DNA from: Chrysomallon squamiferum
Taxonomy: Eukaryota > Mollusca > Gastropoda > Neomphalida > Peltospiridae
Direction of reading: 5' to 3'
DNA: 64,000 nt
Assembly: GCA_012295275.1 (NCBI GenBank)
Contig: CM022674.1
Span: 16,381,649 to 16,445,648 of the forward strand
Part shown: positions 1-64,000 of the stretch, piece by piece
Numbering within the stretch: the first letter of the stretch is position 1
Layout of the letters: every line of letters starts with the position of its first letter
Notes under the pieces: generated by a model
What the model was told of the DNA's origin: nothing
Database searches by the model: none
Seen by the model: the letters and a program-made list of their open reading frames with translations, nothing else
Made by a program: the position numbers and the translations under genes

Positions 1-541
1 TCCTTATAATCAATACACAGTTATGTGGCAAAACTTTTAGATATCAGTAATAATTCATATTGTTTAAAATAGTATTTTAAATTTATCTTTATCCAAAACA
101 CGAATAAATGTCTTATCAAATTCAACAACTATTGTTTATCTAAATCTGAATTTCTAGTACTTTCCAAAAACAACAATTATTAAGTCACATTTAACAACTG
201 TTTTCAAAGACCATTGCTATATTTACATTCAGGAATTGCTTCTAGAATACAGTTTATAAATTTACGTTCTGCAACTGCTTCAGAAATAGTAGTTTATATA
301 TTCAAATTTTAAAAGTTTCCAAAGGTACGTTGTAAAATTAACATTTAAAAACCATTTGCAAAGACATAACTTACAAATTTAAGTAATAAATAAAACAGTT
401 TCAAATAATCTAGCAACACAAAATGAAATAAACAATTGAACTTTTTTTTTTTTTTTTTTTTTTTAAATATATTGTTTTTCTTTATGAGTTTCAATATATA
501 GACTATAAAACATCCTTTAAAATGGAATTTTTTTCTCTTCC
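1..541. other. AT-rich sequence without a recognisable gene
   Basis: Downstream flank of the fibrinogen-domain gene. It contains a poly-T run near 441-464 and otherwise only AT-rich sequence. I see no reading frame or repeat family here that I can support. Confidence 0.5.
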
Positions 542-547
542 TTTATT
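542..547 (-). terminator. candidate polyadenylation signal of the fibrinogen-domain gene
   Basis: TTTATT on the plus strand reads AATAAA on the minus strand, about 240 bases after the stop codon at 786-788. Position and sequence fit a poly(A) signal, but AT-rich DNA gives such hexamers by chance. Confidence 0.35.
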
Positions 548-785
548 TTTATTTTAAATCTCCAGTGATCAATTCATATTCATTAGGCGAATACTACTGT
601 CTCATTTCCAATGAGAAAGCACTTTTAGTTCAAACGGAGAAGATGGTCGAATTTTCATTACACTTTTAGTTCAAAACAGAAGATGGTCGAATTTTCGTCA
701 CAGTTTTAGTTCAAAACAGAAGATGGTCGAATTTTCGTCACAGTTTTAGTTCAAAACAGAAGATGGTCGAATTTTCGTCACAGTT

Positions 786-3296
<2,511 letters not shown>

Positions 3297-3358
3297 TTTA
3301 TAAATGGTATCAGTGCTGAAATTCACGTATCTCTGCTCGGAATTAAATTAATCCACTT

Positions 3359-3365
3359 ATATAAA
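3359..3365 (-). promoter_or_regulatory. TATA box candidate of the fibrinogen-domain gene
   Basis: The minus strand reads CTTTATATAAGTGG, a good TATATAA match. A start of transcription about 30 bases on, near 3330, leaves a short leader before the signal-peptide Met at 3296. Confidence 0.5.
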
Positions 3366-3796
3366 GATATTTTAATCGTTATTTCATAGAGAAAAATACA
3401 GTATTAATTACTTCTACAAATGTTTCCAAGACACTAACTAGCAGTCTACAAAACTGACCTCTTCAAATTATACTGAGCGTTTGAAACAGTCTTCTGCTTT
3501 CAGTCCACAGCATAAATATTTCATCCTTTGTCCGTCTACTCGTCTCACTTGGGTGATTAAATTAATAATACACTAACCGTACATAGTTTTTCTAATAAGT
3601 ACTATCAATTTCCTGAGTTTAGCTGAAACATATAGAAGCCAAACAGAAAGGTAAATACCTTTATACTTATTAGTAAATTAGACGTCAGAGAAATGATTAT
3701 TTGAAATGTGGTTTGTTTGTCTTTGAGAAATTAATATTTACGCTTGCTGCATAAGCAGAATATCTTGTATTTTGTCTTTCCTTCCTTTTGTTTTGT

Positions 3797-3920
<124 letters not shown>

Positions 3921-4257
3921 GATATTTTGTTTTTTTCTGTTTTGCTTCAGGGGTTAGTTTAGGGCGAAATGATTGTCTAATTTTGACTTTTTCTTGGTGT
4001 ATCTTTGTGGGTTATTTGGTATTCTGAGGGGGTTCGTTCGTTATTTTGTTTATTTTTAATCTTACTGTATTTTTTCTTCTTTGTCTTCTTCTTCTACATA
4101 ACGTTTGTGTATGTGCATTGTGTGGGATGAATTAAAAACAAAATTTTTTTTTTTTTTTTTCCTGGATTTCAATAATCCCTCTGTCTGTCTATCCACCGAT
4201 GTATCCATGGATCTACCACGTCATACTCACAGACTCATAACACAAGTTGGTATCAGC

Positions 4258-4260
4258 ATG

Positions 4261-4305
<45 letters not shown>

Positions 4306-4318
4306 ATTATTATTATTT
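4258..4318. repeat. (ATT)n microsatellite
   Basis: About 18 ATT units with a CATC interruption. No coding meaning; reading frames here are poly-Ile artefacts. Confidence 0.9.
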
Positions 4319-4769
4319 ATTTATGTAGAATGGCAATGCGCAGTCAGAAGAAAACTTAGCACAGTATTCATGGTCAAAATGCAAGTTAGGATACACAGAA
4401 TATCTAGCAAGGAATTGCACAATTAACATTAGTATGATAAATTTGTGTTCAAACGAAAGCTCATCTACATGATTTAAACAATTAGTTATTAAAACTGTGT
4501 AAACAGTGAGTGAAGCCCAACAACATGTTAGTTCCAAAAGCGAGATATCTAAGTGAAGCGGGCATACAAACCATTCTTCAACTGACACCCTGCAGTCTTC
4601 ATCCTGTCTGTTTATAGATGCCATAAAATATGTTTTAACCTTCTGTTCTATGACGTGAGAGTTCCGGCTGAAGATATTTATTTGCTTTTAATTTTTTAAT
4701 TTTAATTTTAATTTTGTTTTATTATTATTATTATTTTTTTTTATCATAATTATTTGTCATATATATATA

Positions 4770-5835
4770 TACAGTCTCCGAAACAAGAAACACAGAATGG
4801 TTGATTTCTTAGATAACTGTTGTAAACTGACACATATACAAACTATGAATATAATGACATTTGGTGATTCAAACCTATAGCTTTTGTTAGAGTCGCCAAA
4901 AAGCAGGTAACACAAAATAAAGGATATGATCGTGTTTATTAGCCAAAACGTCCCCGCATGCAAACCACGTTACAAGTGCATGTTCACGTGCGGCACATGA
5001 AACTTGAGGCTTGAGTTCGAGCCAGACGGCCTGTAAGAAGAGTGGTTTTGACTCAACAACATCGTCGACAACGACATCAGTGGTGTCAAGTGCACAGAGT
5101 CTGGCCTCAATTACGATGGAGAACTGTCTGGTTTAGTGACGAGGTTCGATTTCTGCTTCATCGAGTTGTTGAAACATATCCAGTTTACAGACGTCATGGT
5201 GAACATTTTGCTGCAAACTGCATACAGGAAGCGGACAGATTTGGCGGTGATAGTGTGATGGTGTGGGCAGCAATCTCATACACTGGCAGGACCATCCTGG
5301 TTCACATCCAAGGCAACTTAACGACACAAAGACACCGATTATGAATAATGGTAACGCTGTATTCCAGCACGACAATGCGAGACCACATACAGCCAGACTC
5401 ACACCAGTGTACCTGTACAACAATAACATTCAAGTCCTGCCCTGGCCCTCTAAATCTCCGGATTTGAACCATATAGAGCCATTTTGGGACGAGTTGGATA
5501 GACGACTGAGACAGCATCAACCACAGCCGCAGAATCGTGCTCAGTTGGCACTATTACTACAGACAGTGGGCCACCATTCCACAAGATGTAATTCGTAATG
5601 TCATTACTGCCATGGGAAGAAGATGTCAGGCAGTTCTGAAATCCCACGGTAGGCACACAAGGTATTGATATTACGTTGTTATAATCTTGAAGTTTAACCT
5701 TTTAAATGTAATACCATCAATATTAATAAATTGCGAAAGTGTGTGTAAAATGTGAACATTCTGCTGCTTTCTGTTGATCCATTAGTAAAATATTCCCAAT
5801 GCCAATAAAATCATCTTTTCCGTTTCTTTATGTCT
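4770..5835 (+). mobile_element. decayed Tc1/mariner-type element
   Basis: The two ends are imperfect inverted repeats (CTCCGAAACAAGAAACACAG near 4776 and a matching CGTTTCTTTATG end near 5820-5835) next to a TA-rich target. It is the same family as the element at 22,624-24,052, with which it aligns along most of its length. The part encoding the N-terminal DNA-binding domain of the transposase has been deleted near 5005-5020, so it cannot move itself. Confidence 0.8.
5040..5655 (+). pseudogene. Tc1/mariner transposase remnant (catalytic part only)
   Basis: Two overlapping frames carry the catalytic core. WFSDEVRF holds the first Asp and QHDNARPHTA the second, and PDLNHIEPFWDELDRRL holds the Glu of the DDE triad. 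The frame breaks near 5325-5345, a stretch present in the sister copy is missing there, and the N-terminal helix-turn-helix region is gone. The enzyme would cut and paste the element at TA sites; this copy is dead. Confidence 0.85.
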
Positions 5836-6104
5836 GTGTATGTGTGTGTGTGTATATATACACATACATACATACAGGTATATATGTATGTAAGTATTAA
5901 TATATATGTGTATGGGTTTCTGGGTGTGTGTGTGGTGCGTGTGTGTCTGTACGCGTACGTAAGTAGGTATTAATATGTAAGTCCATATATGTGTGTGTGT
6001 GTGTATTTGTGTGTGTATGTGTGTGTGTGTTTGTGTGTATTTTTTGTGTGTGTGTATGTGTGTGTTTGTGTGTGTGTGTGTTTGTGTGTGTTTGTGTGTG
6101 TGTG

Positions 6105-6137
<33 letters not shown>

Positions 6138-6143
6138 TGTGTT

Positions 6144-6198
<55 letters not shown>

Positions 6199-6365
6199 TG
6201 TGTGTGTATGTGTGTGTGTGTTTGTGTGTGTGTGGTTGTGTGTTTGTGTGTGTATGTGTGTGTGTGGTTGTGTGGTTGTGTGTTTGTGTGTGCATGTGTG
6301 TGTGTGTTTGTGTGTGTGTGTGTTTGTGTGTGTATGTGTGTGTGTGTGTGTGTGTACGCGTGCGT
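5829..6365. repeat. long compound (GT)n microsatellite
   Basis: More than 350 bases dominated by GTGTGT with TTTGTG, TATG and GTTG interruptions, bordered by TACGCGTACG-like sequence on both sides (about 5950-5960 and 6354-6363) and by the same phrase 'AAGTAGGTATTAATATGTAA'. The two borders suggest that the unit itself was duplicated. The Cys-Val and His-Thr frames across it are artefacts. Confidence 0.95.
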
Positions 6366-7537
6366 AAGTAGGTATTAATATGTAAATCCATACTTACAAA
6401 GTTACTGTTTTTAATCAGCGTTAGAAATATCCTAAGGGATTAAATAAATAAAAAGTGTTAACAATACATTATTATAAACAATGAAATGGCCCCGACCGAA
6501 CTGTATTCAAATAAATAATTTATCTTTCTTTACCTGTTTTGTTAATTTTAAAATTGACTAAGCTTACACTGATCAATCTATATATGATCATGTGGGATGA
6601 ATTGAAATGACTTTCCCAGCTTTGATTTGTCTTCAAAGCGATCTCGTTATTTAAAATATTCATGTTTTTTTTATTCATATAAACTAGATATTGCGTTTAG
6701 AATCAGCCTGAAATATATATGTATGTATATAGACATATATAGGTGTGAGTGTGTGTGCGTGTGCGTGTGTTTATTTATTATGTTTAGTAGTATTAGTAGT
6801 GGTAGTGATAGTAGTAGTAATAGTAGTAGTAGTAGTAGTCATATTAATATCATCATTGTTTGGTTACTATGAGGGTGGGGTTCAGACGGTACTTTGATCT
6901 GGGCCCAAGAGCTAAGAAGGGACCCATGGCTACCATGCGTCTGCTTGTTTCATTCTGTTATTTCTGATTCTGAATTCTGAGAAAAATCTTTGCCTGTCTC
7001 GGGGCCCAAAAGGGGTCTCGTATAGCCTTGCAAAATTTATCTTGGAGGCCCTGCTGTCAACCATCTCCATAATTTCAATTTCTGGCAGATGAAGGAATGG
7101 GTAAGCTAAGCTAATGTCAACTGAAAGTATAAAATAACAACATTTTTTCTCTTATAATTTCAATATTTATATATGTCCATGAAATTGTGGCATATTTAGT
7201 TGTTTTTTTATATTCTTTCACATTTTTGTTTTGCTTTATATCATCCAACAATAAGAAATACTTTTACGTTAAATTGTTTTGGAATTTCTTTAAATTTATG
7301 GTGATTTATGAATAGAGAGATTTCAAAAGACCAGGTAAAGCCAATTTTTACATTAAATCTGATATAGGGATCCTAGGAAATGCTGCTGAAAATATGAATT
7401 TTTATGGAGTGAAAATTCCGCCGAAAAGTTATTTAAGAATGCTACTGATTATTGCTAAATACAGAAACATTTAATCCTATACTTCAGTTTAAGTATGACC
7501 TTTCTGCAGTTCTCTCTCACTAAGAGCTTCAAAGCTC

Positions 7538-7572
<35 letters not shown>

Positions 7573-9040
7573 TTATTATTGTTGTTATTATTATTATTGA
7601 TCTTGTTATTATAGATATTATTATTATTATTATTATTATTGTTGTTGTTGTTGTTTACAGAAGAAAAAGCATGTTTATGAGCCACCTCTGTCACCCGTTC
7701 CGACCCCCATTCAAGTTTTTCAGTTAAAACGTGGAACAGTAAGAAAGTGAAAAGCTGGTTACTGAAAAACAATATTACAAGGTAATGTTCTTAGAAGCAG
7801 GAACTGGATATTAGGTTTTCAAATTTATTTTTTAATGATAAGAACAAAGTACATAAATGTACTTAATGTAATTTCAATATATTGTTTTAATTTGTTAATA
7901 GAATCCACACTTTGCTAACAATAAATATTTTAAGCTGGTATTATTCTGTTGTAAAAAAATAGTCCAAGCACATTTTGTGTGGATCGAAATGATTGTTTAA
8001 TTTAAAAAATGAAATCACTAACCTTTGTTAATAATAAATTATGATATCAGAATTATAATTCTATTCTTTACCAATATTATCGCATTTATTGTGATATTAT
8101 GCACTGACTGTGCAAAGAAAAAAAAATGCTTTCTAGACTAAGGATATGACTACTTTTTAATGATTTATTCAGTCTGTTATGTTTTATTTACATATTTTAA
8201 CAAAACAGTGTAAGTATGTTACACGATTGATTAAAGAGACTGTGTAGTAATTTTACATCTCTATAATTAATTCTGAATAAAAGTTTATGCAGAGGTTTGT
8301 TTCAAGAACATGTTAGATGAAAAATGTGGATTAATCATAATAGTACTGTTGAAATGTGAAATTTGGTGTGTGTGTGTGTGTGTGTGTGTGCGATTTTTGT
8401 GTGCATATGCATGTCTGTGTTTTCTTTCTTTCAGTATTATGCTCATATTTCATTCATTTATTTCTGGGTATTTTATACATCTTATTTTACTGAAAATCTT
8501 CACACTTTGTCAGGAAGGAAAGTGATATTTTTAAATAAGTAAAACGGCAGCTAAACACACTGAACCTTTTTTCAATAATTTAATATTAGTCCAGTGATAA
8601 GAATTTTTTAGCTTCATCCTTGCAGAATGGTTCATGGTTGATTGTAGTAAATTTAACAAAATATACAGTGTCTCAGGAAAAAGCCAGAATGTTTTTTTTT
8701 CTGTTTTTTGTTATTATTCTGTGACTACCTGTTTTAGTAATTTTATTTTGTAATTGAAATATTATCTTTAATTCAGGTAGCTGATTTTTACTATCAGACT
8801 GAAGACAGAACTAAAACTGAAGTCTATAAACAGCATCATGGATATCACTAATCGTCTCAAAATTATTCAATAGCAAAGATTATTTTTCTGTCTCTCTTTG
8901 TGTATAATGTATTTCTGTCTCTAACCTTATTTGAATTTATTTTCTGTCTTACTCTTGGTTTATTTCCTTCCATCCATTTAGTGTCTCTCCAGTTGTTTCT
9001 TTATTGCCATCAGGGTGTTCCTGGGATTATTATAATTATA

Positions 9041-9109
<69 letters not shown>

Positions 9110-9786
9110 GTTGTTGTTGTTGTTGTTGTTGTTATTATTATTTTATATAATTACTGTTATTAATGTTATACTATTGTTTTTATTATTATTATTGTTACTG
9201 ATATTATTAATAGTATTGTTATTATGGTTGTTATTTTGTTCTTTTATTTTTTATTTGTTTTATTACTGTTATTTATAATGCATCACTACAGACTGTATGA
9301 CAAAATACATTAAAAAAAAAAAAAAAACAAAAAAACACCTGCTGAAATGTAATGCATGTCAACATCAAATCTCCTGCTAGAATCTGATTCATGTGATGAT
9401 AAATCTTTAACATTTACAACTAACTTTAGTTCACATTTTTTTTATTTATTATTATATTTTTTTTTTTTTTTTTTTTTTGTGATGATAATTCGGTATTTCT
9501 TTATCAGTTTCTTGTCTGTATAAAAATGTTTGAATATTTAGGAATACACTTATTAGTTAAAATAGCTTTTTCTATAGCACAAACATATACACCACAGTTA
9601 CTGCTATCAATCTGCCTGGAATTTCAGAGTAATTAATAAAAGACCACAATGAAGTTTTCCATAATATATCTTACGTTCCACCATTAAATAGCTGGAAACA
9701 TGAAAAATGACTTCATTGTTTTTACCTCCAAATGTATCACAGTAGTACAGTACGTTTTTTTTAGATATATCTGTTTCAGTTATTAC
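6366..9786. other. AT-rich intergenic stretch with microsatellites, no supported gene
   Basis: It contains microsatellites at about 7538-7645 (AAT/ATT/GTT), 8363-8390 (TG), 9028-9145 (ATT then GTT) and poly-A/poly-T runs near 9311-9340 and 9455-9478. Positions 6871-7080 are clearly richer in G and C than their surroundings. I found no conserved protein segment on either strand. Confidence 0.6.
9028..9150. repeat. (ATT)n-(GTT)n microsatellite
   Basis: About 30 ATT units pass into GTT units. Reading frames of poly-Ile/poly-Val here are artefacts. Confidence 0.9.
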
Positions 9787-11660
9787 TCAGTGAGTGTTTC
9801 TTTCATTCAATGGAGCAACAACGTATTCATAATCAAACCATCTTTTACATATACTTTCTGTTACGTGAAATGTCCATCTGGGTTGGTCACTGTCACCGTT
9901 CACAAATATCTTCTGACCAAACCAACCACAATCTACCATGTGAATATGTTGATTCTTCAGTTGTTTTTGTAGTACAGACAAGAATACATTACTGTGGCTG
10001 TTATTCAGGCAGCTATCATGTAGAAGATTGTGGTTTATGACATCTGCATTTACAGTTATACCATCAATTTGAGTGCTAACAAAATATACCAATGATTGCA
10101 TCGCTATTGGATTCTAATCAATGAAGTGTTGTCTGTGTCTCTCACTCTATTTTTGTTCGTATTAAAATGTAATATATCTAATGATACACTGTTTATTATA
10201 CTCTTGTCGTCAAATGACAACAATGATCTTCATGTTTGTAAATCTGTTACGTTTATGTCATTTACAGGTTTCATTTCACAATTCTTAATTTCCAAACTAT
10301 CAACTTCACAACAAACAAGAATCCACTGTCCATTATTTTCTGCAACAGATGAATTAAGCCTATATGATGCTCCATCAAGTTCTGGCAGTTTTCACGTCAT
10401 GTAATCTTGTTTGGTTCGTTTCTTGGTTGTCTAACACTTCTACAGTCTGATACATTAACAGTTGAAGTCTTAAGTTTGTAAACACAAGAACAATGTTTTT
10501 ATAACATGTTCACTCTTTCTATGAAAACTACTGAGACTTCACTCAAACCCAGGTCCTGTTTACTGTTGTTATTTGCTTTCATGATACGTTTAGTGATTCA
10601 CTCAAACCCAGGTCCTGTTAACTGTTGTTATTTGCTTTCATGATATGTTTAGTGACTTCACTCAAACCCAGGTACTGTTCACTGCTGTTATTTGCTTTCA
10701 TGATATGTTTAGTGAATTCACTCAAACCCAGGTACTGTTCACTGTTGTTATTTTTTCTCTGATCATTACTTTTTATGAACAAATTGGGAGGAACTTGAAC
10801 GTAATTTGAATTTTTTCTCATATGTTCACTCATCAAATAAAAATAAGAGTTGAAGGGAAAGAAACTAAAAGTTATTTAATAAATATTGATTATATGAGCA
10901 TAGGCAGGTATTTTTTACTGTCTTTGATTTATGAAAACTATCAAATAACTGTTGTACAGAACTGTAACCCATTGCATCAAGCTGGCACGTATGAAATGCC
11001 CATACTTATTTCCCCGGATCTTCACTGTAAACAAATATACTTACGTTATACAATGATATTACCTTAAGCTCTTTCAGTATATTGCTAATAATTTTAGTAA
11101 AAACTCCTAAGCATTTTGCTGACCATTAATATTTGATCCCATTCCATAAGCAACATTTAATACAACTTTGTGTAAAATATCATCTGATACCTCTTCGCAG
11201 TGTTTATTTTCATCTTTCAAATGTTGCGGTATTTGCAGTACACTTTCTTCTACTAATTGAACTCGTAATTTTACATAATTATCAGAATATACAGTTACAG
11301 GTTCACATTTATTTTCATAAATAATTAACCATGCAAATCACTTTCTACTGGGGCTTGCATCACTGCTTTAAGGCAGCTGTCTGCTGAAAAGTACCTTGTT
11401 TCTTAAAATTATCAGGTTGCTGTTTGGATTTGGCCCGCATTTCTAATATTGTTATATTTACTTGTTTACCAATTGGCTTCTTTATCTTCCTTAAATATTT
11501 TTTTCACTTTCATACAATCTACCGCTGCCAATTTTTGCACTGAAACGGTTTGGTTTTGCAATTTTTCTGAATAATAATCCAGTCTTTGTTGGGTTCTGCC
11601 TTGCAGTCCAATATATTTGAGAATTGTAAACCTATTTTCATTTGTACTAGTTTTCATCTG
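9787..11660 (-). pseudogene. intronless decayed reading frame of unknown family
   Basis: Long protein-like stretches follow one another on the minus strand in shifting frames. In order: 11,657-11,466 (KLQNQTVSVQKLAAVDCMKV) continuing in another frame to about 11,355 (KQVNITILEMRAKSKQQPDN); 11,330-11,130 (VYSDNYVKLRVQLVEESVLQ, then VVLNVAYGMGSNINGQQNA before a TAG); about 11,060-10,940 (KIRGNKYGHFIRASLMQWVT); 10,836-10,540 with a 20-residue repeat; 10,400-10,245 (NNGQWILVCCEVDSLEIKNC); and 10,101-9,787 (VDCGWFGQKIFVNGDSDQPR). At least six stops or shifts break it. There are no convincing introns, so it may be a retrocopy or a mobile-element gene. I do not recognise the family. Confidence 0.55.
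10541..10757 (-). repeat. 60-bp tandem repeat inside the unknown decayed reading frame
   Basis: Units start at 10,541, 10,600, 10,660 and 10,720, so the periods are 59, 60 and 60. On the minus strand the unit encodes 20 residues like SEQYLGLSEVTKHIMKANN. The one 59-base unit shifts the frame, fitting decay of a once in-frame protein repeat. Confidence 0.8.
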
Positions 11661-11734
11661 CTCATGAATAAAATGTTCACTACTGGGAATTTCTGATGCC
11701 TATGTTTCTGTCTGTGATATGTTTCTCAATAATG

Positions 11735-11736
<2 letters not shown>

Positions 11737-11771
<35 letters not shown>

Positions 11772-11782
11772 ATATATATATA
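11737..11782. repeat. (AT)n microsatellite
   Basis: About 46 bases of AT alternation with one T-T phase break. The neighbouring stretch to 12,400 shows no gene. Confidence 0.9.
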
Positions 11783-12425
11783 TTCATTATTATTTTCTTT
11801 TTCATAAAAATGTGTAGCTTAACCGCTTTTAACTGGAAATGTAACAGTTGATTATGCAGTTATATACATTGTTATAAATAAAGTTTCATGCAATTAATAT
11901 GTTACATGAAAATGAAGTGTGTGGACTAAAAAACAAAAAGACGGTTTTTCTTTCGACTTTGCTGTAAGGAAAAGTTAAATAATGTTGATGTGATGATGTT
12001 TGTGATGATATTTATTTAAAAAAAATATATATATATTGAGATACTTTAGTAATGATAATATTAAAATTGCCGTAAAACGACCAGTCATATTTTTTATCGT
12101 TTTTATTTTTATCCACAAAATTTGTCCAAAACTTTACCTTGAACACACTCAATACTTGGGTGGACGACCGCGTTATTTTCTGTGCTAGTGTTTGTTATCA
12201 GCATTCCCACATACTGACACAAACCAAACAATACATTTATGATACACCAACCCTAGATACTATAAACTATAAAAATGCAAGAATATGTAAGAATATACAT
12301 GAATAATTTACTTATTACCCTGTATGAAGAAATTAACATAATAAACTATGTCTGGTTTTTAGTTAAATCATTCCACAATTTACTTGTATATAAGTAGAGT
12401 TACCAAACTCGCTGGTATGTAACAC

Positions 12426-13450
12426 TGTTACGGGGCGTCTAACGCAGTCGCATGCAACCCGTAATTAACACAGTCGTCACGTGACCAAATTAGAACCCCG
12501 TAACAGCCGTAACACTGCTCCCCCAAATTACCACTAACTATACGTACAGACATCCCTGTATCAGATAGATAGCTACCCGCTTTGGCCCGGCAGTAACGGT
12601 ATTCAGGGAACAAGGGCATATATGAATTTATATTTAGCCAATGTTAAATCACTAGAAACACAACAATACAAGTTTAGATTTAAAGAATAATAATAGTTAT
12701 TTAGTGATTAAGCTTACAACGCTTACACGGCTGTTTACAAACAGTTTCATGCCACAAAATGACTCTCACTACATAAGTGAACATACGGGGATATTAAATA
12801 TGTTTATCCCTCAAGGTAAAACAGCACACCCGAAGATGTATTTGAATATGCAAGTATATGAAAATAACCTACTACTTAGTAAGATGATCAGATATCCACT
12901 ATTCTACCCGCTGTTTAAGATATAATAATTACAGCTTACTTTGATTGGTCTGATCACAGATTACCAGCCATTCTCCAACTAGTGGATACACTACTTCAAA
13001 CTTTATATAGTTAAATAATATTTGTTAGAAAACCACATCAAACTACCTTTCAGTTGCTCAAACAGAGCCTTAAAACGTATAGTTATCTAAGTCAGCTGGA
13101 TCTATGTAACTGTCCATCTGAGGGTTAGCCACACGTCTGTTCTGTACGGTGTAAAAACTGATTGCCCCAAACAAAACACGATCTGTGTTATTATTGCCTA
13201 GGAAGGACCACATAGCGGGTATTTTAACATAGATGTCCCAGATTGGTGACAAGACTGGTTGGAACTTTAGCAGACATAGGTACCAGGCGTATCCAAAACA
13301 ACACCTCACTATAGCTTATACAAGTTTTAAGAAAAATCTAACGGCTATTACATATTAAACATGAGACTTCTTTCTCCGTCACACTTAGGTTATATAATTC
13401 TTAAGGTTGCATATTAAAGAGCAGACTGCTGTCTCCCTTACAAACACTAT
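12426..13450. mobile_element. possible mobile-element debris with a TGTTACGGGG/CCCCGTAACA inverted pair
   Basis: TGTTACGGGG (12,426-12,435) and its exact reverse complement CCCCGTAACA (12,496-12,505) bound 80 bases of sequence richer in G and C than the flanks. A TG...CA boundary of this type is typical of LTR ends, but I see no target duplication, primer site or polymerase gene. Near 13,345 and 13,410 a diverged direct repeat of about 65 bases (CATATTAAAnnnnAGACTnCTnTCTCC) occurs. This may be a solo LTR or another relic; the call is weak. Confidence 0.25.
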
Positions 13451-14200
13451 GTCACTAGTGGATGTCAGAGGAGTGACAAGAACTCGTACAATGCATTATT
13501 CCATTGTAGTTTGTTTTTCTTGAATACAGGAAATATTGCTCATCTAATAAAGAAACCAAAAGTAATTGCATTTTATCAAACATATTTATTATGTTAATTG
13601 TTAATAGCATTACAATAAATTCCGTTTTAATAATTACCATTATAATGAGATAATACAAAAATCTAAAAAATTAGTAAAATAGTAAACTCTAAATTAATAT
13701 ATTTCAATACAATTCAGATTTAGTATTTACTCATTTAACTAAATTATATTGGTCACACACACACACAGGCACGCACAGACACACAGACACACACAAACAT
13801 ATTAATAACAATTATTATATTTCTCATTTGGTATTCAAAATAAGGTTTACTTTTATGGATACTCTCACTTTTGTTACACATCTATCTGTCATATAACAAA
13901 GAAAGGTCATGTCCTCTATCTGGTATACAATAATGGATTCATCTTCCCACTTGTTGCACAATCAGCTTAGGAAATAATTAAGCAATTGATCCCTATTACG
14001 ATTTACCAGAAGTCAAAACAAAAAACAGCAAAGTTTAAACAAAGCAGTTAAATTACTGGTGATACTGGAACGTTAGTTAATTTCCCATGTCGCTAATCCC
14101 AATAAAAACAATAGCTTAATATAACCGCACTATCACGTGACTTGCACATCCAATCAGACCAAGTATTTTGTTAATCTGATTTCCTGTTCCTGAAAGTGAA
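13451..14200. other. AT-rich stretch without a recognisable gene
   Basis: A short CA repeat lies near 13,755-13,800. No supported coding sequence; the right end leads into the duplicated block. Confidence 0.4.
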
Positions 14201-15510
14201 AACAAAAGCAACTTGTGGAAATGAAAGTCGTGTCTCTTATCTCTTTGTGAAAATATATGTTTATTAGTATTAAAGGGATTTTGTCCATTTTATCAGTGTA
14301 AATTATTTCTAAAGATACGTGAGTATGCAGAATGAAATGAGAAAAGGTAAAAAGAGAAAAAAATAAGAGTAAAAATATAAGTGGAGAAAGTGAACATAAA
14401 ATAATGGTAAGCAGTAGCCAAGGTGTTAAGGAAGACATCATACTGAGGATGTCAAATACACAAACAGTGAGCTTAAATGTTCATCTGCAACATTTTATCA
14501 GTCAACAACAATGTTAATAAATGTACTCCTGATTTTATCATCTATGATGATCTAGGACGGTATCCCTTTGTATTTCTATAAACGTAAGAATGATAACCTT
14601 TTCAAGGAACCTAATTTGAAAACCCAAAGCAAGATTTCCTAACAACTATATTATTTAATGCATGTTATTATTCTTCTTGGAACAACTTTGTAAAATGTAT
14701 TTTAGATGATTCTGGTTTAACATATCACAACTTTGATAATGTTAAATGATTACGTGAAACGATATCCAAAATATTACATGATCAACATCAACAATTATAG
14801 AAAAATCATATTATAACGTCTTCAAAGGATATTAATTACAACATTTTTAAGAATGAACTGAAATTAGAAAACTAGTTTACTTTGCTGTCTCAAAAAAAAA
14901 AAAAAAACTAATATCTTATGTAAATTTGGAACCATGAATGCTAAACTTCCTGTGAAACTGGATGATGGTCTGATATTCTAATTAAAACCAGAAAATGTCA
15001 TATTTGTAATCTTAACAAAATTGGAGATGAATATGACTATATATATGAATATCACTATATAAAAATTAGGATCTTTATTTTTGTGTACTAGAAGATATTT
15101 TCCTTAGCTTTTTTCTTTCTTTCTTTCTATTATTATTATTACTGTATATAAGTTTTTTTTTGTATTAATAAAATTACAGAATCTAGATATACACCAGACT
15201 ACACAGCAATATAGTTACACAAATTTACACTGTATTTAATTCTTCATCACAATGAATTAGTTCACAGATCTTAGTTTGAAAATGTGGTCTGGCTCATGTA
15301 TCAATAATGATACTTTTGAATTGAAAAATTAAAACTGTACACAGTATTTAACATAATTAAATACACTGATACAACATTACATTAAAAATGTGCACAAATG
15401 AAGCAGCTCAAACTGAAACTACATCATAAATCACTGTATTTCAGGATGAAGTATAACATTAAGATCAACTTTGTACCGTAGAAATTACAAGCAGAATTTA
15501 GATTATTGTG

Positions 15511-15516
15511 TTTATT
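15511..15516 (-). terminator. candidate polyadenylation signal, STAND-ankyrin gene copy 1
   Basis: TTTATT reads AATAAA on the minus strand, about 140 bases past the stop codon. The same hexamer in the same context is kept in copy 2 at about 50,310-50,315. Confidence 0.35.
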
Positions 15517-15654
15517 ATGAACATGAGTTTTATATAAAAATACTATTTCTGAACAACTTCAAAATGATCTCACTAGTTGATCGTTCATTTAAAGTGATAG
15601 TCTGTGTACATAATGTACAAATCCAAAAAGTTCAGTTTCATATCAAAATTTAGT

Positions 15655-18600
15655 TTAGTTACTATCTTTAGCTGCATACTCCAATAAAAAGGAAACAGTT
15701 TCATTTATATCGCTGTAACTCTTAGCTATTTCAAGAGGAGTTTCACCTTGGCCATTTTTAACATTTACATCAGCACCTTTTTCAATCAGTGCTGTAACAA
15801 TTTCTACATTTCCATCTTCAGTTGCTAAGTGTAAAACAGAATTATTATCATTGTCTGTCAAATTAGGATCAGCTCCTTGTTTTAGTAAATACAAAAATAT
15901 GTTGTAAAGGTCAAACTCAACAGCTGTAAAAAGAGGAGTTTCACCTTGCATATTCCTTATATTTACATCAACACCTTTTTCAATCAGTGCTGTAACAATT
16001 TCTACATTTCCATTTTCAGCTGCTAAGTGCAAAACAGAATTGTTATGATTGTCTGTTAAATTAAGATCAGCTCCATGTTCCAGTAAAACCAAAGCTACGT
16101 TTGTCTTAGAGGACACAGGTGGATCTTGTAAAAAATGAAATTTATTGTAGTTCAGAAATGTAAAAAGAGGAGTTTCACCTTTCATGTTCTTTCCATTTAC
16201 ATTAAAACCTTTATCAATCAGTGCTTTCACAATTTCTACATTTCCATGTTCAGCTGCTAAGTGTAAAACAGAATTATTATCATTGTCTGTTAAATTAGGA
16301 TCAGCTCCATTTTCCAGTAAAACCAAAGCTACGTTTCTCTTAGAGGACACAGGTGGATCTGCAAAACGAAAACATTGATAGTATTTCAGAAATGTAAAAA
16401 GAGGAGTTTCACCTTTCATGTTCTTAGCATTTACATCAACACCTTTATCAATCAGTGCTTTCACAATGTCTACATTTCCATGTTTAGCTGCCAAGTGTAA
16501 AACAGAATTGTTATAATTTTCTGTTAAATTAGGATCAGCTCCATTTTCCAGTAAAACCAAAGCTATGTTTGTCTTAGACAACACAGGTGGATTTTGGAAA
16601 AAAACTAAATTCTTTGTGTTTCACACATGTTAAAAGAGGAGTTTCACCTTTCATGTTCTTAGCATTTACATCAACACCTTTATCAATCAGTGCTTTCACA
16701 ATGTCTACATTTCCATGTTTAGCTGCTAAGTGTAAAACAGAATTGTTATAATTGTCTGCTAAATGGGGATCAGCTCCTTGGTTTAGTAAATATAAAGCTA
16801 TTTCTGGTCTGTGACAACTCAAAGATACATGAAGAGGAGTTTTCTCTTCAATGTTAATTGCATTTATTTCAGCACCCTTTTTTGTTACTTCTTTCACAAC
16901 ATCTATGTCAATTTTAGAGGCTATGTGCAATGCTGAATTCTCGTAGTAATCTTTTATATCGGTATCAGCACCTTTCTTCAGTAACAACAAAGCTACTTCC
17001 CTTCTGTGTGTCACTGCGTTTACAGCTTCATGAAGTGGAGTGTTTCCCTTACTGTTTACTGCGTTAACATCAGCATTTCTCTTTATCAGTGATTTTATCA
17101 TATCTAAGTCACCACGCAGAACTGAAATGTGGAGGGGTGTGTATGAAGGCAACAATTCTACATTATTTTCATCTTCAAACAACTGAATCAATTTCTGATT
17201 AACAGCTACATTAACATTAGGATCAGCTCCCTTATAAAGAAGACACTGAACAGCACATGCACTGTTAAACATCACTGCTGCTTTCAGTACTTGACTTTTC
17301 TTCCAGTTCTCATCTGTATCATTACATCTCTGCTCAAGGAGAAAATTCACTGTATCAGTAGCTCCCCATACTGCTGCTGCTAAAAGTAGTTTATCTCTGT
17401 TCTCATCATTTAAACAATCAGGTTTCAGTTTTACTATTTCTTTTATAACACCAGAATTACTCTGACAAGCAGCAATAATAGCAATGTGTATAATTTTGTT
17501 TATTATATCAATGGTAACCAGTTTTTTAAAAAGATGGCTTACATCAACAACTTCAGCAGTATTCGACTCCCAAAAATGCCAATATTCTGAATCAAGTATT
17601 ACTTGTCTATGGAACCTAACCAATAGCAGTTTAATGGCTTTTTCCTTGATTTCACTGTTGTGTTTCTCATTTTTTATCATTTCAGCTAACATACATGCAA
17701 TTGTCATATTACCTGAACAAATAGAAACAAGTAAGAGATGTGAATAGTCATGGAATTTCCTCTCTGTTTCACACTGTAACAGTTCTTTGAGTATGGTAGC
17801 ACTGTCTGTTTTTGAACAAGCAGCTACCCGCAATGTATCAAATGCTGGAATAACACCTGATTTTAGCAACGTTCTCACAACATCTTCATCACCAAACAAA
17901 CAAGAAATATTCAAAAGTTCTTTTTTCAGATTTGTTAATTTCATTTTACACAGATTTTCAGTGAAAAATCTTGACAATGTTTTTAATCCCTTCACAATAC
18001 ATTCACTTTGAACAGATGGCGAAATTTCAAAATGTGTTTCAGTGTGCAAATGCATATTAATAGAACACTCTGAATAACTTTCAAGAAGACATGAAATATT
18101 GCTAAATATTTCATCAAGATTGTCTACATTTACAGATGATATATACAAATGTTCATCTTGATCTTTATGTAGTTGTTGATGAACTATTTTAAACAATTTA
18201 TCATTAAAGTATTTTTTCTCTATGAGATACTTCACAAACTCTTCATCTTTCAATGATGGATGTGAAATAATGTCTTTGGCATTGCTTGATGCCAACAAGT
18301 CAGTAAATCTCCGAGCAAGAACATCAAAGCAGTTAGGTTTCACAGTCATTGTAATGTGACTTTTGTTAGACACTCCAGGCGTCACAACATATTCTAACAA
18401 CATGGAGACAGGACACAATTCTAACAACTCTGCTGCTTTTTTTGGAAACTGTGATGCATACATCAGAAACAATGAGTCAAACACTGACTGGTGAATAAAT
18501 GTGTATTCATTGTCGGAACACTTCAAATAGGTACCACACATTTCATCAGCTGTTTTCTTTATAGCTGTGAGACCAGTGTTCAGACCAGTATTCAGACAGG

Positions 18601-19440
18601 CTTTCTCTAGCAGTCTTACTAATTTCATTATGTCGCTGTCGGTGTCATTTTCAAATGGGTCCAGTGAATCAATCCTGAGACTGTCTTGTTGAAACAAGAT
18701 CAGCAGTAGAACCAGGTAATTGATCTGTGAAGATTTATCATTTTTCAAATTTTCCAGTTGTTCTCTGAGATATTCTACAGGTTTCTGAAAAAACTCAACT
18801 CCTCTTTTCTGTGCATCACTTGAATTAACATAATACAGACACACCTGAGGAAATCCTAACTTTGTACATGAGCAGAAAATGACAGTAATTTTATAAGCTT
18901 CATCCATTCTAACATTCTTTTGTTCAAGATATCTGTTTAGAATTTCTAGCTTCTCATCATAATTCAGACAACATTCGTCGCTCTGCAGGTCAAGGATATG
19001 ATTTTCATTGAACAGATCAAATTCCTTTAGATTAGCTATACTTTCTGTAAATATTTGTTTTCTTAAAGTAATAATACATCTCACACACTTGTCTTTAACA
19101 AGACTCCACACCTCTGGAAATAGCTGTTTCCAGCACGAAACAAAATCTAATACAAGATTAGTTTTACCAAATATGTCATCAATGAGAACAATACATGGTT
19201 TATCTTTAGACACAGGAATGTATTTGAAATCAGAGTGATGAGTCACGATGTAAGAGTCTATTTTTTCTTTTTCTCTATCTGTTTAATCATGTTCAGACCT
19301 AGAGTTGTCTTTCCTGAACCTGGACTTCCTACTACAATAACAACAACATTTCTTTTTCAAAAGTGTTAGTCCTCTTTCTTCTGCTCTTGTTTCAACATAG
19401 ACTCTCCAGTCAACTGAGTTTAACTGTGACCTGGTAGAAT
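15655..19440 (-). CDS. STAND NTPase-ankyrin repeat protein, main 3' exon, copy 1 (frame breaks)
   Basis: The exon starts at the acceptor TGATACAG at 19,441-19,448 and ends at the stop at 15,655. It begins with VDWRVYVETRAEERG, the usual lead-in of nSTAND3-like proteins, then a P-loop (VVGSPGSGKTT), Walker B (CIVLIDDIFG), a sensor-like RCIITLRK, a helical region, and about 14 ankyrin repeats such as SVLHLAAEHGNVEIVKALID. STAND NTPases bind ATP, oligomerise and signal; the ankyrin part probably binds the trigger. Three breaks: one extra base just before the P-loop (about 19,340-19,352), one missing base in an A-rich run near 19,260-19,272, and one extra base in a 7-base run at 16,598-16,604. 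The first two put the P-loop out of frame with a stop. All three lie in or near homopolymers, so error is possible. Upstream exons are listed separately. Confidence 0.85.
16080..16760 (-). repeat. about 235-bp tandem module, two ankyrin repeats per unit
   Basis: The phrase DPPVSSKTNVALVLLENGAD followed by SVLHLAAEHGNVEIVKALID recurs with landmark positions near 16,086, 16,326 and 16,557. Each unit holds one normal ankyrin repeat and one with an inserted stretch of about 12 residues before the second helix. Copy 2 has only one such unit, so this pair was amplified in copy 1. Confidence 0.8.
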
Positions 19441-19716
19441 CTGTATCACAACATTTAAAAAAATAATATCTATTATTAACATATTTAAATATATTTCACT
19501 ATTTAGATATAGATAATATAATTTTAAACTAGTCATCAGATGTGAAACTTTTAAAATAAAGCAGCAATTTTTTGTTATAATTTTTGGACTTCATCAGAAT
19601 TTAATGATAATACCATATCACAGTTTTAGATGCTGCAAAAATAACATAATGATTATCTTCTTATAAATTAACATCTTTCAGAAGTAAAAAAAAAAATAAA
19701 ATAAAATAAAAAATAC

Positions 19717-19749
19717 CTTTCATATGGGACGCTTGTCCATCAGTCTTTG
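19717..19749 (-). CDS. 33-nt micro-exon of the STAND-ankyrin gene, copy 1
   Basis: The exon lies between the acceptor ATATCATTTCAG and the donor GTATTTTTTA. It begins with two bases and ends with one (phase 1 to phase 1) and encodes KTDGQASHMK. The same exon with the same splice sites is found in copy 2 at 54,075-54,107 (KTDERAFHMK). Its phase joins cleanly to the exon at 21,163-21,261 upstream and the main exon at 19,440 downstream. Confidence 0.75.
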
Positions 19750-19978
19750 CTGAAATGATATAAAAAATAAAACAAGTAAATTTATATTACTGATGATGAG
19801 AGCAAAAGAGAAATTATTAAAGTGAAATATACAGTTACTCTGTACTTCATTCATGGAACAGTCAACATATAACATTATTATTATCTTTCTGATTTATTTT
19901 AGTAGAATTATTACTACTAGTATTAAAACTACTGCTGTTGTTTTTTCTCACTATTGTTACTTAGTTATTGTTATTGTT

Positions 19979-19980
19979 CA

Positions 19981-20026
<46 letters not shown>

Positions 20027-20028
20027 TT
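19979..20028. repeat. (ATT)n microsatellite
   Basis: About 16 ATT units in an intron of the copy 1 gene. The flanking phrase with TAATTATTACTACTAG recurs near 22,425-22,540 and in copy 2 near 54,250-54,350, so this piece was duplicated within copy 1. Confidence 0.85.
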
Positions 20029-20135
20029 TTTTGTGTTTTTAATAATTGCAAGTGAAAATAATGACATATATATTGGCTTGATTAATGTATGCTGAATTCT
20101 CTTAAAAAAAAAATCTAGATAAGATTGATGGCACT

Positions 20136-20140
<5 letters not shown>

Positions 20141-20196
<56 letters not shown>
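20141..20196. repeat. (TG)n microsatellite
   Basis: About 27 uninterrupted TG units in intronic sequence of copy 1. Confidence 0.9.
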
Positions 20197-20200
<4 letters not shown>

Positions 20201-20685
20201 ACGTCATAAGCACATAAGACAAAAAAGTGCGCTGGCGTAACATTTGTTATTATTACTGTTATTTAATTATTATTTTACAAACATTAACAAATCATAAACT
20301 TCAAACATTTTAGTTCCAAATTATAAGCACTCCTAGGTAGTCCATGACTTAAGTTTCTTCAAATTGTACGACGAGTGTTAGGAGGGCTGCTTTGGATCTC
20401 ACAGATTTGGGAAATTTTTAAATTACTGATTGTCCAGCACTAACATGTGTTATGACATTTTCCATATGGAACTGTTCTAATCTGATTGCTTCAATATTAA
20501 ACTGTTCAGTTTCACAACTTACAAGCATTATTTCTCAGATCCATATGTAAATCATCCACTGCACACAGTATGAATAAAATCTGTCATTTGTTAGTATTAT
20601 TGAATAAAACAATATGTTTTAAAAAATGTATAATAGTCTTTATATTAAATGCCTGCATCTCTGCGTTCGTGAGTTTTTGAGGTTT

Positions 20686-20716
<31 letters not shown>

Positions 20717-20836
20717 TGTCTATGTTTGTGTGAATATTGTTCAGGTCACAGAATCTGATAGAAAAATACTAATCACTATTTTGATGCATATTCTAATAAC
20801 AGGCAGGCAAAACAAATGTTTCCATTTTCGACTTGC

Positions 20837-20888
20837 TAATTAAATATTTTTTTCTCCTAATAGAACATTTCTAAAGTGAGATATATCT
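20837..20888 (-). pseudogene. decayed RHIM-exon remnant
   Basis: The minus strand encodes ISHFRNVLLGEK and then loses frame, with one base fewer in an A-run than the paralogous exons. It matches the RHIM-like exon of copy 2 (54,706-54,787; ISHSGNVLLG) and, more weakly, the intact one at 24,352-24,438. The donor has become GCAAGT and the 5' half is replaced by other sequence, so it is probably not spliced. Confidence 0.55.
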
Positions 20889-21162
20889 TAGTCACCCAGG
20901 CCAATGTTGTTGATGTGATGAATGGCAGTTTAATTTTATCCATGAGCAAGCTATCATTCAGCATAGCACAAAATTTTGTACACAACTCATGTGAACTATA
21001 TGGTCGTTCACACAATTTGTGCACTCTTGGTGGGTAGGCATGTATGTATGTATTATATCTGTGTTTGCTTGTGCTGGTCATAATGTTTGATATTAAAATA
21101 CTACCGATTAATGTGACATATATTTCTGTAATCTATTAAGAATATTTTGGTGTTTAACTTAC

Positions 21163-21261
21163 TGGTTTTCACAGCTTCATCTCCTAATACACTACTTCTG
21201 TTACTTGATAGATTTGTATCTGTTCTCATATTTACATTACGTTCTACCACTGCTCGTTCTG
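21163..21261 (-). CDS. linker exon of the STAND-ankyrin gene, copy 1 (33 residues)
   Basis: The acceptor is TTTCTGTTTGCAG and the donor A|GTAAGT. It is 99 nt, phase 1 at both ends, open throughout and polar: ERAVVERNVNMRTDTNLSSN followed by RSSVLGDEAVKT. It joins in frame to the RHIM exon upstream and the micro-exon downstream. I did not find this exon in copy 2, where the intervening DNA is shorter. Confidence 0.7.
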
Positions 21262-21847
21262 CTGCAAACAGAAAAATAAATTATTTAAACTCACAGCCTA
21301 CAAGTGTTATTTCTAAAATTGTCTGTAGCTACATATAGAGCATACAGTATCAAAAATGTGTTTGTGTGTGTGTACTTTTGCATATATCACCAGCTATTGC
21401 TAAAACATGCATATTGACATAAAATAATGAAAATGACAATTTAAGAAGCAGTTTCTAAAAACAAAGGTGAGCAAAAATGTCTAACTGCACATAATAGCAT
21501 ATCACAGTATCCTTGGATAGTGTACTGGTTACTGGTTGAGATAGGTCACACATGACAGGTGGGCTTTGTATTCTGGACAACATTAATAGGTTCAAGAAAT
21601 TTAGTCAGTGTTTCATTTAATGAAAAATAAGTAATTTTGTTATGGTAAAATGTAGCTATGTAGTTGCTAGAGGTCAGCACTGCAGTAAAATTACTTCTAA
21701 ACAGTAACTGAGTAAGCTATGTTATGCAGCTTGTCTGTTAATCAATTTACTTGAGTAGTTTTACTTGTGTAGTTCACTGCTGTTTTATCTTACATCCAGT
21801 AAGATCATGTGAACCAAAACAGGATAAAACTTCCATCAAGTTTACAA

Positions 21848-21849
21848 AT

Positions 21850-21884
<35 letters not shown>

Positions 21885-21975
21885 CATATTCATATATATA
21901 CATATATACATACATATATACATACATATATATACATATATACATATACAATACATACATACATTGATACACATA
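21848..21975. repeat. (CA)n/(TA)n/(CATA)n microsatellite
   Basis: A compound CA, TA and CATA repeat. Related compound repeats lie at about 22,118-22,290 and 22,507-22,620, the last directly beside the Tc1 insertion. Confidence 0.9.
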
Positions 21976-22117
21976 TATACATTCTTCTCTGTGCTTTACT
22001 CCTACAGTTTATGTTAATAAAGTCATTATCATTGTGACAATTGTAGAGAAAACTTTTTGTGGCACTTTATCATAACACAATCTCTTAGAAAGCAAGTCAG
22101 CACCAATGAAAACTCCA

Positions 22118-22175
22118 ACTATACATATATATATATACAAAAAAAATGTATAACGTGTATATATATATATATGTA

Positions 22176-22207
<32 letters not shown>

Positions 22208-22290
22208 TATTTGTGTGTATGTATGTATATATGTATATATGCATATGTGTGTGTGTGTGTGTCTGTATGTTCTTATATTTATATATAAGA
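22118..22290. repeat. compound (TA)n/(TG)n microsatellite
   Basis: TA repeats flank TG repeats. Near 22,270-22,300 a TTCTTATATTTATATATAAGAA palindrome can fold on itself. The short Tyr-Ile and Cys-Val frames here are repeat artefacts. Confidence 0.85.
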
Positions 22291-22506
22291 ACATACACAC
22301 CAAACTCGTAAGTACATACATTGTTATTAACTATATAAAAATTAGGATCTTTACTTTTGTGTACTAGAAGATGTTTTCCTAAGATTTTTCATATAACATT
22401 CTTATTACGTCTTCTGATTTATGTTACTATAATTATTACTACTAGTATTAAAACTACTGCTTTTTTTTTGTTCTCACCATTGCTATTTAGTTATTGTTAT
22501 TGTTTT

Positions 22507-22623
22507 ATTATTATTATTATTATTATTATTATACACACATACATACATATATATATACATATAACCATATATACATACATACATATATACATACAATCAT
22601 ATATATATATATATATATATATA
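22507..22623. repeat. (ATT)n then (CATA)n/(TA)n microsatellite at the Tc1 insertion site
   Basis: Simple repeats ending in TATATATA, giving the TA target used by the Tc1 element that starts at 22,624. Confidence 0.85.
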
Positions 22624-24052
22624 CTCCCAAAAAAAAAACGCAAAATGGTTGATTTGTTAGATAACTATTGTAAACTGACACATATCAATTTACAGACTAT
22701 GAATATAATGACATTTCGTGATTCAAACGTATAGCTTTTGTTACTGTCAGAAAAAAAGCAGGTAACACAAAATAAAGAGGATGATCGTCTTTATTAGGCA
22801 AAACGTCCCCGCATGGAAACCATGTTACCAGTGCATGTGCATTTGCAGCACAAGAAACTTGAATACGAGGGTTATAAAAAGGCAAGGCTTTCGAAAACTT
22901 CTGTTCGTTATCTTTGTTCTGACCCAACATCAAACAAATGCCACGACTGAGTGAACCACAATTTACAAGCTGGCGAATCCTTCTCGGCCGCAGCCCAGGT
23001 GTTCCATGTATCCCCAAGCACCATCTTGAGATTGTGGTATTGGTTCCAGCAACACCAAACAACGCATGACCGTCCCAGATCAGGTAGACCACGTGTAACC
23101 ACCAGGGCCCAGGGCCGCTACATAGGGTACTTCATCTACGGGAAAGAACCACTACTGCTACCTCTACTGCTTCAGCAATACCAGGTCTGCGTAGAATATC
23201 GGCTCAGACAGTGCGCAATCGTTTACGCGAGGCAGGTATTCGAGCCAGACGGCCTGTAAGAAGACTGGTTCTGACTCAACAACATCGTCGACTACGACGT
23301 CAGTGGTGTCAACTGCACAGAGTCTGGCCTCAGTTACAATGGAGAACTGTCTGGTTTAGTGACGAGGCTCGATTTCAACTTCGTCAAGCTGATGGAAGAT
23401 GTCAAGTTTACAGACGTCATGGTGAACGTTTTGCTGCAAACTGCATACAGGAAGCGGAAACTTTTGGCGGTGATAGTGTGATGTTGTGGGCAGCAATCTC
23501 ATACACTGGCAGGACCAACCTGGTTTACATCCAAGGCAACATAATGGCACAGAGATACCGAGATGAAATTTTTTTGCGACAGGTCGCTCCAATTATGAAT
23601 AATGGTAACGCTGTATTCCAGCACGACAATGCGAGACCACATACAGCCAGACTCACAACAGTGTACCTACACAACAATAACATTCAAGTCCTGCCGTGGC
23701 ACTCTAAATCTCCGGATTTGAACCCTATAGAGCATTTATGGGTCGAGTTGGATAGACGACTGAGGCAGCATCAACCACAGCCACAGAATCATTCTTAGTT
23801 GGCATTATTACTACAGACAGTGGGCCATGGGAAGAAGATGTCAGGAAGTTTTGGACTCCCATGATGGGCACACAAGGTATTGATATTATACTGTTATAAC
23901 GTTGAACTTTAACCTTTTCAATGTAATACCATCAATATTAATGAACTGCGAAAGTGTGTGTAAAATGTGAACATTCTGCTGCTTTCTGTTCATCCATTAG
24001 ATAGATATTCCCAATGTCAATAAAATCTACTTTTGCATTTCTTTTTGGGGAG
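22624..24052 (+). mobile_element. Tc1/mariner-type transposon in an intron of the STAND-ankyrin gene
   Basis: About 1.43 kb. The short terminal inverted repeats read CTCCCAAAAAAAAAACGCAA at the left and, reverse-complemented, CTCCCCAAAAAGAAATGCAA at the right. A TA precedes the left end and TA-rich repeat surrounds both. Copy 2 of the block has no element at the matching place (about 54,540), so insertion followed the duplication or split the two haplotypes. It is fuller than the copy at 4,770-5,835. Confidence 0.85.
22937..23798 (+). pseudogene. Tc1/mariner DD34E transposase, frameshifted
   Basis: A start-like MPRLSE at 22,937, then the helix-turn-helix part in another frame (SFSAAAQVFHVSPSTILRLW), then the catalytic part from 23,211 in a third segment. 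WFSDEARF, QHDNARPHTA and PDLNPIEHLWVE give the catalytic triad with 34 residues between the second Asp and the Glu (DD34E). Frame breaks near 22,950 and about 23,110-23,210 and an early stop after HQPQPQNHS make it inactive. The family cuts and pastes at TA dinucleotides. Confidence 0.85.
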
Positions 24053-24351
24053 AATATATATGTACACAGACACACACCCACAAACATTACCATTTCAGTG
24101 TACATGTACTTCTTAATTCTATGATAAAAAAATTCCTGAATGTTTCGGCAAATTATTGATTAGGTATTCTATTGTAATGCTACTTATGAATGTTTACAGT
24201 TTTTCTTAGCAAATATGTTTCTTGTGATGACATGATGACATCAATATTAAAAACATCAAAATACATGCATGATATTATTGGAAAGGATGTTATATGTGAA
24301 TGCCAAATATATTCGTATCTCAGAATTTGGACTCGTCTCCTTTGAACTTAC

Positions 24352-24438
24352 TAATTATCTTGTTTTTGGCTCCTATTTGAACATTTCCACAGTGATGTAT
24401 GTTTACTGTTTGTTTTACAAGTTGTATTTTTTGAGTAT
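24352..24438 (-). CDS. RHIM-motif exon of the STAND-ankyrin gene, copy 1
   Basis: The exon is 87 nt, with acceptor TTCTCTTTCACAG and donor A|GTAAGT, phase 1 to phase 1. It encodes a segment with NIHHCGNVQIGAKNKI. VQIGAKNKI matches the RHIM consensus [IV]-Q-[IVL]-G-x-x-N-x-[IML] at every defined position, and the residues before it resemble those before the core in vertebrate RIPK1/RIPK3. RHIMs assemble into functional amyloids and pass signals in necroptosis and, in insects, in Imd signalling. Here the exon joins in frame to the 9-residue-repeat exon upstream and to the linker, micro-exon and STAND exons downstream. That the whole chain is one transcript is inference from phases and order. 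Confidence 0.75.
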
Positions 24439-24962
24439 CTGTGAAAGAGAATAAATACATTTTTAAGAATAGAATACAGTATTAATAAAATCAATTAAAA
24501 GTATTATTGCATATAACAATATATCATTTAAAAATGTTTTTAACTGATTATGTGCAGGTGCTATGAAATAAGTATTACTTCATAGTATTAAAATGTATAA
24601 CAGTAAATACAAAATTAATTAGAATGGTTATGATGAACTAACAAAACAGTAACTAGAGTGTATTTTACTTTACTGTTTTAATCTGTAAAACAAAACGGCC
24701 ATAACAAAGTATAAACTTAATTCATTATCAGTATAACTTTTAAAAGTGTCAGTTTACTAATGCCTAAGATGTAACTAAACAATACATTCAAACACTGTAT
24801 TGATACAAATGTAATATGTACTTTTGTCAGTTTAGAATTTACCATCAATAAACAATACAATATACTGAAATATTCTATTATAACAAATATAAAAATAATG
24901 TTGACTCTTTATAATTTCTTGTTAAAAAAGTAAACAGTACATTTAAATACTGTGTGTGTTAC

Positions 24963-25264
24963 CATGACTGCTTGACACAGGTAGTTGTAAATGATGTTCT
25001 GTACGAGTGATGTCCAAGGAAGACTGAGATGTGATGCCAGAGAGAGATAGACTTGACATATTGTCTAAGAGAGACACAGCTGTCACAGTCTCTGCAGAAG
25101 AAACAGCTGTCACAGTCTCTTCAGAAGAAACACCTGTCACATTCTCTTCAGAAAAAACAGCTGTCACAGTCTCTACAGAAGACACAGCTGTCACAGTGGA
25201 CGAAACAGCTGTTGTGTTAGAAGAATCTTCTGAACTCTCCTTTTTGACATCTATATTGGCTGAG
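24963..25264 (-). CDS. 9-residue-repeat Ser/Thr/Val-rich exon of the STAND-ankyrin gene, copy 1
   Basis: The exon is 302 nt, with acceptor TTTTTTACAG and donor CATG|GTAACA. It starts with one base and ends with one, fitting both neighbours. After an acidic start (DVKKESSEDSSNTT) come five 27-bp units coding for variants of TVTAVSSAE, then a Ser-rich tail. It is a low-complexity spacer ahead of the RHIM. Copy 2 has nine units. The plus strand is also open across the repeat, but its splice context points to the minus strand. Confidence 0.7.
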
Positions 25265-25800
25265 CTGTAAAAAATATGATTGTTTTATATATATAAGGAA
25301 GAAAAGAAATGTGTTATTTACTTATTTTATTTACTGTTATACCGGGTCAGACATAAGATTTAGGAACAGTCAGAAACCCACAGCAGTCACTTCACCTGTC
25401 TACTCTCTCTTATTAACAACAAGTTATGTTTAATTTATACCTACCTACAAACAGTAAAAACTATACATCAGGTGTTGAGCACTGCTAAAATGAAATCAGG
25501 TCAAGATTCCATCAGCAGGAATTGATCCAAATATCTACTACACCTTTCAAACTTTACTAGAGACCTACATCTAGTACCTTGTATTAATACCAGCATTGAC
25601 TCATAGACTGTATTCTCAATTTGGTTCTATAAATAAATGCCTCAAACATTTTTTTAAAATAATGAAATAAAAAAAGGCTTAAAATAAATATCCCCATTTT
25701 TTAAAAAGAGGTGTTTGATCATGTTATTGAGAAATACTCAAGAAAACACAATTTTTCAATACTGTTACCTAAAACCATAGTTCTAATTAATTAATCTTAC

Positions 25801-25920
25801 CTCATTTTGGATTTGTTCTTTTCCTTCTTTTTAGAGGGTGGTGATGGGGTAACTGGGGCAGGTTCTGACTGTGGGTTCCTCTGTTTCTCAGCTGTTCTGC
25901 TGCTTTGCTCTGTAGTCAAA
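25801..25920 (-). CDS. Pro-rich/Lys-rich exon of the STAND-ankyrin gene, copy 1
   Basis: The exon is 120 nt, with acceptor CTGTGTGTTTCAG and donor GAG|GTAAGA, phase 2 to phase 2. It encodes a disordered piece with EPAPVTPSPPSKKKEKNKSK, a possible nuclear-localisation-like basic cluster. The copy 2 exon at 56,235-56,354 has the same length and splice sites, and most changes keep the Pro/basic character. This is the most 5' exon I can support; the true start of the protein lies further upstream and was not found. Confidence 0.7.
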
Positions 25921-26119
25921 CTGAAACACACAGATTTACTAGTGATATTCCACATTTTTCTAAACATTACCAACATAGATGAACAAAATAAACAGAACAG
26001 TTGTCAGAAATAACAGTAAATGACAAAAGCAGTGCACTGTAACAAAAGTCCATGGAAATTACTGCACTGCCATTAAATTGATTAATTTAGGATTCATGAT
26101 ATCAACTTTCCATTTAGTG

Positions 26120-26196
26120 CATTTTTCAAACTGAAACCACATACCAACATCAGTCTGCATACAGAACGGAAAGTCATAAAGGGATGATCTGTGAGT
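26120..26196 (-). other. conserved exon-like block (LYDFPFCMQTD)
   Basis: After the acceptor-like TGTTACTCACAG the minus strand reads SSLYDFPFCMQTDVGMWF with an open frame running to about 26,070, and a donor-like G|GTATGT lies inside. Copy 2 (about 56,560-56,625) keeps both splice-like sites and LYQFPFCMQIDGG, but has a stop soon after. It may be an exon of the same or a neighbouring gene; phase does not join simply to 25,920. Confidence 0.3.
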
Positions 26197-26559
26197 AACA
26201 ATGTTTAATTTTGAAACATGCAGAATTGTATCAGCTGGGTCAGTTCAGATAGTTGAGGATTCAGATTCTTGTGAGGCATCATATGAATAATATTATAATC
26301 AATTCCTATCTTAGTTTTGTCGGACCTATTACTAAATTATACAAAACAGTACAAATATAACTATACCATGAATATTTTTACTAAGTAATATTCTTAGTCT
26401 TGTCCACTGTACTAAATTATTTTATATAAACAATACAAATTAAAATATTACAAATATACACCTGAACAAAATGAGTGAAAACATGACAAGTAATTACAAA
26501 GTTGTGATGATTGAAAACAGAATGATGTTCCATGTTTCTGAATGACAGTTACAACTGAT

Positions 26560-28180
26560 TTCACTGTGTAGGCCATTGTATGATGTGTCCTTGTTTTTCT
26601 TAACTGCAGCATGCTCACATATCAGATTTTCAACTCCATTGTTTAGCACATCTCTCATTCAGTGTCAACTTCGCACAATGGTGAACATGATAAACACAAA
26701 GATGACACAAAATAAGAATGCATTCAACAGTTATGCCTCAAACCTACAGGACATTAGTTTGACAACAATTACCGTCATCAGTCCATTAGTGACCTCAACA
26801 CTACATCCAACAAGTGCTGTAACTCTTCCTTAGTACTTATTTAAAATGTAATTTGTTGAAATAAGTCAGTATGAACATCTCTGATACTTTATATGATGGT
26901 GAAAAAACTGTTATATCTATTAAATAAGTATTGTATGATTATTCTTCAGTATTGTGTCTGTTTGTATATAAATATACTTTCAGAATTTGTAAACTTCAGC
27001 TTTCAATAATCTGCTACACTCTTCATTCCAAACCTTGATCAATTCATGATTTCATGTTAATTTACAGACACATTTTATTTGTGCAGTGTTTGAAACTGTC
27101 ATCTTAATACACCACCAATACAGTAGTGACATCTACGAATAGAACAGTGTTCAACCATTATCATACTATGTACAAAGACTTTCTTTATTTACTATTTTTT
27201 TTTTTTTTAAAGACGATTTCTCCACACCATATATATACATGTATTTGTAAAATAAAATAAAAAATAAAGTGTTAAGGTTTTTTCATTCAGTTAAATATGA
27301 TTCTAGAGTAATTATAATAACCTATGATTGTGTATGAACATGTATTCCTTCACTTAAACATTAAATGTAAATGTATTTTCAAAATAATACTAATAGTCTT
27401 TACTTTATTGTGTTTCTAAATTGTTTAATAGATTACTGAATGATAATTTTTCTACACTAAGTATAAAAATGTATATCAGATTGAAGATATACACACACAC
27501 ACACACACAGCTTCACTGCAAACAAATATTTTCTTCACTGTGTCAAGACAAAATGAGTAAAAACAGCTGTATTTATGCTTCAAAGTGTTTGGATTAAAGT
27601 TAGTGTCACCTTACTGGGGTTACTTCATTACATAATGCTTGCTGAAAACTGATTAAATATTTGATGAAAGCAAAGAATATTCAGTGACTGAAAACATATC
27701 AACTTATTTTCTTTTTTAAATGAATTACAAGTGACAGTCATTTTGTTATCTTGGAAAAAGAAAAAGAACACTGATCAGAGTTTCCACTTACAAACTGTTC
27801 AGTAAGTCCTGTTACTTCATTTTTGAAATGTAGATAGATAAATAAATAGCAACAAAGGAAACATTGGTTAACTAAGGTAAAAATTAATTTTATTCATTAT
27901 TAACTATTTCTGATATCAGAGACAAATATGAAATTTGCTTAATGAAGTCAGTGTAAGTTAGTTTATGTAAAGGTTGAAAACTGTTAAAGAAATAATTATA
28001 AGTAACAAACTACAACAAGAATTAAAAGTTATTTTTTAATAAATCCTGGACCTAGCCTGAGACTGGCTTTGACAACTAAAGTTGTATCTGTATTGTACTG
28101 TACATTGCACACTTATAACATTAAATGTTAATGTAACTAATTTAAACAAACAGAACATTTACTTACAATTCAGTTTAACC
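26560..28180. other. highly conserved non-coding part of the duplicated block
   Basis: No supported exon. It is nearly identical to about 56,940-58,610 in copy 2, with far fewer differences than the coding exons show. An open plus-strand frame at 26,576-26,833 is broken in copy 2, so I do not call a gene. CA repeats lie near 27,490-27,508. Confidence 0.55.
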
Positions 28181-28247
28181 CATCTTTATACATTAGCTGC
28201 TGTATGTTAAACCAGTTGTCTGTAACTGACCATACAACTCTTCTGTC
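28150..28247 (-). other. repeated exon-like sequence (TEELYGQLQTTG type), copy A
   Basis: After TTCTATTGACAG the minus strand reads TEELYGQLQTTG and then a stop, and GTAAGTAAATG follows about 80 bases on. Related sequences occur at 29,050-29,135, 37,800-37,875, 58,590-58,678 and 59,480-59,555. Between copies several changes are silent in this frame (ACA/ACT, TTG/TTA), which hints at coding origin. Function unknown. Confidence 0.35.
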
Positions 28248-28703
28248 CTGTCAATAGAACAATACAAAACTTACACACTGATTTACCTTGCTTCATAAAA
28301 TAACATTGTCTAGTAAGACTTTCTTTTATTATTATTATTATTACTATTGTAATGAAAGAACTGCTGTCATTTGACAAAAAATATTAATAAAAAAGTAAAA
28401 ACATGTATAAAAAAGGGGAATTAAGCACCAAGAGGAACAAAATACTGAAAAACTAAAATTAAAAATAAATCTGTTATAACTGCCATTTTTTCCAAAATCA
28501 GTATAAAAAATCATTAACACACTTGAAACTGATGCTTAAAATATAATTGTATTTATTTATTTATGTATTTATTTATTTATTATCAATGTAACATGGAACT
28601 GGTTAATTTACAAAATAAAATGTTATGAACCAAATCTAGTACAGTAAAAAGTCATACTTTAAAAAACTATTTACTAGTGTATTTGTAATATACCAGATTT
28701 GTT

Positions 28704-28937
28704 TCAGTCACATGATAGTTTTATCTGTACACAAGTTGTTGAGATAACATGTCTACCTGTATTCTGACTGAAAACATTAGATGATTCCACAAGTTTGACA
28801 TCTGAAAGTGGATGTATAACCTTGTCATAGCTGAACATCGTGAAAACAAACATTCTTAATAACTTGAGTGAATATCTGCTGTCATTTGAGGACATAAATT
28901 TAAGATTAACCACAGATACAGAGATGAATTCTCTTTT
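28704..28937 (-). CDS. unknown conserved reading frame of about 75 residues, copy A
   Basis: Open minus-strand frame with REFISVSVVNLKFMSSNDSR, VFTMFSYDKVIHPLSDVKLV and SSNVFSQNTGRH, ending at a TGA at 28,704. No ATG opens it, so it is probably an exon or a fragment. The same frame is fully open at 59,118-59,351 (copy 2) and broken at 37,484-37,660. Three copies with a kept frame suggest a real coding origin. I do not recognise the family. Confidence 0.35.
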   Translation of the reverse strand, partial: KREFISVSVVNLKFMSSNDSRYSLKLLRMFVFTMFSYDKVIHPLSDVKLVESSNVFSQNTGRHVISTTCVQIKLSCD

Positions 28938-29775
28938 ATAAATAATTTACTGAATTACTCATCACCTCCATTTGCTGTTGTTTAACACTCACTGCAGAAT
29001 TACCTATGTACATCGATATATTACGCTCAAAACAATTACTTATTTATAATTCAATGTACCCCATCTTTAGATTCTTGCAATTGTATGTTAAAGCAGTTGT
29101 TTTAACTGATCATATAACTTTTCAGTCTTGCCAGTAGAATAACACAAAAGATTTCAAATTATTAAAATATGTGCTAATGTTCATTTAGAAAAAAAAAAAA
29201 TGAAATTTAATACAATAAAAAAAAAAACATTTTCTTTCCTAAAACAACCACACAACAACAGAATCCAAACTCTTAAAAACTGAGAGTTATAATTAGAAGA
29301 GACAGGATGAAATCTTGGAAGTTTTTTGGTATCAAAATTGTTGTTACATTAAATTGTCGTGATAAAATAATTTCACATTTTTGGGCCAAAAAATCCAGAT
29401 ACCTAGATAGCAAGAAAATCCAAATAGCTATGTAGAAAGACAATTCTCTTGTGTCTACTGTTTTAGTACACGGTCATCTAGTTTATGTACATGCATGTGG
29501 GATTACAATTTGATTAAGACATTGAAAGGTAAAATACAGGTGTGTGAAATACAATTATTGTTACTGTTGTTGTTGTTATTAATTCAATTTTTTAATGCTT
29601 GGTTAAGAAACACTAGAATTAAACATGTTCATAACTCACTGTACTTTTTTATTGTTCTCTAAGACTACTGAGTGGGCGAAAACTGGTTACATTTTAATTC
29701 TCTCATGTGTAAGGGTTTTTAATTAAATTAAGTAGGCCTAAGTACATAATACAATACAGTATAAGTTTTCCTTAC

Positions 29776-29903
29776 CAGCAGTAGTGACACAACTTATTCG
29801 CCATCTCCTCGCTCTGTGATTCACCCAGCAATGAGCTACTTTGTGTAGCTTTCAGAGTACTCCGTGCAGACACTGTTTATTTATTTATTTATTATTATTA
29901 TCA

Positions 29904-29956
<53 letters not shown>

Positions 29957-30582
29957 TTATTTTGATGTTCTGGAACAAATTGTTACCTATATTCGGAATA
30001 AAATTCACATGACTAACACGCCCATCTCTTAGTTTGTTCTAGTTAGCTGGTTTATCAATACATTATCACTGAAAATATCAGTCTACTTTCTAAGTTCGTC
30101 ATGTTTCTGAAAGCTGATTTCACGTTAAAGTCAGAAAGATATTGGAGAGATTATCAACAATGTTGAATAAAATTATAATAGTTCTGTATTTCAAAAGTAA
30201 AATGATATGAAATAAATATTTTAAATTTACTTTTGCTTCTCTCATGAGTCAGGGTTTTCGAATTAAATTAAGTAGGCCTCAGTAAAAAAAATTCAAATCT
30301 GACGTCTAATCTGCAGAAACTCTTTAAACTAGAATGAACAAACGGGTACAGTAGTAGGAAGAAAAGTAAATGTGTTATTATACTGACTGTTGAAATTATA
30401 TTTAAAAACAAAAACACATTTTAATCAAAACCGTCACAAAAATTAACTGAAGAATAAAAGTAAAAATAAATAAATAAACAAACACAAAAAAAAGGATAAA
30501 GAAATGGAACGAAATACGGACATATGCCCTCCAAATCAAAAAGTGCAAGGGGACTAAATCCACCAGTAGAAATGCAAGATAG
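29776..30582. repeat. dispersed repeat module, right half
   Basis: It matches the d-to-j part of the tandem units at 60,207, 61,650 and 63,000 onward: the phrase TCTCGCTCTGTGATTCACCC, a TTTATT/(ATT)n tract, 'AAAGCTGATTTCA', 'GTAGGCCT' and a closing 'ATGCCCTCC'. The satellite starts directly after it. Confidence 0.75.
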
Positions 30583-33500
30583 GATAAAGTTAGTATTATG
30601 GTTAGATTTAGTTATCTGTTTACCTTATGACTAGGGTTAAAGTTAGTATTATGGCTAGATTTAGTTATCTGTTTACCTTATGACTAGGGTTAAAGTTAGT
30701 ATTATGGCTAGATTTAGTTATCTGTTTACCTTTTGACTAGGGTTAAAGTTAGTATTATGGTTAGATTTAGTTATCTGTTTACCTTATGACTAGGGTTAAA
30801 GTTAGTATTATGGCTAGATTTAGTTATCTGTTTACCTTATTACTAGGGTTAAAGTTAGTTTATATTTAGATTTAGTTATTTGTTTTACCTTTATTTTAGG
30901 GTTAAAGTTAGTATTATGGTTAGATTTAGTTATCTGTTTTACCTTATTACTTAGGTTAAAGTTAGTTATTATGGTTTAGATTTAGTTATTTGTTTTAAAT
31001 TTATGACTAGGGTTTAAAGTTAGTATTATGGTTAGATTTAGTTATTTGTTTACCTTATGACTAGGGTTAAAGTTAGTATTATGGTTAGATTTAGTTATCT
31101 GTTTACCTTATGACTAGGGTTAAAGTTAGTATTATGGTTAGATTTAGTTATCTGTTTACCTTATGACTAGGGTTAAAGTTAGTATTATTATTATATTAGA
31201 TTTAGTTATTTTTTTTTACTTATATGACTAGGGTTAAAAGTTAAAATTATTATATTATTTTAGTTATTTGTTTTACCTTTTACTTTACCTTATGACTAGA
31301 GTTAAAGTTAGTATTATGGTTAGATTTAGTTATCTGTTTACCTTATGACTAGGGTTAAAGTTAGTATTATGGTTAGATTTAGTTATTTGTTTACCTTTTG
31401 ACTAGGGTTAAAGTTAGTATTATGGTTAGATTTAGTTATTTGTTTTTACCTTATGACTAGGGTTAAAGTTAGTATTATGGTTAGATTTAGTTATTGTTTT
31501 TATTACTTTAAAGTTAGTTATTATTAAATTTTAGTTATTTAGTTTATTTATTAAAGTTATTATATTTAGGTTTAGATTTAGTTTTTGTTTTTTTTAGGGT
31601 TAAAGTTAAATTATGGTTAGATTTAGTTATCTAGTTTTTATTTACTAGGGTTAAAGTTAGTATTATTATTAGATTTTAGTTATCTGTTTTATTATAGGTT
31701 TAAATACTATTAGATTTAGTTATTTAGTTTTTATTATACTAGGTTAGATTTAGTTATTATGGTTAGATTTAGTTATCTTTTACCTTATGACTAGGTTAAA
31801 AAGTTAGTATTATGGTTAGATTTAGTTATCTGTTTATCTTTGACTAGGGTTAAAGTTAGTATTATGGCTAGATTTAGTAATATGTTTACTTATTACTAGG
31901 GTTAAAGTTAGTATTATGGTTAGATTTAGTTATCTGTTTACCTTATGACTAGGGTTAAAGTTAGTATTATGGCTAGATTTAGTTATCTGTTTACCTTATG
32001 ACTAGGGTTAAAGTTAGTATTATGGTTAGATTTAGTTATCTGTTTACCTTATGACTAGGGTTAAAGTTAGTATTATTATTAGATTTAGTTATTAGTATTT
32101 TATCTTTTTTAGTTATCTGACTTTAGGGGTTAAAGTTAGTATTATGGTTAGATTTAGTTATCTGTTTACCTTATTTACTAGGGTTAAAAAGTTAGTATTA
32201 TGGTTAGATTTTAGTTATCTGTTTTTATGACTAGGGTTAAAAAGTTTAGTATTATGGTTAGATTTAGTTATCTGTTTATTTTTTACTAGGGTTAAAAGTT
32301 AGTATTATGGTTAGATTTAGTTTATCTTTTTACTTTTTAAATATAGTTTTAAGATTTAGTTTATTACCTTTTTAGTTAAAGTTAGTTATTATGGCTAGAT
32401 TTAGTTATCTGTTACCTTACCTTAGGGTTAAAAGTTAAGTTTATTATGGTTAGGTTAGTTATCTATTTACTGTTTACCTTATTAGGGGTTAAAGTTAGTA
32501 TTATGGTTAGATTTAGTTATCTGTTTACCTTATGACTAGGGTTAAAGTTAGTATTATGGTTAGATTTAGTTATCTGTTTACCTTATGACTAGGGTTAAAG
32601 TTAGTATTATGGTTAGATTTAGTTATTTGTTTACCTTATTACTAGGGTTAAAGTTAGTATTATGGTTAGATTTAGTTATCTGTTTACCTTATGACTAGGG
32701 TTAAAGTTAGTATTATGGTTAGATTTAGTTTTTTTTTTACCTTATGACTAGGGTTAAAGTTAGTATTATGGTTAGATTTAGTTATTTGTTTACCTTATGA
32801 CTTAGGGTTAAAGTTAAAGTATTATGGTTTAGATTTAGTTTATCTTTTTTATCTTATTTTACTAGGGTTAAAGTTAAAGTATTATGGTTTAGATTTAGTT
32901 TATCTGTTTACCTTTATACTACTTAGGGTTAAAAGTTAGTATTATGGTTAGATTTAGTTATCTGTTTTTACTTATGACTAGGGTTAAAGTTAGTATTATG
33001 GTTAGATTTAGTTATTTTATTTTTTTACCTTTTGACTAGGGTTAAAAGTTATTATTATGGCTAGATTTAGTTATCTGTTTTACCTTATTAGACTAGGGTT
33101 AAAGTTAGTATTATGGTTAGATTTAGTTATCTGTTTACCTTATGACTAGGGTTAAAAAGTTAGTATTATGGTAGATTTAGTTATCTTTTTACCTTTAAAA
33201 GTTAGTATTATGGTTAGATTTAGTTATCTATTATTATTTACTAGGGTTAAAGTTAGTTATGGTAGGTTTATTTATCTTATTTACCTTATTATTATGACTA
33301 GGGTTAAAAGTAGTATTATTAGATTTAGTTATCTGTTTACCTTATGACTAGGGTTAAAGTTAGTATTATGGTTAGATTTAGTTATCTGTTTACCTTATGA
33401 CTAGGGTTAAAATTATGTTAGTTTAGTTATGGTTTAGATTTATTTTTTAGTTTAAAGTTAGTATTATGGTTAGGGTTAAATCTTTTTACCTTATTATAGG

Positions 33501-36500
33501 GTTAAAATTAGTATTTGGTTATATTTAGTTATCTGTTGTTATTACTAGGGTTAAAGTTAAATTATTATTAGATTTAGTTATTTGTTTATCTTTTTTTACT
33601 TTATGTTAAAAAAGTTAGTATTATTATTATGGTTTAGATTTAGTTATCTGTTTTACCTTATGACTAGGGTTTAAAGTTAGTATTATGGTTAGATTTAGTT
33701 ATCTGTTTACCTTATGACTAGGGTTAAAGTTAGTATTATGGTTAGATTTAGTTATTATGTTTATTATGACTTATCTTAAAGGTTTAAAGTTAAAGTTAGT
33801 ATTATGGTTAGATTTAGTTATCTGTTTTTACCTTATGACTAGGGTTAAAAGTTTAGTATTATGGTTAGATTTAGTTATCTGTTTACCTTATGACTAGGGT
33901 TAAAAGTTAGTATTATGGTTAGATTTAGTTATCTGTTTACCTTATTTAGGGTTAAAGTTAGTATTATTTTAGATTTAGTTATCTGTTTTAAATTTTATTT
34001 TATGGTATTTAGGTTAAAGTTACTAGGGTTAAAGTTATTATGGTTAGATTTATATATCTGTTTTACCTTATGACTAGGGTTAAAGTTAGTATTATGGTTA
34101 TTTTAGTTTAGTTTATTTGTTTACCTTACTACTAGGACTAAAAAAAGTTAGTATTATGGTTAGATTTAGTTATCTGTTTGTTTACCTTATGACTAGGGTT
34201 AAAGTTAGTATTATGGTTAGATTTAGTTATCTGTTTACCTTATGACTAGGGTTAAAGTTAGTTTATTATTATTTTATTAGATTTATTATTTATTTTATTA
34301 TTTACCTTTTACTAGGGTTAAAGTTTAGTTATGGGTTAGATTTAGTTATCTGTTTACCTTATGACTAGGGTTAAAGTTAGTATTATGGTTAGATTTAGTT
34401 ATTACTTTTTAGGGTTAGTATTATGTTTTAGTTATTTTTATTACCTATACTAGGGTTAAAGTTAGTTATTATGGTTAGATTTAGTTTATTTATTTACCTT
34501 ATTAGGGTTAAAGTTAGTATTATGGTTATTTTTAAGTTTTACCTTATTATATATTTACTTTAAATTAGTATTTGGTTAGATTAGTTATATTTTATTATTT
34601 TAGGGTTAAAAAGTTAGTATTATGGTTAGATTTAGTTATTTATTACCTTTTTTACTTAGGTTAAAAAGTAAAATTATTATGTTATGGTTTAGTTTATTAT
34701 CTGTTTACCTTATGACTAGGGTTAAAAGTTAGTATTATGGTTAGATTTAGATTTAGTTATCTGTTTACCTTATGACTAGGGTTAAAGTTAGTATTATGGT
34801 TAGATTTAGTTATTTGTTTACCTTATTACTAGGGTTAAAGTTAGTATTATGGTTAGATTTAATTATCTGTTTACCTTTTGACTAGGGTTAAAGTTATTAT
34901 GGTTAGGGTTAAAGTTAGTTTATTAGTTTACCTTTACCTTAGGGTTAAAAGTTAAAGTATTATGGTTAGATTTAGTTATTTGTTTATCTTATTTACTAGG
35001 GTTAAAGTTAAAGTTTATGGTTAGATTTAGTTTATCTGTTTTTTCCTTATGACTTAGGGTTAAAGTTAGTATTATGGTTAGATTTAGTTATCTGTTTACC
35101 TTATGACTAGGGTTAAAGTTAATATTATGGTTAGATTTAGTTATCTGTTTACCTTATGACTAGGGTTAAAGTTAGTATTATGGTTAGATTTAGTTATCTG
35201 TTTACCTTATGACTAGGGTTAAAGTTAGTATTATGGTTAGATTTAGTTATCTGTTTACCTTATGACTAAGTTAAAGTTAGTATTATGGTTAGATTTAGTT
35301 ATTATATTTTTAGTTATTTGGTTAGATTTAGTTATCTGTTTATGACTAGGGTTAAAGTTAGTATTATGGTTAGATTTAGTTATCTGTTTACCTTATGACT
35401 AGGGTTAAAGTTAGTATTATGGTTAGATTTAGTTATCTGTTTACCTTATTACTAGGGTTAAAGTTAGTATTATGGTTAGATTTAGTTATCTGTTTACCTT
35501 ATGACTAGGGTTAAAGTTAGTATTATGGTTAGATTTAGTTATCTGTTTACCTTATTTTTATACTAAAGTTAGTATTATTATGGTTAGTTATTTGTTTTAT
35601 TACTTTTTTACTTAGGGTTAAAGTTAAATTATGGTTAGATTTAGTTATCTGTTTTTACCTTATGACTAGGGTTAAAGTTAGTATTATGGTTAGATTTAGT
35701 TATCTGTTTACCTTATGACTAGGGTTAAAAGTTAGTATTATGGTTAGATTTAGTTATCTGTTTACCTTATTACTAGGGTTAAAAGTTAGTTTATATTAGA
35801 TTTAGTTATTGTTTACCTTATGACTAGGGTTAAAGTTAGTATTATGGTTAGATTTAGTTATCTGTTTACCTTATGACTAGGGTTAAAGTTAGTATTATGG
35901 TTAGATTTAGTTATCTGTTTACCTTATGACTAGGGTTAAAGTTAGTATTATGGTTAGATTTAGTTATCTGTTTACCTTATTACTAGGGTTAAAGTTAGTA
36001 TTATGGTTAGATTTAGTTATCTGTTTACCTTATGACTAGGGTTAAAGTTAGTATTATGGTAGATTTAGTTATCTGTTTACACTTATGACTAGGGTTAAAG
36101 TTAGTATTATGGTTAGATTTTAGTTATCTGTTTACCTTATTACTAGGGTTAAAAGTTAAAGTTAGTATTATGGTTAGATTTAGTTATCTGTTTACCTTAT
36201 TACTAGGGTTAAAAAGTTAGTATTATGGTAGATTTAGTTTATCTGTTTACCTTATTTACTAGGGTAGGGTTAAAGTTAGTATTATGGTTAGATTTAGTTA
36301 TCTGTTTACCTTATGACTAGGGGGTTAAAGTTAGTATTATTATGGTTAGATTTAGTTATCTGTTCCTTATTATGACTAGGGTTAAAGTTAGTATTATGGT
36401 TAGATTTAGTTATCTGTTTACCTTATGACTAGGGTTAAAGTTAGTATTATGGTTAGATTTAGTTATCTGTTTACCTTATGACTAGGGTTAAAGTTAGTAT

Positions 36501-37283
36501 TATGGTTAGATTTAGTTATCTGTTTACCTTATGACTAGGGTTAAAGTTAGTTATTATTTAGTTATTTGTTTACCTTATGACTAGGGTTAAAAGTTATTAT
36601 GGTTAGATTTAGTTATCTGTTTACCTTATGACTAGGGTTAAAGTTAGGTTAGATTATGTTATCTTTATGACTAGGGTTAAAGTTATTTATGGTTTTTTAG
36701 TTATCTTTGTTTACCTTATACTAGGGTTAAAGTTAGTATTATGGTTAGATTTAGTTATCTGTTTACCTTATGACTAGGGTTAAAGTTAGTATTATGGTTA
36801 GATTTAGTTATCTGTTTACCTTATGACTAGGGTTAAAGTTAGTATTATGGTTAGATTTAGTTATCTGTTTACCTTATGACTAGGGTTAAAGTTAGTATTA
36901 TGGTTAGATTTAGTTATCTGTTTACCTTATGACTAGGGTTAAAGTTAGTATTATGGTTAGATTTAGTTATCTGTTTACCTTATGACTAGGGTTAAAGTTA
37001 GTATTATGGTTAGATTTAGTTATCTGTTTACCTTATTACTAGGGTTAAAGTTAGTATTATGGTTAGATTTAGTTATCTGTTTACCTTATTACTAGGGTTA
37101 AAGTTAGTATTATGGTTAGATTTAGTTATCTGTTTACCTTTTGACTAGGGTTAAAGTTAGTATTATGGTTAGATTTAGTTATCTGTTTACCTTTTGACTA
37201 GGGTTAAAAGTTAAAAGTTATTATTATTTAGATTTAGTTATCTGTTTTATCCTTTATGACTAGGGTTAAAGTTAGTAGTATTA
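30583..37283. repeat. 53-bp satellite array with TAGGGTTA core
   Basis: Clean units, for example from 36,881 to 36,934, have a period of exactly 53 bases: TAGGGTTAAAGTTAGTATTA followed by TGGTTAGATTTAGTTATCTG and TTTACCTTATGAC. About 6.7 kb, or some 125 unit lengths. The plus strand is rich in T and G and poor in C. Many units are near-identical, while others lose C and G and swell with T and A runs (for example about 31,500-31,740, 33,400-33,620 and 34,260-34,700). Variants GGCTAG for GGTTAG and TACTAGGG for GACTAGGG occur. No gene lies inside. Confidence 0.95.
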
Positions 37284-37483
37284 NNNNNNNNNNNNNNNNN
37301 NNNNNNNNNNNNNNNNNNNNNNNNNNNNNNNNNNNNNNNNNNNNNNNNNNNNNNNNNNNNNNNNNNNNNNNNNNNNNNNNNNNNNNNNNNNNNNNNNNNN
37401 NNNNNNNNNNNNNNNNNNNNNNNNNNNNNNNNNNNNNNNNNNNNNNNNNNNNNNNNNNNNNNNNNNNNNNNNNNNNNNNNNNN
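37284..37483. other. assembly gap, 200 N
   Basis: Exactly 200 N, a typical fixed-size scaffolding gap, so the true length is unknown. It separates the satellite from a partial copy of the 28.74-29.7 kb sequence. Confidence 0.98.
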
Positions 37484-38420
37484 TGTCTACCTCTGTTCTG
37501 ACTGAAAACATTAGCTGATTTCACGTTTGATATCTGAAAGTGGATGTATAACCAATTCATAGCTGAACATGGTGAAAACAAAAATTCTTAATGAAACAGT
37601 GAGTGAATATCTGCTGTCATTTGAGGACATACATTTAAGATTAACCACAGATACAGAGATGAATTCTCTTTTATAAATAATTTACTGAATTACTCATCGC
37701 TTCCATTTGCTGTTGTTTAACATTCACTGCAGAATTACCTATGCACATCAGTATATTACGCTCAAAACAATTACTTATTTATAGTTCAATGAATCCCATC
37801 TTTAGATTATTGCTATTGTATGCTAAACCAGTCGTTGTAACTGATCATATAACTTTTTCAGTCCTGCCAATAGAATAACACAAAACATATATATGTTTTC
37901 GAATTATTAAAGTATGTGCTCATTTTCATTTACAAAATAAAATAAAATAAATTTAATACAATAAAAAACAAAACATTTTCTGTTCTAAAACAACAACAAC
38001 AACAACCAAAATCTCAAAAACAGAAAGAGTCATAATTACAAGAGACAGGATGAAATCTTGGAAGTTTGTTTTATATTTATCAAAATAGTTGATACATTTA
38101 ATTTTCCTGATGAAATAATTTAACCTTTTTGGGCAAAAAATGCAGGTACCTAGAGAGCGAGAAAATCCAAATAGCTATGTAGAAAGACAATTCACCTGTG
38201 TCTACTGTTTTACTACAGGGTCATCTAGTTTATGTACACGCATGTGGGATTACAATTTAATTAAGACATAGAAAGATAAAACACAGGTGTATGAAATACA
38301 ATTATTATTATTATTGTTGATGCCTGGTTAAGAAACACTCAAATTAAACATGTTCGTAACTCAGTGTACTTTTTGGTTGTTCTCTAAGACTATAGAGCGG
38401 TCAAAAGCTGGTGTCCATTT
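37484..38420. repeat. second copy of the 28.74-29.70 kb sequence
   Basis: It starts abruptly at the gap in the middle of the unknown 75-residue frame (VFSQNRGR), which is frameshifted here, and continues through the LYDQLQ-type exon-like block at 37,800-37,875 and non-coding DNA to the phrase TTGTTCTCTAAGACT. It parallels 28,741-29,690 with several differences. Confidence 0.8.
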
Positions 38421-39200
38421 ATCACCCAACCCATTATTACACCAACTTTAGTTGAGCACCAATGTAAGCATTACAAAGAATTTGCACATAAAATGAAATA
38501 ACTGGTTACTGTCTTTTCATATCTGTTTTATAATGGTCAGGCTCAATGTTTAATGTCTCAGTGCAGTTTTTTATTTTTTCAAATATCAAAACGCAGTAAC
38601 CTGTTATTTCCCGTGTGTGTGCGATTTTGTTGTTCAAAGTGACTAGGTTAAATATACACAGGTAGGCTTATAAATATATGGGGCACCTTTTCAAGGATTG
38701 CCTCGGAAAACAAAGGGATTTCTGTCCTACATTAAATAGTATGAATTTCAGTTTATAGGGCACTAATAGTCAGGAATATTAATTTTATTTGTCCGTTTAC
38801 TTTCTTAATTACTTTCAAAATATTGTTATACGAGACTGAAATAAGCAAATTTGGAATATTTATTTCATCTCTGTTTTCCTTCAAAGCAAAATATTAAATA
38901 CTGTATCAAAAAGTAATAAAAATAAAGTAAACCAAAAAACAACAAAAAAGCTTGTAACAGAATAAAATGCACTTAGCAGTAGACAGTCAAGATCAAACAA
39001 GAGTGATCTTTATTTCAGGTATATACTCTATACAAACTGGAGAGGGGTGAAACTCTTAAAAAATAAATAAATAATAATAATAATGTGTGTATGATAAAGC
39101 ATTTGTCTAGTAAAGTTGTTAAGAAATGCTTTTTAAACAACTAAATGAACAATGTCTTGCTTGTCTTGCTGTATGTACAACATGCTGGAACATGAACAAT
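38421..39200. other. unique AT-rich sequence without a recognisable gene
   Basis: I see no match to the modules on either side and no supported reading frame. Confidence 0.4.
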
Positions 39201-39558
39201 GCTACTACTACTTATAATCCCAAACATTACGTCATCCGACACACAGTTATGGATGACGAATACCATTAAATCATGTGGGACAAGCAATAAGATAAAAATT
39301 TGACGTCTAATCAACTGAAACACTTTAAGGTGGAATAAACAAACGGGCACAGTCGTAGGAAGAGAATAACCCTGTTGTTATACTGACTGTTAAAATTAAA
39401 TTAAAAAAAAAAAGACATTTTAAGAAAAACTCTCAGAAACGTTAACTGAAGAATAAAGGTAAAATAAATAAATAAAAAAAAACAAAAAAAACAACAACAA
39501 CAAAGAAACAAACACAGACTGGTACTGGGCAAATGCCCTCCCAGTATAAATAATAATA

Positions 39559-39600
<42 letters not shown>

Positions 39601-39995
39601 TGTGCATGATAAAATATTTATCTAGCAAATTTGTTTTTAAACGTAATGTGAATAGTGAAAACAAACCAAACAACTATATAAATAATTTTTGTCTGTCTTG
39701 CTGTATGTACAACATGCTGTAACCTGAATTATGCTACTACTACTTAAAATCGCAAATCATCCGACATTCGAGACACAATTATGGATGATAAATACCATTA
39801 AATCATTTGGGACATCTTTTTTCTATGATTCTTATGTAAGATGTAAGTAATTTAAGGAGAATAAGTCAATGTAATCCATCCTCAAACATAAGTCATACAA
39901 CAGGAATTTTGGTCCGCCATGACACTTTAGCGATAAAACGCCGAGATGACCGTGTTTCACGAGGTAAAGAATACAATTAGCATGTTTGCAACATA
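39200..39995. repeat. dispersed repeat module (j-a-b-c order)
   Basis: It matches the junction region of the tandem units at 61.0-61.55 kb: 'CAAACGGGCACAGT', 'GCCCTCCCAGTATAAAT', (AAT)n at 39,548-39,600, 'TTGCTGTATGTACAACATGC', and the GC-richer core at 39,911-39,990 (GGTCCGCCATGACACTTTAG to GTAAAGAATACAATTAGCAT). Confidence 0.75.
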
Positions 39996-40060
39996 TTGAT
40001 AACACTTCAAACAATCAGATTAAAATATGAATTGATTGTATACTGTATATTGTAAACACA

Positions 40061-43000
40061 TAGGATGCCATCCCCCTCTCGAATCTCTCCTCCAGTCCCC
40101 CCAAAACCAATTCGCATTTCTAGTTCAACAGCAAATACTTCCAACACTTCACAAATACCCACTTCACATAGGATGCCCCCCTCTCGAATCCCTCCTCCAG
40201 TCCCCCCAAAACCATTTCGCATTTCTACTTCTACAGCAAATACTTCTACCACTTCACCAGTATTTCACAGTTCTACTTCAACAGCAAATGCTTCCAACAC
40301 TTGTTTAATATTTAGTTCTCTAGGGCAGAGTTATCTTAACACACAGGTACACCGGAAACTTGCCCAGGGGTCACACTAACACAGGAGCCTAATGATAAAT
40401 TATGTGTATCGTGACTTACACCCAATAAATAAATACTATTAATTACTATAAAATGCATATTTAGCATATGTTTTACAAAAAAATAATGAATAATGTTAAT
40501 ATTAATTGTATGATAACAAGTGAACAATGTGTAGGCCTTGGCCTATAATGCAGTTAAACTGGTCTTCTTTATTTTCTTGTTGTTGGGAAAGGTTTGTTTG
40601 CTTTTGTTCAACCAAAAATCCAATGATAGCAAATTCTCTTTTATTTTACATTTCATGTGGACATTTCAATTTATACTCAGAAATAGATGAGTTAACCTTT
40701 CAATTTACTGTAGATAGAGGTTGATGTTAAAGGGCAGCATAGATCAGTCGCGTAAATTTCAGTGGTGGGTCTATAGCACAGAAGAAGGATTACATTGCAA
40801 GAGTGAATCTGTCAGTAGGATACATACACAAAGGATTATACTAGACGGGTTGTGGACAGTAGGATACACAAATAATTCCATTACAAGTCTCTATGGGTTA
40901 GTGGGATACACAAATAATTACATTACAGTGTGCATAAGTCAGTACGATATAGTAAGGATTAGGATGTAGTTGGTTAAACAAACATTACATTACGGTAGTA
41001 TATGTTTCAGTAGGATACAAACGGATAACATTTCAATGGTGTACGGGTAAGCGGAATACACAAATGATTATATTAGAGTGGTCTATGTGTCAGCAGGATA
41101 GAGAAACAATTACATTACAGGGATGAAGATCTCCGCAGAATGCTCAAATGTATAGATCAGCTAAAATACATTAGGGAATGAGTCGCGTACGATCTATACA
41201 AAATTGTGCTATAGGAATATACGTGTAATTCTGGATTACATTTTAAGGTGCGTTCATTATATAGCATTATAGTATAAGGATAACGTATAATTATAGAAGT
41301 TGAATGGATCGTGTTTAGTTATTTTTAATAGGGGTGTACTGATCATATAGAAATATAACATAGGTGTCATATATCCTGATACATGGTATTACGAGGCTCT
41401 AGGATCAATCCTTCTTAGAGTACCCTTAGCATCATTTATCTTCTTCTCCATGGCATATCAGTGTATATACAATGTATACAGACACCCCCCCACACACACA
41501 CACACACAATTATTGATGAGTGAGGACTGCTGATAAATTAAGACTCACTGACTATTCAGTTATTTTATATATTTAAGTGTCAGTCACTATCTTATTTTTT
41601 CACACTCGCACACTGAAGAAGTGGAGAAACAAGTATCAGGATATGTTTATTTACAAATTTCTTTCCCTCTGTTACCTTTCCATCACAGAAATGATGACTG
41701 GTTGACCGATATTTTTTATATAGTGTAATCACATGCAAGCTAATTGTTATTATTATTGATTTGTTTATGATCTTCTACGATTGTATTAAATGAAATGTTG
41801 CTATAATTTTGTTGATATATTTTAGATAGCAAAATAGACATACAACTTGACTGATCAAAAAATAGACATAACAATAGAAAAACAAACAGATTAGAAAGAA
41901 ATATAGATACAGACACACAGACAGAAAGACAGATCACTGGTTGTATTGTTTTGGCTGCTATTATTATTTTTAATAGTATTAGTAGTAGTAGTAGTAGTAG
42001 TAGTAGTAGCATATTTATTATTATTTTGTTATTATTGGTAGTAGTAGTAAGTATTATCCTTACTATTACATTAATGCTTTTGTTATTATTATATATGTTA
42101 TGTTTTCTTTAAGTAATAAATGAATAAATAAATAAATATATCAAGCTAGTGAATATAAATTATAATTTAATCCTGACCTTAAGACGGAAACAAACAATAC
42201 CCACGGTAACTTCGTGTATTTTATAATGATAACATACACACGTATGATTAAGAGAGAGATTATATTATTAAATGTCTGCAACGGAAGATATTATTAAATG
42301 TCTACAACAACAAAGTAATAATACAAAAATGAAAATAATGATAATAATGAAATGAAAAAATCATATAGCCATGTTAAGTGGCACATTTACAATAATGTTT
42401 TTTTTTTTTTTTTTGGGGGCAGGGATGGATGAACTTAGCCTGTCAGCCAAACATGGATCTCTTGTGATTATTATTGAAATTGTGACGATGATCAATGGTG
42501 ATAAAAATAAAAATAAATAAATGCAAATAACTGAAACTACCTTGTGTTACTTGTAAGTACATAATATATACCACATTTACTAAATCATATATATTCACCA
42601 ATAATACGTAATACATCTGTTATTGAAGTGAAGCCTACATTTTCCTATTTGATATAGTACTATATAATTTTAAAAGGAAACAAAACAACAACAACACATT
42701 TAGACAGGAAAAACATCCAAGCTATATGGATTAGTTTACTAAACTCTGTTCTGACTGTATTATAAATTTAAAGACAAATTTAATATAATTTATACAATTT
42801 GAAAGGTCATTTTTTGAATAAATCATATTTTATCTTATTATTTTTATGATCTTCATTATTATTTCTTAATGTTCTTCCGACTAACAATTATAATCTCGAT
42901 TCGTTTCATCAAGAATGAGCAGTTTGCTATTTTACCGAACATGACTGTGAGACTTACCTCCCTTGTACGATGCTGAAGGCCTTTCATGTCGTAGATTCTT

Positions 43001-43090
43001 AAAATGAACCAAAGTTTCAGAGATCGAAACCGCCTGCTTTAAAGGTGTTCTCCAGTGCTGATAAATGAACAAATTATTAATCAATTAATT
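40061..43090. repeat. left arm of a large inverted repeat
   Basis: It is the reverse complement of 45,115-48,330. Anchors: 40,527 pairs with 47,647, 41,401 with 46,773, and 43,090 with 45,115. The outer 40,061-40,330 encodes the PSRIPPPVPPKPFRIS and STSTANTS repeats also found behind the PARP domain at 48.1-48.3 kb. The left arm lacks about 280 bases that the right arm has (47,870-48,160). No intact gene lies in the arm; matching 65-residue frames at 40,527-40,724 and 47,450-47,647 are mirror images of one another and are not supported as genes. Confidence 0.92.
40065..40310 (+). pseudogene. detached fragment of Pro-rich/Ser-Thr-rich tail repeats
   Basis: Two units encode PSRI[SP]PPVPPKP[IF]RIS followed by STANTS-type sequence, the same type as at 48,062-48,330 on the other strand. 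PPVPPKP fits an SH3-ligand pattern (PxxPxK). Here no PARP domain is attached, so this is a piece carried by the inverted duplication. Confidence 0.6.
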
Positions 43091-44557
43091 CATAAAGAAT
43101 ATTTCAGAAATATTATTTGTTGTTTGCTTCTATAGAACTTACGATCCTGTAAAGATCAGGTACTTATAATTACGAAAACATGTTGGTGCCCCCATTGTAA
43201 TTCAAAATATAAACCAAAAAAAACCCCAGGAATCTTATTTATTTTTCATTATATTTTGCTTTAATAATTTAAGTGCTAAAATCGGCTATGAAAAATGTCT
43301 AAGGTGCCCCTTCTTCCCTTGATGCCTTAAGCACGTGCTTATTTTGCTTATAGGATTAATCCATCACTGGTGTTCTTAAAAATAAAACTTAATGATACCT
43401 TAAAAATCTCCCAGATTTGTTTACTTTTCATTCATTAGTGATGCCGCACTGGATATTTTGTTCTCAGAAACAGGAGATTATTTTATTCAGCTGCCAGAAC
43501 CTAGTTTTATTTATTAATGTGTGGAGCAAAAGCTAAGCTATATACACAATGAATAATAAAAACAACAACAACAGCAACAACAACACCAACTATAACTGAA
43601 CTAAATAAATAATTCTGATACAGAGATCTGTTTCAGTATTTTAAACTAATATGAGATATTGCATATATATCTGACATCATTATCGTGCCTTTCAAGTAGT
43701 GTACACTCATTTACTATAAAGAATCATCTCTGAATAAACAAATGAACACATCTAACGAATGATACACAATTATTTTACGGCCTCTCTACATGAACGATGT
43801 CGATCTGGCCGTATATCGATTTCAGCACGGGCATGAACAAAATCTATTTACATTTATGTGAGACGAGATACTGTTTATAATGATTATATTATTAAACTTG
43901 TTAATACTCATGTTTATATACATACAATAAAGGAAAAATAAATTAAACAACAAAACAACAATAACCTTTGCGATCAGTATCGATAGAGTAGAGGAGACGT
44001 GAGTAGTTTCGGGTTAGGTTGACCTGGGACTAAAGGTCTCAAGTCCATCTAAAGATAAAACATGAGAACGTGACACTTTTCTATTCTGCAAGGTTTAATA
44101 ACTAAATAACGATCATAATCCAAATATTGAAGATATCTTATTCAGCGATTTTGATTCCTTTTATCTTCACTTTTTATTAAATTCGTTCAGAATTTATTTG
44201 TCGTTTGATCTCCTTAAAACAAGCTCCCAGTACAGTGATCAGAGACAAACGAACACACACACGGAATAAACATCTTGTAATAAATAGATCACGTCACAGG
44301 TAAGTTCAGATAACCCTCATACATTGTCAAGAGCTGACCTTTATCATTATCTCATTTCGTATTTATGCTGTCATTGTTCTATTCTTTGTGCTCATTCCAG
44401 TGAGTAGTCCGAATCTCAGTTCCGATTCGGAGCTGAGGTAATATCTAACAAGTAATGTACGTGTCCGTTTTAACTTGTCATTCGGTCAGTTTTCGCAGTT
44501 TTTCTATTTACAGTAGAGTATACATAATTAGCTGTTTCACTTAAAAGCGGCCATGTT

Positions 44558-44878
44558 TTGTGGACGCTAGGAAAAGCAATCGATCGATCGTCTGCTCAGG
44601 TGCACATGCTGCGCATGCCTAGTAGCTACTATTCGTATCTGTTGCACCTGGCGTTATTCGCAATAATTATACTTGCTTCGTTTATAGTCAGCGAAATTGA
44701 TTGTAGTTACTTGTTAATTTGGCACTTAATGCACTATAGAAATAGAGATAGATACAGAGAGACAAGAAGACAGATCACTGGTTGTAATCCTTGGCTGTTA
44801 TTATTATTATTATTAATACTGAATACACAATTTTTGTTTATCAGTATCAATATCTTGACTAAGAAAACATTCCTGTAA
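44558..44878 (+). CDS. possible small membrane/secreted reading frame (weak)
   Basis: A 106-residue frame with a hydrophobic run HLALFAIIILASFIVSEID near its start, which could be a signal peptide or membrane helix if translation begins at the Met of MLRMPSSYYS. The later part passes through an ATT repeat (LLLLLLLIL), so only the first half could be a real exon. No relative recognised. Confidence 0.15.
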   Translation: MWTLGKAIDRSSAQVHMLRMPSSYYSYLLHLALFAIIILASFIVSEIDCSYLLIWHLMHYRNRDRYRETRRQITGCNPWLLLLLLLILNTQFLFISINILTKKTFL

Positions 44879-45021
44879 ACTGTAATTTTGTTTTTTTATT
44901 TCCCTTTATTTCTCCAGGTAAAATTTCACATCGATTAAGCTAGTACTATTGTCTGACATCAGCTGAGAAAGCTGTGGAATACTCATTCCAGTTTCAGAAC
45001 AGAGGATAGAAGGAAGTCTCA

Positions 45022-45112
45022 GTACAGTTTTCTTCAGTGAATAGTAGTAGTCTCTCTATGGCGACCAGCTGATTCCTGTAGCAAATACATTATTGGTTCC
45101 ATTGAGGTACAA
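45022..45112 (-). pseudogene. fibrinogen-domain (FReD) 3' exon remnant with premature stop
   Basis: The minus strand reads LYLNGTNNVFATGISWSP, a TAG stop, then RDYYYSLKKT. This aligns with LYLNGTNELFGEGVTWMPWR and GDYYSLKKT of the gene at 786-1051; the stop takes the place of the conserved Trp. The match ends at the inner edge of the right inverted-repeat arm (45,115), so the rest of the exon was lost at that junction. Confidence 0.8.
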
Positions 45113-45114
45113 CT

Positions 45115-48100
45115 AATTAATTGATTAATAATTTGTTCATTTATCAGCACTGGGGAATACCTTTAAAGCAGGCGGTTTCGATTTCTGAAACTTTGGTTCA
45201 TTTTAAGAATCTACGGCATGAAAGTGCTTCAGCATCGTATAAGGGAGGTAGGTCTCACAGTCATGTTCGGTAAAATACCAAACTGCTCATTCTTGATGAA
45301 ACGAATCGGGATTATAATTGTTAGTAGCAAGAACATTAAGAAATAATAATGAAGATGACAAAAATAATAAGATAAAATATGAATTATTCAAGGAATCACC
45401 TTTTAAATGGTATAAATTATATTAAATTTGTCTTTAAATTTATAATACAGTCAGAAGAGAGTATAGTAAAATAATCCATGTCGCTTGGATGTTTTTCCTG
45501 TCTAAATGTGTTGATGTTGTTTTGTTTCCTTTTAAAATTATATAGTGCTATATCAAATGGGAAAATGTAGTCTTCACTTCAATAAGAGATGTATTACGTA
45601 ATTATTGGTGAATACATATGATTTAGTAAATGTGGTATATATTATGTACTTACAAGTAACGCAAGGTAGTTTCAGTTATTTGCATTTATTAATTTGTATT
45701 TTTATCACCATTGATCATCGTCACAGTATCAATAATAATCACAAGAGATCCATGTTTGGCTGACAGGCTTAGTTCATCCATCCCTGCCCCCCAAAAAAAA
45801 CAGAAGAAAAAATAACATTATTGTAAATGTGCCACTTAAAATGGCTATATGATTTTTTCATTTCATTATTATCATTATTTTTATTTTTGTATTATTACTT
45901 TGTTGTTGTAGACATTTAATAATATCTTCCGTTGCAGACATTTAATAATATAATCTCTCTCTTAATCATACGTGTGTATGTTATCATTATAAAATACACG
46001 AAGTTACCGTGGGTATTGTTTGTTTCCGTCTTAAGGTCAGGATTAAATTATAATTTATATTCACTAGCTTGATATATTTATTTATTTATTCATTTGTTAC
46101 TTAAATAAAATATAACATATATAATAATAACAAAAGCATTAATGTAATAGTAAGGATAATACTTACTACTTCTACCAATAGTAAAAAAATAATAATCAAT
46201 ATGCTACTACTACTAATACTACTAAAAAATAATAATAGCAGCCAAAACAATACAACCAGTGACTTAACTATTGTTAAGTCTATCTTTTGGTCAGTCAACT
46301 TGTATGTCTATTTTGCTATCTAAAATATATCAACAAAATTATAGCAACATTTAATTTAATACAATCGTAGAAGATCATAAACAAATCAATAATAATAACA
46401 AAAGTAATAAAAGTAAAATATTTCACTTGACCATAAATAGCTTGCATGTGATTACACTATATAAAAAATACCGGTCAAAGAGTCATCATTTCTGTGATGG
46501 AAAGGTAACAGAGGGAAAGAAATTTGTAAATAAACATATCCTGATACTCGTTTCTCCATTTCTTCAGTGTGCGAGTGTGAGAAAATAAGATAGTGACTGA
46601 CATTTAAATGTATAAAATAACTGAATAGTCAGTGAGTCTAAATTTATCAGCAGTCCTCAGTCATCAATAATTGTGTGTGTGGGGGAGTGTGTCTGTATAC
46701 ATTGTATATACACCGATATGCCATGGAGAAGAAGATAAATGATGCAAAGGGTACTCTAAGAAGGATTGATCCTACAGCCTCGTAATACCATGTATCAGGA
46801 TATATGACACCTATGTTATATTTCTATATGATCAGTACACCCCTATTAAGAATAACTATACATGATCCATTCAACTTCTATAATTATACATTATCCTTAT
46901 ACTATAATGCTATATAATGAATGCACCTTAAAATGTAATCCAGAATTACCCGTATGCCCCTGCAGCACAATTTTGTATACACCGTACGCCACTCATTCCC
47001 TAATGTATTTTAGCTGATCTGTGCATTTGAGCATTCTGCTGTGATCTTCATCCCTATAATGTAATTGTTTGTGTATCCTACTGACACATAGACCACTCTA
47101 ATATAATCATTTGTGTATTCCGCTTACCCATACACCATTGAAATGTTATCCGTTTGTATCCTACTGATACATATACTACTGTAATGTAAAGTTTGTTTAT
47201 CCAACTACATCCTAATCCTTACTATATCGTACTGACTTATGCACCCTGTAATGTAATTATTTGTGTATCCCACTAACCCATAGAGACTTGTAATGGAATT
47301 ATTTGTGTATCCTACTGTCCACAACCCGTCTAGTATAATCCTTTGTGTATGTATCCTACTGACTGATTCACTCTTGCAATGTAATCCTTCTTCTGTGCTA
47401 TAGACCCATCACTGAAATTTACGCGACTGATCTATGCTGCCCTTTAACATCAACCTCTATCTACAGTAAATTGAAAGGTTAACTCATCTATTTCTGAGTA
47501 TAAATTGAAATGTCCACATGAAATGTAAAATAAAAGAGAATTTGTTGTTATTGGATTTTTGGTTGAACAAAAGCAAACAAACCTTTCCCAACAACAAGAA
47601 AATAAAGAAGACCAGTTTAACTGCATTATAGGCCAAGGCCTACACATTGTTCACTTGTTATCATACAATTAATATTAACATTGTTCATTATTTTTTTCTA
47701 AAACATATGTTAATATACATTTTATAGTAATTAATAGTATTTATTTATTGGGTGTAAGTCACGATACACATAATTTATCATTAGGCTCCTGTGTTAGTGT
47801 GACCCCTGGGCAAGTTTCCGGTGTACCTGTGTGTTAAGATAACTCTGCCCTAGAGAACAAAATATTAATAAAGAAACACTGCTTAATAAGATAAAGAAAA
47901 AATATCAAACAACATTAATTAAAAAGAAAATTAAAGTATCAACCAGCAACTTTTCTAAAAGAAAAAATTTGAGAAATATAAATGTGTTTGGAAATGTCAC
48001 TGAAGCACACATCAGTTTGACATGTAAGCTGTATTTGTAGAAGCTGAATATGATCAATCATTTACTGTAGAAGTCGAAGAGTGAACTGGTTTAGCGGGAA

Positions 48101-48330
48101 CTGGAGGAGGGATTCGAGAAGGGGGTGGAATCTTATATGAAGTGGGTATTTGTCAAGTGTTGGAAGCATTTGCTGTTGAAGTAGAACTGTGAAATACTGG
48201 TGAAGTGGTAGAAGTATCCCCTGTCGAAGTAGAAATGCGAAATGGTTTTGGGGGTACTGGAGGAGGGATTCGAGAGGGGGTGGCATCCTATGTGAACTGG
48301 GTATTTGTGAAGTGTTGGAAGTATTAACTG
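45115..48330. repeat. right arm of the large inverted repeat
   Basis: Reverse complement of 40,061-43,090. Its outer end runs into the Pro-rich and Ser/Thr-rich repeats behind the PARP domain, so the duplicated piece probably started in this gene's 3' region. It includes about 280 bases (47,870-48,160) that are absent from the left arm. Confidence 0.92.
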
Positions 48331-48727
48331 TAGAAGTTGAACTTGGTGTTGTGTTGAAAGTACTTGGTGTAAAAGTAGAACTTGGTGTTGTGTTCGAAGT
48401 ACTTGCTGTAGAAGTTGAACTTGGTGTTGTGTTAGAAGTATTTGCTGTAGAAGTTGAACTTGGTATTGTGTTGGAAGTACTTGCTGTAGAAGTAGAACTT
48501 TGTGTTGTGTTGGAAGTACTTGCTGTAGAAGTAGAACTTGGTGTTGTGTTGGAAGTACTTGCTGTAGAAGTAGAACTTGGTGTTCTGGTGGAAACATTTG
48601 CTGTTGAAGTAGAACTGTGAAATCTTAGTGGAATGTTGGCTGTACTGCTAACTGAAGTGACTAATTGAGTATTTGTGACAGAAGAAGAGGCCTGCAAAAC
48701 TGGTACTGAGGAGCTTGATGAAGACAA
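48062..48727 (-). pseudogene. Ser/Thr-rich and Pro-rich tail repeats behind the PARP domain
   Basis: The open frame from 48,727 encodes SSSSSSVPVLQASSSVTNTQ, then about eight 13-residue repeats of the type SSTSTASTSNTTP (39-bp units, about 48,310-48,610). Beyond it, in a shifted frame, come PSRIPPPVPPKPFRIS units. It overlaps the PARP frame end and is out of frame with it. If joined in the living gene it would be a mucin-like, SH3-binding tail; here the frames are broken. Confidence 0.55.
48310..48610. repeat. 39-bp minisatellite coding for 13-residue Ser/Thr repeats
   Basis: About seven to eight units near GTACTTGCTGTAGAAGTAGA plus ACTTGGTGTTGTGTTGGAA, period 39. Since 39 is a multiple of three, length changes keep the frame. 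The plus strand is open as well (EVLAVEVELGVVL), which I treat as a shadow. Confidence 0.85.
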
Positions 48728-48739
48728 TTCTGGTGTGCC

Positions 48740-49166
48740 TTCACAGAATATTCAAGTAGAAACTCTGGGTAACTCTGAGAAGTGTCAAAGATTACAAAAA
48801 TTGATGGATTATTTACATCATCGACACAAGAATCATAAAGAACATGTCCTTTCCTAGAAGGAGGCCGGGAATAAGAACTTTCACCTTTTGCATACTGGCC
48901 TACAAGAACCTTGAAATGAACATGAAGCAATGTGATCCTGTGGTGTAGCAGTGGCTGTATTTGGCATCCCGGGCGAAATAAGCACCTTTGCCGTAAACTG
49001 TTCCATTTTTGCCGTTCAGCCTGAAGTCGATGTTATTGTGGCAGATTCCACGTATGACACTAATGTCACCACTGCTTCCATGAAATAGAAATATTTCGTT
49101 AGTATCTCTTTCATCATCTCTGTTCATCGACATTGCCTTTCTCATACTGCTCATTAGGTAATTATT
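48740..49166 (-). pseudogene. PARP catalytic domain (PARP14/PARP12-like mono-ADP-ribosyltransferase), frameshifted fragment
   Basis: First segment, from 49,166 to about 48,945: FLFHGSSGDISVIRGICHNN, then NGKNGTVYGKGAYFARDAKY, with the FHG His and GKGAYFA Tyr of the ADP-ribosyltransferase fold. Second segment, in the next frame to about 48,740: HVHFKVLVGQYAKG, DSCVDDVNNPSIFVIF and SQSYPEFLLEYS, the usual last strands. The frame breaks near 48,940-48,950, and a second break joins or separates the Ser/Thr-rich tail near 48,735. No acceptor or complete start of the domain was found upstream of 49,166. The enzyme would transfer ADP-ribose from NAD+; many PARP14-type proteins act in antiviral and interferon-like responses. 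Pseudogene or error-containing gene; I favour a fragment. Confidence 0.8.
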
Positions 49167-49550
49167 TTATCTTCTGTCACAGTTTATTGGATAATAATTG
49201 ATGCTACTTAAGGCGTCACAATTTTATGACTCTTCCATAATGCTAGTTATTAAATATATTTCTAATAATCACTGTTTCTACAGAGTGATTATTTTCAATC
49301 CTTAACAGATGGATGTTAACTTATACATTTTCTATCACCAGTATTTTGGTACCAACCACTTACAATCAGTATATCGATACGAATGAGTTATTTACATATA
49401 TTTTATTTTAAGAAATTGATTAATTTTCTATTGCTGGCTGCGGAAATAATTGCTTGTTTCCAAAATTACCGAAGCAAAGACAATAGGTACCATTTCCAAT
49501 TGTAAATCAATCATTTAATTAATTATTGCTAGAATATTAAACATTTAACA
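49167..49550. other. AT-rich boundary between the PARP fragment and duplicated block copy 2
   Basis: I see no gene. Homology to copy 1 becomes visible from about 49,550 (matching about 14,200). Confidence 0.4.
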
Positions 49551-50309
49551 CATGCATGTGTGGAAACGAAATTCGTGTTCTTCAGTTCTAAGTGAAAATA
49601 TATACTGTGTACTGGATTTTAAAAGTTATTTTATCTGTTTTATCACTCTTAATTATTGCTAAAGAAACATGAGTATGCAACATGAAAATAAAAAATGTAA
49701 GAAAAATAAAAATGGAGAAAGTGGTCAGAAAAGAGAGGTAAGCAGTAGCCAAGTTATTCAAGAAGTCATCATATTGAGGATATCAAATACACAATTCTGA
49801 AATGAGCTTAAATGTTCATCTGCACCATTTTATCAGTCAACACCAATTAACAAATTGATTAATCTTCTATTGATGGCGTTAGAAATCTATTGTTTGTTTC
49901 CAACAGTACTGAAATATATCATGTCTCTACCCTTATATATTGTAAATCTGTCATTTATTTAGAATATCTGAATAGAAACAATTTACAGTATCTAGATATA
50001 CACCAGACTACACAGCAATATAGTTACACAAATTTACACTGTATTTAATTCTTCATCACAATCAATTAGTTCACAGATCTTATGTTGAAAATGTGATCTG
50101 GCTCATGTATCAATAATTAAACTTTTGAACTGAAAAATTAAAACTGTACACAGTATTTAACACAATTAAATATACTGACACAATATTACACCAAAAATGT
50201 AGCAGCTCAAACTGAAACAACATCAGAAATCATTGTATTTCAGGATGAAGTATAACATTAAGATCAACTTTGTACCATAGAAATTACAAACAAAATTCAG
50301 GTTATTGTG

Positions 50310-50315
50310 TTTATT
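50310..50315 (-). terminator. candidate polyadenylation signal, STAND-ankyrin gene copy 2
   Basis: AATAAA on the minus strand, about 130 bases past the stop, in the same context as the one at 15,511-15,516 in copy 1. Confidence 0.35.
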
Positions 50316-50440
50316 ATGAACATCAGTTTTATACAAAAATATTATTTCTGAACAACTTCAAAATGTTCTCACGAGCTGATCTTCCATTTAAATGATAGTC
50401 TGTGTACATAATGTACAAAATTGAAAAGTTCAGTTTCATA

Positions 50441-53400
50441 TCAAAATGCATTTATGTTACTATATTTAGCACCATGCTCTAGTAAATAGGAAACAATTTC
50501 CCTTCTGTAACTCTTTGCTTTGTCAAGAGGAGTTTCACCTAGACTATTTTTAACGTTTACATCAACACCGTTTTCAATCAGTGCTGTCACAATTTCTAGA
50601 TTTCCATGTTCAATTGCTAAGTGCAAAACAGAATTCTTATCATTGTCTCTTAAATTAGGATCAGCTCTTTCTTTTAGTAAATACAAAAGTATTTTGTAAT
50701 GCTGAAACTTAACAGCTGTAAAAAGAGGAGTTTTACCTCGCATGTTCCTTACATTTACGTCAACACCTTTTTCAATCAGTGCTGTCATAATTTCTACATT
50801 TCCATGTTTAGCTGCTAAGTGTAAAACAGAATTGTTATCATTGTCTGCTAAATTAGTGTCAGCTCCATGTTTTAGTAAAGCCAAAGCTACTTTTGTCTTA
50901 TCAGAGGAAATAGCTGGGTCTTCAAAAAATCAACTTTGTTGGGTGTGTATTTCAGAAATATAATAAGAGGAGTTTCACCTTGCATGTCCTTACAGTTTAC
51001 ATCAGCACCTTTTTCAATCAGTGCTGTCACAATTTCTACATTTCCATATTTAGTTGCTAAGTGTAAAAGATAATTGTTATCACTGTCTGTTAAATAAGGA
51101 TCACATCCTTGGCTTAGTAAATATAAAGCTATTTCTGGTCTGTGACAGATCAAGGATACATGAAGAGGAGTTTTCTGTTCAGAGTTAATTGCATTTATTT
51201 CAGCACCCTTTTTTATTACTTCTTTCACAACATCTTTAGCAATTTCAGAGGCTATGTGCAATGCTGAATTCTCGTAGTCATCCTTTATATTGGTATCAGC
51301 ACCATTTTCCAGTAACAACAAAGCTACTTCCTTTCTGTTTTTCACTGCATTTACAGCTTCATGAAGTGGAGTTTCTCCCTTACTGTTTACTGCGTTAACA
51401 TCAGCATTTCTCTTTATTAGTGATTTTATTATATCTAAGTCACCACGCAGAACTGAGATGTGGAGGGGTGTGTCTGAAGGCAACAATTTGAAAGTAATTT
51501 TGACACTTAACTGTTTGAATTCAATTTCTTCTTCAAACAATTGAATCAGTTTCTGATTAACAGCTACATTCACATTAGGATCAGCTCCTTTATCAAGAAG
51601 GCACTGAACAACGTCTGCACTGTTACACATTACTGCCGCTTTCAGTACTTTACTTTTCTTCCAGTTCTGATCTCCATCATAACGTCTCTGCTCAATGAGA
51701 AAATTCACTGTGTCAGTGGCTCCCCATACTGCTGCTGCTAAAAGTACTCTATCTCTGTTCTCATCATTTAAACAATCAGGTTTCAGTTTTACTATTTTTT
51801 TTATAACACCAGATGTATTCTGACTAGCAGCAATAATAGCAATGTCTTTAATTTTGTTTATTATATCAATGGTAACCAGTTTCTTAAATGGATGGCTTAC
51901 ATCAACAACTTCAAAAGTCTTTGACTTCCCAAAATACCAGTTTCTTGATTCACGTCTTAGTTGTCTATGGAACCTAACCAATAATAGTTTAATGGCTTTT
52001 TCCTTGATTACACTGTTGTGTTTCTCACGGTTTATCTTTTCAGCTAACAGACATGCAATCTTCATATTACCTGAAAAAATGGAAGCAAGTAACAGAGGTG
52101 AATATTCATTCAAACTAATATTTCTTTTACTCTGTAACAGTTCTTTGAGTATGGCAGCAGTGTCTGTTTTTGAAGAGGCAGCTGCATTCAATGTCTTCAG
52201 TTCTGGAATAACACCTGATTTTAGCAACATTTTCACAACATCTTCATCACCAAACAAGCAAGAAATATTCAAAAGTTCTTTTTTCAGATTTGTTAATTTC
52301 ATTTTACACAGATTTTCAGTGAAAAATCTTGACAATATTCTTAATCCCTTCACAATACACTCGCTTTGAACAGATGATGAAATTTCAAAATGTTTATCAG
52401 TATCCAAATACATGTAACTAGAACACTCTGAATAATTGTCAAGAAGACGTGAAATATTGCTAAATATTTCATCAAGATTGACTACATTTACAGATAATAT
52501 ACACAAATATTTATTTTGATGTTTATGTAGTCGCTGATGCAGTATTTCAGACAATTTATCATTAAAGTATTTTTCCTTTATGAGATACTTCACAAACTCT
52601 TCATCTTTCAATGATGGATGTGAAATAATTTCTTCGGCATTGCTTGATGCCAAGAAGTCAGTAAATCTCCGAGCAAGAAAATGAAAGCTGTTAGGTTCCA
52701 CAGTCATTGTAATGTGACTTTTGTTACACACTCCAGGTGTCACAACATATTCTAACAACATGGAGACAGGACACATTTCTAGCAACTCTGCTGCTTTCTT
52801 TGGAAACTCTGATGAAAACATCAGAAACAATGAGTCAAACACTGACTGGTGAATAAATGTGTATTTATTGTCAGAACACTTCAAATAGGTACCACACATT
52901 TCATCAGCTGTTTTCTTTATGTCTGTGAGATCAGTATTTTTAACACCCTGACAGATTCGCTCTAGCAGTCTTACTAATTTCATTATGTCACTGTCAGAGT
53001 CATTTTCAAATGGGTCCAGCAAATCAATGCTGAGACTGCCTTGTTGAAACAAGATCAGCAGCAGAACCAGGTAATTGATCTGTGAAGCTTTATCATTTTT
53101 CAAATTTTCCAGTTGTTGTGTGAGATATTCTACAGGTTTCTCAAAATACTTAACACCCCTTTTTTGTGCGTCACTTGAAATAACATAATACACACACACC
53201 TGAGGGAATCCTAACTCTGTACATGAACAGGAAATGACAGTCTCTTTATCATCTTCATCCATTGTAATATTCTTTTGTTCGAGATATGTGCCTAAAATGT
53301 CTAACTTCTCATAATAATTCAGACAACATTCATCGCTTTGCAGGTCAAGGAGATGATTTTCATTGAACAGATCAAAATCCTTCAGAATGGCTATACTTTC

Positions 53401-53795
53401 TATAAATATTCGTTTTCTTAAAGTAATAATACATCTCACACGCTTCTCTTTAACAAAACTCCACAGCTCTGGAAATATCTGTTTCCAGCACCACACAAAA
53501 TCTAATACAATATTAGATCTGCCAAATATATCATCAATGAGAACAATACATGGTTTATCTTTAGACACAGGAATGCATTCGAAATTAGAGTGATGAGTCA
53601 CGATGTAAAAGTCTATTTTTTCTTTTTGCTCTATCTGTTTAATCATGTTCAGACCTAGTGTTGTCTTTCCTGAACCTGGACATCCTACTACAATCACAAC
53701 ACCATTCTTTTTCAAAAGTGTTACTCCTCTTTCTTCTGCTCTTGTTTCAACATAGACTCTCCAGTCAACTGAGTTTAACTGTGATCTGCTAGACT
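50441..53795 (-). CDS. STAND NTPase-ankyrin repeat protein, main 3' exon, copy 2
   Basis: The exon starts at the acceptor GTTCTGATACAG before 53,795. After VDWRVYVETRAEERG comes an intact P-loop (GVVIVVGCPGSGKTT), Walker B (CIVLIDDIFG), sensor-like VRCIITLRK, a long helical region with degenerate ankyrin-like pieces, and about ten ankyrin repeats (TPLHISVLRGDLDIIKSLIK onward) to a stop at 50,441. It closely parallels copy 1 but has four fewer ankyrin repeats. One frame break: a 6-base run at 50,924-50,929 needs one more base to link KVDF with the following DPAISSDKTKVALALLKHGA. The family binds ATP and oligomerises on triggering; the ankyrin part is the likely sensor. This copy is the better template for the NTPase. 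Confidence 0.87.
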
Positions 53796-54074
53796 CTGTA
53801 TCAGAACATTAAAAATAATAATATATATTATTAACATATTTTAAATATATTTTATTATTTAAATATAGATAATATAATTTTTAACTAGTCATCAGATGTG
53901 AAGTTTCTAAAATAAAGCAGCAGTTTTTGTCATAATTTTAGTTCATCAGAATTAAATGACAATACCACAATATCACAACTTTATATGCTGTAAAAGTTAC
54001 TTACTGATTATCTTCTTATAAATTAATATCTTTCAGAAGTAATAAAAAGGAATAAAATAAAATTTAAAAAATAC

Positions 54075-54107
54075 CTTTCATATGGAACGCTCGTTCATCA
54101 GTCTTTG
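54075..54107 (-). CDS. 33-nt micro-exon of the STAND-ankyrin gene, copy 2
   Basis: It has the same splice sites, length and phase as 19,717-19,749 in copy 1; it encodes KTDERAFHMK against KTDGQASHMK there. The changes are mostly amino-acid changing while length is kept. Confidence 0.7.
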
Positions 54108-54349
54108 CTGAAATGATATAAAAATAAAACAAATAAATTTATATTATTGATGATGAGTAAAAGAAAATGACTAAAGTGATCTGTACAATTACTCTGTACC
54201 CTATTAATAGAACAGACAACATATAACATTATTATTATATCTTTCTGATTTATTTTACTATAATTATTACTACTAGTATTAAAACTACTGCTGTTGTTTT
54301 TTCTAACTATTGTTATTTACTTCTTCTTATAGTTTATATTATTATTATT

Positions 54350-54448
54350 ATACACACAAACATACACACATATATGTACACAATATAAACATAGAAACAT
54401 ATATACATACATACATACATACATAAATATATACATATTTATATATAT

Positions 54449-54527
<79 letters not shown>

Positions 54528-54540
54528 CATACATACATAT
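54350..54540. repeat. compound (CATA)n/(TA)n microsatellite
   Basis: About 190 bases including roughly 65 bases of pure AT. It lies where copy 1 has its expanded intron and the Tc1 element. Confidence 0.9.
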
Positions 54541-54705
54541 ATTCATATCTCAGAAAAAAAAATAGACTTGTCTCCTTTAGGATAACTGGTCACATTTGTT
54601 ATTGTTATTAATTTCTGTGTCTGAGAGAAAAGCACAAATGTGTATTCTGTTTTATATCAAAACATGTACAGAAAAAGAAAAGTTTTAGTTTTAAATGTAT
54701 TAATT

Positions 54706-54787
54706 AACTGACTTTTGTTTCCTAATAGAACATTTCCAGAGTGACTTATGTTTACTCTTGGTTGTACAAGTTGTCTTATTGGAGTAT
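54706..54787 (-). pseudogene. RHIM-like exon of copy 2, core Gln and donor lost
   Basis: The acceptor TTACTGTTTCACAG is kept and the frame opens as in copy 1: DTPIRQLVQPR then NISHSGNVLLGNKSQLI. The core reads V-L-L-G instead of V-Q-I-G, and the base pair that forms the donor GT in copy 1 (A|GTAAGT) is AT here (A|ATACAT). Either a different donor is used or the exon is dead. Its likeness to the remnant at 20,837-20,888 shows that two RHIM-exon types existed before or during the duplication. Confidence 0.6.
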
Positions 54788-55252
54788 CTGTGAAACAGTA
54801 AATACATTTTTAAGGACAGAATACAATATTAATACAATCTACTAACAGTATTATTGCATATAACAATATATCATTTAAAAATGTTTTTACTGATTATGTG
54901 CAGGTGCTATGAAATAAGTATTACTTTGAGGTATTAAAATGTATAACAGTAGCTACAAGATTAATTATAAAGGTCATGATGAAGTAACAAAACAGTAACT
55001 AGAGTGTATTTTGCTTTACTGTTTTAATCTGTGAAACAAAAACGCCGTAAAAGCTTTAAACTTAATTCATTACCAGGATAACTTTTAAAAGTGTCAATTT
55101 ACTAATGCCTACGAGCTAACTAAACAATACATTGAAAAAGTATATTGACACAAATCTATATAGTACTTTTGTCAGTTTAGAGATTACCATCAATAAAGTA
55201 GGCAATATATTGAAATATTCTATTATAACAAATATAAAAATAATTTTGACTC

Positions 55253-55682
55253 TTAATAATTTCCTATTAAAAAATAAACAGTACATTGAAATACTTGTAA
55301 ACGACGCTCTGTATGTGTGATGTCAAAGGAAGACTGAGATGTCATGCCAGAAAGAGATACACTTGTCATATTGTCTAAGGGAAACACAGCTGTCACAGTC
55401 TCTCCAGAAGAAACAGCTGTCACAGTTTCTGCAAAAGAAACAGCTGTTAAAGTCCCTACAGAAGAAACAGCTGTCACATTCTCTGCAGAAGAAAGAGCTG
55501 TCACAGTATGTGCAGAAGACACAGCTGTCACAGTATGTACAGAAGACACAGCTGTCACAGTGTCTGCAGAAGAAACAGCTGTCACAGTCTCTGCAGAAGA
55601 TACAGCTGTCACAGTCGTCCAAACAGCTGTTGTGTTAGAAGAAACTTCTGAACTCTCATTTTTGTCATCCATAAAGGCTGAG
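55253..55682 (-). CDS. 9-residue-repeat exon of the STAND-ankyrin gene, copy 2
   Basis: The acceptor TTTGTTTACAG matches copy 1. After DDKNESSEVSSNTT come nine 27-bp units (TVTAVSSAE and variants), four more than copy 1. The segment that holds the donor in copy 1 (about 35 bases around CATG|GTAACA) is deleted here; the frame reads on past TTACAAGTATTTC to a stop at 55,253. A cryptic donor CAA|GTATTT exists but in another phase. So copy 2 may make a short secreted-out or truncated product, or be a pseudogene at its 5' end. Confidence 0.6.
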
Positions 55683-56234
55683 CTGTAAACAAATAATATA
55701 ATTTTGTTTTTTATAGGAGGAAGAAATGAAATGTTTTCTTTACTTTTTTATTTACTGTTAGATGAGGTCAGACATAAGATTTTGGAAGAGTCAGATAACA
55801 AAAGAAGAAACCTACTGCAGTCACTTCACTCTCTACTATATCTTATTAACAACAAGTGATGTTTCATTTATACCTACCCACAGACAGTACAAACTATGTC
55901 ATACATCAGGTGTTAAGCACTGCTAAAATGAAAACAGCTCAAGATGCCATCAGCAGGCATTGATCCAAATATCTACTACATCTTGCACACTTTACTATAG
56001 AACTACATCTAGTACATTGTATTAATACTAGCATTGAGACATAGACTGTATTCTCAATTTGGTTTTATTAATAAATGCCTGGAACTTTTTTAAAAGTAAA
56101 CATAAAAAAAAGCTTAAATAAATATCATCTATTTTTAAATATACCTATTAGATCATGTTATTTAGAAATATTCAGGAAAACACAATTTCACAATACCGTT
56201 ACCTAAAAACGTAGTTCTAATTAATTAGTCTTAC

Positions 56235-56354
56235 CTCATTTTGGATTTGTTATTTTCCTGCTTTTTAGGGGTTGGTGATGGGCTGACTGGGGCAGGTTCT
56301 GGCTCTGGGTTCCTGTGTTTCTCAGCTGTTCTGCTGCTTTGTTTTGTAGACAAC
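56235..56354 (-). CDS. Pro-rich/Lys-rich exon of the STAND-ankyrin gene, copy 2
   Basis: It is 120 nt with the same splice sites and phase as 25,801-25,920. It encodes LSTKQSSRTAEKHRNPEPEP, then APVSPSPTPKKQENNKSKM. Pro-rich and basic, probably disordered. No start codon within it can be defended; earlier exons are unknown. Confidence 0.65.
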
Positions 56355-56359
56355 CTGAA

Positions 56360-58590
56360 ACACACAGATTTACTAATGCTATTCCAATTTTTTCTAAACA
56401 TTACAAATACACATGACAAAAATCAACAGAACAGTTGTCCGAAATTACTGAAAATGACAAAACCAGTGCATTGTAACAAAAGTCCATGGAAATTACTGCA
56501 CTGCCATTAAATTGATTAATTTAGGATTCATGATATCAACTTTCTATTTAGTGCATTTTTCAAACTGAAAACACATACCACCATCAATCTGCATACAGAA
56601 CGGAAACTGATAAAGATAATCTGTGAGTAACAATGTTTAATTTTAAAACATGCAGAACTGTCTCAAATGGGTCAGTTCAGATCATCATATTAATAATATT
56701 ATAATCAATTCCTATCTTAGTTTTGTCAGACCTATTACTAAATTATATAAACAATAAAAATATAAATATACAATGAACATTTTTACTAAGTAATATTCTT
56801 AGTCTTGTCAATTGTACTAAATTATTTTATATAAACAGTACAAATCAAAATCTCACAAATGTGCAGGTGAAAATAATGAGTGAAAACGTGACAACTAATT
56901 AGAAAGTTGTGATGATTGACAACAGAATGATGTTCCACGTTTCTGAATGACAGTTACAACTGATTTCACTGTGAGAGGCCAGTGTGTGATGTTTCATTGT
57001 TTTTCTTAACTGCAGCATGCTCACATATCAGATTTTGAACTCCATTGTTTAGCACATCTCTCATTCAGTGTCAACTTGGCACAATGGTGAACATAATAAA
57101 CACAAAGATGACACAAAATAAGAATTCATTCAACAGTTATGCCTCAAACCTACAGGACATCAGTTTGACAACAATTACCGTCATCAGTCCATTAGTGACC
57201 TCAACACTCTAGATCCAACCAATGCTGTAACTCTTCCTTAGTACTTACTTAAAATGTAATTTTTTGAAATAAGTCAGTATGAACATCTCTGATACTTTAT
57301 ATGATGGTGAAAAAAACTGTTATATCTATTAAATAAATATTGTATGATTATTCTTCAGTATTGTGTCTGTTTGTATATAAATATACTTTCAGAATTTGTA
57401 AACTTCAGCTTTCAATAATCTGCTACATTCTTCATTCCAAACCTTGATCAATTCATGATTTCATGTTAATTTACAGACACATTTTATCTGTGCAGTGTTT
57501 GAAACTGTCATCTTAATACACCACCAATACAGTAGTGACATCTATGAATAGAACAGTGTCCAACCATTATCATACTATGTACAAAGACATTCTTTATTTA
57601 CTATTTATTTTTAAAGATGATTTCTCCACACCATATATATACATGTATTTGTAAAAAAAAAAAATAAAAAAAAATTAAACAAAATAAAAATAATAAGAAA
57701 AGTTTTAAGGTTTTATTCATTCAGTTAAATATGATTCTAGAGTAATTATAATAACCTATGACTGTGTATGAACATGTATTCCTTCACTTAAACATTAAAA
57801 GTAAATGTATTTTCAAAATAATACTAATAGTCTTTACTTTATTGTGTTTTTAAATTGTTTAATAGACTACTGAATGATAATTTTTCTACACTAAGTATAA
57901 AAATTTATATCAGATTGAAGATATATACACACACACACACACAGCTGCACTGCAAACAAATATTTTCTTCACTGTGTCAAGACAAAATGAGTAAAAGCAA
58001 CTGTATTTATGCTTCAAACTGTTTGGATTAAAGTTAGTGTCACCTAACTGGGGTTACTTCATTACATAATACTTGCTGAAAACTGATTAAATATTTGAAG
58101 AAAGCAAAGAATATTCAGTGACTGAAAACATATCAACTTATTTTCTTTTTTAAATGAATTACAAGTGACAGTCATTTTGTTATCTTGGAAAAAGAAAAAG
58201 AACACTGATCAGAGTTTCCACTTACAAACTGTTCAGTAAGTCCTGTTACTTCACTTTTGAAATGCAGATAAATAAATAAATAAAAAAATAAATAAATGGC
58301 AAGAAAAGGAAACATTAGGTAACTCAGGTAAAAATTTATTTTATTTATCAGAGACAAATATGAAGTTTGCTTATTGAAATGAGTGTAAAAATATTTTATG
58401 TAAAAGTTGAAAACTGTTAAAAAAATAATTATAAGTAATAAACTACAGCAAATATGAAAAGTTACTTTTTTAGTAAAACCTGGACCTACCCGAGACTGGC
58501 TTTGACAACTCAAGTTTTATCATTCTTGTACTGTACATTGCACACTTATAACATTAAATGTTAATGTAACTAATTTAAGAAAACAAAACA
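56360..58590. other. conserved non-coding part of copy 2
   Basis: It parallels 25,925-28,150. It includes the LYQFPFCMQIDGG exon-like block (about 56,560-56,625). Otherwise I see no supported exon. Confidence 0.5.
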
Positions 58591-58678
58591 TTTACTTACA
58601 ATTCAGTTTAACCCATCTTTAAACATTAGCTGCTGTATGATAAACCAGTTGTCTGTAACTGACCATACAACTCTTCTG
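58590..58678 (-). other. repeated exon-like sequence (TEELYGQLQTTG type), copy D
   Basis: The acceptor-like TGTTGACAG, then TEELYGQLQTTGLSYSS and a stop, and a GTAAGTAAATG donor-like site. Almost identical to 28,150-28,247. Confidence 0.35.
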
Positions 58679-59117
58679 TCCTGTCAACAGAACAATATCA
58701 AACTGATTTACCTTTCTTCTTAAATTAATATTGTCAAGTAATACACATTTTTTATTATTATTATTATTACCGTTCTAATGAAAGAACTGTTGTCATTTAC
58801 CAAAATATTAATTAAAAAAAGTAAAACTAAACAAGAAGAATTAAGCACCAAGAGGAACAAAATATTAAAATTAAAAATAAATCTGTTATAACTGCCATAT
58901 TTTCAAAAATCAGTATCAAAAATCATTAACACACTTGAAACTGATGCTTAAAATAGAATTTTATTTATTTATGTATTTATTTATTATCAATGTACATGGA
59001 TCTGGTTAATTTACAAAATCAAATATTATGAACCAAACGTAATACAATAAAAACTCAAACTTTTAAAACATAGATTAGCACTAGTTACTAGTGTATTTGT
59101 AATATGCCAGACTTGTT

Positions 59118-59351
59118 TCAGTCACATGATAATTTTATATGTACACAAGTTATTGAGATAGCATGGCTCCATCTGTTCTGACTGAAAACATTAGCTGATT
59201 TCACAAGTTTCTCTTCCGAAAGTCGATGTATAACTATTTCATAGCTGAACATGGTGAAAACAAAAATTCTTAATAAAACAATCAGTGAATATCTGCTGTC
59301 AGTTGAGGATATAAATTTAAGATTAACCACAGAAATAGAGATGGATTCATT
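59118..59351 (-). CDS. unknown conserved reading frame of about 75 residues, copy C
   Basis: Open frame with VNLKFISSTDSRYSL, RIFVFTMFSYEIVIHRLSEE and KSANVFSQN, ending in IKLSCD and a stop exactly as the copy at 28,704. It has no ATG at the start and no known relative. The kept reading frame with many replacements suggests an exon of a duplicated gene or a mobile-element gene fragment. Confidence 0.35.
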   Translation of the reverse strand, partial: NESISISVVNLKFISSTDSRYSLIVLLRIFVFTMFSYEIVIHRLSEEKLVKSANVFSQNRWSHAISITCVHIKLSCD

Positions 59352-59479
59352 TTTATAAATAATGTACTGAATTACTCATCACCTCCATTTGCTGTTGTTT
59401 AACACTCACTGCAGAATTACCTATGCACATCCATATATTACGCTCAAAACAATTACTTATTTCTAGTTCAATGTATCCC

Positions 59480-59555
59480 ATGTTTAGATTATTGCTATTG
59501 TATGTTAAACCAGTTGTTGTAACTGATCATATAACTTTTTCAGTCGTGCCAATAC
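59480..59555 (-). other. repeated exon-like sequence (LKKLYDQLQQLV type), copy E
   Basis: The minus strand reads LKKLYDQLQQLV and a stop; the copy at 37,800-37,875 reads LKKLYDQLQRLV and a stop. They belong to the family described at 28,150. Confidence 0.35.
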
Positions 59556-59659
59556 AATAACACAAAACATATATATGTTTTCAAATTATTAAAGTGTGTG
59601 CTAATTTTCATTTAGAAAATGAAATAAAATAAGTTTAATACAATAAAAAAAACACACAC

Positions 59660-59664
59660 ACATT

Positions 59665-59700
<36 letters not shown>

Positions 59701-60319
59701 TATGTATGTATGATTACTTATTTATCTAGTAAATGTGTTAGGAAACATATTTTAAACGTAATGCGAGCTGTCAAAAAATATTAAACAACTAAATAAACAA
59801 TGTCTGCCTTTCTTGCTGTATGTACAACATGCTGTAATATGAATAATGCAACTAGTACTTAAAATCGCAAATCATCCAACACTCGACACACAGTTATGGA
59901 CGACAAATACCATTTTTTTCTATCATTCTTAAGTAAGACGTAAGAAATTTAAGAAACATAAGCCAATATAATCCATCCTCAAACGTCGTAAGTCATATAA
60001 CAGGAATTTTGGTCCGCCATGACACTTCAGCGATAAAACGCCGAGATGACCGTGTTTCACCAGGTAAAGAATACAATTAGCATGTTTGCAGCATCTTGAT
60101 TAAATTTCAAATAATAAGATACAAAGATAAATAGATTTCATGCTGTGAAATAAATAAAAAACAAAACAAAACTGAAAAAATATATATTTACTATAAATTT
60201 TCCTTACCATCATAGTAACCCAACTCGTTGTCATCTTCTCGCTCTGTGAATCACATAGCAAGAAAATACTTTGCTTAGCTTTCAGATTAGTTCGGGCACA
60301 CACTGTTTATTTATTTATA

Positions 60320-60365
<46 letters not shown>

Positions 60366-61097
60366 TTGGTGTTCTGGTACAATTTTTTACCTATATTCGC
60401 AATACATGGAATGCGACTAACACGCCATTCTTTCATTGAATACATTTTTAAAAATTAATGTGGTAATCAGGGAAAGCTGTTGTGAAGCACGTTATTCTCT
60501 CAAGTTTAATCTCGTTTATGTAATAAGGGCAGTTTCTTCTAGCTCACTGGTTTAGCTGAGTACATTATCACTGTAACTTGGCGAAAATATCAGTCTATTT
60601 TCAAAGTGTGTCATATTTCTGAAAGCTGATTTCAGGTTAAAGTCAGAAAGATATTGGGTGGATTATCAACAATGTTAAATAAAATTATAATAGTACTCTA
60701 CTTCAAAACCAAATCTGATATGAAATAAATATATTAAATTTACTTTTGCTTCTCTCATCTGTAAGATGTGTTATAATTAAATAAAGTGAACCTATGTAAT
60801 AAAATACAAATTTGACATCTATTCTACTGAAACACGGTAAGATTGAATATACAAATGGGCACAGTAGTAGGAAGAAAAGTAAAACTGTTATTATACTGAC
60901 TGTTGAAATTAAATAAAAAAACAGACATTTTAGGCAAAACACCCCAAAAATTAAATGAAAAATAAAAGTATAACAAATATATATATATATATAGATATAT
61001 ATATATAGATAGATATATATAATAAATAAAAAAGAATAACAAAATAAAACACTGAAACAAATAGAAACTGAAATCGGACAAATGCCATCCCAATATA

Positions 61098-61146
<49 letters not shown>

Positions 61147-61759
61147 TGTGTATGATTACGTATTTATCTTGTAAATTTGTTAGGAAACATTTCTTAAACG
61201 TAATTTGAGCTGTGAAAACAAATTAAGCAACTAAATGAAGAATGTTTGTCTGTCTTGCTGTGTGTACAACATGCTGTAACATGAATAATGCTGCTACTTC
61301 TTAAAATCGCAAATCATCCGACATTTGACACACGATTATGGATGATAAATACGTTTAAATCGTTTGGGAAATCTTTTTCTATCATCAGTATGTAAGATGT
61401 AAGTAATTCAAGAAGAATAAGCCAAAATAATTCATCCTCAAACACAAGTCATATAACAGGAATCTTGGTCATCCATGACACTTTAGCGATGCATCGCCGA
61501 GATGACCGTGTTTCACGAGGTAAAGAATGCAATTAGCATGTTTGCAGCATCTTCATAAAATTTCAACGACAATAAGACACAAAATAATGAAAATAAATAA
61601 CTAAAAATAAGAAACAACAAAAAAAACTACAAAAACAATATAGTATAAGTTTTCCTTACCAGCAATTGTAACCCAGTTTTTTGACATCTTCTCGCTCTGT
61701 CAATCAAATAGCAAGAAAATACTTTGTTTAGCTTTCAGACTAGTCCGGGCATACACTGT

Positions 61760-61798
<39 letters not shown>

Positions 61799-61807
61799 TT
61801 CATTCAT

Positions 61808-61866
<59 letters not shown>

Positions 61867-63113
61867 TTTTACTGTTCTGCTACAATTTTTTTTACCTATA
61901 TTGGGAATTCGGGATTTAAAAAAAAAGGAAGAAGAAAAATAACGTGCCTAACCAGAGCAAGCAGTTGCATTATTCTCTCAAGTTTAATCTTGTTTAGGTA
62001 CTAAGGGCAGTTTGTTCTATCTCACTGGTTTAACTGAATACATTATTACAGGCACATGGGGAAAATGTCAGTCTATTTTCTAAGTGTGTCACGTTTCTGA
62101 AAGCTGATTTCAGGTTAAATGCAGAAAGATATTGGGTGGATTATCAGCAATGTTGAACAAAATTTTAATAGGACTGTACTTCAAAAATAAAACTGATATG
62201 AAATAAATATTTTAAATATATATTTACTTCTCTCATGTGTAAAGTTTCTTTAGTTAAATTAAGTAAGACTATGTAATAAAATAAAAATTTGACATCTAAT
62301 CTACTGCAACACTTTAAGATGGAATAAACAAACGGGCACAGTAGTAGGAAGAAAGAAAAAGTAAATATGTTATTGTATTCACAGTCAAAATTAAATTTAA
62401 AAAAAAAAAGAGACAAAAAAACTGCCCACAAAAATTAACAGAACAATAAAAGTAAAATAAGTCAATAAATAATAAATAAAAAAGAATTAAAAAAACAAAA
62501 CACTGAAAGAAAGAGAAATTGGATACGGACAAATGCCCTCCCAGTCAAAATAATAATAATGATGATCATGATAATAATAATAAAATGTTATTATAATAAT
62601 AATAATAATAATGTGTGTTTGTTTACATACTTATCTTGTAAAGTTGTTAGAAAACATTTCTAAACCGTAAAGTGAGCACTGAAAACAAATTAAACAACTA
62701 AATAAACAATGTTTGTGTGCCTTGCTGGGTGTACAACTTGCTGTGACATGAATAATGCGACTACTACTTAAAATCGCAAATCATCCGACATTTCGACACA
62801 CAATTATGGATGATAAATACCATTAAATCATTTGGGATATCCTTTTCTATGATTCTTAAGTAAGATGTAAATAATTTAAGAATAATAAGCCAATATTATT
62901 CATCCTCAAACACAAGTCATATAAGAGGAATTTTGGTCCGCCATGACACTTTAGCGATACATCGCCGAGATTACCGTGTTTAACGAGGTAAAGAATACAA
63001 TTAGTAAACCAAATCTTTGCCATCTCCTCGCTCTGTCAATCACCCACAATGAGCTACTTTGTTTAGCTCTCAGAGTAGTCCGGGCAGACACTGTTTATTT
63101 ATTTCTTTATTTC

Positions 63114-63182
<69 letters not shown>

Positions 63183-63966
63183 TTGGTGTTCTGCTACAAT
63201 TTCTTACCTCTATTCGGAATAAAAGTAATGTGGCTAACACGCTATTCTCTCAAGTTTAATCTTCTTTACGTACTAAGATCAGTTTGTTCTATCTCACTGG
63301 TTTAACTGAATACATTATTACAGGCACTTGGCGAAAATATCAGTCTGTTTTCTAAGTGCGTTACGTTTCTGAAAGCTGATTTCAGGCTAAAGTCAGAAAG
63401 ATATTGGGTGGATTATCAGCAATGTTGAACGACATTATAATAGGACTGTACTTCAAAAAGTAAAACTGATATGAAATAAATATTTTAAATATACTTTTAC
63501 TTCTCTCATATGTAAGGGATTTCTAATTAAATTAAGTAGGCCTAAGAAATTTTTCTAAAATTTGACGTCTAATCTACTGAAACACTTTGAGGTGGAAAAA
63601 ACAAACGGAAAGAGTAGAAGGAACAAGGTTAAAAGTGTTATTATATTGACTGTTAATTTTAAATTAAAAATGACATTTTAGGCAAGACTCCCACAAAATA
63701 TCTCTGAAGAATAAATATTTCAAATTACTTTTACTTCTCTCATCTGTAACGTTTGTAATAATTAAATAAAGTAGGCTTATGTAATAAAATCTGTTATTAT
63801 ATTGACTGTTAAATTTAAATCAAAAACAGATATTTTAGGCAAAACTACCACAAAATTAACTGAAAAATAAAAGTAAAACAAATATATAAATAAAAAATAA
63901 AAAAATAAAAAAATATAACACTGAACGAAATAGCAACTGAATACGGACAAATGCCCTCCGATTATA

Positions 63967-64000
<34 letters not shown>
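59660..64000. repeat. tandem array of about 1.4-kb modules
   Basis: Three full units plus a start, with (AAT)n landmarks near 59,670, 61,100, 62,560 and 63,965. Order in a unit: (AAT)n; 'TGCTGTATGTACAACATGC'; the GC-richer core GGTCCGCCATGACACTTTAG; 'TCTCGCTCTGT'; TTTATT/(ATT)n; 'AAAGCTGATTTCAGG'; 'GGGCACAGTAGTAGGAAG'; 'ATGCCCTCC'. In the third unit, bases between the core and the TCTCGCTCTGT block are deleted (about 63,000). Partial units lie at 29,776-30,582 and 39,200-39,995. The (AAT)n and (ATT)n tracts of one unit are complementary and could pair. No gene is supported; short frames through the repeats are artefacts. Confidence 0.85.

Follow-up and report, generated by a model that had tools for sequence, protein, structure and literature searches.

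A RHIM-type exon combined with an nSTAND3 NTPase and ankyrin repeats in an expanded STAND gene family of the snail Chrysomallon squamiferum

Introduction

RHIM is a short amyloid-forming tag, which animals use to trigger cell-death signalling. IMD, for example, is a RHIM-bearing Death-domain adaptor. STAND receptors with amyloid tags are found in fungi and bacteria. In metazoan RIPK1, RIPK3, ZBP1, TRIF and the IMD pathway, the motif is a VQIG-type tetrad followed by an Asn, and its carrier is a kinase, a Z-nucleic-acid sensor, or a TIR or Death-domain adaptor. RIPK1 homologs in which the RHIM tetrad is combined with a Death domain occur in the zebra mussel, other spiralians and lancelets, as stated in passages of PMC12119088. 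In fungal PNT1/HELLP and relatives, a STAND receptor has a short PP (RHIM-like) amyloid motif, which templates a partner in which this motif is also present, according to the corresponding passages of PMC12881547. Marine invertebrates, as described in parts of PMC8195603, display lineage-specific expansions of TRADD-N, Death and HEPN STAND proteins, in which N-terminal signalling modules are joined to STAND NTPases or ankyrin repeats.

Here, we analyse a 64,000-nt stretch of the C. squamiferum genome (hereafter the window), in which a RHIM-type exon lies ahead of a STAND NTPase with ankyrin repeats. As in the metazoan proteins, the snail exon encodes a VQIG-type tetrad followed by an Asn, but its carrier is a STAND NTPase. 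Fungal NLRs likewise pair a short amyloid motif with a STAND receptor, a pairing that is predicted from gene sequence in the snail. However, PNT1 consists of NB-ARC with TPR whereas the snail family has nSTAND3 and ankyrin repeats, and where fungi have a HeLo-like pore-former as the partner, the snail candidates are TIR or Death-domain genes. The family also resembles the marine invertebrate expansions in joining an N-terminal module to STAND and ankyrin repeats, although the parts of PMC8195603 that describe these make no mention of RHIM. Among the matches listed in open PMC full text, which includes neither subscription papers nor preprints, none describes an animal STAND protein that carries a RHIM; this weakly suggests that such a protein is absent from print.

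Results

As for the exon structure, a previous sequence-only reading of the window had proposed six minus-strand exons with splice sites and in-frame phases. Our analysis confirms this (Table 1). In this gene (copy 1), an AG precedes each of the six exons, a GT follows each of the first five, and the phases join all exons into a single frame until a frameshift is reached in exon 6. Since exon 1 begins at an acceptor, translation would have to begin either in an additional 5' exon or at the terminal ATG of exon 1. First exons taken from the repeats at 59.7-63.7 kb (judged by eye) were rejected, their phases being incompatible with exon 1. A tandem duplicate of the gene (copy 2) is located at about 50.4-56.4 kb of the window, relative to which exon 2 of copy 1 lacks 108 internal nt (36 codons).

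Table 1. Features of the two gene copies in the window (positions are those of the window).
Feature	Copy	Position	Strand	Description
Exon 1	1	25801..25920	(-)	Lys/Pro-rich; homologous exon in L004, L005, L007, L010, L012
Exon 2	1	24963..25264	(-)	Ser/Thr/Val-rich, TAVSSAETV repeats
Exon 3 (RHIM exon)	1	24352..24438	(-)	87 nt, phase-symmetric, NIHHCGNVQIGAKNKII
Exon 4	1	21163..21261	(-)	Aligns with a RHIM-like motif exon of a second kind (RNVVFGNQVI), present in other family members
Decayed second RHIM exon copy		20831..20879	(-)	RNVLLGEKN, contains stops
Exon 5	1	19717..19749	(-)	33 nt
Exon 6	1	15655..19440	(-)	nSTAND3 NTPase and ankyrin repeats; frameshifts near 19,351, 19,272, 16,602
Exon 6	2	50441..53795	(-)	nSTAND3 open in a 973-aa frame; last ankyrin repeats preceded by a frameshift near 50,931
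Exon 5	2	54075..54107	(-)	
Decayed RHIM exon	2	54701..54787	(-)	NVLLGNKSQL; acceptor retained, GT donor gone
Exon 2	2	55292..55682	(-)	3' end with donor deleted
Exon 1	2	56235..56354	(-)	

Exon 3 had been read as a fit to the RHIM core, and this also stands. Its translation, TQKIQLVKQTVNIHHCGNVQIGAKNKII, includes the strict core [IV]Q[ILV]G..N.[ILM], which occurs once in the six frames of the window when 0.027 occurrences per window are expected from 150 Markov-simulated windows. Pfam RHIM (PF12721) is the only family matched by the exon, which scores 17.4 bits by itself, 15.2 bits in a 53-aa piece and 12.0 bits in the 241-aa N-terminus, all three of which are lower than the curated cut-off of 20 bits. 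The single match in a search of PDB sequences, a sarcoglycan with an E-value of 0.099, was taken as chance. Exon 4, which aligns with exons of the second type, has no RHIM match in the Pfam scan.

Both copies are damaged as assembled, by frameshifts and/or lost splice sites. The earlier reading had overlooked the single-base frameshifts in exon 6. In copy 1, exon 6 contains a +1 indel near 19,351 and a -1 indel near 19,272, separated by a stop and leaving Walker A out of frame, while the third indel is a 1-nt frameshift near 16,602. The open part of its nSTAND3 scores 44.3 bits, and that of copy 2 scores 74.5 bits; in both copies, ankyrin repeats are above cut-off. Of the profiles with which that reading was to be checked, nSTAND3 exceeds its cut-off (27.2 bits) and RHIM, for the window exon, falls short of its own. 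In copy 2, BLAST gave no match for exon 4, and the RHIM core reads VLLGNKSQL, with two core residues lost. Copy 1 is probably not a working receptor, unless its indels are assembly errors. That it is intact, its frameshifts being sequencing errors of a nanopore assembly, is possible, if on the doubtful side. While the indels lie within or beside A or T runs, and the same T-rich tract holds one indel in both copies, copy 1 has three separate indels, one of which is a lost C and not a lengthened or shortened run. Moreover, 48 of the first 53 STAND matches in the same assembly are without a stop (counted by hand). The window contains two damaged members of a large STAND-type receptor gene family, which totals 84 merged nSTAND3 places in the genome, fragments included.

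An intact member of this family, L005, is found 0.7 Mb from the window. All six of its exons fall in a single 2,253-aa frame, every acceptor being AG and every donor GT. The predicted protein contains a RHIM (VQIGAKNKL), an nSTAND3 domain scoring 86.1 bits (cut-off 27.2, PF20720), in which Walker A (GSPGSGKTT) and Walker B (IVLIDD) were read by eye, and ankyrin repeats above cut-off. The RHIM is not listed in the Pfam scan of a 961-aa stretch of this protein. At the DNA level, a single L005 protein would thus have a signalling module at its N-terminus, a STAND NTPase, and repeats at its C-terminus. NACHT does not reach its cut-off in either L005 or copy 2, and NB-ARC is under cut-off in copy 2 and unlisted for L005, so that we do not file the family as NLR in the strict sense.

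The RHIM exon is tightly associated with this family. A genome search (E up to 10) produced 22 matches. All 22 are followed downstream, on the same strand, by nSTAND3 exons (15 genes), with an nSTAND3 match at most 17 kb away, while the 20-kb upstream zones of the 66 STAND matches used represent 0.16% of both strands. The proposal of an animal STAND receptor with a RHIM holds at the DNA level, in the intact L005 and in this association, but probably not for the frameshifted window copy on which it had been based. As judged from sequence, RHIM, nSTAND3 and ankyrin repeats make up a domain combination that is both real and new, within a family that has expanded, and a signalling function is presumed.

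Next, we compared the RHIM exons with each other. The motif itself is variable: Q is absent from 6 of the 15 exons outside a decayed array, Q-[IM]-G is kept in the other nine, and the strict core is found in 4/22 genome matches, the window exon included. Two exons score above the Pfam RHIM cut-off (L010 with 21.4 bits and L060 with 20.1 bits), and four more paralog exons score 16.3-19.7 bits. When the nine core positions were compared in 13 of the 14 spliced exons (one was dropped, its peptide being identical to another), the six defined RHIM positions showed the six lowest amino-acid change rates, the sixth only narrowly (0.289 vs 0.296). This is 1 arrangement of 84 (by hand); a conservation test over 18 positions, which gave 5.7%, counts against the receptor reading.

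It could be argued that a short hydrophobic linker exon merely fits a loose nine-residue consensus, with no amyloid role. The core is indeed short, several members have VLIG, VLLG or VVIG in place of VQIG, and 14 of the 16 type-1 exons scanned score under the Pfam cut-off, nine of them being without any RHIM match. However, we consider this improbable, because of the excess of the strict core over simulated windows, the Pfam scores (searched against the full Pfam set, two family members have RHIM E-values of 1.8e-4 and 4.6e-4) and a position-specific change pattern that is the RHIM pattern.

Another explanation is that the RHIM exon was once functional and is now drifting as a relic, most STAND genes in this genome working without it. 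A type-1 exon was found by search in 15 of the 84 STAND places, leaving 69 unmatched, although 41 have either type 1 or type 2. Besides the decay of the RHIM exon in copy 2, which is without its donor and two core residues, a decayed array (C14:262-276 kb) holds seven more RHIM exons that have no donor and have stops ahead of the motif. Amino-acid/silent change ratios point in the same direction. Between copies 1 and 2, these are 1.36, 1.59 and 5.14 for exons 1, 2 and 3, the RHIM exon showing 16 amino-acid-changing differences and 1 silent difference, and the ratio over 10 RHIM exons is 1.74 (it is 0.82 in the core of the six strict-core members). These ratios therefore do not show purifying selection on the RHIM exon. 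Positive selection on this exon was considered and rejected, since 16 vs 1 alone is insignificant by rough reckoning and copy 2 is decaying. Against drift, both splice sites are retained in 14 of the 15 non-array exons, whose lengths, where measurable, are 87, 84 or 75 nt, all divisible by 3; changes are concentrated at the 'x' positions of the core, G being held in 12/13 and N in 11/13 exons; the compared part of the exon is less divergent (0.213) than the beginning of the intron that follows (0.292); and an intact gene exists. We therefore find a relic unlikely, and favour a RHIM-type exon that belongs to a family of receptors. In a midpoint-rooted tree of 30 STAND genes, the occurrence of RHIM-type exons on both sides of the root favours this reading, and the confinement of Q-bearing members to one side counts against it.

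The same genome encodes candidate RHIM partners. At C3, two RHIM cores lie upstream of Death domains, at distances of 502 and 484 bp, one of them in an exon-like stretch with STIQIGNNNEMYTG. At C5, a TIR frame, whose nearest PDB match is TICAM-2 (8e-6), is followed downstream by VNIIQPKYVQIGDHNVL. The RHIMs of these candidates score 17.0 and 15.0 bits, under the Pfam cut-off. No kinase motif was found in the 5 kb upstream of the C3 genes, which weakens a RIPK1 reading and makes an IMD-like one equally possible. It had been suggested that the STAND-RHIM protein acts outside the usual adaptor chain. With candidate TICAM-like TIR-RHIM and RHIM-Death genes in the same genome, it is simpler to infer that the receptors feed into RHIM adaptors.

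Finally, we looked at relatives in other species. Protein searches listed 15, 3 and 24 proteins, corresponding to 40 distinct relatives, Gigantopelta and Haliotis included, and none of the 40 has a strict RHIM. A bare Q-x-G tetrad is present in six, none with the remaining core. The motif, which also lacks its Q in part of the snail family, is thus not conserved throughout the family. RHIM-like strings picked out by eye in Haliotis (TNISNASNVSVGDL) and, near the STAND start, in Gigantopelta (VTIQ, VALG, VLGP) score within background on the family profile and were given no weight. Mollusc proteins from Gigantopelta, Haliotis and Ostrea have nSTAND3 followed by ankyrin repeats, like the snail family, and six such relatives show 22-38% identity to the L005 stretch. 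Unlike it, they are without a strict RHIM, although some of the models (P0001, P0002) begin ~40 residues before Walker A; the Ostrea protein has a HEPN_DZIP3 domain in the N-terminal position.

Discussion

Taken as a whole, these findings are probably best explained by a family of STAND-RHIM receptors in which RHIM clustering templates RHIM adaptors. The ancestral layout likely consisted of a tail rich in Ser and Thr, a short RHIM-type exon or two such exons, an nSTAND3 NTPase and an ankyrin sensor. In such a receptor, the ankyrin repeats would recognise a ligand and the NTPase, as expected from STAND biology, would oligomerise. The N-terminal RHIMs, once clustered, might then nucleate a small amyloid that templates RHIM adaptors, for which the TICAM-like TIR-RHIM gene and the RHIM-Death-domain genes (IMD/RIPK1-like) are candidates, with NF-kB-type or cell-death signalling as the putative output.

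A broader version of this scenario is conceivable, and we offer it tentatively. Some 50 to 80 snail STAND-ankyrin receptors with diversifying amyloid tags (VQIG, FQIG, VLIG and the second, RNVVFGNQ type) may seed the TICAM-like TIR-RHIM and RHIM-Death adaptors by templating. In that case, the NLR-amyloid logic of fungi would operate in an animal and link up with the RHIM pathway of animals, perhaps with an adjustment that lets it discriminate between symbionts and pathogens.

If true, an animal STAND-RHIM receptor would unite animal RHIM signalling with the STAND-amyloid receptors of fungi and bacteria. It would make it testable whether necroptosis/IMD signalling in animals descends from NLR-amyloid templating or such templating arose anew, and an intact paralog together with two partner candidates in one genome provides concrete constructs for such a test.

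RHIM exon of the window gene and its tandem copy

Re-reading of the sequence bore out the six minus-strand exons of the window gene (copy 1), whose splice sites and phases are as described in the sequence-only reading, which had placed a RHIM exon ahead of an nSTAND3 NTPase with ankyrin repeats. Exon 3 (24,438-24,352) does encode the RHIM core claimed for it, VQIGAKNKI. Six-frame translation of the window contains the strict core once; simulation of 150 windows with a Markov model gave an expectation of 0.027. RHIM is the sole Pfam family matched by this exon, with a score below cut-off. For exon 6, the splice join stands but the frame does not, because of previously unnoticed frameshifts near 19,351 and 19,272, around Walker A; a third lies near 16,602. 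Exon 1, as had also been overlooked, starts at an acceptor, so that the start codon would lie in a further 5' exon or at the ATG that ends exon 1. An open frame in the intron after the RHIM exon, which we take to resemble a Tc1/mariner-type transposase, has a similar stretch elsewhere in the window (see table).

Most of 15.2-29.2 kb is 85-87% identical to 50.0-59.7 kb, which includes a tandem duplicate of the gene (copy 2). The nSTAND3 frame of copy 2 is open (74.5 bits), its RHIM exon is decayed (VLLGNKSQL, without a donor), exon 2 lacks a donor, and a BLAST search for exon 4 did not find it. Between the copies, exon 3 shows 16 amino-acid-changing differences and one silent, while dN/dS is 1.36 for exon 1, 1.59 for exon 2 and 0.77 for exon 6 beyond the first frameshifts. 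Copy 2 has a frameshift near 50,931, in a T-rich tract of the ankyrin region shared with the 16,602 frameshift of copy 1; each is of 1 nt and, by eye, they run in opposite directions. Either assembly error or slippage could account for them. Part of the assembly report describes R9 nanopore reads for Chrysomallon squamiferum (PMC7142155); since this is presumably the assembly used here, sequencing error is a live possibility for the indels in the window.

Several repeated segments of the window, some with short ATG frames followed by GT, are perhaps promoter or first-exon copies. As first exons they were rejected, their phases misfitting exon 1 by eye.

RHIM exons across the STAND gene family

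When the nSTAND3 region of copy 2 was used as query against the genome (404.6 Mb, 22 contigs), 97 matches were found, which merge into 84 places, fragments counted in (37 on C14, 16 on C11 and 14 on C10). By hand count, 48 of the 53 first-listed matches have no stop. All of exons 1-6 are present in one paralog on C10 (L005, from C10:15,675,607 downwards), where every junction shows AG and GT and a single 2,253-aa frame includes HHCGNVQIGAKNKLI, nSTAND3 and many ankyrin repeats.

With the window RHIM exon peptide as query and an E limit of 10, 22 matches were obtained. Each is upstream of an nSTAND3 match, at most 17 kb away and in the same orientation, and they fall into 15 genes; they are paralogs, not independent events. 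As judged from sequence matches, this shows that at E up to 10 the exon is specific to the STAND gene family and found in no other gene. Seven matches are arrayed at C14:262-276 kb and have stops ahead of the motif. Among the other 15, acceptor and GTAAGT donor are kept in 14 (one acceptor, missed by the script, was read by eye), the sole exception being window copy 2. Q-[IM]-G is kept in nine of these 15, and the other six have VLIG, VLLG, VLFR or VVIG. Further RHIM-type exons outside the 22 were seen in the upstream stretches inspected (see table). No such exon was found within up to ~8 kb upstream of nSTAND3 loci L003, L016, L018 and L028. In a tree of 30 genes, RHIM-type exons occur on either side of the midpoint root, those bearing Q being confined to one side.

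A profile search had been proposed as a check on the motif, and its outcome is mixed: 7 of 16 exons match RHIM in Pfam, but just two of these exceed the cut-off. The main rival explanation is that the RHIM exon is a relic. The ratio of amino-acid to silent change is 1.74 over 10 RHIM exons and 0.82 over the core of six strict-core members; therefore, constraint on the exon rests not on this ratio but on the splice sites and the position pattern, the six defined positions varying less than the three free positions in 13 spliced exons (an 18-position conservation test gave 5.7%).

As for relatives in other species, the strict RHIM is present in 0 of 40 proteins collected; with the family profile, none of the 40 stands out. 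The closest proteins in the database search are from Gigantopelta aegis and Haliotis. Two Gigantopelta models begin ~40 residues ahead of Walker A, so N-terminal exons may be missing and absence of RHIM in relatives is not proven. Gigantopelta belongs to the same family as C. squamiferum, according to part of PMC7895826.

A second motif exon

In genes on C14, C11, C12 and C3, the exon preceding exon 5 resembles VNISTVQNYQDLSNCRNVVFGNQIIKTS; its counterpart in the window gene, by alignment, is exon 4. This type 2 exon is matched at 31 sites in the genome, and 28 of these, representing 27 genes, lie no more than 20 kb upstream of nSTAND3. L016, L018 and L028 possess it. It has no match in Pfam, hence the label "RHIM-like" is by eye. 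Together, 41 of the 84 nSTAND3 places have an exon of one type or the other (type 1 being the RHIM exon).

Candidate RHIM partners

The RHIM-core DNA pattern occurs at 164 places in the genome versus 142 for the reversed control; most are therefore chance. The genome has 31 Death-domain places. Among about 100 listed of the 164, two on C3 are close to Death domains, which follow 502 and 484 bp downstream. The one read, STIQIGNNNEMYTG, lies in an exon-like stretch and scores 17.0 bits for RHIM (below cut-off); Death domains follow, of which the one scanned scores 53.4 bits. Since no kinase motif was found in the next 5 kb upstream of this candidate, the C3 genes are perhaps IMD-like.

A candidate on C5, singled out by its two tandem copies, reads VNIIQPKYVQIGDHNVL (RHIM 15.0 bits). 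The TIR open frame upstream scores 22.7 bits with Pfam TIR_2 (cut-off 28), and all three solved relatives found are TICAM-2 (best E 8e-6). We infer that TIR and RHIM would lie within one protein, possibly an invertebrate TRIF-like adaptor.

Features in the window and on genome contigs (unprefixed coordinates are within the window)
Feature	Location	Description
Transposase-like frame	23,088-23,798 (+)	open frame in intron after RHIM exon
Similar stretch	~5,016-5,832	similar to transposase-like frame
Tandem satellite	30,582-37,283	~6.7 kb, period ~53 bases (from self-matches)
Inverted repeat	40,305-43,090 / 45,115-47,868	2.8 kb, 92% identity
Repeated segments	59,666-63,725; 29,797-30,476; 39,070-40,046	ATG frames such as MSKNWVTIA
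Mucin-like frame	48,062-48,751 (-)	repetitive, Ser/Thr-rich, open, SSTSTASTSNTTP
Decayed RHIM-exon array (L065-L072)	C14:262,390-275,990	7 copies, VHLGVEDNL, no donor found, mostly ~2.5 kb apart, upstream of nSTAND3 gene
L012 RHIM-type exon		FQIGDNCEI, splice sites present
L020 RHIM-type exon		VLIGDNSTL
L014 RHIM-type exon		frameshifted
L015 RHIM-type exon		without splice sites
Death-domain cluster (L076, L080)	C3:1,593,458-1,624,377	two places with IQIGNNN core ~0.5 kb upstream
TIR and RHIM (L077-L079)	C5:7,622,626-7,624,700	TICAM-like TIR frame, RHIM-like VQIGDHNVL downstream; second motif copy +7.7 kb
VQIGYKNYF-coding strings	C1:24,869,913-24,887,951	four, identical, 18 kb span, same strand

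Proposed role

Fungal NLRs signal via RHIM-like amyloids, as described in part of PMC12881547, and animal RHIM proteins include RIPK1 homologs in spiralians, as described in part of PMC12119088. The sequence steps of the mechanism that we propose are shown at the level of the genes and exons described here; beyond them, the NTPase would cluster N-terminal RHIMs, and the clustered RHIMs would form amyloid and template RHIM adaptors, whose choice as partners and whose output we likewise infer. By analogy with fungal NLRs and animal RHIM proteins, the likeliest role of the protein would thus be that of a receptor, in which the NTPase clusters N-terminal RHIMs to template RHIM adaptors.
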